DNA of 64,000 bases from Sinonovacula constricta (Eukaryota; Mollusca; Bivalvia; Cardiida; Solecurtidae). The stretch is from assembly GCA_007844125.1 (NCBI GenBank), contig CM017562.1:60904529-60968528 (forward strand), read 5' to 3'. A program made the position numbers and the translations under genes. Position 1 is the stretch's first letter. The number at the start of each line of letters is the position of its first letter. A model generated the notes under the pieces. The model was not told the DNA's origin, did not search any database, and saw only the letters and a program-made list of their open reading frames with translations. Positions 1 to 64,000 of the stretch are shown here, in pieces.

Positions 1-1495
1 AAGTTGGTACTGTTTATAGTCAATGTAGCATCTTAAGGTGAGACAGGATAGGTTGGTACTGTTTATAGTCAATGTAGCATCTTAAGGTGAGTCAGGATAA
101 GTTGGTACTGTTTATAGTAAATGCAGCACCTTAAGGTGAGACAGGATAAGTTGGTACTGTTTATGGTCAATGTAGCATCTTAAGGTGAGTCAGGATAAGT
201 TGGTACTGTTTATGGTCAATGTAGCATCTTAAGGTGAGACAGGATAAGTTGGTACTGTTTATAGCCAATGTAGCATCTTAAGGTGAGACAGGATAAGTTG
301 GTACTGTTTATAGTCAATGTAGCATCTTAAGGTGAGACAGGATAAGTTGGTACTGTTTATAGTCAATGTAGCATCTTAAGGTGAGACAGGATAAGTTGGT
401 ACTGTTTATAGTCAATGTAACATCTTAAGGTGAGACAGGATAAGTTGGTACTGTTTATAGCCAATGTAGCATCTTAAGGTGAGACAGGATACGTTGGTAC
501 TGTTTATAGTCAATGTAGCATCTTAAGGTGAGACAGGATAAGTTGGTACTGTTTATAGTCAATGTAGCATCTTAAGGTGAGTCAGGATAAGTTGGTACTG
601 TTATTGTCAATGTAGCATCTTAAGGTGAGTCAGGATAAGTTGGTAATGTTTATAGTCTCTGTAAGCATCTTAAGGTGAGACAGGAAAAGTTGGTAGTTTA
701 TAGTCAATGTAGCATCTTAGATGAGACAGGATAAGTGGTACTGTTATAGTCAATGTAGCATCTTAAGGTGAGACAGGATAAGTTGGTACTGGTTATAGTC
801 AATGTAGCATCTTCAGGTGATCACAGGAAAAGTTGGTACTGTTTATAGTCAATGTAGCATCTTAAGATGAGACAGGATAAGTTGGTACTGTTTATAGTCA
901 ATGTAGCACTAAGGTGAGTCAGGATAAGTTGGTACTGGTTTAGTCAATGTAGCATCTTAGGTGAGTCATAGTATTGGTACTGTTTATAGTCTACTGTAGC
1001 ATCTTAAGGGTGAGATCCGGATAAGTTGGTACTAGTTTATAGTCAATGTAGCATCTTAAGGTGAGTCAGGATAAGTTGGTACTGTTTATAGTCAATGTAG
1101 CATCTTAAGGTGAGACAGGATAAGTTGGTACCTGTTTATAGTCAATGTAGCATCTTAAGGTGAGACAGGATAAGTTGGTACTGTTTATAGTCAATGTAGC
1201 ATCTTAAGGTGAGTCAGGATAAGTTGGTACTGTTTATAGTCAATGTAGCATCTTAAGGTGAGTCAGGATAAGTTGGTACTGTTTATAGTCAATGTAGCAT
1301 CTTAAGGTGAGACAGGATAAGTTGGTACTGTTTATAGTCAATGTAGCATCTTAAGGTGAGACAGGATAAGTTGGTACTGTTTATAGTCAATGTAGCATCT
1401 TAAGGTGAGACAGGATAAGTTGGTACTGTTTATAGTCAATGTAGCATCTTAAGGTGAGACAGGATAGGTTGGTACTGTTTATAGCCAATGTAGCA
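1..1495. repeat. 49-bp minisatellite, about 30 copies
   Basis: A head-to-tail array with a 49-bp period that begins before the window. Units share TTGGTACTGTTTATAG, CAATGTAGCATCTTAAG and GGTGAG(A/T)CAGGATA. Copies between about 600 and 1020 carry indels, while the flanks are nearly identical, so the ends appear more recently homogenised than the middle. It lies in the intron just upstream of the first visible exon of the LRR/EF-hand gene. Many units contain AAGGTGAGT, a good 5' splice donor match that also contains the AP-1 motif TGAGTCA; the other units have GTGAGA instead. Confidence 0.97.
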
Positions 1496-1612
1496 GGTGG
1501 TTAATTGGTCTTAATGGGCCATGTGCATGAAGCTTCAAGTTAATACCAAGACTGGACTAAATTATTATTCGTCATCATCATCTCATTCTGTATCATCACC
1601 ATTAACAGTTTT

Positions 1613-1613
1613 A

Positions 1614-1658
<45 letters not shown>

Positions 1659-1665
1659 TATCATT

Positions 1666-1697
<32 letters not shown>
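1613..1697. repeat. (CAT)n microsatellite
   Basis: Nearly pure CAT/ATC trinucleotide run with two TAT interruptions. It would translate as polyhistidine in one frame, but nothing supports translation here. It lies about 85 bp upstream of an exon acceptor, in intron sequence. Confidence 0.95.
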
Positions 1698-1782
1698 AAA
1701 AATGTTTCAAAATTGCATATGACTAGATGGTAAACAGACATGTTTTACTGAATGATTTTGTTATTTTGTCATTTATTTACAG

Positions 1783-1878
1783 ATCGGGAAGAATAAGATT
1801 CCGGAGGAATACGCAGAGGCAGCCTTGACGATGTTGAGGACGTACCCCGTGTTGAAATTAGAAACACTGGATCTTTCT
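1783..1878 (+). CDS. LRR/EF-hand gene, exon a (LRR end)
   Basis: Acceptor TTTATTTACAG ends at 1782 and donor GTGAGT starts at 1879. The 96 bases give 32 codons in phase 0 (IGKNKIPEEYAEAALTML... LETLDLS). Leucine spacing fits the end of a leucine-rich repeat. It continues in frame into the exon at 2301. Confidence 0.85.
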
Positions 1879-4800
1879 GTGAGTACAGCATTGGTCTTTA
1901 TGGTAAATATAAAACATCGGTTGCCACTGATGTTTTATGCCTGGACAATACAAAAAAACGTCTCGAAACTACTCGGTGTGTTGGGACTGTTCCCAGCTGC
2001 GGATATAGCCTGCGCATTGGCACTGGAACTTTTGTTATTTCAGGAACGTTACAAGCGACATATCCATGTACAGTGTCGTAGATTGCTTATCGTTAATTAC
2101 ATTTTATTGTTATTCTTATATTATTCAGAGTTTATGTTTAGTCTTTGAAAGCTATAGGACACAAATATTAACCTGAAATACATTCTTTAATTCTAAATAT
2201 GGGTAAATTTAAATATTTAGTCCATGCATTTTAGACAGATTGCCTAAAATGTAAGTGAATTTTGTTAACAGTTATCCCTTCGAAATTTTAACCCAAACAG
2301 GATTGCACGTTCAGTCCAAAATTCGAGCAACATGTTAAGGCGTTGAACGAAATGCACCACAACATCAAAGTGATATACGGATACGCCATTACTTACGGCC
2401 AGACAAACAAGGACTATATTGGCGATATCCTCAAGGAAGGACTGGAATGTTTGCGCGACTTCTGCAAGGAGAGCGGTGTGTCCCTGGTGGAGCTCTTTGA
2501 GAGGTTTGACGCAGATAACTCCATGAGCGTCAGTCTTCAGGAGTTCCAGGAGGGCCTCAAGGTAGGTCGTCGTGGCACAAACGTCTGGGGTGTCACTAAT
2601 GATGATTGTAAAATGTATTGTCATTTTAAGCGGCGTTTACTCTTCAATGACTTCGTGTATGACTCTGTTCATGCATGTAATATTGCATCCGGGAAGAAAG
2701 AGTTAGACAGATAATGCAGCATTCAACATGAAGAAAACTTCCTTCGAACGTAAACTTTGGAGCTCTGAATGGAGCTGCAAATTATATTTCAACTACTTTA
2801 ACTCATGCACTTAGCAATATTGCCTAACCTGTGGTATATTATTTAATTTTATTACACCGAAGTAAAAATGTTAATGTAAAAAGTGTTCTGCAGGCCTCAG
2901 AGGTATCGGTAACTTAGTATCGGGTCTATATTCACCATTTAGTATCAACTGGTCACAGCTACATTGACTGTTACCAAGTCGGTGCAACTTATAATGGTAA
3001 TAATAAGTATATAAACCTACAATATAAAGCCATGTCTCCCATTCCAGGAGGCCGGTGTACCACTGTCGCTGTACAAGATAGAGATGTTCGCCAACGCCCT
3101 GGACAAGGACGGGGATGGGGAGGTGGACTACAGGTATATCATGTCGTCTATAACTATTGCTTCTGTGTCGTTGATCTACTTATTAATTAACCATCTTTGT
3201 TTTACCCAAATCTATCAACTAATTAAATATAAATTATAGTACGTCGTACAAAATATCGTTGTTGTCCGTTTTTTGACCTTGACATTGCAAAAGAAGTCGA
3301 CGTAGAATACTACGTTTAAATTCAGGGGCGGATCCAGAGGGGGGCCTTCGCCCCCCCCCCCCCCCCCCCTATTTTTCGACGACCAACAAAAAAAAAAGTA
3401 TTTTGCCCTTAAAAGTGAGCAAATAGATAAGGAAATTATGCCCCACAGATGCTTGGAAATCGCATCTCAGCGCATCTAGAATTCAAAATTTTCTTGGGGA
3501 GCCCCCTCCAGACCCCTCGCCGCGGATTTCGGGCCTGCGGCGCGATCAGCTCCAGCCTGCGGCCGAATGTTACTCCCTCGACTCCCCCCCCCCCCCCTAT
3601 TCTGAAATTCTGGATCCGCCCCTGTAATTTATTCAGGTGCAATGTCATTAAACAATTTTATTATTTTTGGTATTTAATAGTTTTAGATATATAATAATGA
3701 GATATTTGTTTATTATGTTAAAAGTAAGCTGTACCAAAAACTAAATAGCCTGAAGGTAAGAACCTAGCACAGACTGATTCATGCTAGGTGGGAGGCTAAA
3801 TATACATTGTATGGTCTGCATGGAGCCCGGGGTGTGTACATCAAACACTAACTATGGTCTGCATGGAGCCCGGGGTGTGTACATCAAACACTAACTATGG
3901 TCTGCATGGTGCCGGGGTGTGTACATCAAACACTAACTATGGTCTGCATGGTGCCCGGGGTGTGTACATCAAACACTAACTATGGTCTGCATGGAGCCCG
4001 GTGTGTGTACATGAAACACTAACTATGGTCTGCATGGTGCCCGGGATGTGTACATCAAACACTAACTATGGTCTGCATGGAGCCCGGGGTGGGTACATCA
4101 AACACTAACTATGGTCTGCATGGTGCCCGGGGTGGGTACATCAAACACTAACTATGGTCTGCATGGTGCCCGGAGTGTGTACATCAAACACTAACTATGG
4201 TCTGCATGTAGCCGGGGTGTGTACATCAAACACTAACTATGGTCTGCATGGTGCCTGGGGTGTGTACATCAAACACTAACTATGGTCTGCATGTAGCCGG
4301 GGTGTGTACATGAAACACTAACTATGGTCTGCATGGTGCCCGGGGTGTGTACATCAAACACTAACTATGGTCTGCATGGAGCCCGGGGTGTGTACATCAA
4401 ACACTAACTATGGTCTGCATGGTGCCCGGGGTGGGTACATCAAACACTAACTATGGTCTGCATGGTGCCCGGAGTGTGTACATCAAACACTAACTATGGT
4501 CTGCATGTAGCCGGGGTGTGTACATCAAACACTAGCTATGGTCTGCATGGTGTCCGGGTTGTGTACACCAAACACTAACTATGGTCTGCATGTAGCCGGG
4601 GTGTGTACATGAAACACTAATTATGGTCTGCATGGTTCCCGGAGTGTGTACATCAAACATTAGCTATGGTCTGCATGGTGTCCGGGTTGTGTACATCAAA
4701 CACTAACTATGGTCTGCATGGTGCCCGGGGTGTGTACATGAAACACTAACTATGGTCTGCATGTATCCCGGGGTGTGTACATGAAACACTAACTATGGTC

Positions 4801-6365
4801 TGCATGGTTCCCGGAGTGTGTACATCAAACACTAACTATGGTCTGCATGGTGCCCGGGGTGTGTACATCAAACATTTACATTGGTAAAACTGGATGCATC
4901 ATGGTTTCTCTTGTCTATATTTTATAATAATGTCAGAGGTGGGCATTGAAAACAATCGATTTTAAAAGAGCTGTCTTAAATGTTCTTATAAAGACGACAT
5001 AAGTGTTAGCATTTAAATGAGGCTTTTCTTTTCTTCACACAATTATACTCATTTATGTATATGTTTCAATACTAACAGCCGTATCAAATTACTTATCTGT
5101 AACATAAATACGAATTGTATATTTATTAATATATCTTCTTGCAAGATTTGTGAGACGATCAAAAGATTTTTTACTGAATAGCATGGTTAGGCCTTTCCAA
5201 GTGTGTGAATAAATACTATCATGTAATGTTATTGGTTTATTTACCCTCATTATTTTCTCTTGCTATTTGATGAGCTCCAGTTTACAGGAAGTTTAGAAAC
5301 GTATATCTCAGAAGGTTAATATCAATACTGGGGGTGTAAGGGAGGTGGTCATACCTGATAATAAGAATCTACATGTATATAAAAATCTATGTAGGTAATT
5401 GTGCAATACTTTTTAAGATAATATTTTGTATCACCTAATTACAATGCTGTATGGCGTGTCATTGTATTTATATATATTACTAAGACTATAGCAATAAAAT
5501 TAGAATATCACAGCTTTATCAACGTTATATATAGAAATGCGTTATGATTGTGAAAACAAATCATGCGTATATGTTAATGTAGCTATCTGGCTACATCAAA
5601 TATATTTTTATGTTCTAGATATTGTAAGATGCTATTATTTATTAACATCGCATTATTATTAATTAAATATGCCGAATAAAAAGTAAGGATGTAGACTGTA
5701 TATTTGTACATGATCCCCCTCGTTACGTCACATTCCGTGCTTTTCAGTGGATACTGCAGATAAATTGGTGATTTTACATAATAGCATTATAAACTCACTT
5801 TGTTTTGCAACTAAGACTTTCTTAAAAGATGTTTTATTTATCTTCACCTTGTTGGTAGTAGTCTGTGTTTACATATACATTTATGTGTATAAATGTGTAA
5901 TTATTATTTGACTACTTTGTTATAAGTAAATTAGGTAACGATGCCCTTGCCATCGTAATTTAGCTTGTCATTTGTGTGTTCCTTTTTTAAAATTTGATTT
6001 AATCAGAATTAAAGATTATTTTCGTGGTCTTGGCATGACTTTAAATATAAATATATTGTATCTATATTCACTACTTCTTGCTGCAGTGATTACAGACAAG
6101 GATGTGACTGTAAAATCTCGTCACATGTGTTCAGTTATAACTGGGTGATTTTACGTGTAGTGTTGTTAAATTGTTATAAAAGTGACGTTAGATATGTTTG
6201 ACATTGAAAAAAAGTCCCAGATGTATATGCACTAGTACTGTTATAATATGCCTGATTTATTGCTGGTGTTGCTGTTTCTTCTCCTTTGCGATTGTGTTAC
6301 TGTTGCCTTCTTATTTCCATTACAGTGAAATGGTTCTTCAATTGAAGCAAGTGGAAGAGAGCTAA
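1783..6365 (+). CDS. Leucine-rich-repeat/EF-hand protein, LRRC74-like (3' end only)
   Basis: Partial gene; the 5' exons lie before the window. Four exons (1783-1878, 2301-2561, 3048-3133, 6326-6365) join in consistent phase and encode the last 160 residues. The first exon has the look of a final leucine-rich repeat (LETLDLSDCTF across the junction). A helical linker (HNIKVIYGYAITYG) follows, then two EF-hands. Loop 1 is DADNSMSVSLQE and loop 2 is DKDGDGEVDYSE; both have acidic or Ser ligands at positions 1, 3, 5 and 9 and Glu at 12, so calcium binding is likely. The LRR-then-EF-hand order, and an ending shortly after the second loop, resemble LRRC74A/B. That name rests on remembered family architecture, not a search. 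The function is not established. The stop is TAA at 6363-6365 after a QLKQVEES tail. Confidence 0.8.
2301..2561 (+). CDS. LRR/EF-hand gene, exon b (linker and EF-hand 1)
   Basis: Acceptor AACCCAAACAG ends at 2300 and donor GTAGGT starts at 2562. The 261 bases give 87 codons in phase 0, from DCTFSPKFEQ to FQEGLK. EF-hand loop 1 (DADNSMSVSLQE) is flanked by LFERF and FQEGLK helices. An alternative acceptor at 2271 is possible but would add sequence that does not continue the leucine-rich pattern as well. Confidence 0.88.
3048..3133 (+). CDS. LRR/EF-hand gene, exon c (EF-hand 2, first part)
   Basis: Acceptor CCCATTCCAG ends at 3047 and donor GTATAT starts at 3134. The 86 bases encode EAGVPLSLYKIEMFANAL followed by DKDGDGEVDY, with two bases left over. 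The EF-hand loop stops at position 10, so another exon must supply positions 11 and 12. Confidence 0.9.
3323..3624. mobile_element. MITE with CAGGGGCGGATCCAGA inverted ends, copy 1
   Basis: A 302-bp element bounded by CAGGGGCGGATCCAGA and its complement TCTGGATCCGCCCCTG, with subterminal C-runs and GGGGG/CCCCC stretches. Flanking 5-mers are AAATT and TAATT (4/5 match), so a target duplication is uncertain. A second copy is at 12607-12854. The ends resemble non-autonomous DNA elements of a hAT-like kind, but superfamily is inference. It sits in the last intron of the LRR/EF-hand gene. Open frames across it are not genes. Confidence 0.88.
3811..4875. repeat. 43-bp minisatellite, about 25 copies
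   Basis: Period exactly 43 bp. Units contain ATGGTCTGCATGG, a variable G/C-rich block (AGCCCGGGG, TGCCCGGGG or TAGCCGGGG), TGTGTACAT and AAACACTAACT. Variants alternate in blocks, suggesting multi-unit duplication. It occupies the last intron of the LRR/EF-hand gene. Confidence 0.97.
4876..6325. other. Remainder of last intron, AT-rich
   Basis: Unique-looking AT-rich intron sequence. I see no exon-like stretch or recognisable element. It ends in the acceptor TTTCCATTACAG of the terminal exon. Confidence 0.6.
6326..6365 (+). CDS. LRR/EF-hand gene, terminal exon
   Basis: Acceptor CCATTACAG ends at 6325. With the two leftover bases from 3133 the junction codon is AGT (Ser), then EMVLQLKQVEES and TAA. 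This supplies S11 and E12 of the second EF-hand loop (DKDGDGEVDY then SE) plus the start of its exiting helix. That completion is strong evidence for an otherwise tiny exon. The distance from exon c (3.2 kb) is explained by a MITE and a minisatellite in the intron. Confidence 0.85.
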
Positions 6366-7230
6366 CCCCTCTTGGCACAACAAATGTACATCTCCCCCTC
6401 CAATGTCGTCCACTGTACAAGCACGTATAAACAACAGTTGACAAAGTGTCGTGTTGCTAAGTTTACTATTCACCTGCTTAACAAGAACTAATCATGCTTG
6501 AGCAAATGGTAGAGATACAGATTAAGCAGGCTGACTCTAACTTACCCAATTGCCCATAATGGCACACATTGTGAGGCCAAATACAAGGACAGAACTGGAA
6601 TACTATATGTGTTCGTTATTAAACGGACTTACTGCTAATGTATAAGTACATGTTTCACTTGAAGTAAATTATAAATGATACCGATGTCAGATCAACTCAA
6701 TAATGTAAATAATGGTGCTCAAATCTACTTCTAATATATTCATATATAAAGTGCTTGTCTATCAGTATGATTTAAACTCATTTCGAATGAAAACTCGCGC
6801 TTAAAGTTGCATATTTTTGAAAACGAGGAAAAAAAATGTCATATGTCATATTTTTACATCCTGTTTTATATGAGAAAAAATAACCGTTACATCTTGTGAA
6901 CATAGTTTCTTGAGATATGACGGGGGTGGGGGTCATACTACTTTATATATAGTTAGTATAGTTCTGGGCATATTAAAGGGGGCGGGGTCTTAAAATACTT
7001 GATGCTTAATTAGTTGTGTTTTGGTGGCTTTTTTGTCTTACCTTGGCAACGTTGTCTTGATATAGCTACCTTATTCTTCATATGCATTATTTTATGCCGA
7101 CTTTAAGGTCAATGGTAGATGCGACATGAACGTGAGCGTTTCAAGAAAAAGAAGCATTCACTGTGTATGAGGTATGAATAAAATAAACTAAAAATAAATA
7201 AAAACAGCTATATTGTAGTGCATAGTTTTG
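6366..7230 (+). terminator. Probable 3' UTR and polyadenylation region
   Basis: After the TAA at 6363 the sequence is AT-rich. Overlapping AATAAA signals at 7177-7187 are followed by a T/G-rich stretch around 7212-7235. This is the best polyadenylation candidate, but no single signal can be proved from sequence alone. Confidence 0.45.
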
Positions 7231-7529
7231 TAGAGTCTAGAAGTATGGTTGTAACTATAACTTTATAATGTAATAGTTATAAGCAATGATTTGCGAGTAT
7301 GTGAGTTTAAAGTAGAGTGTGAAATATCGCCTTCTGTGTCCAGGTCCGATTGAAGTGATATATTACCAATGATCTCTATTATTGTTCCTCCCACATGATA
7401 CGTGTATATACATATCTTGTGTGTTGTCCATGTGCAAGTGACTTTTACTTGTGAACTTGTGTACATTTTATGCACCTTTTTTCTGCATGCTTTGTAAACT
7501 ATCTTGCCAAAAATAGTTGACTAAAATGA

Positions 7530-7602
7530 AGAGAGAGAGAGAGACAGACAGACAGAGACAAAGAGAGAGAGAGGGAGGGAGTGAGGGAGGGAGCGAGGGA
7601 GG

Positions 7603-7669
<67 letters not shown>

Positions 7670-7690
7670 CGAGAGGAGAGACAGAGAGAT
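7530..7690. repeat. (GA)n microsatellite with imperfect flanks
   Basis: Purine run dominated by GA, with GACA and GGGA interruptions on its left side and a cleaner GA core around 7607-7675. The Leu/Ser-rich reading on the minus strand is a by-product. Confidence 0.95.
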
Positions 7691-10200
7691 AGATAATCCG
7701 TAGAACCTTAGTAATGTACATGGTCATAGCTAAGACCAGTTAAGCATCGCTTTCAGAATGTGTTTTGATCACTAAGCTTTTAAACGACCGCCGCCATATT
7801 AATCATGCAAATACAAAATTGGTAATCTTTCTAAAAGGTTAAGGACACAGGCTCCATAAGTGTCTTTATTTATATTATCTCAATAAAAATATTTAACTTC
7901 ACTATTTTACGTTAATTTTAACTAATAAGGGAGGTAATAAATGTCTACGTTATCAATGTCCTATGACATTGTTATCTTCCTTGCAAGAAATCACACTACT
8001 ATAACAGCATACAAATGGATGAAAACATATATGCTTATTCATTTTCCTTCGAAAGATTTTAATGCGAATGTTGTAAAATAATTATATGTATGATTGATTT
8101 TTTCATTACAAACGAAACTGTGACAAGTATATTGAAAAGATAGAGGTGCTTTCAAGATCTTAAATATTTACCTTTAATTATCTTTAAGTATCCACAACTT
8201 AAATAAGCCATATTTTTTATTTTATTTCCCTTTCTATTCACCAGGGCCTACATATTTAAGTCATATATATTTTCTGGGTGGTGGCGCTTTGTCATTTTAA
8301 AAATAACGGACGATAACAGAAACCGGGGTACCTAATCGGGTGTGTTGTTCTAAGATTGACTGCAAGGGGTGATAAACAGTTTACGTAGGAACAGCACTTT
8401 TTTTCTGAAAACAGACTGGTATACCCACTATCGACAAAACAAAAACATAACTGTTAATGTAACAATGATCCCTCTGACTGAATAGGCGATTATGTAAAAA
8501 AAACACGCGCGCACATTCACATGTACACAATCATTTTATGCATTTCCATTTGAATTTAAAAATGTGCATAAAGAATTAAAAATATATTTTGAAATAAACA
8601 TGCTCAAATGTTGCTTTCTGCATACCAAAAAGAGACTTTCTTATTTTCACTTTGTATTTTATTTCATTTATTTAGACTGGTTTAGATGGCAAATGAATAT
8701 AAAATGAACGTATAGTTCGAGGATTGCTCAGAAGTTTTGTTTCCAACAACATCCTTTGTACAATGTATTAGTGATGCTGCTAATCAAAACAAAGAACTGA
8801 ACTTAAATACAAAATATTAAAAAAATGAGTTTGCGCACAGGCACGTACAAGCACGTACAGGCGTGTAAATTATAAGGAGATTAGAAAGGTACATTCTTCT
8901 CCGAGTTAATATTTATCAAAGAAAGCGTCTTATACCACCGTTTATCATTGGCGACGCGCTGGAGAAAGACGTCTATATATGGGATGCTCACTCAAATTTG
9001 CACATGGAGAAACGTTTGTTTTGCGGACTTTCTAAACCTGATAAAATTCAGGTCCGAATTTAGTGATCGACATTCTATTTCAGTTATTATATTTATTTAT
9101 TTTTGCGTGTCTGTAACTTTCAAAGTTACTTTGAAAATAAACAATAAGATACTGAGAAAGAAACAACATGCAACGTTCACGAAAAATACTATCTGAACAA
9201 TACTTATTTGTGTAATGTGAAGCTGCTGCACATGTGCACTTTCTGCTTGTACACTATACTTTTATAGTTAATTATAATAAATTTGCAACTTTTTTTTACA
9301 TATGTTACATATGAAAACCTATTAAATGGTGTCGTTTGCGTTTTATTTTGTTTTAAACCATTCTATTGCCTCAGGAATATATTTTCTCGGGATTTATAGT
9401 ATACTGAAAACTTTCAAATAAAAACCATAGCGTATTAAATGTCTTTGTTACATGCTCACTTATTGCTTTAATTTATTTACCTCTTCCACTTTATGCATCG
9501 CCTTTTCTTGTCTTTTTAGGAAACGGCAAACTTATAACGATATATACAGACACTATAAGTCTGCTAGTGCAAATATAACCTGTTGTAAATACTTGTAAAG
9601 AAGACATCTTCCTCAATAAAACCCAGTCATTGAATATAGTCATAACTAAGTGCAAAAGCATACCTTAACTTGACATTGTTTTGTTTACATGAAATATGCA
9701 TCGAAGCAAAATAGAAGAAGTGTTTCCATGTGATTGTGCACGAACACTTGACATTCATTTTTGTCTTTTAACAACAATGTCAGCTTTACAAATGCAGTTA
9801 GTCACTTATGACGGCATTTTGTAAAACATATATGTGTTTACGTAACTGTCATTGTTCAAAAGGGATATAGACTTGTGCAAACAAATTATACAATTAAATG
9901 GTAATTTTATTGTCCTGTTTGAAAGGAATACATATATCCCAACGGTATAATAAATCAGAAAGTACACCAGGTTATAAATGCCAAATAATGCTTGGATATC
10001 CAAAACAACTAATTATTCCAAGCCTGTTCACTCATGAGTATCATATAGACAATCGATATGAAACCAACGTGATGTCTCGGTGATTCTCTTTGAAGGGCCA
10101 ATTTGTCCCCAGGACTCAATAAGTTTATCAGTATAACCTTATAATATATTTAAAAGGTAAAAAATGAATGTCACTTACACAGAAAGTGGTAGCATATAAA
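7691..10200. other. AT-rich intergenic DNA
   Basis: No gene, RNA or clear repeat is visible. Short open frames around 8948 and 9806-10083 have no recognisable domain and no splice context, and look random. Confidence 0.5.
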
Positions 10201-10201
10201 G

Positions 10202-11319
10202 AATCACAATCCTGCCTGGCGGAGGGGGGACAGTATATAAATATCAATCCCACGGAGGTTGACGGTATGTAAATATCACATCCTGCGGAGGGTGACAGTA
10301 TATAAATATCACATCCCACGGAGGGTGACGGTATATAAATATCACATCCTGCGGAGGGTGACAGTATATAAATATCACATCCCACGGAGGGTGACGGTAT
10401 ATAGATATCACATTCCGCGGAGGGTGACAGTATATAAATATCACATCCCACGGAGTGTGACGGTATATAAATATCACATCCCATGGAAGGTGACAGTACA
10501 AAAATATCACATCCCTCGGAGGGTGACGGTATATAAATATTACATCCCGCGGAGGGTGACGGTATATAAATATCACATCCCACAGAGGGTGACAGTATAT
10601 AAATATCACATCCCGCGGAGGGTGACGGTATATAAATATCACATCCCACGGAGGGTGACGGTATATAAATATCACATCCCGCGGAGGGTGACGGTATATA
10701 AATATCACATCCCACGGAGGGTGACGGTATATAAATATCACATCCCACGGAGGGTGACGGTATATAAATATCACATCCCGCGGAGGGTGACGGTATATAA
10801 ATATCACATCCCACGGAGGGTGATAGTATATAAATATCACATCCCGCGGAGGGTGACGGTATATAAATATCGCATCCCGCGGAGGGTGACGGTATATAAA
10901 TATCACATCCCACGGAGGATGACGGTATATAAATATCACATCCCACGGAGGGTGACGGTATATAAATATTACATCCCGCGGAGGGTGACGGTATATAAAT
11001 ATCACATCCCACAGAGGGTGACAGTATATAAATATCACATCCCACGGAGGGTGACGGTATATAAATATCACATCCCACGGAGGGTGACGGTATATAAATA
11101 TCACATCCCTCGGAGGGTGACGGTATATTAATATCACATCCCTCGGAGGGTGACGGTATATAAATATCACATCCCTCGGAGGGTGACGGTATAAATATCA
11201 CATCCCTCGGAGGGTGACGGTATATAAATATCACATCCCTCGGAGGGTGACGGTATATAAATATCACATCCAACGGAGGGTGACGGTATATAAATATCAC
11301 ATCCCACGGAGGGTGATAG
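10202..11319. repeat. 33-bp minisatellite with one TATA-like motif per unit, about 34 copies
   Basis: Period 33 bp (one 31-bp unit near 11190). Each unit carries GGTATATAAATATCACATCC then C(G/A/T)CGGAGGGTGAC. TATATAAATA matches a TATA-box consensus and recurs in nearly every unit. A three-unit variant signature (ATTACATCCCGCGG, then CCCACAGAGGG) occurs at about 10541 and again at about 10970, exactly 13 periods apart, so a 13-unit block was duplicated. Because 33 is divisible by 3, several frames on both strands stay open for up to about 400 codons; these are not genes. Confidence 0.96.
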
Positions 11320-11587
11320 CACGGAGTGACAACTGTCGACCGAACAAATAACAATCATGGGTTACACCTAATATGTATGGAATTCCTACTCCCGATGCAA
11401 GATGCTCCGTATTTATTTGCAATGTTACTTAAGACAAAATCAACATTTATCACAGTAAAAAAATGCAAACATATTATAGATTTTTATCATACTCCTCGAC
11501 ATAACTCGCTTTGGGATTGCCGTAAAGTAGTAGAATCATCCCCTGACAAGGAATAAAACGAATTGATTTGATTCTGTCGTCAGTTAC

Positions 11588-12140
11588 AGGTGGTATCCGA
11601 CAGTTTACCCAGAATAAATTGTATCCGACAGTTTACCCACAACAAATGGTATCCGACAGTTTACCCACAACAAATGGTTTCCGACAGTTTACCCACAACA
11701 AATGGTATCCGACAGTTTACCCACAACAAATGGTATCCGACAGTTTACCCAGAACAAATGGTATCCGACAGTTTATCCAGTTTACCCACAACAAATGGTT
11801 TCCGACAGTTTACCCACAACAAATGGTATCCGACAGTTTACCCACAACAAATGGTATCCGACAGTTTACCCAGAACAAATGGTATCCGACAGTTTACCCA
11901 GAACAAATGGTATCCGACAGTTTATCCAGAACAAATGGTATCCGACAGTTTATCCAGAACAAATGCATGTTACAATACATTTTTAGGGTATCCGACAGTT
12001 TATCCAGAACAAATGAATGTTACAATACATTTTTAGGGTATCCGACAGTTTATCCAGAACAAATGAATGTTACAATACATTTTTAGGGTATCCGACAGTT
12101 TATCCAGAACAAATGCATGTTACAATACGTTTCCAGGGTT
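11588..12140. repeat. 28-bp array of a MITE terminal repeat, switching to 50-bp units
   Basis: About a dozen 28-bp units (GGTATCCGACAGTTTACCC plus ACAACAAAT or AGAACAAAT), one of them with a short internal duplication at about 11775. From about 11935 there are units of about 50 bp that add ATGTTACAATACATTTTTAG. The array sits exactly at the left end of the MITE and its unit is the MITE's own terminal sequence. Open frames reading QFTHNKWYPTVYP repeats are artefacts. Confidence 0.93.
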
Positions 12141-12583
12141 TCTGTGATTTTTTGTATAATTGCAGCATAAACTCATACTCTAGTCTGAATAAAGACGATT
12201 TGAACATGTCCTATATGTGAGACAGTACACATTGAGAAAACATATCTCTAAGTTTTAGTTCTTTCCAAATCTTTAAATAAGCATGAAAGTGATCTCTGCT
12301 AAAAAATAAATACCGCCGCCTGTGTTGACAACCTGGATGACGATATAACGCGATTCAAAAAGTCAGTTGTCACGTTGTTTTCTTAGTTTAATATAGCTAC
12401 TTGTGCAGGCGTGGCTCAGAAAGAAAATAACTGTAATGACGATTGGGGCATAATGCTTCATTTTTCACATAGATCAAGGGCATCACTGAACAGCAGTTTT
12501 ACATGACCTTTTCAGATTACAATGACTTATTTGGTTATTTTAGGAAACATTATTTGGTTCAAACTTTCGGTTTTTACATTTAA
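11588..12583. mobile_element. MITE with TTAA-type ends, copy 1, inflated by a TIR-derived array
   Basis: The left end AGGTGGTATCCGACAG matches the terminal inverted repeat of the intact copy at 28296-28777. The right end (CATTTAAG near 12578-12584) is diverged. The interior from about 12180 aligns by eye with the other two copies: GATTTGAACAT, AAATAAGCATGA, CTCTGCTAAAAA, GCTTCATTTTTCACA and GACCTTTTCAG blocks occur in the same order. The first 550 bp are replaced by tandem copies of the terminal repeat. TTAC (left) and TTAA (right) flank it. Confidence 0.75.
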
Positions 12584-12606
12584 GGTCTGATGTAGTTGAC
12601 GCAATA

Positions 12607-12854
12607 CAGGGGCGGATCCAGAGGGGGGGGGGGCGAAGGGGCCGCGGCCCCCTATTTTTCGACGACCAACAAAAAAAGTGTTAATTTATAAGGAAATTAT
12701 GCCCCACAGATGCTTGGAAATCACATCTCAGCGCATCTAGAATTCAAAATTTTCTGGGGGAGCCCCCTCCAGACCCCCCGCCGCGGATTTCGCGCCTGCG
12801 GCCGAATGTTACTCCCTCGGCCCCCCCTATTCTGAAATCCTGGATCCGCCCCTG
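12607..12854. mobile_element. MITE with CAGGGGCGGATCCAGA inverted ends, copy 2
   Basis: A 248-bp relative of 3323-3624 with the same inverted ends and shared interior blocks (CCCCTATTTTTCGACGACC, TGCCCCACAGATGCTTGG, GCGCATCTAGAATTC). Perfect 5-bp direct repeats CAATA flank it (12602-12606 and 12855-12859) and are a good target-site duplication candidate. It lies 23 bp after the preceding MITE. Confidence 0.9.
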
Positions 12855-12859
12855 CAATA

Positions 12860-15430
12860 TAAGTTGTAGAGCTGTCGATGAAGGGAATGTGTCAGAGAAG
12901 CATTTTGCGGTATTTCCATAGCGTGTGGCCAAAAGGTCTTCTTTTCGAACTTTTTATATAGATGTGAGCCGTGATATTTTATTGAAAGTAAATAAATGAA
13001 GTTGCTGTTACTTCTTGTGGTCAATACATAATCTTGCGAGCCTTTTATTGTAATGTTGATTTTGTATATCACAGTTCCTATATATTTTTTTGGAAAATAA
13101 ATAGGCTTCAATACAAGTCCCTATTTGCAAAATATTTTATCTGTGGTGTCTTTCTTTCGCTGCAAGTGTAAACTAATTTTTATACTGTCTTAAAAAATGT
13201 AAGTATCATTTGTTCCGTCGTTAAATGTCTTCCCGGAAGTGTTATTATCATTTTCTCAACAGTGGTTCTAAGTAATGGTTACAAACTGCATCCTGTGAAC
13301 AAGTAATACATCCTTGACACGTGTTATGTTCAAATCTTTGCTGAGCTTCGTCAAATGATAATAAATAAGACATTCCTAATTAGGAATGGTGGCATTAAAT
13401 AATATATTAAACCCCCCATTAAGATAGGGTTCATTTTCTGTGACATGTAATAATTAATCTATCAATCTATTATTCCAACAGCCTTTAAGTACACGTGGCC
13501 CATGTTAACCATGGTTATGACTATTTAATGGGCTTGATTATATTCCACCTCACTTAATTTTGGAAATTTAAATGTCAGATTACTGCTGGTTAGTTCAATT
13601 GTCCCCCACCTCTATCCATTCAAACAATAGGCAGGTAGAGTGGTTGGTACTGAAATCGTCCCACAGACAAAAGTTTGCTCCTTGATACATCTTGGTATAT
13701 TGAATATTAACAGTAAACTAAAAGAGATATATTTTGCGCAACGGTTTCTCTTTAAGGTATTCTGAATCTCATTTTCGCAAACTATTCCCTATACGCAATG
13801 ACAGGTATCACACCTTAAACAAGAGAAACAGTTGTTTATTTGTAAATTATTTCTCTTATTTGATTGCAAGTGTTACTCGTATTTTTAAATTCAGTTTTAG
13901 ATAGTACGCACCTCTAAACTTCGCCGTTACTGAGTGCTTTGTACCAGAATCTGTTTGGATTTAAGTCGGGTATTCCTGAATAGTTAAGCGAGATTTTTTA
14001 AAGTCAAGTGATAGACTCAATAAATTTTAACTGAATTATTAGTATTTAGAAAGCTAGTGAGCGGTGCCATTTAAACTTAGAAAATGAACGAAAACAGTTG
14101 GGGTCTACCGAACATCAGTGTCGGGTATTTCAGATCATTGACCTGTTTCTTAAATAAAACTTTTCTTCACAGAAATGATCCAAAACTATTGACAAATATC
14201 ATTTGAAATGTTAGTCTTGTCAAATTCTCCAGAAAGAAAATGAAAGCCGTTTACTGTGGTGGCATATTCTCGCTACCGCGTAATTTCTTGACTTTTACGT
14301 TGGTTATCTAGTATCTAAAAGTAACTTGACAGTAGGTCTACATTGTTATGGAGATATCTGGCTAACAGGATCTTTGGCGGGTTAGTGCTGTAAGTATCGC
14401 TACTTCATATTTGTTATGAGAGTTTCGTGATATCTCACGATTGCATGAAAACATTAATTACCAAGAAAATAATGAACGATATACGTGTACGTACTGACTT
14501 AGTTAAATTGAAATCACTGTAAGTTTAATAATTTGCATATTAAACGATTGTATTCTAAAAGCGACCGTGTAGATCTACTGACGTTTTTATTTGTTACTGC
14601 ATTTTGAAACCACTCCGAATAGAAAATATTGGGCCTCTAATTATTTTTTCCGGCATAACGTTTAATTATTAAAAAGTTTGTTTGACAAGCTAACTTACAG
14701 ACGGTATATAGATTGCGATGTTTGTAAGACGATAGTAGGGCCTATTGCTCAGAACTCAAATAGCATGTTTACCTGCGCGAATCTCCGAACACACCCCGAA
14801 GTTCTTATTCACATAGAAATACCATACATCATATGTTAAAACCACATGCGTAGGCCTACACGTTTGCTCGGGGTATTAATCACACAGACACGCTTCGATT
14901 GTTATTTCGATGAAATGACAATCTTTGCAGAATATTTGAAGAAATGCATTGCTGGTATTTATATACCGGAAAAAATATAATAAAAATAATTTCGGGCAAA
15001 TAAGGCTACCCGTACGAATCAAATCGGCACGAAGGTATGCATTAAAATAATCATTACGGTAATTGTAAATAAATTATGGAAGATTTATAGCAAAACAGTT
15101 TGGACAATACACGTCCAGCTCTGTTTATTTTTTTCTTTAATTATAGGTACGTACTTTATCTTAATGATTACCGTATTGTAAGCAAATTCGTACAATGAGC
15201 TATGCACATGCACTCGTCAAGTTAGATATCAGACATTTATGTAAAAAGACCTTAAAACCCCTTAATGATCTGGAGCTTCCAGGCGCCTCCGGAACTCTGG
15301 ACTCCTTGTCAGGCCACTTATCACATGATGACCCCTGCCCCATCCGCCCCCACCCACCCCACTCCCCGCACCGCCTGTCGTATAGTAAAAGTGACGTAGG
15401 GTGTAAAACGAAAGTAGATGAGTTTAGTTG
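12860..15430. other. Intergenic DNA without recognised features
   Basis: AT-rich, apparently unique sequence. A short frame at 15195-15431 (Pro/His/Ser-rich C-terminal half) has no domain I recognise, and I do not call it. No RNA gene seen. Confidence 0.5.
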
Positions 15431-15449
15431 ACAACCGCTTTATTCAGCT

Positions 15450-15587
15450 CGCGTTTTGATTGGCTGCAGCTACTCGGTCGATTCAGTGTATGTACAAGGG
15501 CTCTACACGTGGGGAGTGATCGATCTTTGAATAGTCTGTCGGTTTTACTGGAGCTAATTGTGTGGTTTATTTGAGAGCTACCAAAAG
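15450..15587 (+). promoter_or_regulatory. Candidate promoter and non-coding first exon of the elongase gene
   Basis: The elongase start codon lies 7 bases inside an exon whose acceptor is at 35551, so a 5' UTR exon must lie upstream. A GC-richer patch here contains TTTTGATTGGCTGCAG (inverted CCAAT box at about 15455) and ends in ACCAAAAG followed by the strong donor GTAAGA at 15588. No downstream array or MITE offers a comparable donor with promoter-like context. The assignment, and so a first intron of about 20 kb, is inference; a transcription start cannot be placed. Confidence 0.35.
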
Positions 15588-17008
15588 GTAAGAGATTTGA
15601 TAGTATTTATTAAAGACTATAAAAACATACGTAAGTCAAATATGTTAAAACCAATGTGTACTTTCATAGAATTTTCGGATAACGGGGTAGTCGGCACCTT
15701 ATTCTTTAGCCGGTATGCCTATGTGTACACAGTACAGCCAACATCTATTAATAAAACGGGAGGTAATGTGCTTGGCTGGTTGTTACTCATTCAACTAAAG
15801 TCATGCAACTTACTTCTGTCGGCAACGTACGAATGGATGCGTTTTTTCGTTTTTTTGTGAGTTTTACATGTCAATGATACGTACCTGTAACAATGTATAA
15901 CGTATGTTGTCATGAATGGACTGGTGGTAGACTGACTAAGACAAGACTTGCCCTAGTAACCGAGTATAAAATGAGGGGAAGGGAAAGTGGGGAAGGAAGT
16001 GTGAAAGTATGGAGAAAGTGACAAAAGAATAGAAAAATAGGAAGAACGAGAAAGTTATATATATATATGTAGTATCTGCAGGCATTATGCTATAGGCTAG
16101 CTCTGTTTGAGTTGATAGAGGTAGAATCTACCTACTCTAAGTAAGGTGTCCTGGGTTTCAGTCAGTGCTGGCCATAGTCTTCCATCCAATGCTATAGTTG
16201 GAAAGGGAAAGAGAAATACGGCAAGAGAAAAGAAAGGTCAGGTTGAGAGAACTACAGAGAATGGGGAAATAACAGCAAACATTAATGAAACATGAAAGAA
16301 ATGAAAGAAAAAGAATAAAGACAAGTAGTGTGAGTAGTGTGCAGAAAAAAAAGAAGAAGAGAAAATAAGTAACAAATTTAAGCAAGGAACACATATTGAT
16401 AGAAAGGAAGTGATATCCCTAGTTGTCAACTGAGAACATAAAATGAAAATGATATTTTAAGTGTAGATAAGAGAATCTCAAACTGTGCTCAGTAGAAAAC
16501 ATTTGAGAAAGACAAGATATCGGTGAGTTATATAAATGAAAGATACAGAAATTTCCTGACTGTACTTTCATAAGAATGAAAAACAAAAGTTCAGTAATTG
16601 TGGCAGAGTGACTATGATGACTGTATCCATGATCTGGGACAAAAAATTGTGATACAATATGTAGGTTATGATGTAACTACCAATATCAGACTGAACACAC
16701 ATGTGGTTGACCACAGTTATCCGTTATCATCATGTTTTATAAATAACCCAGTAACATGCTGGGAGAGCAGGGACTGACTTTCACCAATTATAAGCTGGAT
16801 GTCACCAATATGACCATCACAGTGTCAGTGCGATGTAACCCCTTATAATATTGGCTGTGACTCAAGGTCTTGTTGGTGTCTCTGCAAATGGTGTTTTGCC
16901 ATTTGTTCTTGACATTCAATGAATTAACATCTTTATCTGGTTCATGTTGATAAAAAACACAATCAAAACTAAAAAGCAGGTCACACGTTTTATAAAGTAG
17001 CTTTCGGT
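15588..17008. other. Probable intron DNA; possible tRNA-like SINE relic at 16095-16180
   Basis: AT-rich. Around 16095-16180, TTTGAGTTGATAGAGGTAG and CCTGGGTTTCAGTC resemble degraded tRNA box A and box B about 55 bp apart, which suggests a decayed tRNA-derived SINE. From about 15970 to 16400 the sequence is purine-rich on the + strand. Confidence 0.35.
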
Positions 17009-17010
17009 TA

Positions 17011-17788
17011 CTGTGAAAGCATTTTATTTCGTGGGGCAGAAATTTCGTCGTTTGAAGAGGACGGGCATATTTGTGGGTACTTGACTTCGTGGATTGCCCT
17101 ACCCTCGAAATTTAAAAAAAAAAATACTTCAGATTTTTGACAGATGCGAAACTGAGTCCTAACACTGAAACAGGGTCAATTGCAAAACTACGGATTAGCG
17201 AGTGACTCTGCCTTTTGTCTTACGTCACGCCTGATATTGATCCACGTCAGCCGGTCAATGTTTTCACTGCCGAGTCTCATCAGACGACTTTTATGACACC
17301 AAACTGTCAATTAGCGTGTCATTGAAGGGATTATATTCATAAAGATGTTAGGGGCGTGGGTTCTTTTAAGGGTCTAATTTAACGAAGCCATTGACTGTCA
17401 ATTAACACCAATTAGCGTACTATGCAAACTGACACAAAACAGACCATTGAGTAAACACCCTACACCTATAAAGTTGATCAGCGCTTTTATTTCTGTCTCA
17501 CTTTTACAAAGATTCTTATTGACAAAGTTTGATTATTTATTGTGCATAATAAACTTATTAACTACATTTTCACTTGCTATTTGTCATGGCACTTCGTGTG
17601 TGGCTGACATCGGGTTTTCAAACCCGTGCACCCACTATGCCTGGTCTTCCTAACCCCGCAGACTCGGCTTTCAAAGACTAGAAAGTCTTACCGAGGGGAT
17701 TTTATATTGTTAGTACTTAAATTCGTGGATTGTCTTGCCCACGAATTCCACGATATTAAATGCCCCACAAAATAAAATGCTTTCACAG
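17011..17788. mobile_element. 778-bp DNA element with ~28-bp inverted ends and TA flanks
   Basis: The left end CTGTGAAAGCATTTTATTTC then GTGGGGCA pairs with the right end TGCCCCACAAAATAAAATGC then TTTCACAG, with one mismatch over about 28 bases. TA dinucleotides border both ends (17009-17010 and 17789-17790), as expected for a TA-targeting element such as Tc1/mariner or a MITE of that kind. No transposase frame is visible. A subterminal motif TTCGTGGATTG recurs near each end (about 17086 and 17720). Confidence 0.9.
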
Positions 17789-17790
17789 TA

Positions 17791-19440
17791 TTCCACCTCA
17801 CTATCAGTAGATTGCGGTTATTAGTGCGCTTTTGGTAAATCGTATTACCGCTAAAATGCCTTTTAAATTTTCTAAATGCTGCTTGATCTGTGACTCACAA
17901 CTTTTTCTTTTTCATCTTTCTCTCCTCATTTTTTCCTTCATTCCCCTTTTTCCAGCAATGACCCTCTCCTGGGTGTATTTTCGTACAAGATAAGTCTAGT
18001 ATGATTGGATATAAAAGATAGGCCAAGACCCATGAAGAACTAGGACTGTCAGCTCAAACCAAAGTGTTTCCAGCAGCAACCTCTTCTTTCTTGATCAACT
18101 ACTAACTGTAGACTGTGTTCACCTTTTTGCACTGTAGCCAAGTAGCCTTCTTTTTCATGTCAAGCCACTCTGGGAGTTGGAAACTTTTCAGTTTTTATTG
18201 ATCTTTAAGTTTAAGAGTGTATAATGGATTATAGTTAGGGTAAACAGATCAATGATGGTATAATGAGTTCCTTGCATCACTGAGCAAACTATCACAAGAG
18301 GACTCAGTCAAACTCACCTGCTATCTCTTTAAAATATTACCTGATACAAAATTTTAATCCTGTTTGTCCATTGACTCTTGCTCAAAACATGCTTTTGCAA
18401 TGTTTTCTAGACCTATATATGGTGAAACTATTGATTTGATTATGATTTATGAATGAATGATAGATTAGTGATATAGATATTTGGGTAAAAAAATGTGATT
18501 CGGATGAGAAGTGAGGATGTTGATTGTTATTATAATGTGGGTTTATTTTCTAGTTTCTCTCTTAGACTATAGCCCCTTCCTTTGCATCTTTTTAAAAACG
18601 AGCCCACACAATGCCACATATTTTAAAGGTCTTGAAGATATCTTAGACAGATTATCATTAAGGGACTGATCTTTAACTTCCTTTGTGTAATTATCCACAA
18701 TATTTGGGCTCATATTTCCTATTATCTATGTCTGTTCCAGAGCAGGTTACTATAGATACCAATACAGGATAAAATATGAAGTTGTTTTGCTAATATAACA
18801 TGCATACATAAGAATTTTTCTGAAGCCAAAGTGGGAGATTTGCCATTTTCATATAAACAAAGTAGGAAATAATCTTTTTCCAAGTAGGGAGATTTCTGAA
18901 AATGTGTAAAACACCCCTCATTTTCAAATGATTTTGAACCTTAAAGTGCGAGTTAAACTCCAACAGTGGGTTCACATATATGCATATATTTCTCCTTCAT
19001 TAATATCTGAAGTCTTGTCAATTATTCAAGACAACGACAACAAAACGTCATTATGTCACATGAGTAATTTTGAGTAATAGTGTTTGATATTATATAAACT
19101 AAACTCTGAGCTTGCATTTGAGACCACCCTAATGCATACTACAGGGTTGATTAGAATAAATTTTAAATGATGTAAATCGTTAGAATTCAAATCAAACCAT
19201 CAGCTGAAATAGTTCCAGAATAAAGCTGATCCCTTTGTATGCTATGTTGTGTTTAATTGTTCATGACTTTATACCTTGGCAATAAGGCATACGAATACAA
19301 CTTTAGTAAATTGTTTGGATCCTGATCAGACAGGGCCCAGCTTATCATTTCTACAACCATAGTCGGAATCTTATTCTCTCCATTATAGTCCTTACATTTG
19401 TATATATAGTCGAGATGTATATTTGTAATCATTGAAGAGG
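17791..19440. other. Probable intron DNA without recognised features
   Basis: AT-rich unique-looking sequence. The pyrimidine-rich stretch at 17900-17960 has no associated exon that I can support. Confidence 0.45.
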
Positions 19441-19469
19441 TTTAAGTTATGGTTATGTTATGTTTCCAG

Positions 19470-19778
19470 ACATTCACACTTCCTGCATGTAGTCTTGTTT
19501 GTTCATACGTCAGCACAATGTCTTCTGGAGAACTCATTCCTGTAGTTTCTTCAATGGGTGAAATATCCATCAGGATGAATGGTAGAAAATGGCTGTTTGA
19601 TCCAGCTCTCTACCAATCAGGTAGATCCTGCAGACTGGCTGCAGTACAGGTGGGTGCCGCATCACCCTACATCCTGGCACCCAGTCAATGTTCTGACACA
19701 CCATCAAAGTACCGACAACGCACCAGAAATGTTCTCACTGAGATGCAGGGCAACTCACAAAATGCTCCTGAATCATAA
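19470..19778 (+). pseudogene. Unassigned exon-like or pseudogene fragment
   Basis: An acceptor-like TTTCCAG at 19463-19469 precedes a 103-codon open stretch of higher GC ending TAA at 19776. It contains GELIPVVSSMGEISIRMNGR then KWLFDPALY. The GxxxVxxNGRxWxFDPxxL pattern recalls the repeats of mind-bomb-type ubiquitin ligases. This is a weak resemblance from memory; the downstream half resembles nothing I know. An overlapping second frame is also open. It could be a retrocopy fragment, an exon of an unrecognised nested gene, or chance. Confidence 0.25.
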
Positions 19779-19839
19779 TGCTTCCCAGACTATGAGTAGG
19801 TTACAGACTCGTACAGGAAGTAGGCAACTTTACTGAACA

Positions 19840-21500
19840 GGTTATATATAAAACTATACATACCTTGTTGCTTTGAATCATGGGCTTTTATATTGAATAA
19901 AAATACAAAGTGTGTGCTTAGAAAAGCAAAAACCTGGTTGACATTTTTTTTTTGTCTTAGTTGTAAATGATGGCAGAAGGAGCCATGCCCTGACTTTTAG
20001 CTGATAGTTTATTGCAAGTGCACAGGAATGGGAAATCTGATCAATTAATAATTATTTTTAGAGTAACTCTTAAAAGTTTTATAGAAATCTGTTAAACCGG
20101 TTAAAGCACCCCAGTCGGCCCATATTTCCGACTGACCGTTCCAAGGCGGTAACTGTCGGGTTTACTGTTTTAGAATCATAAAAATGTGTACTTTTCACTT
20201 AGTTTGCACGTGAAATGCCTTTGTCCTGTGCCTTTTAGGAGTTTGATATATGTTGCAATGTTCATAGGACCTTGTCATATATTCTTTTAAGGAATATCTG
20301 TATTTTATACATGTATGAGCAGGCAAAAAAGCCATGATTTAGAAAGGCAGATGGTTTGTACTTGTCTATACTTTGGTTTAGATTGTTGACTTTCAGATAA
20401 ACAAAAACCATAAACATCCCATCAACAAATAGTGTTGGTCTGTCTGACATCTTGGATTAGTTCAGAACTTGGTCATGTGGGGTCAAAAAGTAGAACCATG
20501 GATCAAGGTTTAGAAAAACCTTATGAATACAATAGAGGTGACATTTAGAGCATTTATCATTTTCACCTCAACCCTTATGTTCTCTTTTAATTCTTGCACA
20601 TCATCATTTTGAGTCAAGCAGGTGTCTTTTTTCTTAGATTGCAGATGTTGATATAGTCAGTGATCCACACTCCTGACACCAGCGTCTAAAGCACACGACC
20701 ATAGTGGAGAGGATGTTTGTGTACATTGACATAGGTGCCAATGTCAAAATGTTCTATACGATTAAATGTAATAAAAGAACATTCATTAATTTTTTTACAT
20801 GCAAACATTCCTCATATTTGTCATTAGAATAATACTAAAATGGCATATTAAACGAAAATTATATTGTACTACTATAATCTCACTCAAATGTTATTTCTCA
20901 AGCTCTAGGTCATGTTTCATCGTAAAATGGGTTTGTTTACCCTCGCCTTCTACCCATTGGCGTATGGCAAACAACGTCCTTTTTCCTTCTTAGTGGCATA
21001 GGTTACTGTGATTCCAAAGGCACTAGACCTCTAATGTGGAGATTGTCCGTTTGCTAGTAACACATACTTGCTTGTTCAGCTATTTGCCATTCGAAGTCTT
21101 TTTGGTAGTAAAAGCATCTACCTTCCTGCACTTAGACAACAACAATCTGTACTGACTGAATATCACAACATTATTGCAGTAACCCTGCAACAAAATGTCC
21201 AATTTGTATTTGCAAATTTTATTTTCGATCACTGTTATTCTCTAAAGGCGCAGATCTATTAAATTGTTTGTCCATTTTGCAAAAGAAAATTTTGTTAAGC
21301 AAACATACAATTACAATGATTTTTATAAGTTAGGAGATGATAAACAAAATATCCAGGAGTTGTCTGAGGTAGTTTAAACCTGGCAGAGATTGGGTAGAGA
21401 GTGAGTAAACTGTTCACTAGGCTAGGGGTACTCCACCCAATTCTGCATAGGTGTTAGCCATTCAAAGGCATAGGTGTCAGTCTATCACAGGTTGGGAGGT
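19840..21500. other. Probable intron DNA; fragment of a dispersed repeat at 20455-20560
   Basis: Mostly unique-looking. At about 20455-20560, TTGGTCATGTGGGGTCAAAA, AAAAACCTTATGAA and AGAGGTGACATTTAGAG match the repeated units at 34310-34860, so this is a single diverged unit of that dispersed family. Confidence 0.6.
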
Positions 21501-21506
21501 CACATC

Positions 21507-22035
21507 TTAAAACTTGGATAGTATCCCAAAGCACAGTTTTATAAGTGGTATCCCACAGTTTGACTATATGTTACATATGTAACATTATCTTACCCTTTCT
21601 GGGGGGAATTTTGTCTAAATATCTGCATACAGTTATATTCAAGTCTAAAAAAGACATAACCTGAATTGTTAGACAGCACAACTTGTGAAATAAATAGTTC
21701 TAAAAGTTCATTCTTTCCAAAGCTATAAATAATACAGATGGGGATGTCTGCTAAAAATTAATATTGACATCAGCGTGGATGGCTAGAATGAACATGTAAC
21801 ATGATCTCTAAAGTAAAAATAATCAGATATTTTTTTAGTTTAAAAATTGTTAACTGTGCAAGTGTGACTGAGACAGGAAATACATGTTTTTTATGACAAG
21901 TGGGATGTTATGTTTTATTTTTCACATAAATGTAGTGTACAAGTACATAGCATTTCACAGGATCTTTTCAAGTTGCAACAACTAATTTGTTTGCAAGAGA
22001 GAAAAAGAATGGTCACGCTGTCAGATAACACCTTG
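21507..22035. mobile_element. MITE with TTAA-type ends, copy 2
   Basis: Left region TTAAAACTTGGATAGTATCC, then a second terminal-like GTGGTATCCCACAGTTTG at about 21547, i.e. an incipient duplication of the terminal repeat. The right end CTGTCAGATAACACCTT pairs with it. Interior blocks (ATGTCTGCTAAAAATTAATA, GACAGGAAATACATG, TTTTATTTTTCACATAAATG, GATCTTTTCAAG) run in the same order as in the copies at 11588 and 28296. Diverged, no coding capacity. Confidence 0.8.
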
Positions 22036-23010
22036 CCAATCTGTGTTGTGCAAAAAGAATGACAGAATGTTTAATGTTTATGTTAATTTTGTGACTGTAA
22101 AATTGCACACATACTTGTAAGCACATTTTTTCAGTTACTTACATTACCTTTTTACATTTGACGATTAAAAGACAGTTTAAGACATTAAAAAGTTGAAAGG
22201 ACAAATTTTGAGCAAAGAACACAAATTCATGTTTTCTATTTTTCATACAACATGTTGTGAATCCAATGTTGTGAAAAAACTGTGACTGTACACACTCTTT
22301 CAACCTGGCAAGGCCATGGTTAAAAAAGAATAATAACAGTGATAGATGAATTTGTTCAACCTTGACAACTTCAGAAAGTTCTGTAGTTCGAGCCATATGT
22401 TTCTGAGTCAAAAGGACACTGTAAACATTGCTAGGAAAGATCCAAGCTGTTATAGATGTTTGCTTTAACCTTTATATAGTCAATCAACATTTTATATGAA
22501 TATAAATAAAAAATATACAAAACTATAATAAAGTGAGACAATTCTTTGAAAAATTACAAGCTACAGCAGAAAAGCTAACTTCATAATACCCTGAACATGT
22601 CAGCTATGATTATCCCACAACATTGTTAACAGTATGTCAACTTTTTGTCACATATTATAATTAAGGCACAGAAATCATCACAATTACATGGAATGAGACA
22701 AAATTTTATATAAATTATATTACCGTATATACATTGTAAAACTATAGTAAACTAGTATATAATGAATTGGTTCTGCTAGCATTTTAGATTACATTCATGT
22801 TAAGGCTTCTTTATATAAGTAAATAAAAAACTTTCTTTTCTTATAAATTTATTTATGTATTCAGTTACTGTAGAAATTTTGAATAAAAGATATGATCGCA
22901 AACTTTTTTTTACAAACAGTAAGCTTATAATGTGAATGAACTGCAAAGCATTGAATAATTTTAGTTTAGTGAGACTTGCTTTTTTGACACATTTTGTATC
23001 CATAAGATAA
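22036..23010. other. Probable intron DNA, no feature seen
   Basis: AT-rich sequence without recognisable exon, RNA or repeat. Its right edge runs directly into the ACCAAACAxTG array. Confidence 0.45.
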
Positions 23011-24102
23011 CTGACCAGATATCGACCAAACATGGACCAAACATTAACCAACACCAACCAAATATTGACTAAACATCAACCCAACACCCACCAAACACCA
23101 ACCCAACATCAGCCAAACACTGACAAACACTGACCAAACATTGACCAAACACTGACAAAAAAATGGACCAAACATTGACCAAACATCGACCACACATCAA
23201 CCAAACACTGACCACTGTGTCAGGATAATATGACTTGGTGTGGTATCATGCCAGGTGTTCATGGCATGCTATATACAGTGAAGGCACTATATCTGCTTCA
23301 AGTGGACAATGTCTGCAGATAACTTAAATAGTGTACGATAAACCCAATAAACAAACAAACACTGACCAAACATCGACAAAAAAAAGACCAAACACAGACC
23401 AAACATTGATAAAGACTGACCAAACATTGATCAGACATCGACCAAACAAAGACCAAACAACGACCACACATTGACTAGACATCGAACAAAAATTGATGGA
23501 ACACTGACCAAATATTGACCAAACACTGACCAAAGACCAACCAAACACCGACCAAACATCTACCAAATATAGACCAATCACCAACCAAACATAACCAAAC
23601 ACTGCACAAACACTGACCAATCATTGACCAATCACCAACCAAACATCAACCAAACACTGACCAAACATAACCAAACATTGACCAAACATTGACCAAACAC
23701 TGACCAAAGACCGACCACACATTGACCCAACTCTGACCAGACATTGACCAAACACTGACCAAACATTGACCAAACACTGACCAAACATTGACCAGACACT
23801 GCCCAAACACTGACCAATCATTGACCAAACACCGACCAGACACTTACCAATCATTGACCAAACACCAACCAGACACTGACCAATCATTGACCAAACACCG
23901 ACCAGACACTGAACAAACACAGAACAGATACTAACCAAATACCAACCAAATATCATTGACCAAACACCAACCAAACATTGATCAAACATTTTCCAAACAC
24001 TGATCCAATATCAACCAAACATTGACCAGACACCAACCAAACATCAACCAAACATTGACCAGACACAGACCAGATACTGACCAAACACCAACCAAACACC
24101 AT
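23011..24102. repeat. Irregular ~11-bp repeat array (ACCAAACAYTG type)
   Basis: About 90 short units of 10-12 bp such as ACCAAACATTG, ACCAAACACTG and ACCAATCATTG. There are longer superunits (for example TTGACCAAACACCGACCAGA at about 23821 and 23887). The array is split by a dispersed element at 23214-23352. Val/Trp/Ser/Gly-rich frames on the minus strand are artefacts. Confidence 0.93.
23214..23352. mobile_element. Short dispersed element, copy A, inside the 11-bp array
   Basis: Contains GGTATCATGCCAGGTGTTCA, GCACTATATCTGCTTCAAG, AGATAACTTAAATAGTG and an AAACCCAATAAACAAACAAA tail. Close relatives lie at 25623-25715 and 35906-36040. The (AAAC)n-type tail and lack of inverted ends suggest a SINE-like 3' end. 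It either inserted into the array, or its A/C-rich tail helped to seed it. Confidence 0.75.
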
Positions 24103-26930
24103 TTCAAGTAATCTTACCGGTATTAGTATTCGCTTTTAACATGCCTGTCTTTGTGTTGGTATTCACCTAGTAAAGATTCAATGGCTATATTAAGACTGGC
24201 ATTGAAAATGTGTATGGGATGCCTGGTATAACTTATCTGTCGCATTATTTTTTCTGTACTCCAAATGGACTTTATTCTGGCCTGGACCTTCAGCTAGGTT
24301 TGGGTTACCTCCACTTAAGATATTACGGTTATGAGAAAACCTTGACATGTGATAGAGTTACCTGTTGGCTTGATCATTCACTTGGACCAATTTAACAATA
24401 GGGTCATTATCTTGTGAACCAGTGCATGATGTCTATCTGCATGTTACTGATCAGGTGGGGACACAATTTAACTTGAATTGTCCATGATACATATTTCAAG
24501 GTGTACTCTACCAGTTGGTCCCATTTCCATAAGAATGAAAGTGCTGTGGTATTCACTGCTTCCAAAAAGAAGGGCAAGGCATTTCCTAACCATGTAGTTG
24601 GAGTTTTAACCCTTGTAAAGCAACTGCACACACATTAAAATAATAAACATGACATTTGTGAGTTTTCTGATCCCCCCCCCCCCCCCCCCCCCCCTTCCCG
24701 AAAAAAAGATAATAAATAAGAAGGAAGTGATAACAACATAGAGAGGATCTGACATGAGCTGTCATGTAGTACAAACAAACGAGTTTAGGAAAAGTAACAG
24801 TAAGCGAGCGTTTATGGCAAGAATATTATAATTTTCCTGGACTAGTTTTTTAAATGTTTGTCTCAAATGGCAACGAGTGTCAGATTCTTTTTATTACATC
24901 ATTTAAATCACCAATATGATGATTTAACAAAATTTTATTAACAATACTTGGTGAGAAAGTGGTATGAGACTATCTGCATTATGATGACATCATTTTGACA
25001 TTAATCACAAAGCTGTATTACACTAGTGTATTATAAGAAAATATGTGATGGTTGTATTAAATGGAAAACAAGAGGTGGAGGGGTCATGTGGTATAATAAT
25101 TTAATGGATGTAGTGCCATTGCTTGATCTCAGAATGTCAGCTGACTAAGCAACAGAAGGATGTTTTTCTTAGTCTGTAATTTGGGCTCAAAATTGTTTTT
25201 TAAGTAAACAGGATATAATTCTTCAAATGAAAAAGAATACATTTTGTTGAGATTGACAAGAAAACTTGTCTGATGTGCTATCAATACGTCCCTGGTCTGT
25301 ATTGACATACAGATGGTGTCAGAAGGACGTCAAAGTGCTATGATATATCGAATACTAGAAATGTGCATTGGAGAAATTAGTCTATTTAGTCTGATACTTT
25401 AGGTCACATTGAGAAAATGTTGAAATCTCAGCAAATTAAATGCAAAAAAAGCATGCTAAATTTTGGTGTAGCTTTTTTTCAATTTTGCAGGTTATTTTAT
25501 ATATTGTAAACTCAGTAAATTTAAAAGAAGTTATTAAAGTGTCAGAAGTTTTATAGAAAACTGTGGATTATTCTGAATGAAGCATTGGCTTTACAGATTT
25601 CAGCAGAAACTAAATGCAGGTTTTTGCTCGCCTCAGAGCTTGTTTTACAGGATATATGGACTGTCTCCAGATAACTGAAATACTATTGGTGGGACAATAA
25701 ACCCAACAAACAGAATATGTAGTCAGCTATGTAAGGTTCGAGCCCATCAAAAAATAGCTTACAATTCTTTCAGTTTTAATCACAGCACTTATGGCAGTGT
25801 TAGGATGATGTGTTGTTATATTAATACATGTCAGATACCTAATATTGAATATACTTGTTATAATTTTTGTTTGCTCTGACCTTTAACCCAGTAACCTGGG
25901 TGAAAACTGTGCCTGTGCATAGAGTATATACCACTTGACAGTTTAAACTTGACAGTCCGATACCGACAAGAAACAACTTGCCTGTCCCTGTCAATTTATA
26001 TTCAAACAACTTGTTTAAATATTATAGATCTTGAATAGAGCTCTTACAGCCATGCCCCTGACCCTGCTGTTGGGTGAAGTTCCATCATTATTCAATAACA
26101 GATTTACCTTGAATATACTGCTTATTTAAATTGAAATCTTGCATTTACTAGTCAGGTATTTTTTGTGTATTGAAAATGTATTATGTTAATGTATTATGTG
26201 AATGGTGTCAGATCAATAAGTGATATATTTTGTCTTGTATGTCCATGATCCTAATGCTATATAAGGAAAGTGAGAGTAATCATGCTATTCAGTGTGTTGC
26301 TTGTGTCTCAACCGTTGGGCTGTATTTAGTAGTGGAGGAACATACCTAGGTACCCAAAGTAGTCCTCAAATCACAGGTACAAACGGAACTAGCCACCCAC
26401 TTCTTGAAGTGTATCAAATTACATGTTTGTCACAGTTTTCTGGTGATCCCACCCCCACCATGACATGTCTGAAAGGGTACTTTTTATCTGCAATGTATTA
26501 TCCTAACAAAGAGTTAAGAATGCAACAAACAATTGTCATGGTCATTCTTTTCCTCACTTTATAATCCCATTTGAATTATGCCTGAGTCATATGCTCCATT
26601 TTATGGCTTCCACTTGGTAGGACAGTTTTGATATAGTTTTGTCCCATTTGACAGTAAACCAGTAAACTTAGAACTACAGGTATATTTAACTCAATGCTAT
26701 TTTTTTCAGATATTTGAAAACCCACAGGTCTTGTATGACTTGTTAGTCTTGATCTTTACTTTTGTCTAAATAAATTTTTAATTAAAATCTGTTTATTAGT
26801 TATTTTATTCAGTACTGCTGTATTATTTCATTTTTACCACCTTCAAAATGCTGACTTAAGACAAGCCTGAATCAGTATTTGAGTACCTTTATCAATTTTT
26901 TAAATGGTCTGATTTTTTCCATTTAAAACA
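24103..26930. other. Probable intron DNA with a 23-C homopolymer and a dispersed element
   Basis: Mostly AT-rich unique sequence. A run of 23 C residues at 24672-24694 is the only strong low-complexity feature. A dispersed-element copy is annotated separately at 25623. Short open frames at 24210, 24407 and 26292 have no recognised domain. Confidence 0.45.
25623..25715. mobile_element. Short dispersed element, copy B (3' part)
   Basis: Shares GTCTCCAGATAACTGAAATA, CTATTGGTGGGACAATAAAC and CCAACAAACA with the copies at 23214 and 35906. The 5' half is absent or diverged. Confidence 0.65.
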
Positions 26931-26932
26931 AA

Positions 26933-27168
26933 AAATATCTGCAAGGTAAATCGTTGTCCAATATTGTTGGATTTTAACCCAACAGTAGGTTAATGGGTAG
27001 GGCAAGTTGTTAAATATCTGCAAGGTAAATCGTTGTCCAATATTGTTGGATTTTAATCCAACAGTTGGTTAATGGGTAGGGCAAGTTGTTAAATATCTGC
27101 AAGGTAAATCATTGTCCAATATTGTTGGATTTTTACCCAACAGTAGGTTAATGGGTAGGGTAAGTTGT
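26933..27168. repeat. 79-bp tandem repeat, 3 copies
   Basis: Three units start with AAATATCTGCAAGGTAAATC and contain TTGTCCAATATTGTTGG, a short complementary CCAACAG and TTAATGGGTAGGG. The CCAATATTGTTGG/CCCAACAG pair could fold as a small hairpin. The array abuts the 44-bp array that follows. Confidence 0.93.
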
Positions 27169-27186
27169 TACTTCTTAAATCAAACT

Positions 27187-27990
27187 GTCCAGGGCCACAC
27201 TGTTAATTGGTGTACAACCTGTGTAGAGACAGTCTGGATCAGATTGTCAATCAGTATAGTGGCAGTCAAGGTCATACTGTCAATTGGTATACAATCTGTG
27301 TAGAGGCAGTCTGGGTTAGGTTGTCAATTTGTATACAATCTGTGTAGAGGCAGTCTGGGTTAGGTTGTCAATTTGTATACAATCTGTGTAGAGGGAGTCT
27401 GGGTTAGGTTGTCAATTTGTATACAATCTGTGTAGAGGCAGTCTGGGTTAGGTTGTCAATTTGTATACAATCTGTGTAGACGCAGTCTGGGTAAGGTTGT
27501 CAATTTGTATACAATCAGTGTAGAGGCAGTCTGGGTTAGGTTGTCAATTTGTATACAATCAGTGTAGAGGCAGTCTGGGTCAGACTGTCAGTATGTATAC
27601 AATCTGTGAAGAGACAGTCTGGGTCAGACTGTCAATCTGTATACAATCTGTGAAGAGGCAGTCTGGGTCAGGTTGTCAAGTGGTATACAATCTGTGAAGA
27701 GGCAGTCTGGGTCAGACTGTCAATCTGTATACAATCTGTGTAGAGGGAGTCTGGGTAAGGTTGTCAATCTGTATACAATCTGTGTAGAGGCAGTCTGGGT
27801 CAGACTGTCAATCTGTATACAATCTGTGTAGATGCAGTCTGGGTCAGACTGTCAATCTGTATACAATCTGTGTAGAGGCAGTCTGGGTCAGACTGTCAAT
27901 CTGTATACAATCTGTGTAGGTGCAGTCTGGGTCAGGCTGTCAAGTGGTATACAATCTGTGTATAGGCAGTCTGGGTCAGACTGTCATTTT
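27187..27990. repeat. 44-bp minisatellite, about 18 copies
   Basis: Units contain TATACAATCTGTGTAGAGGC, AGTCTGGGT and either TAGGTTGTCAATTTG or CAGACTGTCAATCTG. The first form dominates at 27300-27560 and the second after 27560. CAGACTG occurs in both orientations within the second form (CAGTCTGGGTCAGACTG), giving small palindromes. Confidence 0.96.
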
Positions 27991-28295
27991 GTATCTATCG
28001 CATTAGCTGCACTTTATGAAGAAAGATCACAGATGTCTATTAAAGTCTTGGCCAGATCAGTTACTGTATTTCTTAGCAGGTTAAGGTTTAAAAATTAAAT
28101 ACAAACAGAGCCAGTGTCATCTGGGCCTGTATTCATAAAGTATCTTAGTTATTGTTTGCTGACTTAAACTAAAAAATTATCTTAAATCTGGTAATATTCT
28201 TTTTCTTAAATTGCATTCATAAAACCATTTAAGGTAAGAAATTTATTAGTATTATTCCAAATTCAAGAAAATGTCTTACGTCCAACTGGCTTAGG

Positions 28296-28777
28296 CTTAA
28301 AGATGGTATTTGACAGTTTGTCTTTATCAAATACACGTAAACCTGGATTTGGGGATTGGGGCATTATTTCTGCAAAAAGTCAATACCTAAGTCTAACAAA
28401 AGATGATTTGAACATTGTCTCAATTGTAAGAAATTAACAATCTTGAACTAAATCACTCTACATGCCGATTGTTTCTAAAACTAAATAAGCATGATTGTGA
28501 TTTCTGCTAAAAATAGACATCGACGTCAGAGCGGATTATCCGAATGATTATATAAAGTATAAGTCACATGGATTTCTTAGTTCCAAAATAGCTAACTGTG
28601 GAGGGTGGCTTATGTAGGAAATACTTATTTGTAATGATGATTGATGTGCTATGCTTCATTTTTTACAGAGATGTAGGACATCAATAATCAGCATTTTGAG
28701 AGATCTTTTCAGGCAACAATAATTTGGTTCTTTGAGAGAAAATATTCTCATCCAAACTGTGAGATACCACCTTTAAG
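28296..28777. mobile_element. MITE with TTAA-type ends, copy 3 (best preserved)
   Basis: 482 bp. The left end CTTAAAGATGGTATTTGACA and the right end TGTGAGATACCACCTTTAAG are inverted repeats over about 24 bases with few mismatches. TTAA lies at both ends (28297-28300 and 28773-28776). A piggyBac-type non-autonomous element is the natural inference. This copy serves as the reference for the diverged copies at 11588 and 21507. No coding capacity. Confidence 0.85.
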
Positions 28778-31700
28778 AATAAGAATAGCCTTAACTTCAA
28801 CCAGGAAGCTGCATTGGTTGCTTTAATATGTTCAAACATCCAGTGGCCGCCAGTATACTCAAACTCAGATATGGTTAACTTAAGACTGAATTAGTGTTGG
28901 GTTTGTTGAGTGAATATCATAGAAGTATAGATTGATTATTTAACACAGACATTTAAGAACTAACAACAACTGCTGCTGATCACCCCACTGGGGTGCACTG
29001 GGTCACACATTGTTGCATCAGGATGGGCTGGAAATGCCACCTTGTCACAGTAACAACACCATGTGAAATGCTGCCAAATCTGGACACTGGTGCTTCTAAA
29101 TAGAGTCACACCAGAGCTTTGTAGAGTGAGACAGCAGCCAGTTATATAATGCTGATTATACCAGTATGTATAGGCAGTCATGCACCATGTCAGACCAGGA
29201 CTAGGTACAATGGGGCTTTACCTGGGAAATTTTGTACCTCAATCCATATAATTGTACACAAGTTCACCAAGCCTTAATAGGACCATGACCCTTTTGCATT
29301 CCTTCAGAAGAAATATGATCATGTGATAGTATGTTTGAAATTTGACTGGGCAGGTATGGATGAGAGGTGTGCTGGCAGTACACAACCTTTCACCATCCAT
29401 CCAAGGTGAATGCTGGTTCTGATTGACTGATTGACCCTGTACTGGAGAGGTTCAGGGTGGGGAGACTATCCATCACCACTATATCTCCTGTATCACTAGT
29501 CATACCTTCTGATAAAGGGTGTAGGGGTAAACATTTGTGAGGAGAAACTGCCGGTCTTGTCATGCTTCATTTATTTTTAATCTATACTACATCTAAGTTA
29601 CTTTGAAACAACTATATGCAAAGGGTACAAGAGATATTGCTAGAGACTCGGTAGAAAAGGTGTTGAACCTGATCTGCCAGCCGTCAGTAGGTAACTGGCT
29701 GATATGGATGTACACTGATTGCCAAAGCTGAATAAATATGTGCTGAGCAACTCAACCCAAGTTCGTACTCATGATAAAACAAACCATTGAGGGGTTTCAA
29801 AAGAGAATCACCAATATGGTTTTGTTGAAAATTGTGTTTTACAGAAATGTCTTATAAATTACCTTAGAAATGAATGGCAATGATCCATTTGGTATTTTAC
29901 GGTATTACTTATATTACTCTTGTAACTATTAATAACATGTTGACTGAACATTGTAATAAACAAAGTATTAGATGAAATTTTCTGATGACCATACACATCT
30001 AGGTTGCTTGCATAAATAGTAAATTAAAATTTCTCCATGGCCTGTTTAAGTGTTCACACAGTTGCTTTTCCCTTTAGCTATGGAGTTTTCTCCCAATTTT
30101 CAAATGCACCTCTTGATGGGAATCTTACATGTAATCACAATATTCAAATATGTGATTAGAAGTCTTGGATAGGCAGTGAGCAGTCCACACGGAAGTCATG
30201 TCTACACAGCTTGTTATGTTTTGTTTGTTTTGTGTTTGTCTGCTATCATGGCCAACATGACATTGTTGCAAAGCAGTTTTGAGCACTTGTAGTTGTATAC
30301 ATGTAGATTATATTTTTGTGAAGGATTTGATGTTAAAGCATATGGATTAACTTAAGATTAAGTGTATATTATGTTCTTGCTATTGGAATATAAATTAAAC
30401 CATAATGATAAATAATCTTGTCAATGAAAATACAGAAGCCTAACATCTGAATCAACTAGTTCTGTCTGCTTTTGTCAGATTCTGTCGTTTGATTCACTGT
30501 TGGGAAATTTTACATTACAGTATACATCACTCTTAGGGTTTACTATAGATACCAGCAGTCATATCCTCTATAAAACACATTTAAAAAAAGCATTTTTCTG
30601 TGTGTACATTTTTTCTATATCATTCAGCTTCATTATAATTTGTAACTTAAGTAATAAACTTTAAAAAGAGTTCTGTTGTTGTCCATTCATCTGCTTGTTT
30701 AGTTTTAATCTTTACATTACACAGTCTCAGAGTTTGGTGCCGTATGACCTGTTAAGTGTTGGTGTGCCGTAAAACCCAAAATACAGTCTCAAAGACCAGT
30801 GTCCTTGAAATATATATACATATAGATTAATATTTTAACTATGAAAGTGTTGTTTATAACAAAGAGTTAAATATTTAACATGTCAGTATAATTATGAAGT
30901 ATATATCCTTTTTAGATAAATCTGAAAGGGTTCCTATAATAGTTTTCAGTAAAATTTGATAGGGGCCCTTTAACACTGCACAATAAAACCTGATATAGTT
31001 CCTTCACCTTAGGTTTAAATTTTCAAAGGATTAACCTGCTAGGGTTGTCCAGGTCAAAACATAGCAGTCTTGTTTGCTAACTCAGCCAACAATTTGTTTG
31101 CTAATTTGTGTTTTGTGTGTGTGTGTGTACATTACTCTGTCAGTATAATTTTCATATATTACTGTTAAAAATGAGACATTTCATGAATTATAAAAGGAAT
31201 GACATTTTTGTAATGGGAAATGTTTTAGAAATCCTCAAATTTGTGTGTATTTTCAGCTATAATTTATTGCAAATTTATAGATAATCCTATTACGAAAGCA
31301 AAACGGCCTTGAATGGTTTTGGTATAAAAGTTTTTTAAACATGTGCTACTTTATGGCAGGCATTCAGCAGTTTTAGGCACATGCTATTGTGTAAACAAAA
31401 AGATAAGATCATGATCAAACAGCTTATTCTGTGTATTTCCTGATATGCATCTGCTTTGTTTGGTAAGCCATTATGCCTTAGCTAACATTGGCCAGTAGCC
31501 ACCATGATAGTCAATAGAGTCACATGAATCATGGACTCATCAACAGATGTTTAGGTAAAATTTTATTAGACTGAGGAACCCAAGTTGATTGATTGTTAGG
31601 ATTTTAAATTTTTAATCCTTAATATTTTTTTTCTTGTAACCTGTTCAACCAAGATATTTTATCACAATCTAGTAAAATATTGCATAAATATTGCATTGTG

Positions 31701-31825
31701 CATACAGACTTGGGATTGTGGGTCTTACCTCTCCTGTCTATCTGGCTTGTGATGGGATTCTGTTGAGACCTTGTGTATTTTTCTGGCTTATGTTAGGATT
31801 ATATTTCTACCTAAAATAAAACCTA
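28778..31825. other. Probable intron DNA without recognised features
   Basis: AT-rich. A short (GT)n run lies at about 31113-31130. Around 30735-30785, TTAAGTGTTGGTGTGCCGTA and AAACCCAAAATA recall the tail of the short dispersed element. No exon or RNA supported. Confidence 0.45.
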
Positions 31826-32865
31826 GCTAGCTGTCAGGATCCAAACTCTCTGTTGTATGTGTAAATGATTTGCTTCTGTGTGAAGCCAAACTATCTGTTG
31901 TATTTGTTAATGATTTACTGCTGCCTGGAGCCAAACTATCTGTTGTATTTGTTAATGATTTACTGCTGTCTGAAGCCAAACTATCAGTTGTACTTGTTAA
32001 TGATTTACTGCTGCCTGGAGCCAAACTATCTGTTGTGTTTGTTAATGATTTACTGCTGTCTGGAGCCAAACTATCTGTTGTGTTTGTTAATGATTTACTG
32101 CTGCCTGGAGCCAAACTATCTGTTGTATTTGTTAATGATTTACTGCTGTCTGGAGCCAAACTATCAGTTGTACTTGTTAATGATTTACTGCTGTCTGGAG
32201 CCAAACTATCTGTTGTATTTGTTAATGATTTACTGCTGCCTGGAGCCAAACTATCTGTTGTATTTGTTAATGATTTACTGCTGTCTGAAGCCAAACTATC
32301 AGTTGTACTTGTTAATGATTTACTGCTGTCTGGAGCCAAACTATCTGTTGTATTTGTTAATGATTTACTGCTGCCTGGAGCCAAACTATCTGTTGTATTT
32401 GTTAATGATTTACTACTGTCTGGAGCCAAACTATCTGTTGTATTTGTTAATGATTTACTGCTGTCTGGAGCCAAACTATCTGTTGTATTTGTTAATGATT
32501 TACTGCTGTCTGGAGCCAAACTATCTGTTGTATTTGTTAATGATTTACTGCTGTCTGGAGCCAAACTATCTGTTGTATCTGTTAATGATTTACTGGTGCC
32601 TGGAGCCAAACTATCAGTTGTACTTGTTAATGATTTACTGCTGCCTGGAGCCAAACTATCTGTTGTGTTTGTTAATGATTTACTGCTGTCTGGAGCCAAA
32701 CTATCTGTTGTATTTGTTAATGATTTACTGCTGTCTGGAGCCAAACTATCTGTTGTATTTGTTAATGATTTACTACTGTCTGGAGCCAAACTATCTGTTG
32801 TATTTGTTAATGATTTACTGCTGTCTGGAGCCAAACTATCTGTTGTATTTGTTAATGATTTGGGA
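31826..32865. repeat. 45-bp minisatellite, about 23 copies
   Basis: Period exactly 45 bp. Each unit is CTATCTGTTGTATTTGTTAA, TGATTTACTGCTGTCTGGAG and CCAAA with a few substitutions. No unit is shifted in frame, so a 347-codon minus frame reading SKSLTNTTDSLAPDS repeats and two plus frames all stay open. The minus reading is Ser/Thr-rich and superficially mucin-like, but no splice signals, start context or flanking domain support it. Each unit carries GTTAATGATTTAC, one mismatch from the HNF1 palindrome GTTAATNATTAAC. Confidence 0.96.
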
Positions 32866-34305
32866 TGCAATGAAATATTTATTGATTAGAACCTTTGGTC
32901 TCCCTGACTTTAGGAGGATTTGGATAAGCAGAGAGCTGACATTGTATGGTGAAGCCAAAATGCCTACCTCATCGCCGTCTATGTCCTGTATATAGACCCT
33001 CTATACAGGGAGGTATTTGGGACTAGGTGTCCTTAGTGACAGGCAAGCACACACGCCCATGAAAGCGTTGTACTATATTTAATCAATTCACTAAACCAGA
33101 ATTGGAAAGGAATTAAATTTTGAATATTGATTATCTAGTTTGCAGTTGATTTTTCTTAATGTATTGCCAGCTTTGCTTGAGTGTAGAACTGTGTATGTAT
33201 TGCTATAGAAAAATTGTCCCTTTTAAGTAGCTGAACAGCCTAGATTTTGACCTGCCAGGTATATTATGTTCTAAGGTTTATGTTACACCGACTATCTTTT
33301 TTGGCTATCTGGAGAGGTTTAAGGTATAAGGGCATAGACTACTTGTACCTTGTTATTGAAAGTGTAATTGGTAAGTCAGGTCAGACTCTAACTGGGTCCC
33401 ATCATTACTTCAGAATGTCTATCTTACAGGTATACAGTAGCCTGCTCAGCTGCACTATATATTGTTTGACAAATTTTATAGACTGTTATCTCATAACTTA
33501 CTTGTAGGAAATGTCTTAAAATGATCAAGGTTTCTCCAGTTTTAATGATAAACTCTGAGAACATTCTAATGACTGAAATATTCTTATTGGGAACTTGATA
33601 TTAAATAATTTTAAAATAAAAGGGTGAACATTTTCATTTACACAATACATGCATACTAGAATTACAATAAGTGTTTTTTGTGCAAAGTTGAACAAATATA
33701 AGTTGAAGCAAAAAAACAATATGTACCTAGCTTCATTTTATTTTTTATTTAAAAGACTGATTTAATTGTTGTTTGGTTTGTGTATAATAATAAATTGCAA
33801 GGAACGCTTCACAATGAAGTTGGCATTCATTATTATATTCTAAATAAAATTTATCAGCAAAGTAATGGCCCTTTGCTATTATTTTAATTAAAAAATACTG
33901 TACAGATTATATTCTTTCAATTTTTGGTTTCATAAGTATAGAATATAAAAAAATACTTGTAAAGTGTGGCTGTGGTTACAATCAATTAAATGTAAGAGTT
34001 GTAATGACCTTATGAGTTTAAATGTCCATTTCATTTTCTGCTCAATAATAACTGAAAAATGGCATACATATATCTCATAATAAAAAAAACAGTTAATGTT
34101 TGAATATAGTAAAAATCCATTACATCAGATTTTTGCCATAATTTTGAAATATTCAAATCATTTACCTGTATTTGATAACTTTAAAAAGACTCACTGAATT
34201 CACATATATTTGTGGTGTTAAATACATGCCAACTGTAGTTGAAGTTAAATTCCAGTAGAGCTGTAGTCCCATAGCATCTATCATTAATGGCTATTTTTAG
34301 CTCAC
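32866..34305. other. Probable intron DNA without recognised features
   Basis: AT-rich. Short open frames at 33247 and 33525 show no domain. Confidence 0.45.
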
Positions 34306-34860
34306 CTGAGCTACAGTTTTTAATCAATCTTCATCAGACTTGGTCTGAATGTTTGTCTGTATTATATCTTGCATGAGTTCATAATTGGGTCACCTGGGGT
34401 CAAAACCTAGGACAAAGGTCAATTATTTTTTTTTTAATCTTGTGAACACACTAGAGACCACATTTATAGCCCAATCTTCACCAAATTTGGTCAGAATAAC
34501 TTTCTAAATGAAATCTTGAATGATTTCATAACTGGGTCACATAGAGTCAAAAAGTAGATCAATAGGTCAAATTATAGAAAACGCTTGTTAACACACTAGA
34601 GGTCAGAGGGTTTATTGCCCAATCTTCAGCAACTTTTGTCAGAATCTTTGCCTGCATGAAATCTTAGATGAGTTTGTTATTGGGTCATGTGGGGTCAAAA
34701 AGCAGGTCACTAGGTCAAATCCTAGAAAAACGTAGTGAACAAACAAGCGGCAACATTTAGAGTCCAGTCATCACTGAGCTTGGGCAGAAGGTTTGCTTGC
34801 ATGAAATCTTGCATAAGTTCTTACCTGGATCATGCTGGATCAAAAATTAGGTCACTATCC
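34306..34860. repeat. Dispersed ~120-bp repeat, about four diverged tandem units
   Basis: Units carry GCCCAATCTTCA, TTTGGTCAGAAT, GAAATCTTG, ATGAGTT, TGGGTCA and GGGGTCAAAA in constant order, with strong divergence between copies. A single unit occurs at 20455-20560. Sequence of this kind is common in bivalve genomes (from memory). Not coding. Confidence 0.75.
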
Positions 34861-35119
34861 AGACATTTGTTTGGGGCCTTCCTCCACCAATAATTAGCTG
34901 AACGTGGTGGGACGCCTGTGGCGTAGTGGTAAAGTCGCTGATTTGTAACTCCTGACTGCTTAGCCTCGCACCGCATGGCTTTGAGTCGCGTTCGGGGTGA
35001 AAGACTTAATGTGCGAAGGTCTTCCAGCTGACTTGCAGTGCGCCAGTGGTTCTACCAAGACATGTGCTGGGGTCTTCCTCCACCAAAAAGCTGGATGTTG
35101 CTTTAATTAAAAAACTAAA
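34860..35119 (+). mobile_element. tRNA-derived SINE (copy 1) preceded by a SINE tail fragment
   Basis: From about 34908 a tRNA-like head shows box A (GGCGTAGTGGTAAAGTCG) and box B (CTTTGAGTCGCGTTC). A body follows with GGTCTTCCAGCTGACTTGCA, GCGCCAGTGGTTCTAC and TCTTCCTCCACCAAAAAGCT, ending near ATTAAAAAAC. A related element is at 51958-52215. Just before it, 34860-34905 is a second fragment of the same 3' body (TTTGGGGCCTTCCTCCACCA). Confidence 0.85.
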
Positions 35120-35551
35120 CATTAGCTGAATATCACCTATATGGCCATGACTGTGTCCATGTGATGTAACAAAAAAACAACAAAAACAGTCTTGGTTTCA
35201 GTAGTACTCATACATGGAGCATTGACTGTATTATGTGTGCTTGTGATATATACACTTTATATTACCCCTCCACCTGCTCAGCACACATTGATCAGACATC
35301 AATAAGGCACGTCAATAATGACTATTTAGTACCTGCACTATTTCCTGCTAAGGCTTTATCAATATGACAACATACATTTTCATGTTGCAGTTAGAAAATT
35401 GCTTACAATAAAAATGTATTAACTATTATAATTGTTTTAAGATTGATTATTGTAGTTCATTTCATTATCCAATTCCTATTCTTCTATTTTATTTCTCCAT
35501 TGGTTGGCCATTCAAGATCTTGAAGTTGAGGTTGATATTTGTGTGTTTTAG

Positions 35552-35619
35552 GATCAACATGGCTGTTCCTGTTGTGTCAGAGCTGTACAACAAGTTCCAA
35601 GAGGCCCAGAAGTATGCAG
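35552..35619 (+). CDS. elovl2/5: Elongase exon 1 (start codon)
   Basis: Acceptor GTGTGTTTTAG ends at 35551; 7 bases of 5' UTR, ATG at 35559, donor GTAAGC at 35620. Encodes MAVPVVSELYNKFQEAQKYA plus one base of the Asp21 codon. No upstream in-frame start is available within the exon. The exon's 3' part and its donor are tandemly repeated downstream (35574-35905). Confidence 0.85.
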
Positions 35620-38600
35620 GTAAGCTCTATAGTGTCAGAGCTATACAACAAGTTCCAAGAGGCCCAGAAGTATGCAGGTAAGCTCTTTTGTGTCAGAGCT
35701 ATACAACAAGTTCCAGGAGGCCCAGAAGTATGCAGGTAAGCTCTATAGTGTCAGAGCTGTACAACAAGTTCCAAGAGGCCCAGAAGTATGCAGGTAGGCA
35801 CTATAGTGTCAGAGCTATACAACAAGTTCCAGGAGGCCCAGAAGTATGCAGGTAGGCACTATAGTGTCAGAGCTATACAACAAGTTCCAAGAGGCCCAGA
35901 AGTATACACTGTATGGTATCATGTAAGGTGTTCAAGACATGCTATACAAAGTTAAGGTAGCACTATCTCTGCTTCAAGAAGACACCATCTCCAGATAAGT
36001 GAAATACTGTTGGTAGGATGATAAAGCCACTAAACTATCAATCACTCGACCATCTTTAAATTTTCAGTGAATTTATAAAAACAGATCGCTCCATTTTCAA
36101 ACTGATTAGGCACATTTCTGCCAGAAAGTGTATTTACATGACAGTTGTTACATAATCAGGTTAATAAGTTACTTGTCAGTAAATAATTGAACTATTTTAA
36201 TTCCAAAATTATTGATAGATATCAAAACTCAAGATGTTGATATTTGTGTGCTCAGATCCCCGTACCAAAGACTGGCCTATGTTATGGAGCAATCCTATCC
36301 CTGTGTGGATCCTTACAGCCTCATACCTGGTGTTTGTATTGTATGCCGGTCCACGGTTCATGCAGAATAGGAAACCATACTCTCTACAGGGCTTCATGGT
36401 CGTTTACAACCTCGGACTGGTGGTCATGTCAACATGGATGTTCATAGAAGTAAGTTATTTGATTCACATGAGAAAATGACTCTAAGGGTGTGAATATGTT
36501 GACTGGAAGATTGTGAATATGCTGACTGGAAGACTGTGAATGTGCCAACAGGAAGACTGAATGTGCTGATCAGAAGACTTGGTGTGCTAAATGGAAGACT
36601 GGAAGATTGTGAATGTGCTGACTGGAAGATTGTGAATGTGCTGACTGGAAGATTGTAAATATGCTGACTGGAAGATGGTGAATGTGCTGACCGAGAGATT
36701 GTGAATATGCTGACTGGAGGATTGTAAATGTGCTGACTGGAAGATTTTGAATGTGCTGACTGGAAGATTGTGAATGTGCTTACTGTAAGACTGAATATTC
36801 CAACTGTAAGACTTGGTAGGCTGACTTGGATGACTGTGAATGTTCTGACTGGAATACTGTTGGTGTGCTATCTGGAAGATGGTGAATATGCTGATTAGAA
36901 GACTATGAATGTCCTGACTGAAAGAATGAATATCCTGACTGGAGGACTGGAGGTTTGCTGAATGGGAGATTGTTGGTGTGCTGTCCGGAAGACGGAATGT
37001 CCTGACTGGAAGTCTGTGAATGTGCTGACTGGAAGACTGAATATGCTGACTGGAAGACTGTGAATGTGCTGACTGGAAGACTGAATATGCTGACTGGAAG
37101 ACTGTTGGTGTGCTGTCTGGAAGACTGAATGTGCTGACTGGAAGTCTGTGAATGTATTGACTGGAAGACTAATATGCTGACTGGAAGACTGTTGGTGTGC
37201 TATCTGGAAGACTGAATATGCTGACTGGAAGACTTAATACGCTGACTGGAAGACTGTTGGTGTGCTGTCTGGAAGACTGAATGTGCTGACTGGAAGACTT
37301 AATATGCTGTCTGGAAGACTGTTGGTGTGCTGTCTGGAAGACTGAATGTGCTGTCTGGAAGACTGTGAATGTGCTGACTGGAAGACTAAATGTGCTGACT
37401 GGAAGACTATTGCTGTGCTGGTTTAACTCTGTGCTTATTAGCAATAATTAGGAAATAAGGTTGGTCTAGATCAGGATCTAGGCTATTTGCTACGTAATCT
37501 TTATAAGCATGTCTTATTACAAATGCTTTGCTTGGTATAAAAATTGCCATTTATTTTGTCATTTAAGATTTAGCAGCTTCACTAAATAATGATTAAAGTT
37601 CATTATACATATTCTTAGTAAGAGTTAAATGAACCATAGAACCATTGGTGCATGAAATCACGAGTCTGTAGACTACAGAATAATCAATGTTGCTTCTGTC
37701 TTCTTATGGCTAATGGTGGTCCTTGAATCATGAAGCTCATGAATTATTCCACACTAAACACTAGCTAAGTGATTCATTTAAAACTACAGTAAGAAACTTA
37801 AAAAAATGTTCTTGCACTTCAAACAGACAGGCATCATTACTTTATTTTTGTTGTTCATTATTCTGCTCATATATTTATATAAGTTAACTTCTGTTTAGTT
37901 ATTAGTTTATTGCAAACAAATATTTGCAAAAGTAACAAGATCATGATAAGACAGCTGGCTGATCTGGATCTACATTATTTGCAGATTCCAAGTCAACTGG
38001 TGCTTTATGGGCTAAGGGGCAAACTTAAGTTGTAATTATATGGTCAGTTATATATAATGTGACAATAATCAGGGTATGCCTCAATTTCACCTACTTTCCT
38101 CTTGCATTAGGTCTTGGCTAAAACTTGTCATTATCATACACAGCAAAGGTGTCTTATTAAGACTTACATAACCAGTCACTTATCACAGCTTTGTTTGGGT
38201 TTGTATGATTTTTGCAAATCTCTGCCATTACAAACACAATCTAATAACTGTGTATTGTGTATACATTCTGAGATTTTACTGTAAACACAAGTTTTCTTAT
38301 TTGTGGCCATTGCACAAATAAAGTAACCATGCCTGTAGTTACAGTTTAATTATATTGTTCTGCATTTCACAAATATTTAAAGCTTAATTTTCTGACATTT
38401 TATTAATAACAGTTCTGGTATAATTTACACTGCTTAGGCTTCTTGTAGGGGCGGGCAGCATAAGGACCGATAAATTGACTTGCATATTATGAAACTAACT
38501 ATTCATCCTTGTATTCTCAACATGACATCTGTTTAAGTAGACTTTATCTTCCTCCAGTGAACCCCATCATCTTATGCATTTGCAATTATTACACTATGTG

Positions 38601-41600
38601 TTATAACATATCTAAGGAAACAGTTTTCTGTTTGATATTGCTTAGTTGCATTTTAGGACATTTTATTTCGTATTCATCTGCAAATCACTCCTGATGTTTT
38701 ATAATTACTTGGTCAGAAAACTAAACTACTTTACACATTTTTATTGTTTGGTAACCCTTGTCATGTATGCATGTATGATTACATTCTGAAAATAATATCT
38801 TGTGCTTTCTTTTGTTTGGTTTGTAATACCATTGCCTGTAAGGGTAATGTGGTTTTAAGCTCGGAAAAATCATTGTTCTACTGTGGCATTAGAATACTGC
38901 TAATTACCAAACCACTAGCAATCAATGGCCTGTTCACATTTTACAGTTGATGAACTTGATCGATTTTAAGCTGTGAACATTAATCGGTGAAGCGACAAAT
39001 ACTGAAAATCTATGGGAATAATTGTTTTTATTAGTTATGTGATTGTATAAATTGGTGACAGTTTTGAGAAAAAAAAGTTGGTTCAATGATATAAATTGTC
39101 CATATATATATATATACCTTTTCTTCTTTCTGGAAATGTTCACACTTAAATTTTCTGCTTTTTCAAGAGTTAAATCTAATAGTTGCACTCTTTATATATG
39201 TGCAAATGTTCATGGGTGCTCCCATATTAATATTAAATGTTGGCAAATATGTAAAGAGAGCAGTTGTGTTTTACTCTTGAAATGAAAAAATTGCCAAAAA
39301 ACTTAAATTAGTGCAAATTTTACCAAACATTTGAATACTAAAATGATACTTGAACATTCAACATCTTTCCAGATATTTTGAATGTTCACTTAGAATGCTT
39401 GTATAAAAATAGCATTTTTTCATTTTATTTTTTGACTTCATAGATTTGAAGATTTTTGGACATTTGATTCTCCTAACTTCTTGTATTCAATCCGCTACAC
39501 TAGATTAGTTATTTGTTTAAAACATTATGCTAAGGCTACATAACCTTTTGATAGATTAGTAAATAGTTTAGATCCAGTTATTTAATAATTTACTTAGCTT
39601 TAGTCATTTGTTATCAACAGACTAACAGATAACCTTAAAGTTTACTAGTTGCACAGCTTTTAGTCCAGTTTGCTGAATCAATCTAACTGATGCTCAGTTT
39701 CCTTAGACTCTTTTGCTGACTCAAGCCAAATATTGCTTAGTTACCCTAGTCTTATTTGCTGACTCACGCCAAATATTACACAGTTTCCCTTAGTCTTATT
39801 TGCTGACTCACGCCAAATATTACACAGTTTCCCTTAGTCTTATTTGCTGACTCAAGCCAAATATTACACAGTTTCCTTAGTCTTATTTGATGACTCAAGC
39901 CAAATATTACACAGTTTCCTTAGTCTTATTTGCTGACTCAAGCCAAATATTACACAGTTTCCTTAGTCTTATTTGCTGACTCAAGCCAAATATTACACAG
40001 TTTCCTTAGTCTTATTTGATGACTCAAGCCAAATATTACACAGTTACCCTAGTCTTATTTGCTGACTCACGCCAAATATTACACAGTTTCCTTAGTCTTA
40101 TTTGCTGACTCAAGCCAAATATTACACAGTTTCCTTAGTCTTATTTGATGACTCACGCCAAATATTACACAGTTTCCTTAGTCTCATTTGCTGACTCAAG
40201 CCAAATATTACACAGTTTCGTTAGCCTCATTTGCAGACTCAAGCCAAATATTACACAGTTTCCTTAGTCTTATTTGATGACTCAAGCCAAATATTACACA
40301 GTTTCCCTTAGTCTTATTTGCTGACTCAAGCCAAATATTACACAGTTTCCCCTAGTCTTATTTGCTGACTCAAGCCAAATATTACACAGTTTCCCCTAGT
40401 CTTATTTGCTGACTCAAGCCAAATATTACACAGTTTCCCCTAGTCTTATTTGCTGACTCACGCCAAATATTACACAGTTTCCTTAGTCTTATTTGATGAC
40501 TCAAGCCAAATATTACACAGTTTCCTTAGTCTTATTTGCTGACTCAAGCCAAATATTACACAGTTTCCTTTGTCTCATTTGCAGACTCAAGCCAAATATT
40601 ACACAGTTTCCTTAGTCTTATTTGATGACTCAAGTCAAATATTACACAGTTTCCTTAGTCTCATTTGCAGACTCAAGCCAAATATTACACAGTTTCCTTA
40701 GTCTTATTTGATGACTCAAGTCAAATATTACACAGTTTCCTTAGTCTCATTTGCTGACTCAAGCCAAATATTACACAGTTTCCCTTAGTCTTATTTGCTG
40801 ACTCAAGCCAAATATTACACGGTTTCCCCTAGTCTTATTTGCTGACTCAAGCCAAATATTACACAGTTTCCCCTAGTCTTATTTGCTGACTCAAGCCAAA
40901 TATTACACAGTTTCCCCTAGTCTTATTTGCTGACTCACGCCAAATATTACACAGTTTCCTTAGTCTTATTTGATGACTCAAGCCAAATATTACACAGTTT
41001 CCTTAGTCTTATTTGCTGACTCAAGCCAAATATTACACAGTTTCCTTAGTCTCATTTGCAGACTCAAGCCAAATATTACACAGTTTCCTTAGTCTTATTT
41101 GATGACTCAAGTCAAATATTACACAGTTTCCTTAGTCTCATTTGCTGACTCACGCCAAATATTACACAGTTTCCCTTAGTCTTATTTGCTGACTCAAGCC
41201 AAATATTACACAGTTTCCCTTAGTCTTATTTGCTGACTCAAGCCAAATATTACACAGTTTCCCCTAGTCTTATTTGCTGACTCAAGCCAAATATTACACA
41301 GTTTCCCCTAGTCTTATTTGCTGACTCAAGCCAAATATTTCACAGTTTCCCCTAGTCTTATTTGCTGACTCAAGCCAAATGTTACACAGCCTGTTGTGCC
41401 TTATACATGGTATCTAGTTTCTGTATCTATCTACTCATGCAGGCATGTAAACTGAATCAATTATTTATTCTTTTGTCTCAATATTTCAATTTCTACATTA
41501 ATTTACAGCCACATGTCAGGAAAAGGTAGAAGTAAATGTATGCTTGTGTAATTCTATTTGAAAACAAAAGATTAGCAAAAAGATCTTTATAACTTAACTT

Positions 41601-44600
41601 CATCTGATTCGTAGTAATTTGTCAACGAAACGCCTGTACTTATTTTGAATCTTGAAATCGAGGTTAAACTCTGTTTTGATTTTCTGTTAATTTTATATTG
41701 TAGTATGTATTGTTAAAGGGACCTAATTTATTGGGATTTATATTATTTGTCGGTTGGAGATAAGTATTTTTTGTTTTAGGATCCTAACTTATCAAGCTTT
41801 ATGTTATGTCTGTTCCAGATTAAATATTGTTATAGGGTCCTAACTTATCAAGCTTTATGTTATGTCTGTTCCAGATTATATATTATAGGGTCCTAACTTA
41901 TCAAGCTTTATGTTATGTCTGTTCCAGATTATATATTGTTATAGGGTCCTAACTTATCAAGCTTTATGTTATGTCTGTTCCAGATTATTTTTTGTTATAG
42001 GATCCTAACTTAGCAGGCTTTATGTTATGTCTGTTCCAGATTATATATTGTTATAGGGTCCTAACTTATCAGACTTTATGTTATGTCTGTTCCAGATTAT
42101 TTTTTGTTATAGGATCCTAACTTAGCTGGCTTTATGTTATGTCTGTTCCAGATTATATATTGTTATAGGGTCCTAACTTATCAGACTTTATGTTATGTCT
42201 GTTCCAGATTATATATTGTTATAGGGTCCTAACTTATCAGACTTTATCTTATGTCTGTTCCAGATTATATATTGTTATAGGGTCCAAACTAATCAGACTT
42301 TATGTTATGTCCGTTCCAGATTATATATTGTTATAGGGTCCTAACTTATCAGACTTTTTGTTATGTCCATTTCAGATTATATATTGTTATAGTGTCCTAA
42401 CTTATCAGACTTTTTGTTATGTCCGTTTCAGATTATATATTGTTATAGGGTCCTAACTTATCAGACTTTATGTTATGTCTGTTCCAGATGATATTTTGTT
42501 ATAGGGTCCTAACTTAGCAGGCTTTATGTTATGTCTGTTCCAGATTATATATTGTTATAGGGTCCTAACTTATCAGACTTTTTGTTATGTCCGTTTCAGA
42601 TTATATATTGTTATAGGGTCCTAACTTATCAGACTTTATGTTATGTCTGTTCCAGATGATATTTTGTTATAGGGTCCTAACTTAGCAGGCTTTATGTTAT
42701 GTCTGTTCCAGATATATATTGTTATAAGGTCCTAACTTATCAAGCTTTATGTTATGTCTGTTCCAGATTATATATTGTTATAGGGTCCTAACTTATCAGA
42801 CTTTATGTTATGTCTGTTCTAGATTATATATTGTTATAGGGTCCTAACTTATCAGACTTTATGTTATGTCTGTTCTAGACTATATATTGTTATAGGGTCC
42901 TAACTTATCAGACTTTATGTTATGTCTGTTCTAGATTATATATTGTTATAGGGTCCTAACTTATCAGACTTTATGTTATGTCTGTTCTAGACTATATATT
43001 GTTATAGGGTCCTAACTTATCAGACTTTATGTTATGTCTGTTCTAGACTATATATTGTTATAGGGTCCTAACTTATCAGACTTTATGTTATGTCTGTTTC
43101 AGATTATATATTGTTATAGGGTCCTAACTTATCAGACTTTATGTTATGTCTGTTCTAGACTATATATTGTTATAGGATCCTAACTTATCAGACTTTATGT
43201 TATGTCTGTTCCAGATATATATTGTTATAGGGTCCTAACTTATCAGACTTTATGTTATGTCTGTTTCAGATTATATATTGTTATAGGATCCTAACTTAGC
43301 AGGCTTTATGTTATGTCTGTTCCAGATATATATTGTTATAGGGTCCTAACTTATCAGACTTTATGTTATGTCTGTTTCAGATTATATATTGTTATAGGAT
43401 CCTAACTTATCAGACTTTATGTTATGTCTGTTCTAGACTATATATTGTTATAGGGTCCTAACTTATCAGACTTTATGTTATGTCTGTTTCAGATTATATA
43501 TTGTTATAGGATCCTAACTTATCAGACTTTATGTTATGTCTGTTCTAGACTATATATTGTTATAGGATCCTAACTTATCAGACTTTATGTTATGTCTGTT
43601 TCAGATTATATATTGTTATAGGATCCTAACTTATCAGACTTTATGTTATGTCTGTTCTAGACTATATATTGTTATAGGATCCTAACTTATCAGACTTTAT
43701 GTTATGTCTGTTCCAGGTTATATATTGTTATAGGGTCCTAACTTATCAGACTTTATGTTATGTCTGTTTCAGATTATATATTGTTATAGGATCCTAACTT
43801 ATCAGACTTTATGTTATGTCTGTTTCAGATTATATATTGTTATAGGATCCTAACTTATCAGACTTTATGTTATGTCTGTTTCAGATTATATATTGTTATA
43901 GGATCCTAACTTATCAGACTTTATGTTATGTCTGTTTCAGGTTATATATTGTTATAGGATCCTAACTTATCAGACTTTATGTTATGTCTGTTTCAGATTA
44001 TATATTGTTATAGGATCCTAACTTATCAGACTTTATGTTATGTCTGTTTCAGGTTATATATTGTTATAGGATCCTAACTTATCAGACTTTATGTTATGTC
44101 TGTTTCAGATTATGTATTGTTATAGGGTCCTAACTTATCAGACTTTATGTTATGTCTGTTTCAGATTATATATTGTTATAGGATCCTAACTTATCAGACT
44201 TTATGTTATGTCTGTTTCAGATTATGTATTGTTATAGGGTCCTAACTTATCAGACTTTATGTTATGTCTGTTTCAGATTATATATTGTTATAGGGTCCTA
44301 ACTTATCAGACTTTTTGTTATGTCTGTTCCAGATTATATATTGTTATAGGGTCCTAACTTATCAGACTTTATGTTATGTCTGTTCTAGACTATATATTGT
44401 TATAGGATCCTAACTTATCAGACTTTATGTTATGTCTGTTCCAGATTATATATTGTTATAGGGTCCTAACTTATCAGACTTTATGTTATGTCTGTTCCAG
44501 ATTATATATTGTTATAGGGTCCTAACTTATCAGACTTTATGTTATGTCTGTTCTAGATTATATATTGTTATAGGATCCTAACTTATCAGACTTTATGTTA

Positions 44601-47600
44601 TGTCTGTTCCAGATTATATATTGTTATAGGGTCCTAACTTATCAGACTTTATGTTATGTCTGTTTCAGATTATATATTGTTATAGGATCCTAACTTATCA
44701 GACTTTATGTTATGTCTGTTCCAGATTATATATTGTTATAGGGTCCTAACTTATCAGACTTTATGTTATGTCTGTTCTAGATTATATATTGTTATAGGAT
44801 CCTAACTTATCAGACTTTATGTTATGTCTGTTCCAGATTATATATTGTTATAGGGTCCTAACTTATCAGACTTTATGTTATGTCTGTTCCAGATTATATA
44901 TTGTTATAGGATCCTAACTTATCAGACTTTATGTTATGTCTGTTTCAGATTATACTGAGTATAACAGCCTTGGAATACAATTGGTTATGTGCTCCATACA
45001 ATGAAGAGACTCGCAAAGATCCTCGCGAGTACAGGGTTAGTTCTTCCAGACAATAAAGCTATGTGATAGCTTTTATTTTCCCATTTGCTGGTTACCTTAC
45101 ATTATTTCTTTTCTTTCTTCCCACATGTGATATATTTTCTCTGCAAAAATATTGTCAGTCATTTTAAAACTACTCATATAGTGTGTTTTATAACATGGCA
45201 TGCAATCAGTCGTTCTCACATTTAACAACTATTATAAACCAATAGAGATCAATTCTTGAACATTCCACAAAGAATCTTTAAACAGAGAAATGTTGTGTGA
45301 ATTATGAAGATATGAATCTTCCTTTCTCAGCATCATTAGTTAATGTCTTTCTTGCTGAAAACACCATTTTCACCATCCACAAACATAGGCCACTCTAATG
45401 GTTTTTCCTACAAGTAAAGAGTTAACATATAAGGACTTATTTTTTGGTTTTTGTGATATTGGAAATACATTTATGCACGAGTTCTGTGTCAATTTATTTG
45501 CACTTTAATATAACATTTTAATGGAAATTTTATGTACCTTTCAAACAAAGGTGTGTTGCTTCTGTTTATATTCATGCTGAGATACCAGTTGGGCTAATTA
45601 AAGTCTATTAAAAAGTACACAGCTTTGAACAAAAGCCTGCTTGCCATTAAAACATTGGTATGGATTTCTTAGGTGTCATTGTTTGTTCTACCAAACCATA
45701 GCACGTGCTGCACTTTGTTACTCACAGTGGACATTGGTGGATATTAATATTTGTTGTTTTTTTCTATTTAAATTGTGAATGAACAGTTGTCCCTGTCGCT
45801 GCATATAGTTCACAGTCATTGTTGACTTAATGTGAATGTTCAAAGACTTCATTATGAATGAACTATGGGATATTGTTCAAATTTAAATATACCATTTTTT
45901 ACACATGCAGAATAAACATAACTGGAGATTTATTTGTTGGTTTTTATTTTTACTTGCAAGATTATGCAAGATAAAAAGTTTATTGTATTTATCAACAATT
46001 TAGGCTGTCATAAAAAGTTTTTGTATACATATAATATTTTGCCCCAAATTATTTTACGGAACATGGCGCTTTGACCTTTTTTCTTATAACATTTTGTCAA
46101 CAGATTTTAAGGGTAAAAATGTCCCATGCAAATGGCAAGCTGTTGTATGTGCTTGCTTTATAAAAAGAAAACTTATTTCTGCCTGAACAGATAATTCCTT
46201 TCTAACTTAAGAGTTACCTGTACATTACGCATATATTATTCTATTAACTATCTGTTCAAGACCTTTCAGCTTCATATACTATGTTTTGTGTATATATGTA
46301 TTCTGAAAGTAGAAATAACAAGCAAAGTCTGTGAGGTGCTATTTGGTTTTTAGAATAAAGAAGTAGAATAAGAGATTTTAGATTGTCCCAGTGCAGATGT
46401 TCATTTTGGATGCAGTTTGCTTAACATTGTAAGTTTTAATTCATACCATTCTAAGCATGAATTGACTACTAAACAAATTCAGATCCAGGTCATTCAGCTT
46501 TTAGTTTTGCTGTTAAGTGTTTATCAATACATCTTGTTATTGATGCATGTAGTGGTTATCAGATTGCTAAGTCTTGTTAAGTGTTTATCAATTCATCTTG
46601 CTATTAATTCATCGAGTGGTTATCAGGTGATTGAGTCTTTGTTTAGTGTTTATCAATACAGCTTGCTATCAATTAATAGAGTGGTTATCAGATTCCAAAA
46701 CCTTGTTAAGTGTTATCAATATAGCTTGCTATCAATTCATAGAGTGGTTATCAGATTACTAAGTCTTTGTTAAGTGTTTATCAATACATATTGTTATCAG
46801 TACAAATGGTGGCTATCAGATTGCTAAGACCATGATTTAGGTTATTAACAAATGTAGTTGGCTAAGGATAAACAGAGGGATGATAAATCTCAATGTTTAA
46901 AAATTATTTGTCTGAAAACAATAAGTTTTAACAAAGATGTTGTTTATCATGTTCTGAAGGATTCATCATTTGCTAACATAACAGATTTCTATAAAAATGT
47001 CAACATATTAAGATAGGCTTTGTTAAGAATATTTTGAACATCCAATCATCATATGGTTGTAAAGTGACAATTTGTTTTCTTTCTGTAACATCTCTACTTG
47101 TAGAATTAAGCTTTCTACTCTTTTACTTAACAGCTGGCCAATATCCTTTGGTATTATGGCATCTCAAAGGCAATTGAACTGATGGACACGGTTCTGATGG
47201 TATTGAGGAAGAAGAACAACCAAATTACATTCCTTCATGTGTTTCACCATGCCACCATGCTCAACATTTGGTGGTGGGTGCCCACCTTCATCCCAGGAGG
47301 ACAGAGTAAGCTAACCTTTGCATAAGAAAAATAAACAAAATCATTGAATTAGCAAAACATTTAAACTAGAGTTTGTGAGTTATTTGTTATAGTAAATAAT
47401 CTCATCATTACATTTGATAACTCAATGATCACACTGATACCTCTGATAAGTCAAGGGCATTGAAGGGAGAGAGATTCTTCTTTCATACAGCAGTTAATGG
47501 TACTAAAGAGAGATACTCTTTCAATACAGTGGTTAATGGCATTGAAGAGAGGCACTCCTTAAATACAGCAGTTAAGTACATTGAAGAGAGATCTCGTTAA

Positions 47601-50600
47601 ATACAGCAGTTAAGTTCATAGAAGAGAGATACTCCTTAAATAGAGCAGTTACGGGATTTGAAGAGAGACGCTCCTTAAATACAGCTGTTATGGGGATTGA
47701 AGAGAGGCACTCCTTAAATACAGCTGTTATGGGGATTGAAGAGAGGCACTCCTTAAATACAGCTGTTATGGGGATTGAAGAGAGGCACTCCTTAAATACA
47801 GCTGTTATAGGGATTGATGAGAGGCACTCCATAAATACAGTGGTTAAGGACATTGAAGAGAGGCACTCCTTAAATACTAATGAATGTCTTCTGCCAGTAC
47901 TAATGTTCACAACATGGTGAGAGCTTTACTTGGTTGTTAGAAGCAGAACTAATATAGAATTGTATTTTCTTGTTCTAGAAATCATTTCTGTTTTGGGTTT
48001 CTTTGATTTTTGTTTATAGAAAAAAACTAGGTACCAACTAAAGACCTGTCTTTCGTGTTCCCCACAATTTTTATTGACCTCTTCTCCACTAAAAGCATTT
48101 ACCTATAAATTTTCATTGTGATGGAACAGATCTGTCACTGTATTACCTGATGTTGTTAGGACTCAGCCTCAGACCATTCTTGTCTCAAAGTTTCTCATAG
48201 ACAGGACTGATTGATCTTGATGTACCAGGGCTTGAACTCTTACCCTGCTGCCTTCCAAGAGATTGCATCCGAATTGCTTAGTATTTGATTACAACTTCAT
48301 ACACTGATATTAGTAATAACAAACAAAAAATTGTGTAGACTCATCAGATACCTTCTATCAGGGAACAAATAATCTTGGTCTAAACTATTGGCCTAAGCCT
48401 TATAAATATGGGAATGGCAGAGTAAAAGTTAAAGCACCAACAAATACTTTCACTCATATTCAGGAAAGGGGTTCATGAAAACCTAACGATCAATATTAAA
48501 GTCTTCAGGAAAAGTTGTGTTTTTTTATTGCCAATGTTACATGACAGATGCACCTAATAAAAGGCTGCCAGTTACAGCGTTCATTGGAGTATCACAAGTG
48601 ACCCATTTGAATTAGCTAAACCTTTACATCTTTGCCAGATTTTACATCACCCTTATAACTCTGAATATGTGCATAGGATGTACTCTTTTAGGCCCATTTG
48701 TAAATATTTCATATTTGTAGAAATGTCATTTTATTGCCAAATGTTTTTGTTTTACACTAACCCAAGCTCTGATTTGCTCAATGTAGTCTTACCTAGGCAA
48801 ATAGTGAAAATGTAGATTAGCTAGCTCTTAGTGGGAGCTCCATATGGGTGCTGGCTGATCAGATATTGTACTATTTGCTGCCAATCTCTATCGATAGGTT
48901 CAGTTACAATTTCATGTTGTTAGTAGATAATGAATCATTTATAATGAGTTATTATATCAGTATCACATCTAACAGAGGTGTAAAACAACCAGAGATTGGA
49001 AGGCTAGTCTGCCTATGTGAGGCTGGACAATTTTCATTGATAAAATAGTAAACCAAGCAGGTCCAATGGTTAGTTCACTCATCTCTGACTTTACAAATTA
49101 TAACCATATCTGTCATTTATTTATTTATGTTAAATACCTTTCCATATTCCTTTACAAGATCATCTCAGCCAGCTGAATAAAATTAAAACACCAATATACC
49201 TTAAATGGTTGATGGTTACTAGTGCTGATTGCATGACAAGTTGACATCTTAGCCTGATAAGCAAGAAGGGATCATGTTTAGACTAATAGTGTAGATCAAG
49301 ATCAGCCAGCTTCTGCCACTGGTAGCTTTCTGACCAGGTTTTATACAGTTTACTGCTAAGTATTCAGTACATTTTACTATATGTGCATATAGTTATTATT
49401 GGATAACTGAGAATAAAAAGATTGGTTGTTACAAGATTTAGCATGCTAAGGGACAGACTGTCCACTATTAGGGTACAGGTAAATCTACATTTGGGCACTG
49501 GGACAGACTGTCCACTATTAGGGTACAGGTAAATCTACCTTTGGGCACTTGGGACAGACTGTCCACTATTAGGGTACAGGTAAATCTACCTTTGGGCTTT
49601 TGGGACAGACTGTCCACTATTAGGGTACAGGTAAATCTACCTTTTGGCACTTTTTTTATACAGTACATTGTATATAACCATGGTGTTTTCATTGTTGTAC
49701 ACTTTTCATAACATGTGCATTGTTTTTACCTGAATGTTTAGAAAATGGCGCTAAAATTTAAAAGTACAAGTATCTGAGACTGAATCCTGGTAACAAACTC
49801 ATGATTAGTCAACAGTTATACAGAAGAATGTAAATCATAAATTCTTAAAAATAATAGTTACCCTTTGGGTTTTCCACATTCATTATGCATTAAAACATAC
49901 GACTCATTGGGACTACTGTTACCTTTTAGACAATTCTTATTTATACATTTATGTCAGTACTGATGGTTGACAGAGTTTGCTATTGGATGTAGAACAAGGC
50001 TTCTATATTTGAATGCTAAACTATATAAAGGAAATCTGGGAGGAGAACTTTCAGAAAAGCTGTTTGTTCTGTTAGGGTCTGTACTGTATACCTGATAGGT
50101 GATAATAAGTTTACATTAATAAAAATGGTGCATATGTAATGGTAAGAGAATTGACCACTAATTTTCTTCACATGTTTTTATTTTCTATTTATCGTCTTAT
50201 AAAATGTTCCTTTAAATAGTATAATCAAGGACATAGTGAGTGCAGAATAGATTTATGCATCTCAGTTAAACTCAACAGAGTTGATATGCATTAAAAGCCA
50301 CAAAGATTGTTCTTCACTGTGTTGCATGACTCAAACAGAGAAAAAGTAGAGCAGATTGGCACTGAAAAATGCGACCTTTGGCACAGATGAGACATCTTTA
50401 TTGTGAATGGCATGCTTTTACCATGTAATTAATGTGTGAAGCATGTTATAACAAGGTGTTAAAGTGATAGTTTGACAGAACTACATACAATTAGAAGATA
50501 ATAATGAACTGCTTTACATAGCATAGGTCTCTACATAACATTAAAGCATCTTGTAAGAACAATAGAGATATCTATTAACTTTTACTAGTGCAATGAACTT

Positions 50601-53600
50601 AAGGAAAAGAGTCAGTAATTTTTGTTTCTTGAAAGTCAAGTTCTCATTTTATCAATAGAGAAGGATATTTTTTTTTTATAAAAACTGGTTAATGTAGTAG
50701 ACAAGGGGATTGCATTGTGATCTTTGTATACTGTTTATGGTAATTTTGTAATTAAAACAATCCTGTTATAAATGCACTCTTAGCTCAGATAAAATACTGG
50801 CACATTTGGTTTGGTTTATGTTCAGTTTTTCTAGATGTTTGTTTTATCAGCCCATACATTCTCCCCTGATTTGTCTGTCAGTCACCCATGGTTCAATTGT
50901 CAGTCCAGAGTTAGTGTATTACTAAGTCTCTGTTCACCCTTAGCTTGCTAAGCATGTATTTATATGAGTTTGTCAAGCAGTGTAGATCCAGATTAGCCAG
51001 CTCCTTGTTGGGAAGTAACTGAGCAAGATCAGCACAATTTGCAGCTGCGTCTCTGGCAATATGTCTAGGCACCTATGTTGTCTCACTGTTAGAATATGAC
51101 TAATAATGAGTCACAGTTATAAACAGTTGTAAAAAGCTAATGGTTAAACTATGGCATGATAGCCCTAAGTCTACCACCTTTTGTTTAAAACTTTTAAATT
51201 TAGCCTTACCTGATCACTTTATGATAAGCAGGCTATAGGGTGAAAAATCAGACTGTTCCCACCTTTGGAGCACGCACTGACATACAATTGAAGGCCAACT
51301 GATTATATAGGTTGTGTGCTCTGTGCATGTGTCAGTGGACTTTGTACCTGGCCAGACCACTGCATGACACAAGTTTTTCGTCCTCTACCTGACATAGTTC
51401 CCCTGAACATTGGACATTGTCATCTTCAAACAACCCTTGTTGATTGTCCTCCTAGTAGTGAAGTAGCCTACATCTAGATGGAGCGTACCTGTTTTTGTAC
51501 AGAAAGTCCAGAATATAGGTTATTGTTACTACTTCAGGTAGCTGAGGACATGTTTGCTATCATTAACTAAATGTGCTATTAATACTGCCTGACTGAGCAC
51601 TGCCTATTAATATTGATTTATCCAGTATTTACCCTGTAAAATGCCTATTCAATGAAAGGAATCATGGCAGATGTCTGTACAAAGGTCCATACCTTTAAAC
51701 GAATTTATTTACCAATAGAATGTCATAAATGATTTCTATGCATTGCTTATTTTTCAGTGGCTTCAGCTTAGTAAAAAGATTGCAGCCATCACTTTCTTGA
51801 ATAAGAAGTAAACAAAATATATAAGGCTTTATTAGGAGACCGTTCATTGTCCATTGAGAATATTTTGATGAGCAACATGTCCATAAGGCAATAACTTGTG
51901 GTGCAATACGTTATATAAGTTTTACATACATGTGTTCTTTAAGACATACATCACAATAACAGGAGGAGCATAGTGGTAGAGTTGCTGCTTTGTATCTCCT
52001 CTGACAGCTTAGCCTCTCACAGCGTGGGTTCAAGTCCAGTTCGGGGCAAAGGAGTTTATGTGGGAAGGTCTTCCAGCTGATGTGCTGTGCGCCAGTGGTT
52101 CTACCCAGACATTTGTCTGGGGACTCTTCCTCCACCAAAAAGCTGGACGTTGCTATAATGATCATAACTGGTCGCTGCAATGTATTTAAAAAAAGAAAAA
52201 AAAAAAGAAGAAAAAATCAATAAAAAAAAAATCACAGTAATAGTGATAACTTTTTTTCAACTCACTTTAATGTCCATTGGGCTTCCTCCACATATGGACT
52301 GAAGAGTTCATCTACAAAAACTTTGCACCTTGCCAAATAATTATAGAAAAACATTATTTACACAAGAAGACCAGAATCCTTTTGATTAGTATAATACCAA
52401 ATATTTCTTTTAAACAGGAAAAAAACAAAATCTTAGAGCCTCTCTACATTTAAGTTGATTGATAAGCTGGTGGTTGAATGTTAATTACATTAGTGGTCAG
52501 TGTATGAGTCCATCAATCATCCTATGTGTTGGCGACACACAGAAGGCAGGTCTGGATTCTCAGCATGTTTTGTCTCCTTAGTCCCATACACCTTCCTTTA
52601 TGTGTTTCTACACGATGTGCACCTACCCAGCTAGTGCTTTAGGGAGAAATTCCATGATGTGTACTGGCCCAGGTAGTACTTAAGGCAGACACTACATAAT
52701 GTGTGTGACCCAGGTAGTGCTTTAGGATGACACTACATGATATGTACCAACCCAGGTAGTGCTTTAGGGTGACACTACATGATGTGCACCTACCCAGGTA
52801 GTGCTTTAGGGAGACACTCCATGATGTGAACTGGCCCAGGTAGTACTTTAGGGTGACACTCCATGATGTGTACTGGCCCAGGTAGTACTTTAGGGTGACA
52901 CTCCATGATGTGTACTGGCCCAGGTAGTACTTTAGGGTGACACTCCATGATGTGTACTGGCCCAGGTAGTACTTTAGGGTGACACTCCATGATGTGTACT
53001 GACCTAGGTAGTACTTTAGGGTGACACTCCATGATGTGTACTGACCCAGGTAGTACTTTAGGGTGACATTACATGATGTGTACTGACCTAGGTAGTACAT
53101 TAGAATGACACTCCATGTGTACTGACCCAGGTAGTACTTTAGAATGACACTCCATGATGTGTACTGGCCCAGGTAGTACTTTAGGGCGACACTCCATGAT
53201 GTGTACTGGCCCAGGTACTACTTTAGGGAGACACTACATGATGTGTACTGGCCCAGGTAGTACTTTAGGGTGACACTACATGATGTGTACCGACCAAGGT
53301 AGTACTTTAGGGTGACACTACATGATGTGTACCGACCCAGGTAGTGCATTAGGGTGACACTCCATGATGTGTACTGGCCCAGGTAGTACTTTAGGGTGAC
53401 ACTACATGATGTGTACTGACCCAGGTAGTACTTTAGGGTGACACTACATGATGTGTACCGACCCAGGTAGTGCATTAGGGTGACACTCCATGATGTGTAC
53501 TGGCCCAGGTTGTGCTTTAGGGAGACACTCCATGATGTTTACTGACCTAGGTAGTACTTTAGGATGACACTCCATGATGTGTACTGGCCCAGGTAGTGCT

Positions 53601-56600
53601 TTAGGGTGACACTACATGATGTGTACTGACCCAGGTAGTACTTTAGAATGACACTCCATGGGGTGTACCAACCCAGGTAGTGCTTTAGGGAGATACTCCA
53701 TGATGTGTACTGACCTAGGTAGTACTTTAGGGTGACACTCCATGATGTGTACTGACCCAGGTAGTACTTTAGGGTGACACTCTATGATGTGTACTGACCT
53801 AGGTAGTACTTTTGGGTGACACTCCATGATGTGTACTGACCCAGGTAGTACTTTTGGGTGACACTCCATGATATGTACCAACCAAGGTAGTACTTTAGGG
53901 TGACACTCCATGATGTGTACTGACCCAGGTAGTACTTTAGGGTGACACTTCATGGGTGTACCAACCCAGGTAGTACTTTAGGGAGACACTCCATGATGTG
54001 TACCAACCAAGGTAGTACTTTAGGATGACACTCCATAATGTGTACTGACCCAGGTAGTACTTTAGGGTGACACTTCATGGGTGTACCAACCCAGGTAGTA
54101 CTTTAGGGAGACACTCCATGATGTGTACTGACCTAGGTAGTGCTTTAGGGTGACACTCCATGATGTGTAATGACCCAGGTACTACTTTAGGATGACACTC
54201 CATGATGTGTACTGACCCAGGTAGTACTTTAGGGTGACACTCCATGATGTGTACTGACCCCGGTAGTACTTTAGGGTGACACTCTATGATGTGTACTGAC
54301 CTAGGTAGTACTTTTGGGTGACACTCCATGATGTGTACTGACCTAGGTAGTACTTTAGGGTGACACTCTATGATGTGTACTGACCTAGGTAGTACTTTTG
54401 GGTGACACTCCATGATGTGTACCAACCAAGGTAGTACTTTAGGGTGACACTCCATGATGTGTACTGACCCAGGTAGTGCTTTGGGGTGACACTCCATCCA
54501 GTGTACCAACCAAGGTAGTACTTTAGGGTGACACTCCATGATGTGTACCAACCAAGGTAGTACTTTAGGGTGACACTCCATGATGTGTACTGACCCAGGT
54601 AGTGCTTTTGGGTGACACTCCATCCAGTGTACCAACCAAGGTAGTACATTTGGGTGACACTCCATCCAGTGTACCAACCAAGGTAGTACTTTTGGGTGAC
54701 ACTCCATGATGTGTACCAACCAAGGTAGTACTTTAGGGTGACACTCCATGATGTGTACTGACCCAGGGAGTGCTTTTGGGTGACACTCCATCCAGTGTAC
54801 CAACCAAGGTAGTACTTTAGGGAGATACTCCATGATGTGTACTGACCCAAGTAGTACTGTAGGGTGACACTTCATGGGTGTACCAACCCAGGTAGTACTT
54901 TAGGGAGACACTCCATGATGTGTACCAACCAAGGTAGTACTTTAGGATGACACTCCATAATGTGTACTGACCCAGGTAGTACTTTAGGGTGACACTTCAT
55001 GGGTGTACCAACCCAGGTAGTACTTTAGGGAGACACTCCATGATGTGTACTGACCTAGGTAGTGCTTTAGGGTGACACTCCATGATGTGTACTGACATAG
55101 GTAGTACTTTAGGGTGACACTCTATGATGTGTACTGACCTAGGTAGTACTTTAGGGTGACACTCCATGATGTGTACTGACCTAGGTAGTACTTTAGGGTG
55201 ACACTCCATGATGTGTACTGACCTAGGTAGTACTTTAGGGTGACACTCTATGATGTGTACTGACCTAGGTAGTACTTTTGGGTGACACTCCATGATGTGT
55301 ACCAACCAAGGTAGTACTTTAGGGTGACACTCCATGATGTGTACTGACCCAGGTAGTGCTTTAGGGTGACACTCCATGATGTGAACTGACCTAGGTAGTA
55401 CTTTAGGGTGACACTCCATGATGTGTACTGACCTAGGTAGTACTTTAGGATGACACTACATGATGTGTACTGACCCAGGTAGTACTTTAGGGTGGCGCTT
55501 CATGGGTGTACCAACCCAGGTAGTACTTTAGGGAGACACTCCATGATGTGTACCAACCAAGGTAGTACTTTAGGGTGACACTCTATGATGTGTACTGACC
55601 CAGGTAGTACTTTAGGGTGACACTCTATGATGTGTACTGACCTAGGTAGTACTTAAGGGTGACACTCCATGATCTGTACTGACCTAGGTAGTACTTTAGG
55701 GTGAGACTCCATGATGTGTACTGACCTAGGTAGTACTTTAGGGTGACACTACATGATGTGTACTGACCTAGGTAGTACTTTAGGGTGACACTCCATGATG
55801 TGTACTGACCTAGGTAGGACTTTAGGATGACACTCCATGATGTGTACTGACCCAGGTAGTACTTTAGGGTGACACTACATGATGTGTACTGACCTAGGTA
55901 GTACTTTAGGATGACACTCCATGATGTGTACTGACCTAGCTAGTACTTTAGGTTGACACTCCATGATGTGTACTGACCCAGGTAGTACTTAAGGGAGACA
56001 CTCCATGATGTGTACTGACCTAGGTAGTACTTTAGGGTGACACTCCATGGGGTGTACTGACCCAGGTAGTACTTTAGGGTGACACTACATGATGTGTACC
56101 GACCCAGGTAGTACTTAAGGGAGACACTCCATGATGTGTACTGACCTAGGTAGTACTTAAGGGTGACACTACATGATGTGTACTGACCTAGGTAGTACTT
56201 TAGGATGACACTCCATGATGTGTACTGGCCCAGGTAGTACTTTAGGGTGACACTACATGATGTGTACTGACCTAGGTAGTACTTTAGGGTGACACTACAT
56301 GATGTGTACTGACCTAGGTAGTACTTTAGGGTGACACTCCATGATGTGTACTGACCTAGGTAGTACTTTAGGATGACACTCCATGATGTTTACTGACCCA
56401 GGTAGTACTTAAGGGAGACACTACATAATTTGTACTGGCCCAGGTAGTGCTTTAGGGTGATACTCCATGATGTGTACAGACCTAGGTAGTGCTCACAACA
56501 CAACATTGTCATCAATTATTACTTTCTTAACAAATACAATTTAGATGTTTCTACATTTATGTTTCTGCATTTTAGCCTGGTTTGGCTCGTGCCTAAACTG

Positions 56601-57625
56601 CCTGGTCCACGTGGTCATGTACTCGTACTACGGTCTGGCAGTCATTCCATCTCTAAGAGACAAACTCTGGTGGAAGAAATACATCACCACATTTCAACTG
56701 GTAAGTATCTAAGGGAAATAAATCTTACTTAAGTTTAAAGTGAATGAGAATGAGTTACTTTCAGAAAAAATTTAATTCAGTGTTTGCAGTATGAATGTAC
56801 ATAATTTGGGACTGTGAGAAACTGCTTGTAAACTGTTACTTAAAAGGAAAATTAATCTCATTTTAACATGCAAAAATGAAGAAATGAATAAATGACAAAA
56901 TATTGTCTCTTAATTCAAACTTTATTTACATGTATTACTAGCTGTGAATCTCCTTTCATAAATATTTTATGTACCCTGCATCATTCTCACCTTTTGTTTA
57001 TTATTTCAGATTAAAAGACAAATGAGGTCTACTTATACAGTATATTATTTTCATATGATTTTTCATCAGTGTTTCACCAGTTAATTTTCTCCAATACAGG
57101 GGCACCAGTGGCTGTGTCTTGTAATCTTGTAACAGCCTTTTATGATGTGGGTTCGGTGTCTGGAAGTGGCATAATTTGCAATGGGCATTTTATAATTAAA
57201 ATAATATTGAAACAGTTCTTTACATCTTGGGCACTCTGACATTTAGTAAAAGAGCATGTTGTTTTTGTTTCACATATGTGTAACTTATTTTCCTGATTCA
57301 TTACAAAAGCCCTCTATTGTTGCTGTTGTAGGTGCAGTTTGTGATTACATTCAGCCACTCAGCCCAGACTTACGTGACCGGCTGCGACTTCCCTCTGTGG
57401 GGCCAATACCTTCTCATGGGCTACATGCTCATTATGTTGTGCCTGTTTGGAAACTTCTATATCCAGTCCTATATCAACCGCAAGTCCAAGTCTCATCCCA
57501 AGAAAACCGACACCAATGGGCATATATCTGAATCTTGGGAGCAAAATGGTACTGCTAATGGAAATGGAAAATATGTAAACAGAAATTCAAAAAGTCATAA
57601 AAATGGTGTAGTCAAAAGACATTAG
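35559..57625 (+). CDS. elovl2/5: Very-long-chain/polyunsaturated fatty acid elongase, ELOVL2/5-like
   Basis: Condenses malonyl-CoA with acyl-CoA in the ER membrane, the first and rate-limiting step of the elongation cycle (family knowledge). Six coding exons join in phase: 35559-35619, 36256-36449, 44949-45035, 47134-47305, 56576-56700, 57332-57625; 933 bases, 310 residues, the usual ELOVL length. Motifs: KAIELMDT (126-133), histidine box HVFHH (149-153), NCLVHVVMYSYYG (179-191), TTFQLVQF (209-216). Gln144, five residues before the histidine box, and MLNIWW after it favour the PUFA-elongating ELOVL2/5 group; the WPMLW segment and Asn/Gly-rich tail recall ELOVL4, so subfamily is less sure than family. 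Hydrophobic segments include about 35-52, 67-84, and several from 155 to 260. Residues 261-310 form a polar basic tail ending KRH. Introns 1, 2 and 4 hold large tandem arrays. Confidence 0.9.
35574..35905. repeat. 58-bp repeat of exon 1 with its splice donor, 6 copies
   Basis: Units start at 35574, 35632, 35690, 35748, 35806 and 35864; the last is cut short after 42 bases. Each carries 46 bases of coding exon 1 followed by the donor: GTAAGC in units 1-3, GTAGGC in units 4-5, absent in unit 6. Coding parts differ at only a few positions (CTGTAC/CTATAC, CCAAGA/CCAGGA). Only the first donor gives an open frame: reading on from unit 1 meets TAA inside the donor of unit 2. Units 2-5 are therefore decoy donors unless splicing is restricted. 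Confidence 0.95.
35906..36040. mobile_element. Short dispersed element, copy C
   Basis: Begins exactly where the 58-bp array breaks off. Shares GGTATCATGTAAGGTGTTCA, GCACTATCTCTGCTTCAAG, CATCTCCAGATAAGTGAAAT and ACTGTTGGTAGGATGATAAA with the copies at 23214 and 25623. It lies in intron 1 of the elongase. Confidence 0.75.
36256..36449 (+). CDS. elovl2/5: Elongase exon 2
   Basis: Acceptor TTGTGTGCTCAG ends at 36255, donor GTAAGT at 36450. Phase 1 entry completes Asp21 (G|AT); encodes residues 21-85, DPRTKDWPMLW through VVMSTWMFIE, including the first two membrane segments. Ends in phase 0. The 15 bases GTTGATATTTGTGTG before the acceptor are identical to those before exon 1's acceptor. Confidence 0.93.
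36487..37415. repeat. Irregular ~19-24-bp array, about 40 units (intron 2)
   Basis: Starts 38 bp after the exon 2 donor. Units are GCTGACTGGAAGACTGTGAA-like, with short forms (GAATATGCTGACTGGAAGA) and forms containing GTTGGTGTGCTGTCTGG. More regular from about 37000 onward, more decayed near the exon. The minus frame with SLPVS repeats is an artefact. Confidence 0.93.
37416..39650. other. Intron 2, unique-looking part
   Basis: AT-rich sequence between two arrays. No exon, RNA or mobile element is evident; short frames at 38509, 38744 and 39043 are hydrophobic, AT-driven and unsupported. Confidence 0.5.
39655..41393. repeat. 43-45-bp minisatellite, about 39 copies, with TGACTCA in most units (intron 2)
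   Basis: Units are CTTAGTCTTATTTGCTGACT, CAAGCCAAATATTACACAGT and TTCC(C). Ordered variants (GATGACTCA, GCAGACTCA, CACGCC, TCCCCTAG) recur as a block: the run around 40300-40640 is matched by 40780-41110, offset about 477 bp (11 units). The core TTTGCTGACTCA contains the AP-1 site TGACTCA and a Maf-type half site TGCTGAC. Degraded units begin near 39655. Confidence 0.96.
41770..44956 (+). repeat. 56-bp array repeating the exon 3 acceptor, about 56 copies (intron 2)
   Basis: Each unit contains GGGTCCTAACTTATC (branch-point-like CCTAAC), ACTTTATGTTATGTCTGTT(T/C)C, AG, then ATTATATATTGTTATAG. The branch A to AG distance is about 31 bases. Every copy I read keeps CAG or TAG at the acceptor position. 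The last copy is the functional acceptor of exon 3 (AG at 44947-44948), and exon 3 begins with the same ATTATA that follows the AG in all units. Copies at the 5' edge (41700-41830) are decayed; those from about 42800 on are nearly identical. Confidence 0.96.
44949..45035 (+). CDS. elovl2/5: Elongase exon 3
   Basis: Acceptor GTCTGTTTCAG ends at 44948, donor GTTAGT at 45036 (slightly weak). 29 codons in phase 0, residues 86-114: IILSITALEYNWLCAP then YNEETRKDPREYR. Lies immediately after the acceptor-repeat array. Choosing the previous acceptor-like copy, 56 bp upstream, would shift the frame and meet TGA at the fifth to seventh exon bases region, so the last AG must be used for a functional product. 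Confidence 0.9.
45036..47133. repeat. Intron 3, with a ~65-bp repeat of five units at 46507-46828
   Basis: Mostly unique AT-rich sequence. From 46507 to 46828, five diverged units share TGTTAAGTGTTTATCAAT, CTTGCTAT and GAGTGGTTATCAGATT. The rest holds no visible feature. The intron ends in TTTTACTTAACAG. Confidence 0.85.
47134..47305 (+). CDS. elovl2/5: Elongase exon 4 (catalytic histidine box)
   Basis: Acceptor TTACTTAACAG ends at 47133, donor GTAAGC at 47306. Residues 115-171 plus one base of Thr172: LANILWYYGISKAIELMDT, then RKKNNQITFLHVFHHATML and NIWWWVPTFIPGGQ. Contains the KxxExxDT motif and the HVFHH box that binds the catalytic metal or serves the condensation centre in this family. 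Confidence 0.96.
47485..47880. repeat. 39-bp repeat, about ten units (intron 4)
   Basis: Units share GGGGATTGAAGAGAGGCACT, CCTTAAATACAGC and TGTTAT. The four units at 47690-47830 are almost identical; flanking units are decayed. Minus-strand frame with SSIPITAVFKECL repeats is an artefact of the period being divisible by 3. Confidence 0.94.
47881..51957. other. Intron 4, left part; includes tRNA-like SINE relics and a small array
   Basis: AT-rich. At about 48195-48290 the minus strand shows GAGTTCAAGCCCTGG (box B-like) preceded by a box A-like stretch. At about 49056-49085 CCAATGGTTAGTTCACTC is box A-like on the plus strand. Both look like old tRNA-derived SINE fragments. The rest holds nothing I recognise apart from the array at 49450. 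Confidence 0.4.
49450..49652. repeat. 50-51-bp tandem repeat, 4 copies (intron 4)
   Basis: Units start with GGGACAGACTGTCCACTATT and continue AGGGTACAGGTAAATCTACC, TTTGGGC. Each begins with the perfect palindrome GGACAGACTGTCC. Units also contain CAGGTAAAT, a donor-like word. Confidence 0.95.
51958..52215 (+). mobile_element. tRNA-derived SINE (copy 2) with A-rich tail
   Basis: Box A (GGAGCATAGTGGTAGAGTTG) and box B (GGGTTCAAGTCCAG) are about 50 bp apart. Body blocks GGTCTTCCAGCTGATGTGC, GCGCCAGTGGTTCTACCCAG and TCCTCCACCAAAAAGCTGGA match the copy at 34908. The 3' end is A-rich (AAAAAAAGAAAAAAAAAAGA from about 52180). Better preserved than copy 1. The minus-strand open frame across it is antisense SINE. 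Confidence 0.9.
52645..56495. repeat. 42-bp minisatellite, about 90 copies (intron 4)
   Basis: Units are GTACTTTAGGGTGACACTCC, ATGATGTGTACTGACC and (C/T)AGGTA with subtypes: GGCCCAGG, GACCTAGG, CAACCAAGG and a CATCCAGTG form. A block near 53943 (short CTTCATGGGTG units) recurs at about 54865, offset about 922 bp (22 units), over at least 200 bases. The array ends 80 bp before exon 5. Long minus frames with MECHPKVLP repeats are artefacts of the 3n period. Confidence 0.97.
56576..56700 (+). CDS. elovl2/5: Elongase exon 5
   Basis: Acceptor TTTCTGCATTTTAG ends at 56575, donor GTAAGT at 56701. Completes Thr172 and encodes to Leu213: WFGSCLNCLVHVVMYSYYGL, then AVIPSLRDKLWWKKYITTFQ and L. Contains the NxxxHxxMYxYYG family motif and the first part of TxxQxxQ. 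Confidence 0.96.
57332..57625 (+). CDS. elovl2/5: Elongase terminal exon 6
   Basis: Acceptor TGTTGCTGTTGTAG ends at 57331; TAG stop at 57623-57625. Residues 214-310: VQFVITFSHSAQTYVTGCDF, then PLWGQYLLMGYMLIMLCLFG, NFYIQSYINR and a polar Asn/Gly/Lys-rich tail ending VVKRH. The tail lacks a canonical KKXX but is basic, as is usual for ER elongases. Confidence 0.96.
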   Translation: MQFVITFSHSAQTYVTGCDFPLWGQYLLMGYMLIMLCLFGNFYIQSYINRKSKSHPKKTDTNGHISESWEQNGTANGNGKYVNRNSKSHKNGVVKRH

Positions 57626-60600
57626 TGATTATACATGTTAGGTTTTGTTGTTTATATATTTAAGAACACAAAATAATCATGTCTTCTTTGATACTGTCTA
57701 GGGATTTAATTGGGCAGCCATTATATCTTAGGATTTCAGTATTGTCTGTATATTTGTCTGTACTGATAATCAGGTAACTAATCATTGTTTTAATTTAATT
57801 TTTCTTTGTACTAGGAAGTACTCTTAAACAAATTTTCCAATGAACTTTAACCATATAACAATGTATTACTGAAAATAAGATGCAACATTATCTCATTGTT
57901 TGCCTTCCTGTATCTTTAAATGAATGTAAAATCATCTGATTGCTGTGGTGAAAATAATCAGACTTTGAAAACATAAATGTTTCTAGTAAAAATGTAACAA
58001 GATTTTTTATAATCTCCGCCTAAAAGATATACTTGTTTACTTAAGGTTTTTTCATTATGCTTTTTTTTTAACTCTATTACACATATTCTACCTGAGTAAA
58101 TCATGTTTGACCCATTTTACACTTTTGTAAGAAAATTTATTTGCTCATTTGCACTAATGTCAACAAATGCAGTATGTGATTGCAGGTTTAAAACTTAATT
58201 TCCCCTTAATTTATTTACATGTTTTGGCAAATCTCAGACCTCATTAGGAAGTAAGCCAACATTGTATGTATGTTGTCTTCTATGAGTAGGTGTTTGTTTA
58301 CCGTGTAGTTCTCTCCCTTGAATGCTCTTGCATGCCTTTTAATGTTTTTGTTGGGGAGCTCGACTCATCTTCTAAGTGCAGTATGTTTGATATTGACTGG
58401 GTTAGAAACTTTTCAAGCTTGCATGTTGGACCATATTAAAACATGTGTTAGGTCTAATATTAGTGGTAGCCTGAAACATATAAAGATTCGTAAACTAGTG
58501 CCCACTTTACTTGAGCAGGCTTCCACAGGAAGTAGATAAGGATCTACAATATTTGCTGCTATTCTTTATTGATACCCCTTGATATTCTTTCATAAGTTAA
58601 AAGCCAATAACTAAGAATTTAGCCTCAGTCATTAAACTGTGGCATGATAAGGGAAAAGAACTGTCCATATATTACTGCCTTGATAAAATGATAATATAAA
58701 TCACCACAGACAAGATCAGTGATAAAAAGACATCAAACGTTGGACATCTACCATGGCACTCTCCCCCTGTCCTTGCAAGGACCTCCCTTAATAAGTTCTA
58801 GCCTCAACTTCATTGATGATTTTTCCAGTACCATTGCTTATAGACCTACCTTACTATTCGCAAGATACATTAAATACTTACTGAAACATCAATGTAGCAA
58901 TCGTACAACATGTTTCTAAATCTTTTGTTATCTATGTTTGCACATAAAAATCAATTCACACATACTGTGAGCTGAATAGTTTAATGAACATTTGTCACAG
59001 ATTATGTAACATATGGGAAGACTATATACTGCCTTCGTTACAGATTGTGTAAGACAGATGGGAATAACATACTTTACCTTGTTTGACTCAACAAAAGAAT
59101 CTTATGAGGTGTTCTAGCTTGTATGTTGAACTTTTAATTCTATTCTTGAACAGAATGCAAAATAAACAAAACTCATGTTGTTCGGTGTTTACTAAAAACA
59201 AGTTTGCATTGTATATATTAATAAATTGTTATTATTATGGCTTTCTTGAACCAACTAGATGTAGACTTATTCATTCTCTGCCATTTTATTGAGTAGTTCT
59301 GAGGATTTCATTCCTATTCTGGTAATAAGTCACATTATCTTTTAGATGTGTGTCCCAGCTTGTACGATGAAAATTAAATGAATATCCACACCTGGTAAAG
59401 TTACTATCATTTTCTAAAATAGTGACATTAGAAATATGCAGCATGTACACAATTCCTTCTCATGAAAACTTCTTTAACTCTTTATTGGCCTTGAATAACA
59501 TGTCAATCTTGATTACGTATTCATCGTGCTTTGAGAAAACATTTTTTTATAAAAGATTTCCAAGTTTTGATAACATTTAATAGATAGGTTGTCTTATGTT
59601 TAGATGGTTGAACTAGGTAATAAGCCTTAACAACAATGATTTTAGACTTTGTAAAACTTTACACAACTCTAGTAAGTTGCACATGAATAACAAGTTTAAG
59701 CAGCTTTCTGTGCAATGATTGCATAATTATTTTTCACATAGAAATGTTTTAGAACATTTTTGTATTTTTCTATTTAGTACTTGTAGTTTAAAATACTATC
59801 TATAATCTTGAATATATGTTTGCAAGTATAAGTTTTGTTTTAGTAGTTTTGTATTTCTAAATAGGAAAACTATTAGCTTGAACATTTTTGTAAGCAATTA
59901 TTGATGAAAAACATAAAATGCTATATTTTTTATTAGTTATTTTCATGATTTGTGTTTTCAATATACATGTTTCATAGAAAGGCACTTTTCATTATTGTTT
60001 TGATTTAAAAAGAAGTGAAAGTACACTATTTGTTTTTCATAAAACAGTTGACAACTGTTCAATATTCTTTCACCTTCTATAGATAATATGGTCAATTAAG
60101 GCAATAAGCTCTGGTGAACTGCAAGACCCCACACAGAGGTGCAAAACTGGCTCATGGTCACTTTGGCCCATCAGAAACTTAATAGGAATCTAAATCTGGT
60201 TTCATATTTCTAATATTGTTTAAAAGGGTATTTTGCTAATTGAAGTCATCAGCTGACGAGCTCTCCTTTATACTATTTTGCTTTCTCAACATTGCCAATC
60301 GCAGAGCTCAAGACAAGGGGGACAATTCTGTAGTAATAAAAATACAAACATATCAGACCTAATCTCCACCTAATCCTCTGCTTAAGTTACTTAAAGTCCA
60401 GCTGAGACATTATATGGTTTCTATCTGATCTTGCAACCAGAGCAAACAAGAGGCTTCCTCCGTTCAATGTAGCCATTTATGTTACATCACAGCTATGTGT
60501 TATGATTATATTTGCTTCAGTTTGATTTGTTTTTCTGAATAGACAATACTTTGTAGTCAAATGATCACAATGAGTTGTAACAGTTGTTACAATGTTGTTT

Positions 60601-61755
60601 TTGTTTCTCATAGCACCAACACTTTATTATTGTTTTTGATGTGTATATATTTGACACAAATTACTGATTCATGATATGGATATTTATGAAGCTGTCTTTA
60701 AGATGATAACAATTACAGTAGTAGTTATTTGATTATGAATATGTATCCTTTTTATAGGATACAGTATAATGCCCCTTTTTCTCATGCATCTAAATAATAA
60801 TGGTAGGCATATTTCGTATTTATTTAAATCATTTTGTCAGACTGTATTTGAAATTAAAACACCACAATTAAATATCATATAAATTAATTTATTAATATTT
60901 TTCATTAAAAGCAAAGGTTTTTTCAGTTATAGTTTTAAAGTTCTAATTTCTACCTTGGTGCTAGACATTTTATGCACTAAGTCTGATCATTTCCTCATAG
61001 TTTCATCCATATCTTGTATCATTCCACTTATTTTTGTTTGTTCACCCAAATGCAGGTTGCTGCAGAGCTTGAGAACACTTTAACAACTTATATAAGCTGC
61101 TCAAGCAACTGGTGTTTCTGTTTTGGTTGTTAAATCAGGAATTCAAGTTGTTTAAGATCTACAGATATGATTTTTCTTTTAAACTTAAAAAAAATTGTTT
61201 CTTTTCTCTTATTAAATCCATTTTTATTTTAAAAGAATGAACAACTTGTTGGAAACGTGTCACACATCCATTTAACTTATCAAGTACCTGTCAACAACAA
61301 ACGAGTCCTTGTTAGTCTCTTTTCATCTTTTAATCCTTATAATATGAGGCCCTTATTTATCATTTAAAATAAAACAGATGCAATTAAATAGCCATAATTA
61401 ATGTAGAAGAAAAGAATGCAAAACCAACAAAATGTTTGCATTGTGTGAAAGTAGGTGTTCAGATATGGCCTACAGTTATGACTTCACCAAGCATTGGCTT
61501 TCTCCTTTTCTTTTTACAACTAAGTACTAGGACATCTTGTTGATATTACATCAACCTATCAAAATATCACAACATCTGACACAAAGTGGGTGTCACACAT
61601 TCAATATTTGTCCACTTATAGTTGATGGATATTTGTAATAGCATTGTTTCTGTTTATATTTCGTAAATCTTGGTATTGAACACATTTTTTGGGACAAATG
61701 CTTGTTTTAAATCATATGACTATGAAATAAATTGTACAAACAATGCAGGTGTTTT
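57626..61755 (+). terminator. Elongase 3' UTR and downstream; candidate polyadenylation signals
   Basis: AT-rich sequence after the stop. AATAAA occurs at 59161 and at 61726-61731; the latter is followed within 20-40 bases by GGTGTTTTGTTTCATTTGGG, a good GU-rich downstream element, and would give a 4.1 kb 3' UTR. Which signal is used cannot be decided here. Short open frames at 58318-59292 show no domain. Confidence 0.4.
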
Positions 61756-62025
61756 GTTTCATTTGGGCTCCCATCATATATGAATGACTGATCTTAAGGT
61801 GTTGGTTAAAAGTAGAACTATGTTTAACCTAAGATTCTTCCTATTCATTTGGTTTAATAAACCATTCGCTTTTAAAACTTAATCCATCCAAATAATGCAT
61901 ACAAACAATTATTATTGAAATGTATTTTTTTTTTAAACTAATTTGTCTATGAAGTTTTGTAAACTGTTTATATGAAAACGAAAGAAATGACAAAATGAAA
62001 GAAAAATAAAAGATCCTTTTTTGGG

Positions 62026-62098
62026 GGTAGAATCTGAACCAGAGTCATTTTGCATGGCAGTCCAGTGCTATACTGATTCACTGAGTCTCCGTAAATGC
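62026..62098 (-). mobile_element. tRNA-like relic, probably a SINE head
   Basis: On the minus strand GTGAATCAGTATAGCACTGG (box A-like) is followed by GGTTCAGATTCTACC (box B-like) at tRNA spacing, but the acceptor-stem arms do not pair, so it is not a functional tRNA gene. Confidence 0.5.
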
Positions 62099-62414
62099 TT
62101 GTCTTATGTAGTTTTATTATACATCGTCACTGATGAATATAGGATAATTGTCAAATTGGATTTTTGCAAAATTCATGTCTAATGGAAGTCCAAAATCTAT
62201 CATAAAATAATAAAAAGTAGTGTTAAAGAAAAAAAATAACAACATGAGACATATATTTTAATTAAATTTTATAAACTATTATATTTCTGTGCTATAGAGT
62301 TCTTGTAAAATTTATTTGAACCAATAACATAACTCTTTTATATTATGGCTTTCAGACTTATTACAGTTTTTTAGCTTGTTTAGTAATCGACAACTCCATC
62401 TAGGACATAAAACT

Positions 62415-64000
62415 ATTGACCAATGCACATTCCCCAGTCATAGCCTCTTGTTGACCAACGCACATTGCCCAGTCATATACAGTCTGTTGTTGACCAACAC
62501 ACATTGCCCAGTTATATACAGTCTCTTGTTGACCAATGCACATTGCCCAGTCATAGCCTCTTGTTGACCAATGCACATTGCCCAGTCATAGCCTCTTGTT
62601 GACCAACGCACATTGCCCAGTCATAGATAGCCTCTTGTTGACCAATGCACATTGCCCAGTCATAGACAGTCTCTTGTTGACCAATGCACATTGCCCAGTC
62701 ATAGATAGCCTCTTGTTGACCAACGCACATTGCCCAGTCATAGACAGTCTCTTGTTGACCAATGCACATTGCCCAGTCATATACAGCCCCTTGTTGACCA
62801 ATGCACATTGCCCAGTCATAGCCTCTTGTTGACCAATGCACATTGCCCAGTCATATACAGCCCCTTGTTGACCAATGCACATTGCCCAGTCATAGATAGC
62901 CTCTTGTTGACCAATGCACATTGCCCAGTCATAGACAGTCTCTTGTTGACCAATGCACATTGCCCAGTCATAGACAGTCTCTTGTTGACCAATGCACATT
63001 GCCCAGTCATAGACAGTCTCTTGTTGACCAATGCACATTGCCCAGTCATAGACAGTCTCTTGTTGACCAATGCACATTGCCCAGTCATAGACAGTCTCTT
63101 GTTGACCAATGCACATTGCCCAGTCATATACAGTTTCTTGTTGACCAATGCACATTGCCCAGTCATATACAGCCCCTTGTTGACCAATGCACATTGACCC
63201 GTCATATACAGTCTCTTGTTGACCAATGCACATTGCCCAGTCATAGCCTCTTGTTGACCAATGCACATTGCCCAGTCATATACAGCCCCTTGTTGACCAA
63301 TGCACATTGCCCAGTCATAGATAGCCTCTTGTTGACCAATGCACATTGCCCAGTCATAGACAGTCTCTTGTTGACCAATGCACATTGCCCAGTCATATAC
63401 AGCCCCTTGTTGACCAACGCACATTGCCCAGTCATAGACAGTCTCTTGTTGACCAATGCACATTGCCCAGTCATATACAGCCCCTTGTTGACCAATGCAC
63501 ATTGCCCAGTCATAGACAGTCTCTTGTTGACCAATGCACATTGCCCAGTCATAGACAGTCTCTTGTTGACCAATGCACATTGCCCAGTCATAGACAGTGT
63601 CTTGTTGACCAATGCACATTGCCCAGTCATATACAGCCCCTTGTTGACCAATGCACATTGACCCGTCATAGATAGCCTCTTGTTGACCAATGCACATTGA
63701 CCCGTCATATACAGTCTCTTGTTGACCAATGCACATTGCCCAGTCATATACAGCCCCTTGTTGACCAATGCACATTGACCCGTCATAGATAGCCTCTTGT
63801 TGACCAACGCACATTGCCCAGTCATAGATAGCCTCTTGTTGACCAACGCACATTGCCCAGTCATATACAGCCCCTTGTTGACCAATGCACATTGACCCGT
63901 CATAGACAGCCCCTTGTTGACCAATGCACATTGCCCAGTCATAGATAGCCTCTTGTTGACCAACGCACATTGCCCAGTCATAGATAGCCTCTTGTTGACC
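62415..64000. repeat. 39-bp minisatellite, about 41 copies, running off the window
   Basis: Units are TTGTTGACCAA(T/C)GCACAT, TGCCCAGTCATA and one of GACAGTCTC, TACAGCCCC, GATAGCCTC or a 31-bp short form lacking this block. Unit variants GACCCGTC occur in the right half. Each unit carries GACCAAT, a CCAAT core, or GACCAAC. Long frames on both strands result from the 3n period. Confidence 0.97.

Follow-up and report, generated by a model that had tools for sequence, protein, structure and literature searches.

The third coding exon of an elongase gene is preceded by 57 tandem repeat units, each of which ends in an AG; the last of these AGs is the acceptor that preserves the reading frame. A second, smaller array, a feature absent from the earlier note on this DNA, duplicates the donor of exon 1 in the same gene. 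We consider it likely that the larger array is a minisatellite of the type called "mirage" in amphioxus, that it is mostly neutral, and that the copy adjacent to the exon serves as the working acceptor. All positions refer to the window, i.e. the whole 64-kb stretch of DNA that was analysed (Table 1).

When joined, the six coding exons, all on the + strand, encode an uninterrupted protein of 310 aa, an ELO-family elongase (Pfam ELO match: E=1e-67, 228.7 bits). The NCBIfam search gave no match, and the Rfam and tRNA scans of the whole 64-kb window were empty. As the earlier note had proposed, the acceptor of the last unit is the one predicted to yield this intact protein. Human ELOVL7 (6y7f), the sole solved relative found (E=1.8e-59, query residues 15-270), aligns without a gap across the joint of exons 2 and 3. 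The joint of exons 1 and 2 is gap-free too, but only six exon 1 residues are aligned there and the result is less certain. The ungapped alignment therefore favours the last acceptor as a protein-making site and, with less weight, also the first donor.

Table 1. Positions in the window of the elongase exons and of the two arrays at its splice junctions
Feature	Position	Strand	Remark
Exon 1 (ATG inside), to its first donor	35552..35619	+	5' end guessed from an AG
Donor array, 58-bp unit (46 exon 1 + 12 intron 1 bases)	35574..35905	+	five donors and one truncated copy
Exon 2	36256..36449	+	
Decayed copy with CCTAAT and final AG	~41703..41759	+	upstream of acceptor array
Acceptor array, 57 tandem 56-bp units (range 53-56 bp)	41763..44948	+	3' end of intron 2; AG terminates each unit
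Last unit	44893..44948	+	frame-keeping acceptor of exon 3
Exon 3, 87 nt	44949..45035	+	acceptor = end of last array unit
Exon 4, with HVFHH	47134..47305	+	
Exon 5	56576..56700	+	
Last coding exon, through stop	57332..57625	+	

The unit boundaries of the acceptor array were set by cutting after each AG, and the resulting 57 units are of 29 types. Tandem Repeats Finder identifies a single array (41771-44954) with a period of 56, 57.0 copies and 94% matches. A unit begins with six bases equal or similar to the start of exon 3, which are followed by an AT-rich stretch, TCCTAAC, a pyrimidine-rich stretch and the AG. The AG is kept in 57/57 units and CCTAAC in 56/57, the exception being unit 10 with CCAAAC. 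From the presumed branch A (column 25; the branch point is a sequence prediction) to the G of the AG (column 56) there are 31 bases. These values bear out the earlier description of a CCTAAC with an AG about 31 bases further on and of an AG retained in every copy read. The array of "about 56" tandem acceptors is likewise real, but the count was low, as there are 57 units plus one decayed copy. This outer copy was found by nhmmer (41704-41754, E=2e-4) and has a pairwise score of 52, compared to at most 27 in 1000 shuffles; in the sequence 5' of it, older unit copies are not recognisable (134/1000 shuffles equal or better). ATTATA, which is identical to bases 1-6 of exon 3, starts 34 of the 57 units exactly. 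The repeat does span the intron-exon boundary, as had been claimed, and we infer the second half of that claim, namely that the junction itself gave rise to the array.

If one of the 56 earlier unit AGs were used instead of the last one, translation would stop after 92 to 127 residues, and this holds for 56/56 of them. The previously stated rule that an earlier AG shifts the frame and leads to a stop is therefore correct for the unit-final AGs of all earlier units, but not for a second AG of the last unit (its G is base 44909), which would add 13 codons in frame. This AG precedes the CCTAAC of its unit and is weak, with a rough score of -0.19 compared to 2.62 for the last acceptor (acceptor and donor scores are based on approximate position frequencies). 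The value for the last acceptor lies within the range of the six acceptors of the gene (0.25-3.45). Use of copies 56 and 55 would extend exon 3 to 143 and 199 nt, respectively. These two copies may leak as acceptors, since acceptor choice tends on the whole towards the upstream site, a tendency that exon definition reduces (PMC9225289). We infer that the last acceptor is mainly used and that some transcripts are wasted.

In the exon 1 array, the donors lie after positions 35619, 35677, 35735, 35793 and 35851, and the GT is kept in 5/5 full units. Three donors share one nine-base site (score 8.03) and two are weaker (6.19). The frame is kept by the first donor alone; splicing from the remaining ones would lead to stops after 77, 40, 40 and 40 residues. 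In the donor array and in the acceptor array alike, the productive site is the one that gives the shortest exon. In a shuffle test the donor array stands out, as none of 500 shuffles was as good, while the acceptor of the 56-bp unit is unexceptional compared to shuffles of the unit (63/500 equal or better, p=0.126).

According to the explanation that we prefer, a tandem duplication would have taken in a short piece of DNA that runs from the last part of intron 2 to base 6 of exon 3. Slippage or unequal exchange, adding one or two units at a time, would then have raised the number of copies to 57. The unit adjoining exon 3 would serve as the working acceptor and the remaining copies would be intron without a selected job. 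Splice sites would probably be paired across the exon first, so that the AG nearest to the exon 3 donor is favoured. Exon 3 is short (87 nt) and is flanked by the long introns 2 and 3 (8,499 and 2,098 nt), so that pairing across the exon is probable and the array could be tolerated. A transcriptome-wide survey of splice-site choice reports that the closest site across the exon is preferred when introns are long and the closest site across the intron when they are short, and that acceptors prefer the upstream site overall, less so under exon definition (PMC9225289). The exon 1 array would obey the same logic, with the shortest-exon copy keeping the frame.

The pattern of variation gives some indication of how the acceptor array grew. 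Differences from the last unit decrease towards the exon (Spearman -0.66), and so do those from the consensus (-0.40). Within units 36-57, units two apart show 1.30 mean differences compared to 1.71 for neighbours, so blocks of two were probably involved. Five internal units have a sequence identical to that of the last unit, which indicates that the working acceptor is part of the exchanging pool. Exchange alone could therefore keep the signals of the copies fresh without any selection on the copies.

The surroundings of the array are also rich in minisatellites. Eight arrays span 10,922 of the 22,074 bp of the gene (49%), so that minisatellite growth is the local norm, and only 2 of the 11 tested junctions of the gene lie within arrays, which is no excess of junction-spanning arrays over the 49% array cover. 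When the junctions with flanks of 60 bases were compared with the window by Blast, repeats across the junction were found at the two array junctions only; where the queries for the acceptor of exon 1 and the donor of exon 2 gave extra matches, these stem from array sequence in the flanks. Arrays at junctions are to be expected in a minisatellite-rich gene whenever a duplication chances to take in a junction and the copy on the exon side remains the one used. The window holds 24 merged arrays. Fourteen other array units were considered as possible relics of splice junctions, and a general excess of donors or acceptors was absent (28 tests). The lowest shuffle fractions in these tests belong to donors in 1-1495 (0.008) and 49450-49652 (0.034) and to an acceptor in 47485-47877 (0.028).

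It is also conceivable that the copies act as a splicing tuner: they would compete for U2AF and U2 and divert some of the transcripts to premature stops, so that elongase output depends on copy number. We regard this as unlikely. The 56 frame-breaking acceptors would suit such a role, in particular since 37 of the 57 units equal the last unit in rough acceptor score and seven are higher, with 13 lower. Moreover, 56 of the 67 composite matches (CTRAC plus acceptor) on the + strand of the window sit in the array (24 matches on the - strand), and the general upstream preference of acceptors described in the available part of the survey points in the same direction (PMC9225289). However, comparable arrays without junctions fill the gene, and according to the accessible portions of the amphioxus reports mirages are spliced normally (PMC3902484, PMC3087553).

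The conservation of the splice signals, which the earlier note had listed among its checks, bears directly on a regulatory role. Since 31 of the 56 columns of the unit never vary, conservation of the AG is weak evidence; two random columns are both invariant with a chance of 0.30. The result for branch point plus AG is matched by 3/56 registers, or by 8/56 without units 1-3. When the pyrimidine stretch is added to these two, the true register has the lowest number of distinct substitutions (1/56; 3/56 without units 1-3), but when changes are counted by runs, 5 and 7 of the 56 registers perform equally well. The lower variation in the splice-signal columns is at most a hint of constraint, and it speaks for the tuner to that extent. 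Otherwise the acceptor array is conserved to nearly the same degree as control arrays: with up to 17 rows compared, its fraction of invariant columns is 0.75, slightly above each of eight control arrays (0.54-0.73), based on gap-free scans in which units were dropped in this and in other arrays (53/57 kept here). AG and branch point are barely more conserved than the other columns of the unit, which is too weak a difference to serve as proof of function. The earlier suggestion of a titration device or decoy array controlling the elongase is therefore unsupported, given the weak AG conservation, the 49% share of minisatellites in the gene and the identity of the working unit with five others. 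Its fallback, a neutral expansion in which the exon favours the last AG, is the better reading and fits the amphioxus reports.

A bolder version of the regulatory idea holds that the 56 decoys, as fast-mutating acceptors, set the level of productive elongase splicing, each added unit diverting some of the transcripts to a premature stop. We give it little credence. If it were true, the minisatellite would be a heritable dial on membrane-lipid metabolism and the donor copies of exon 1 a second one.

An unlikely history, too, is that an intronic minisatellite came first and that its end unit was captured as exon 3 acceptor, so that the original site was shifted or replaced. The decayed outer copy implies that the repeat is not brand new, and the unit is nearly all intron, with six exon bases only and no likeness between unit and exon beyond ATTATA (1614/2000 shuffles equal or better), which would agree with capture. 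Against this stand the identity of the repeat over six bases into the exon in 34/57 units and the ungapped ELOVL7 alignment at the joint of exons 2 and 3. In addition, the exon 1 array holds 46 coding bases, which means that junctions of this gene do become duplicated. A wrong copy number or order caused by the assembly is very improbable, since the 29 unit types form an ordered pattern with polarity and the surrounding gene is intact, although a 3.2-kb array of units about 96% alike (53 scanned units, compared with the consensus) is hard for short reads and the exact copy number may be off.

The preferred explanation, a mostly neutral junction minisatellite, has its closest counterpart in amphioxus. 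The first paper on mirages is reportedly that of Canestro et al. 2002. In the available parts of later reports, mirages are described as minisatellites of duplicated intron-exon boundaries (PMC3087553, PMC3902484). Two structural features of mirages, a minisatellite that spans the boundary and an AG or GT in many units, are present here. As far as the accessible text of PMC3902484 goes, the arrays also share with the amphioxus cases that acceptor and donor boundaries are both affected, that AG or GT is kept in many units, that the gene is intact and that turnover is concerted. The differences concern size and composition: there are 57 acceptor units here compared to 6 and 3 in two amphioxus BflGb6 haplotypes described in the available part of that work (Adh3 is outside this comparison), and the 56-bp unit, unlike the amphioxus units described there, is almost wholly intron and includes the branch-point-like CCTAAC. 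Furthermore, the cluster boundaries of BflGb6 are described in the same partial source as excluded from homogenisation, whereas the exon-end unit here takes part in it, as its identity with five internal units illustrates; the outer end of the array, unlike the exon end, has diverged. In the available text such exclusion is reported for one gene, BflGb6, and is hardly a defining property of mirages. The host of the present arrays is probably not a cephalochordate, in contrast to that of the amphioxus mirages; should it be one after all, the arrays would simply add another mirage to those described.

Other systems are more distant. In the polyubiquitin gene UBC, too, the repeat unit gives rise to a tandem array of splice sites, but in the accessible part of its description one site is both donor and acceptor inside coding repeats, whereas the array here is intron (PMC10809524). 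Human tandem repeats at exon-intron boundaries resemble the present case in that duplication of the boundary alters gene structure; according to the available part of that study new introns arise there, while here an existing intron grows (PMC2812944). Papers on earthworm metallothionein, abalone TSSK1 and C. elegans minisatellites deal with intronic minisatellites, and none was seen to span a junction in the parts available. Among the matches listed in a literature search that lay mostly outside subscription journals, amphioxus was the only case other than human of boundary-spanning minisatellites with duplicated splice sites, and no case from a mollusc or an elongase was listed. Zhuo et al. 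2007 are also said to have derived introns from tandem arrays. The interspersed repeats of the window resemble what we take to be bivalve repeats. If the host is indeed a bivalve, boundary minisatellites are not confined to amphioxus and may turn up wherever minisatellites abound. The arrays look like a large case of the junction duplication already described in amphioxus.

Dozens of near-identical acceptors, of which only the last leads to the protein, amount to a natural competition between exon pairing and first-come intron pairing. Such pairing rules are usually studied with a small number of engineered sites. Since five other copies are identical to the working unit, the choice of the last one, if it is indeed used, must depend on position and exon context and not on site strength alone. 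With a donor array and an acceptor array in one gene, one rule would be tested twice.

Other roles for the repeated sites were rejected. An array of recursive-splicing (ratchet) sites would need a good donor directly after the acceptor, which was not found: within the acceptor array there is no donor with a score of at least 2, and the best one (-1.33) corresponds to the start of 3/57 units, which read GTTATA after CAG. Dual-specific splice sites of the UBC type were rejected on the same ground, as the units contain no usable donor (best -1.33). Between CCTAAC and AG, the unit contains a five-pair hairpin (CAGAC/GTCTG), and we considered that copies might be hidden by RNA structure; this was discarded, since no pair is changed on both sides (24/57 units counted, 0 two-sided changes), and three of the five pairs vary by unpaired cells only. 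The predicted fold of units 55-57 together with exon 3 is slightly better than that of shuffles (z -1.78; 7/200 shuffles equal or better).

The strong donor-like site CTTAAG/GTGAGAC occurs in 17 exact copies in the 49-bp array at the left window edge, and on a rough score matrix a fraction of 0.008 of the shuffled units scored as well as this donor. If an exon sits immediately left of the window, this array could be a third junction-spanning array, in addition to those at the exon 1 donor and the exon 3 acceptor of the elongase gene.

Within the last unit of the acceptor array, use of the AG ending at 44909 would extend exon 3 by 13 codons in frame. The 43-bp array ends approximately 380 bp before the acceptor array begins, and its unit, scored for splice sites against shuffles, is without a strong splice-like site. 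Exon 5 starts 85 bp past the end of the 42-bp array.

Tandem arrays and other features of the window
Feature	Position	Remark
Array, 49-bp unit	1-1495	left end cut off by window edge
Reading frame	2292-2714	weak EF-hand matches (Pfam)
Array, 33-bp unit	10128-11354	open frame, 408 aa, - strand
Array, 45-bp unit	31827-32885	open frame, 352 aa, both strands
Interspersed repeats	34463-34729; ~34900-35130; ~51970-52190	
Array, 43-bp unit, ~39 copies	39695-41389	intron 2, like acceptor array
Array, 42-bp unit, ~92 copies	52614-56490	intron 4

The units of 33 and 45 bp are multiples of three, and the open frames in these two arrays probably result from unit length alone. The interspersed repeats resemble repeats and SINEs common in bivalve genomes; a literature text search on strings of them gave no match. 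The EF-hand matches (E=9e-5 and 2e-4) are under the Pfam curated cut-offs, and their reading frame is a putative fragment of another gene.
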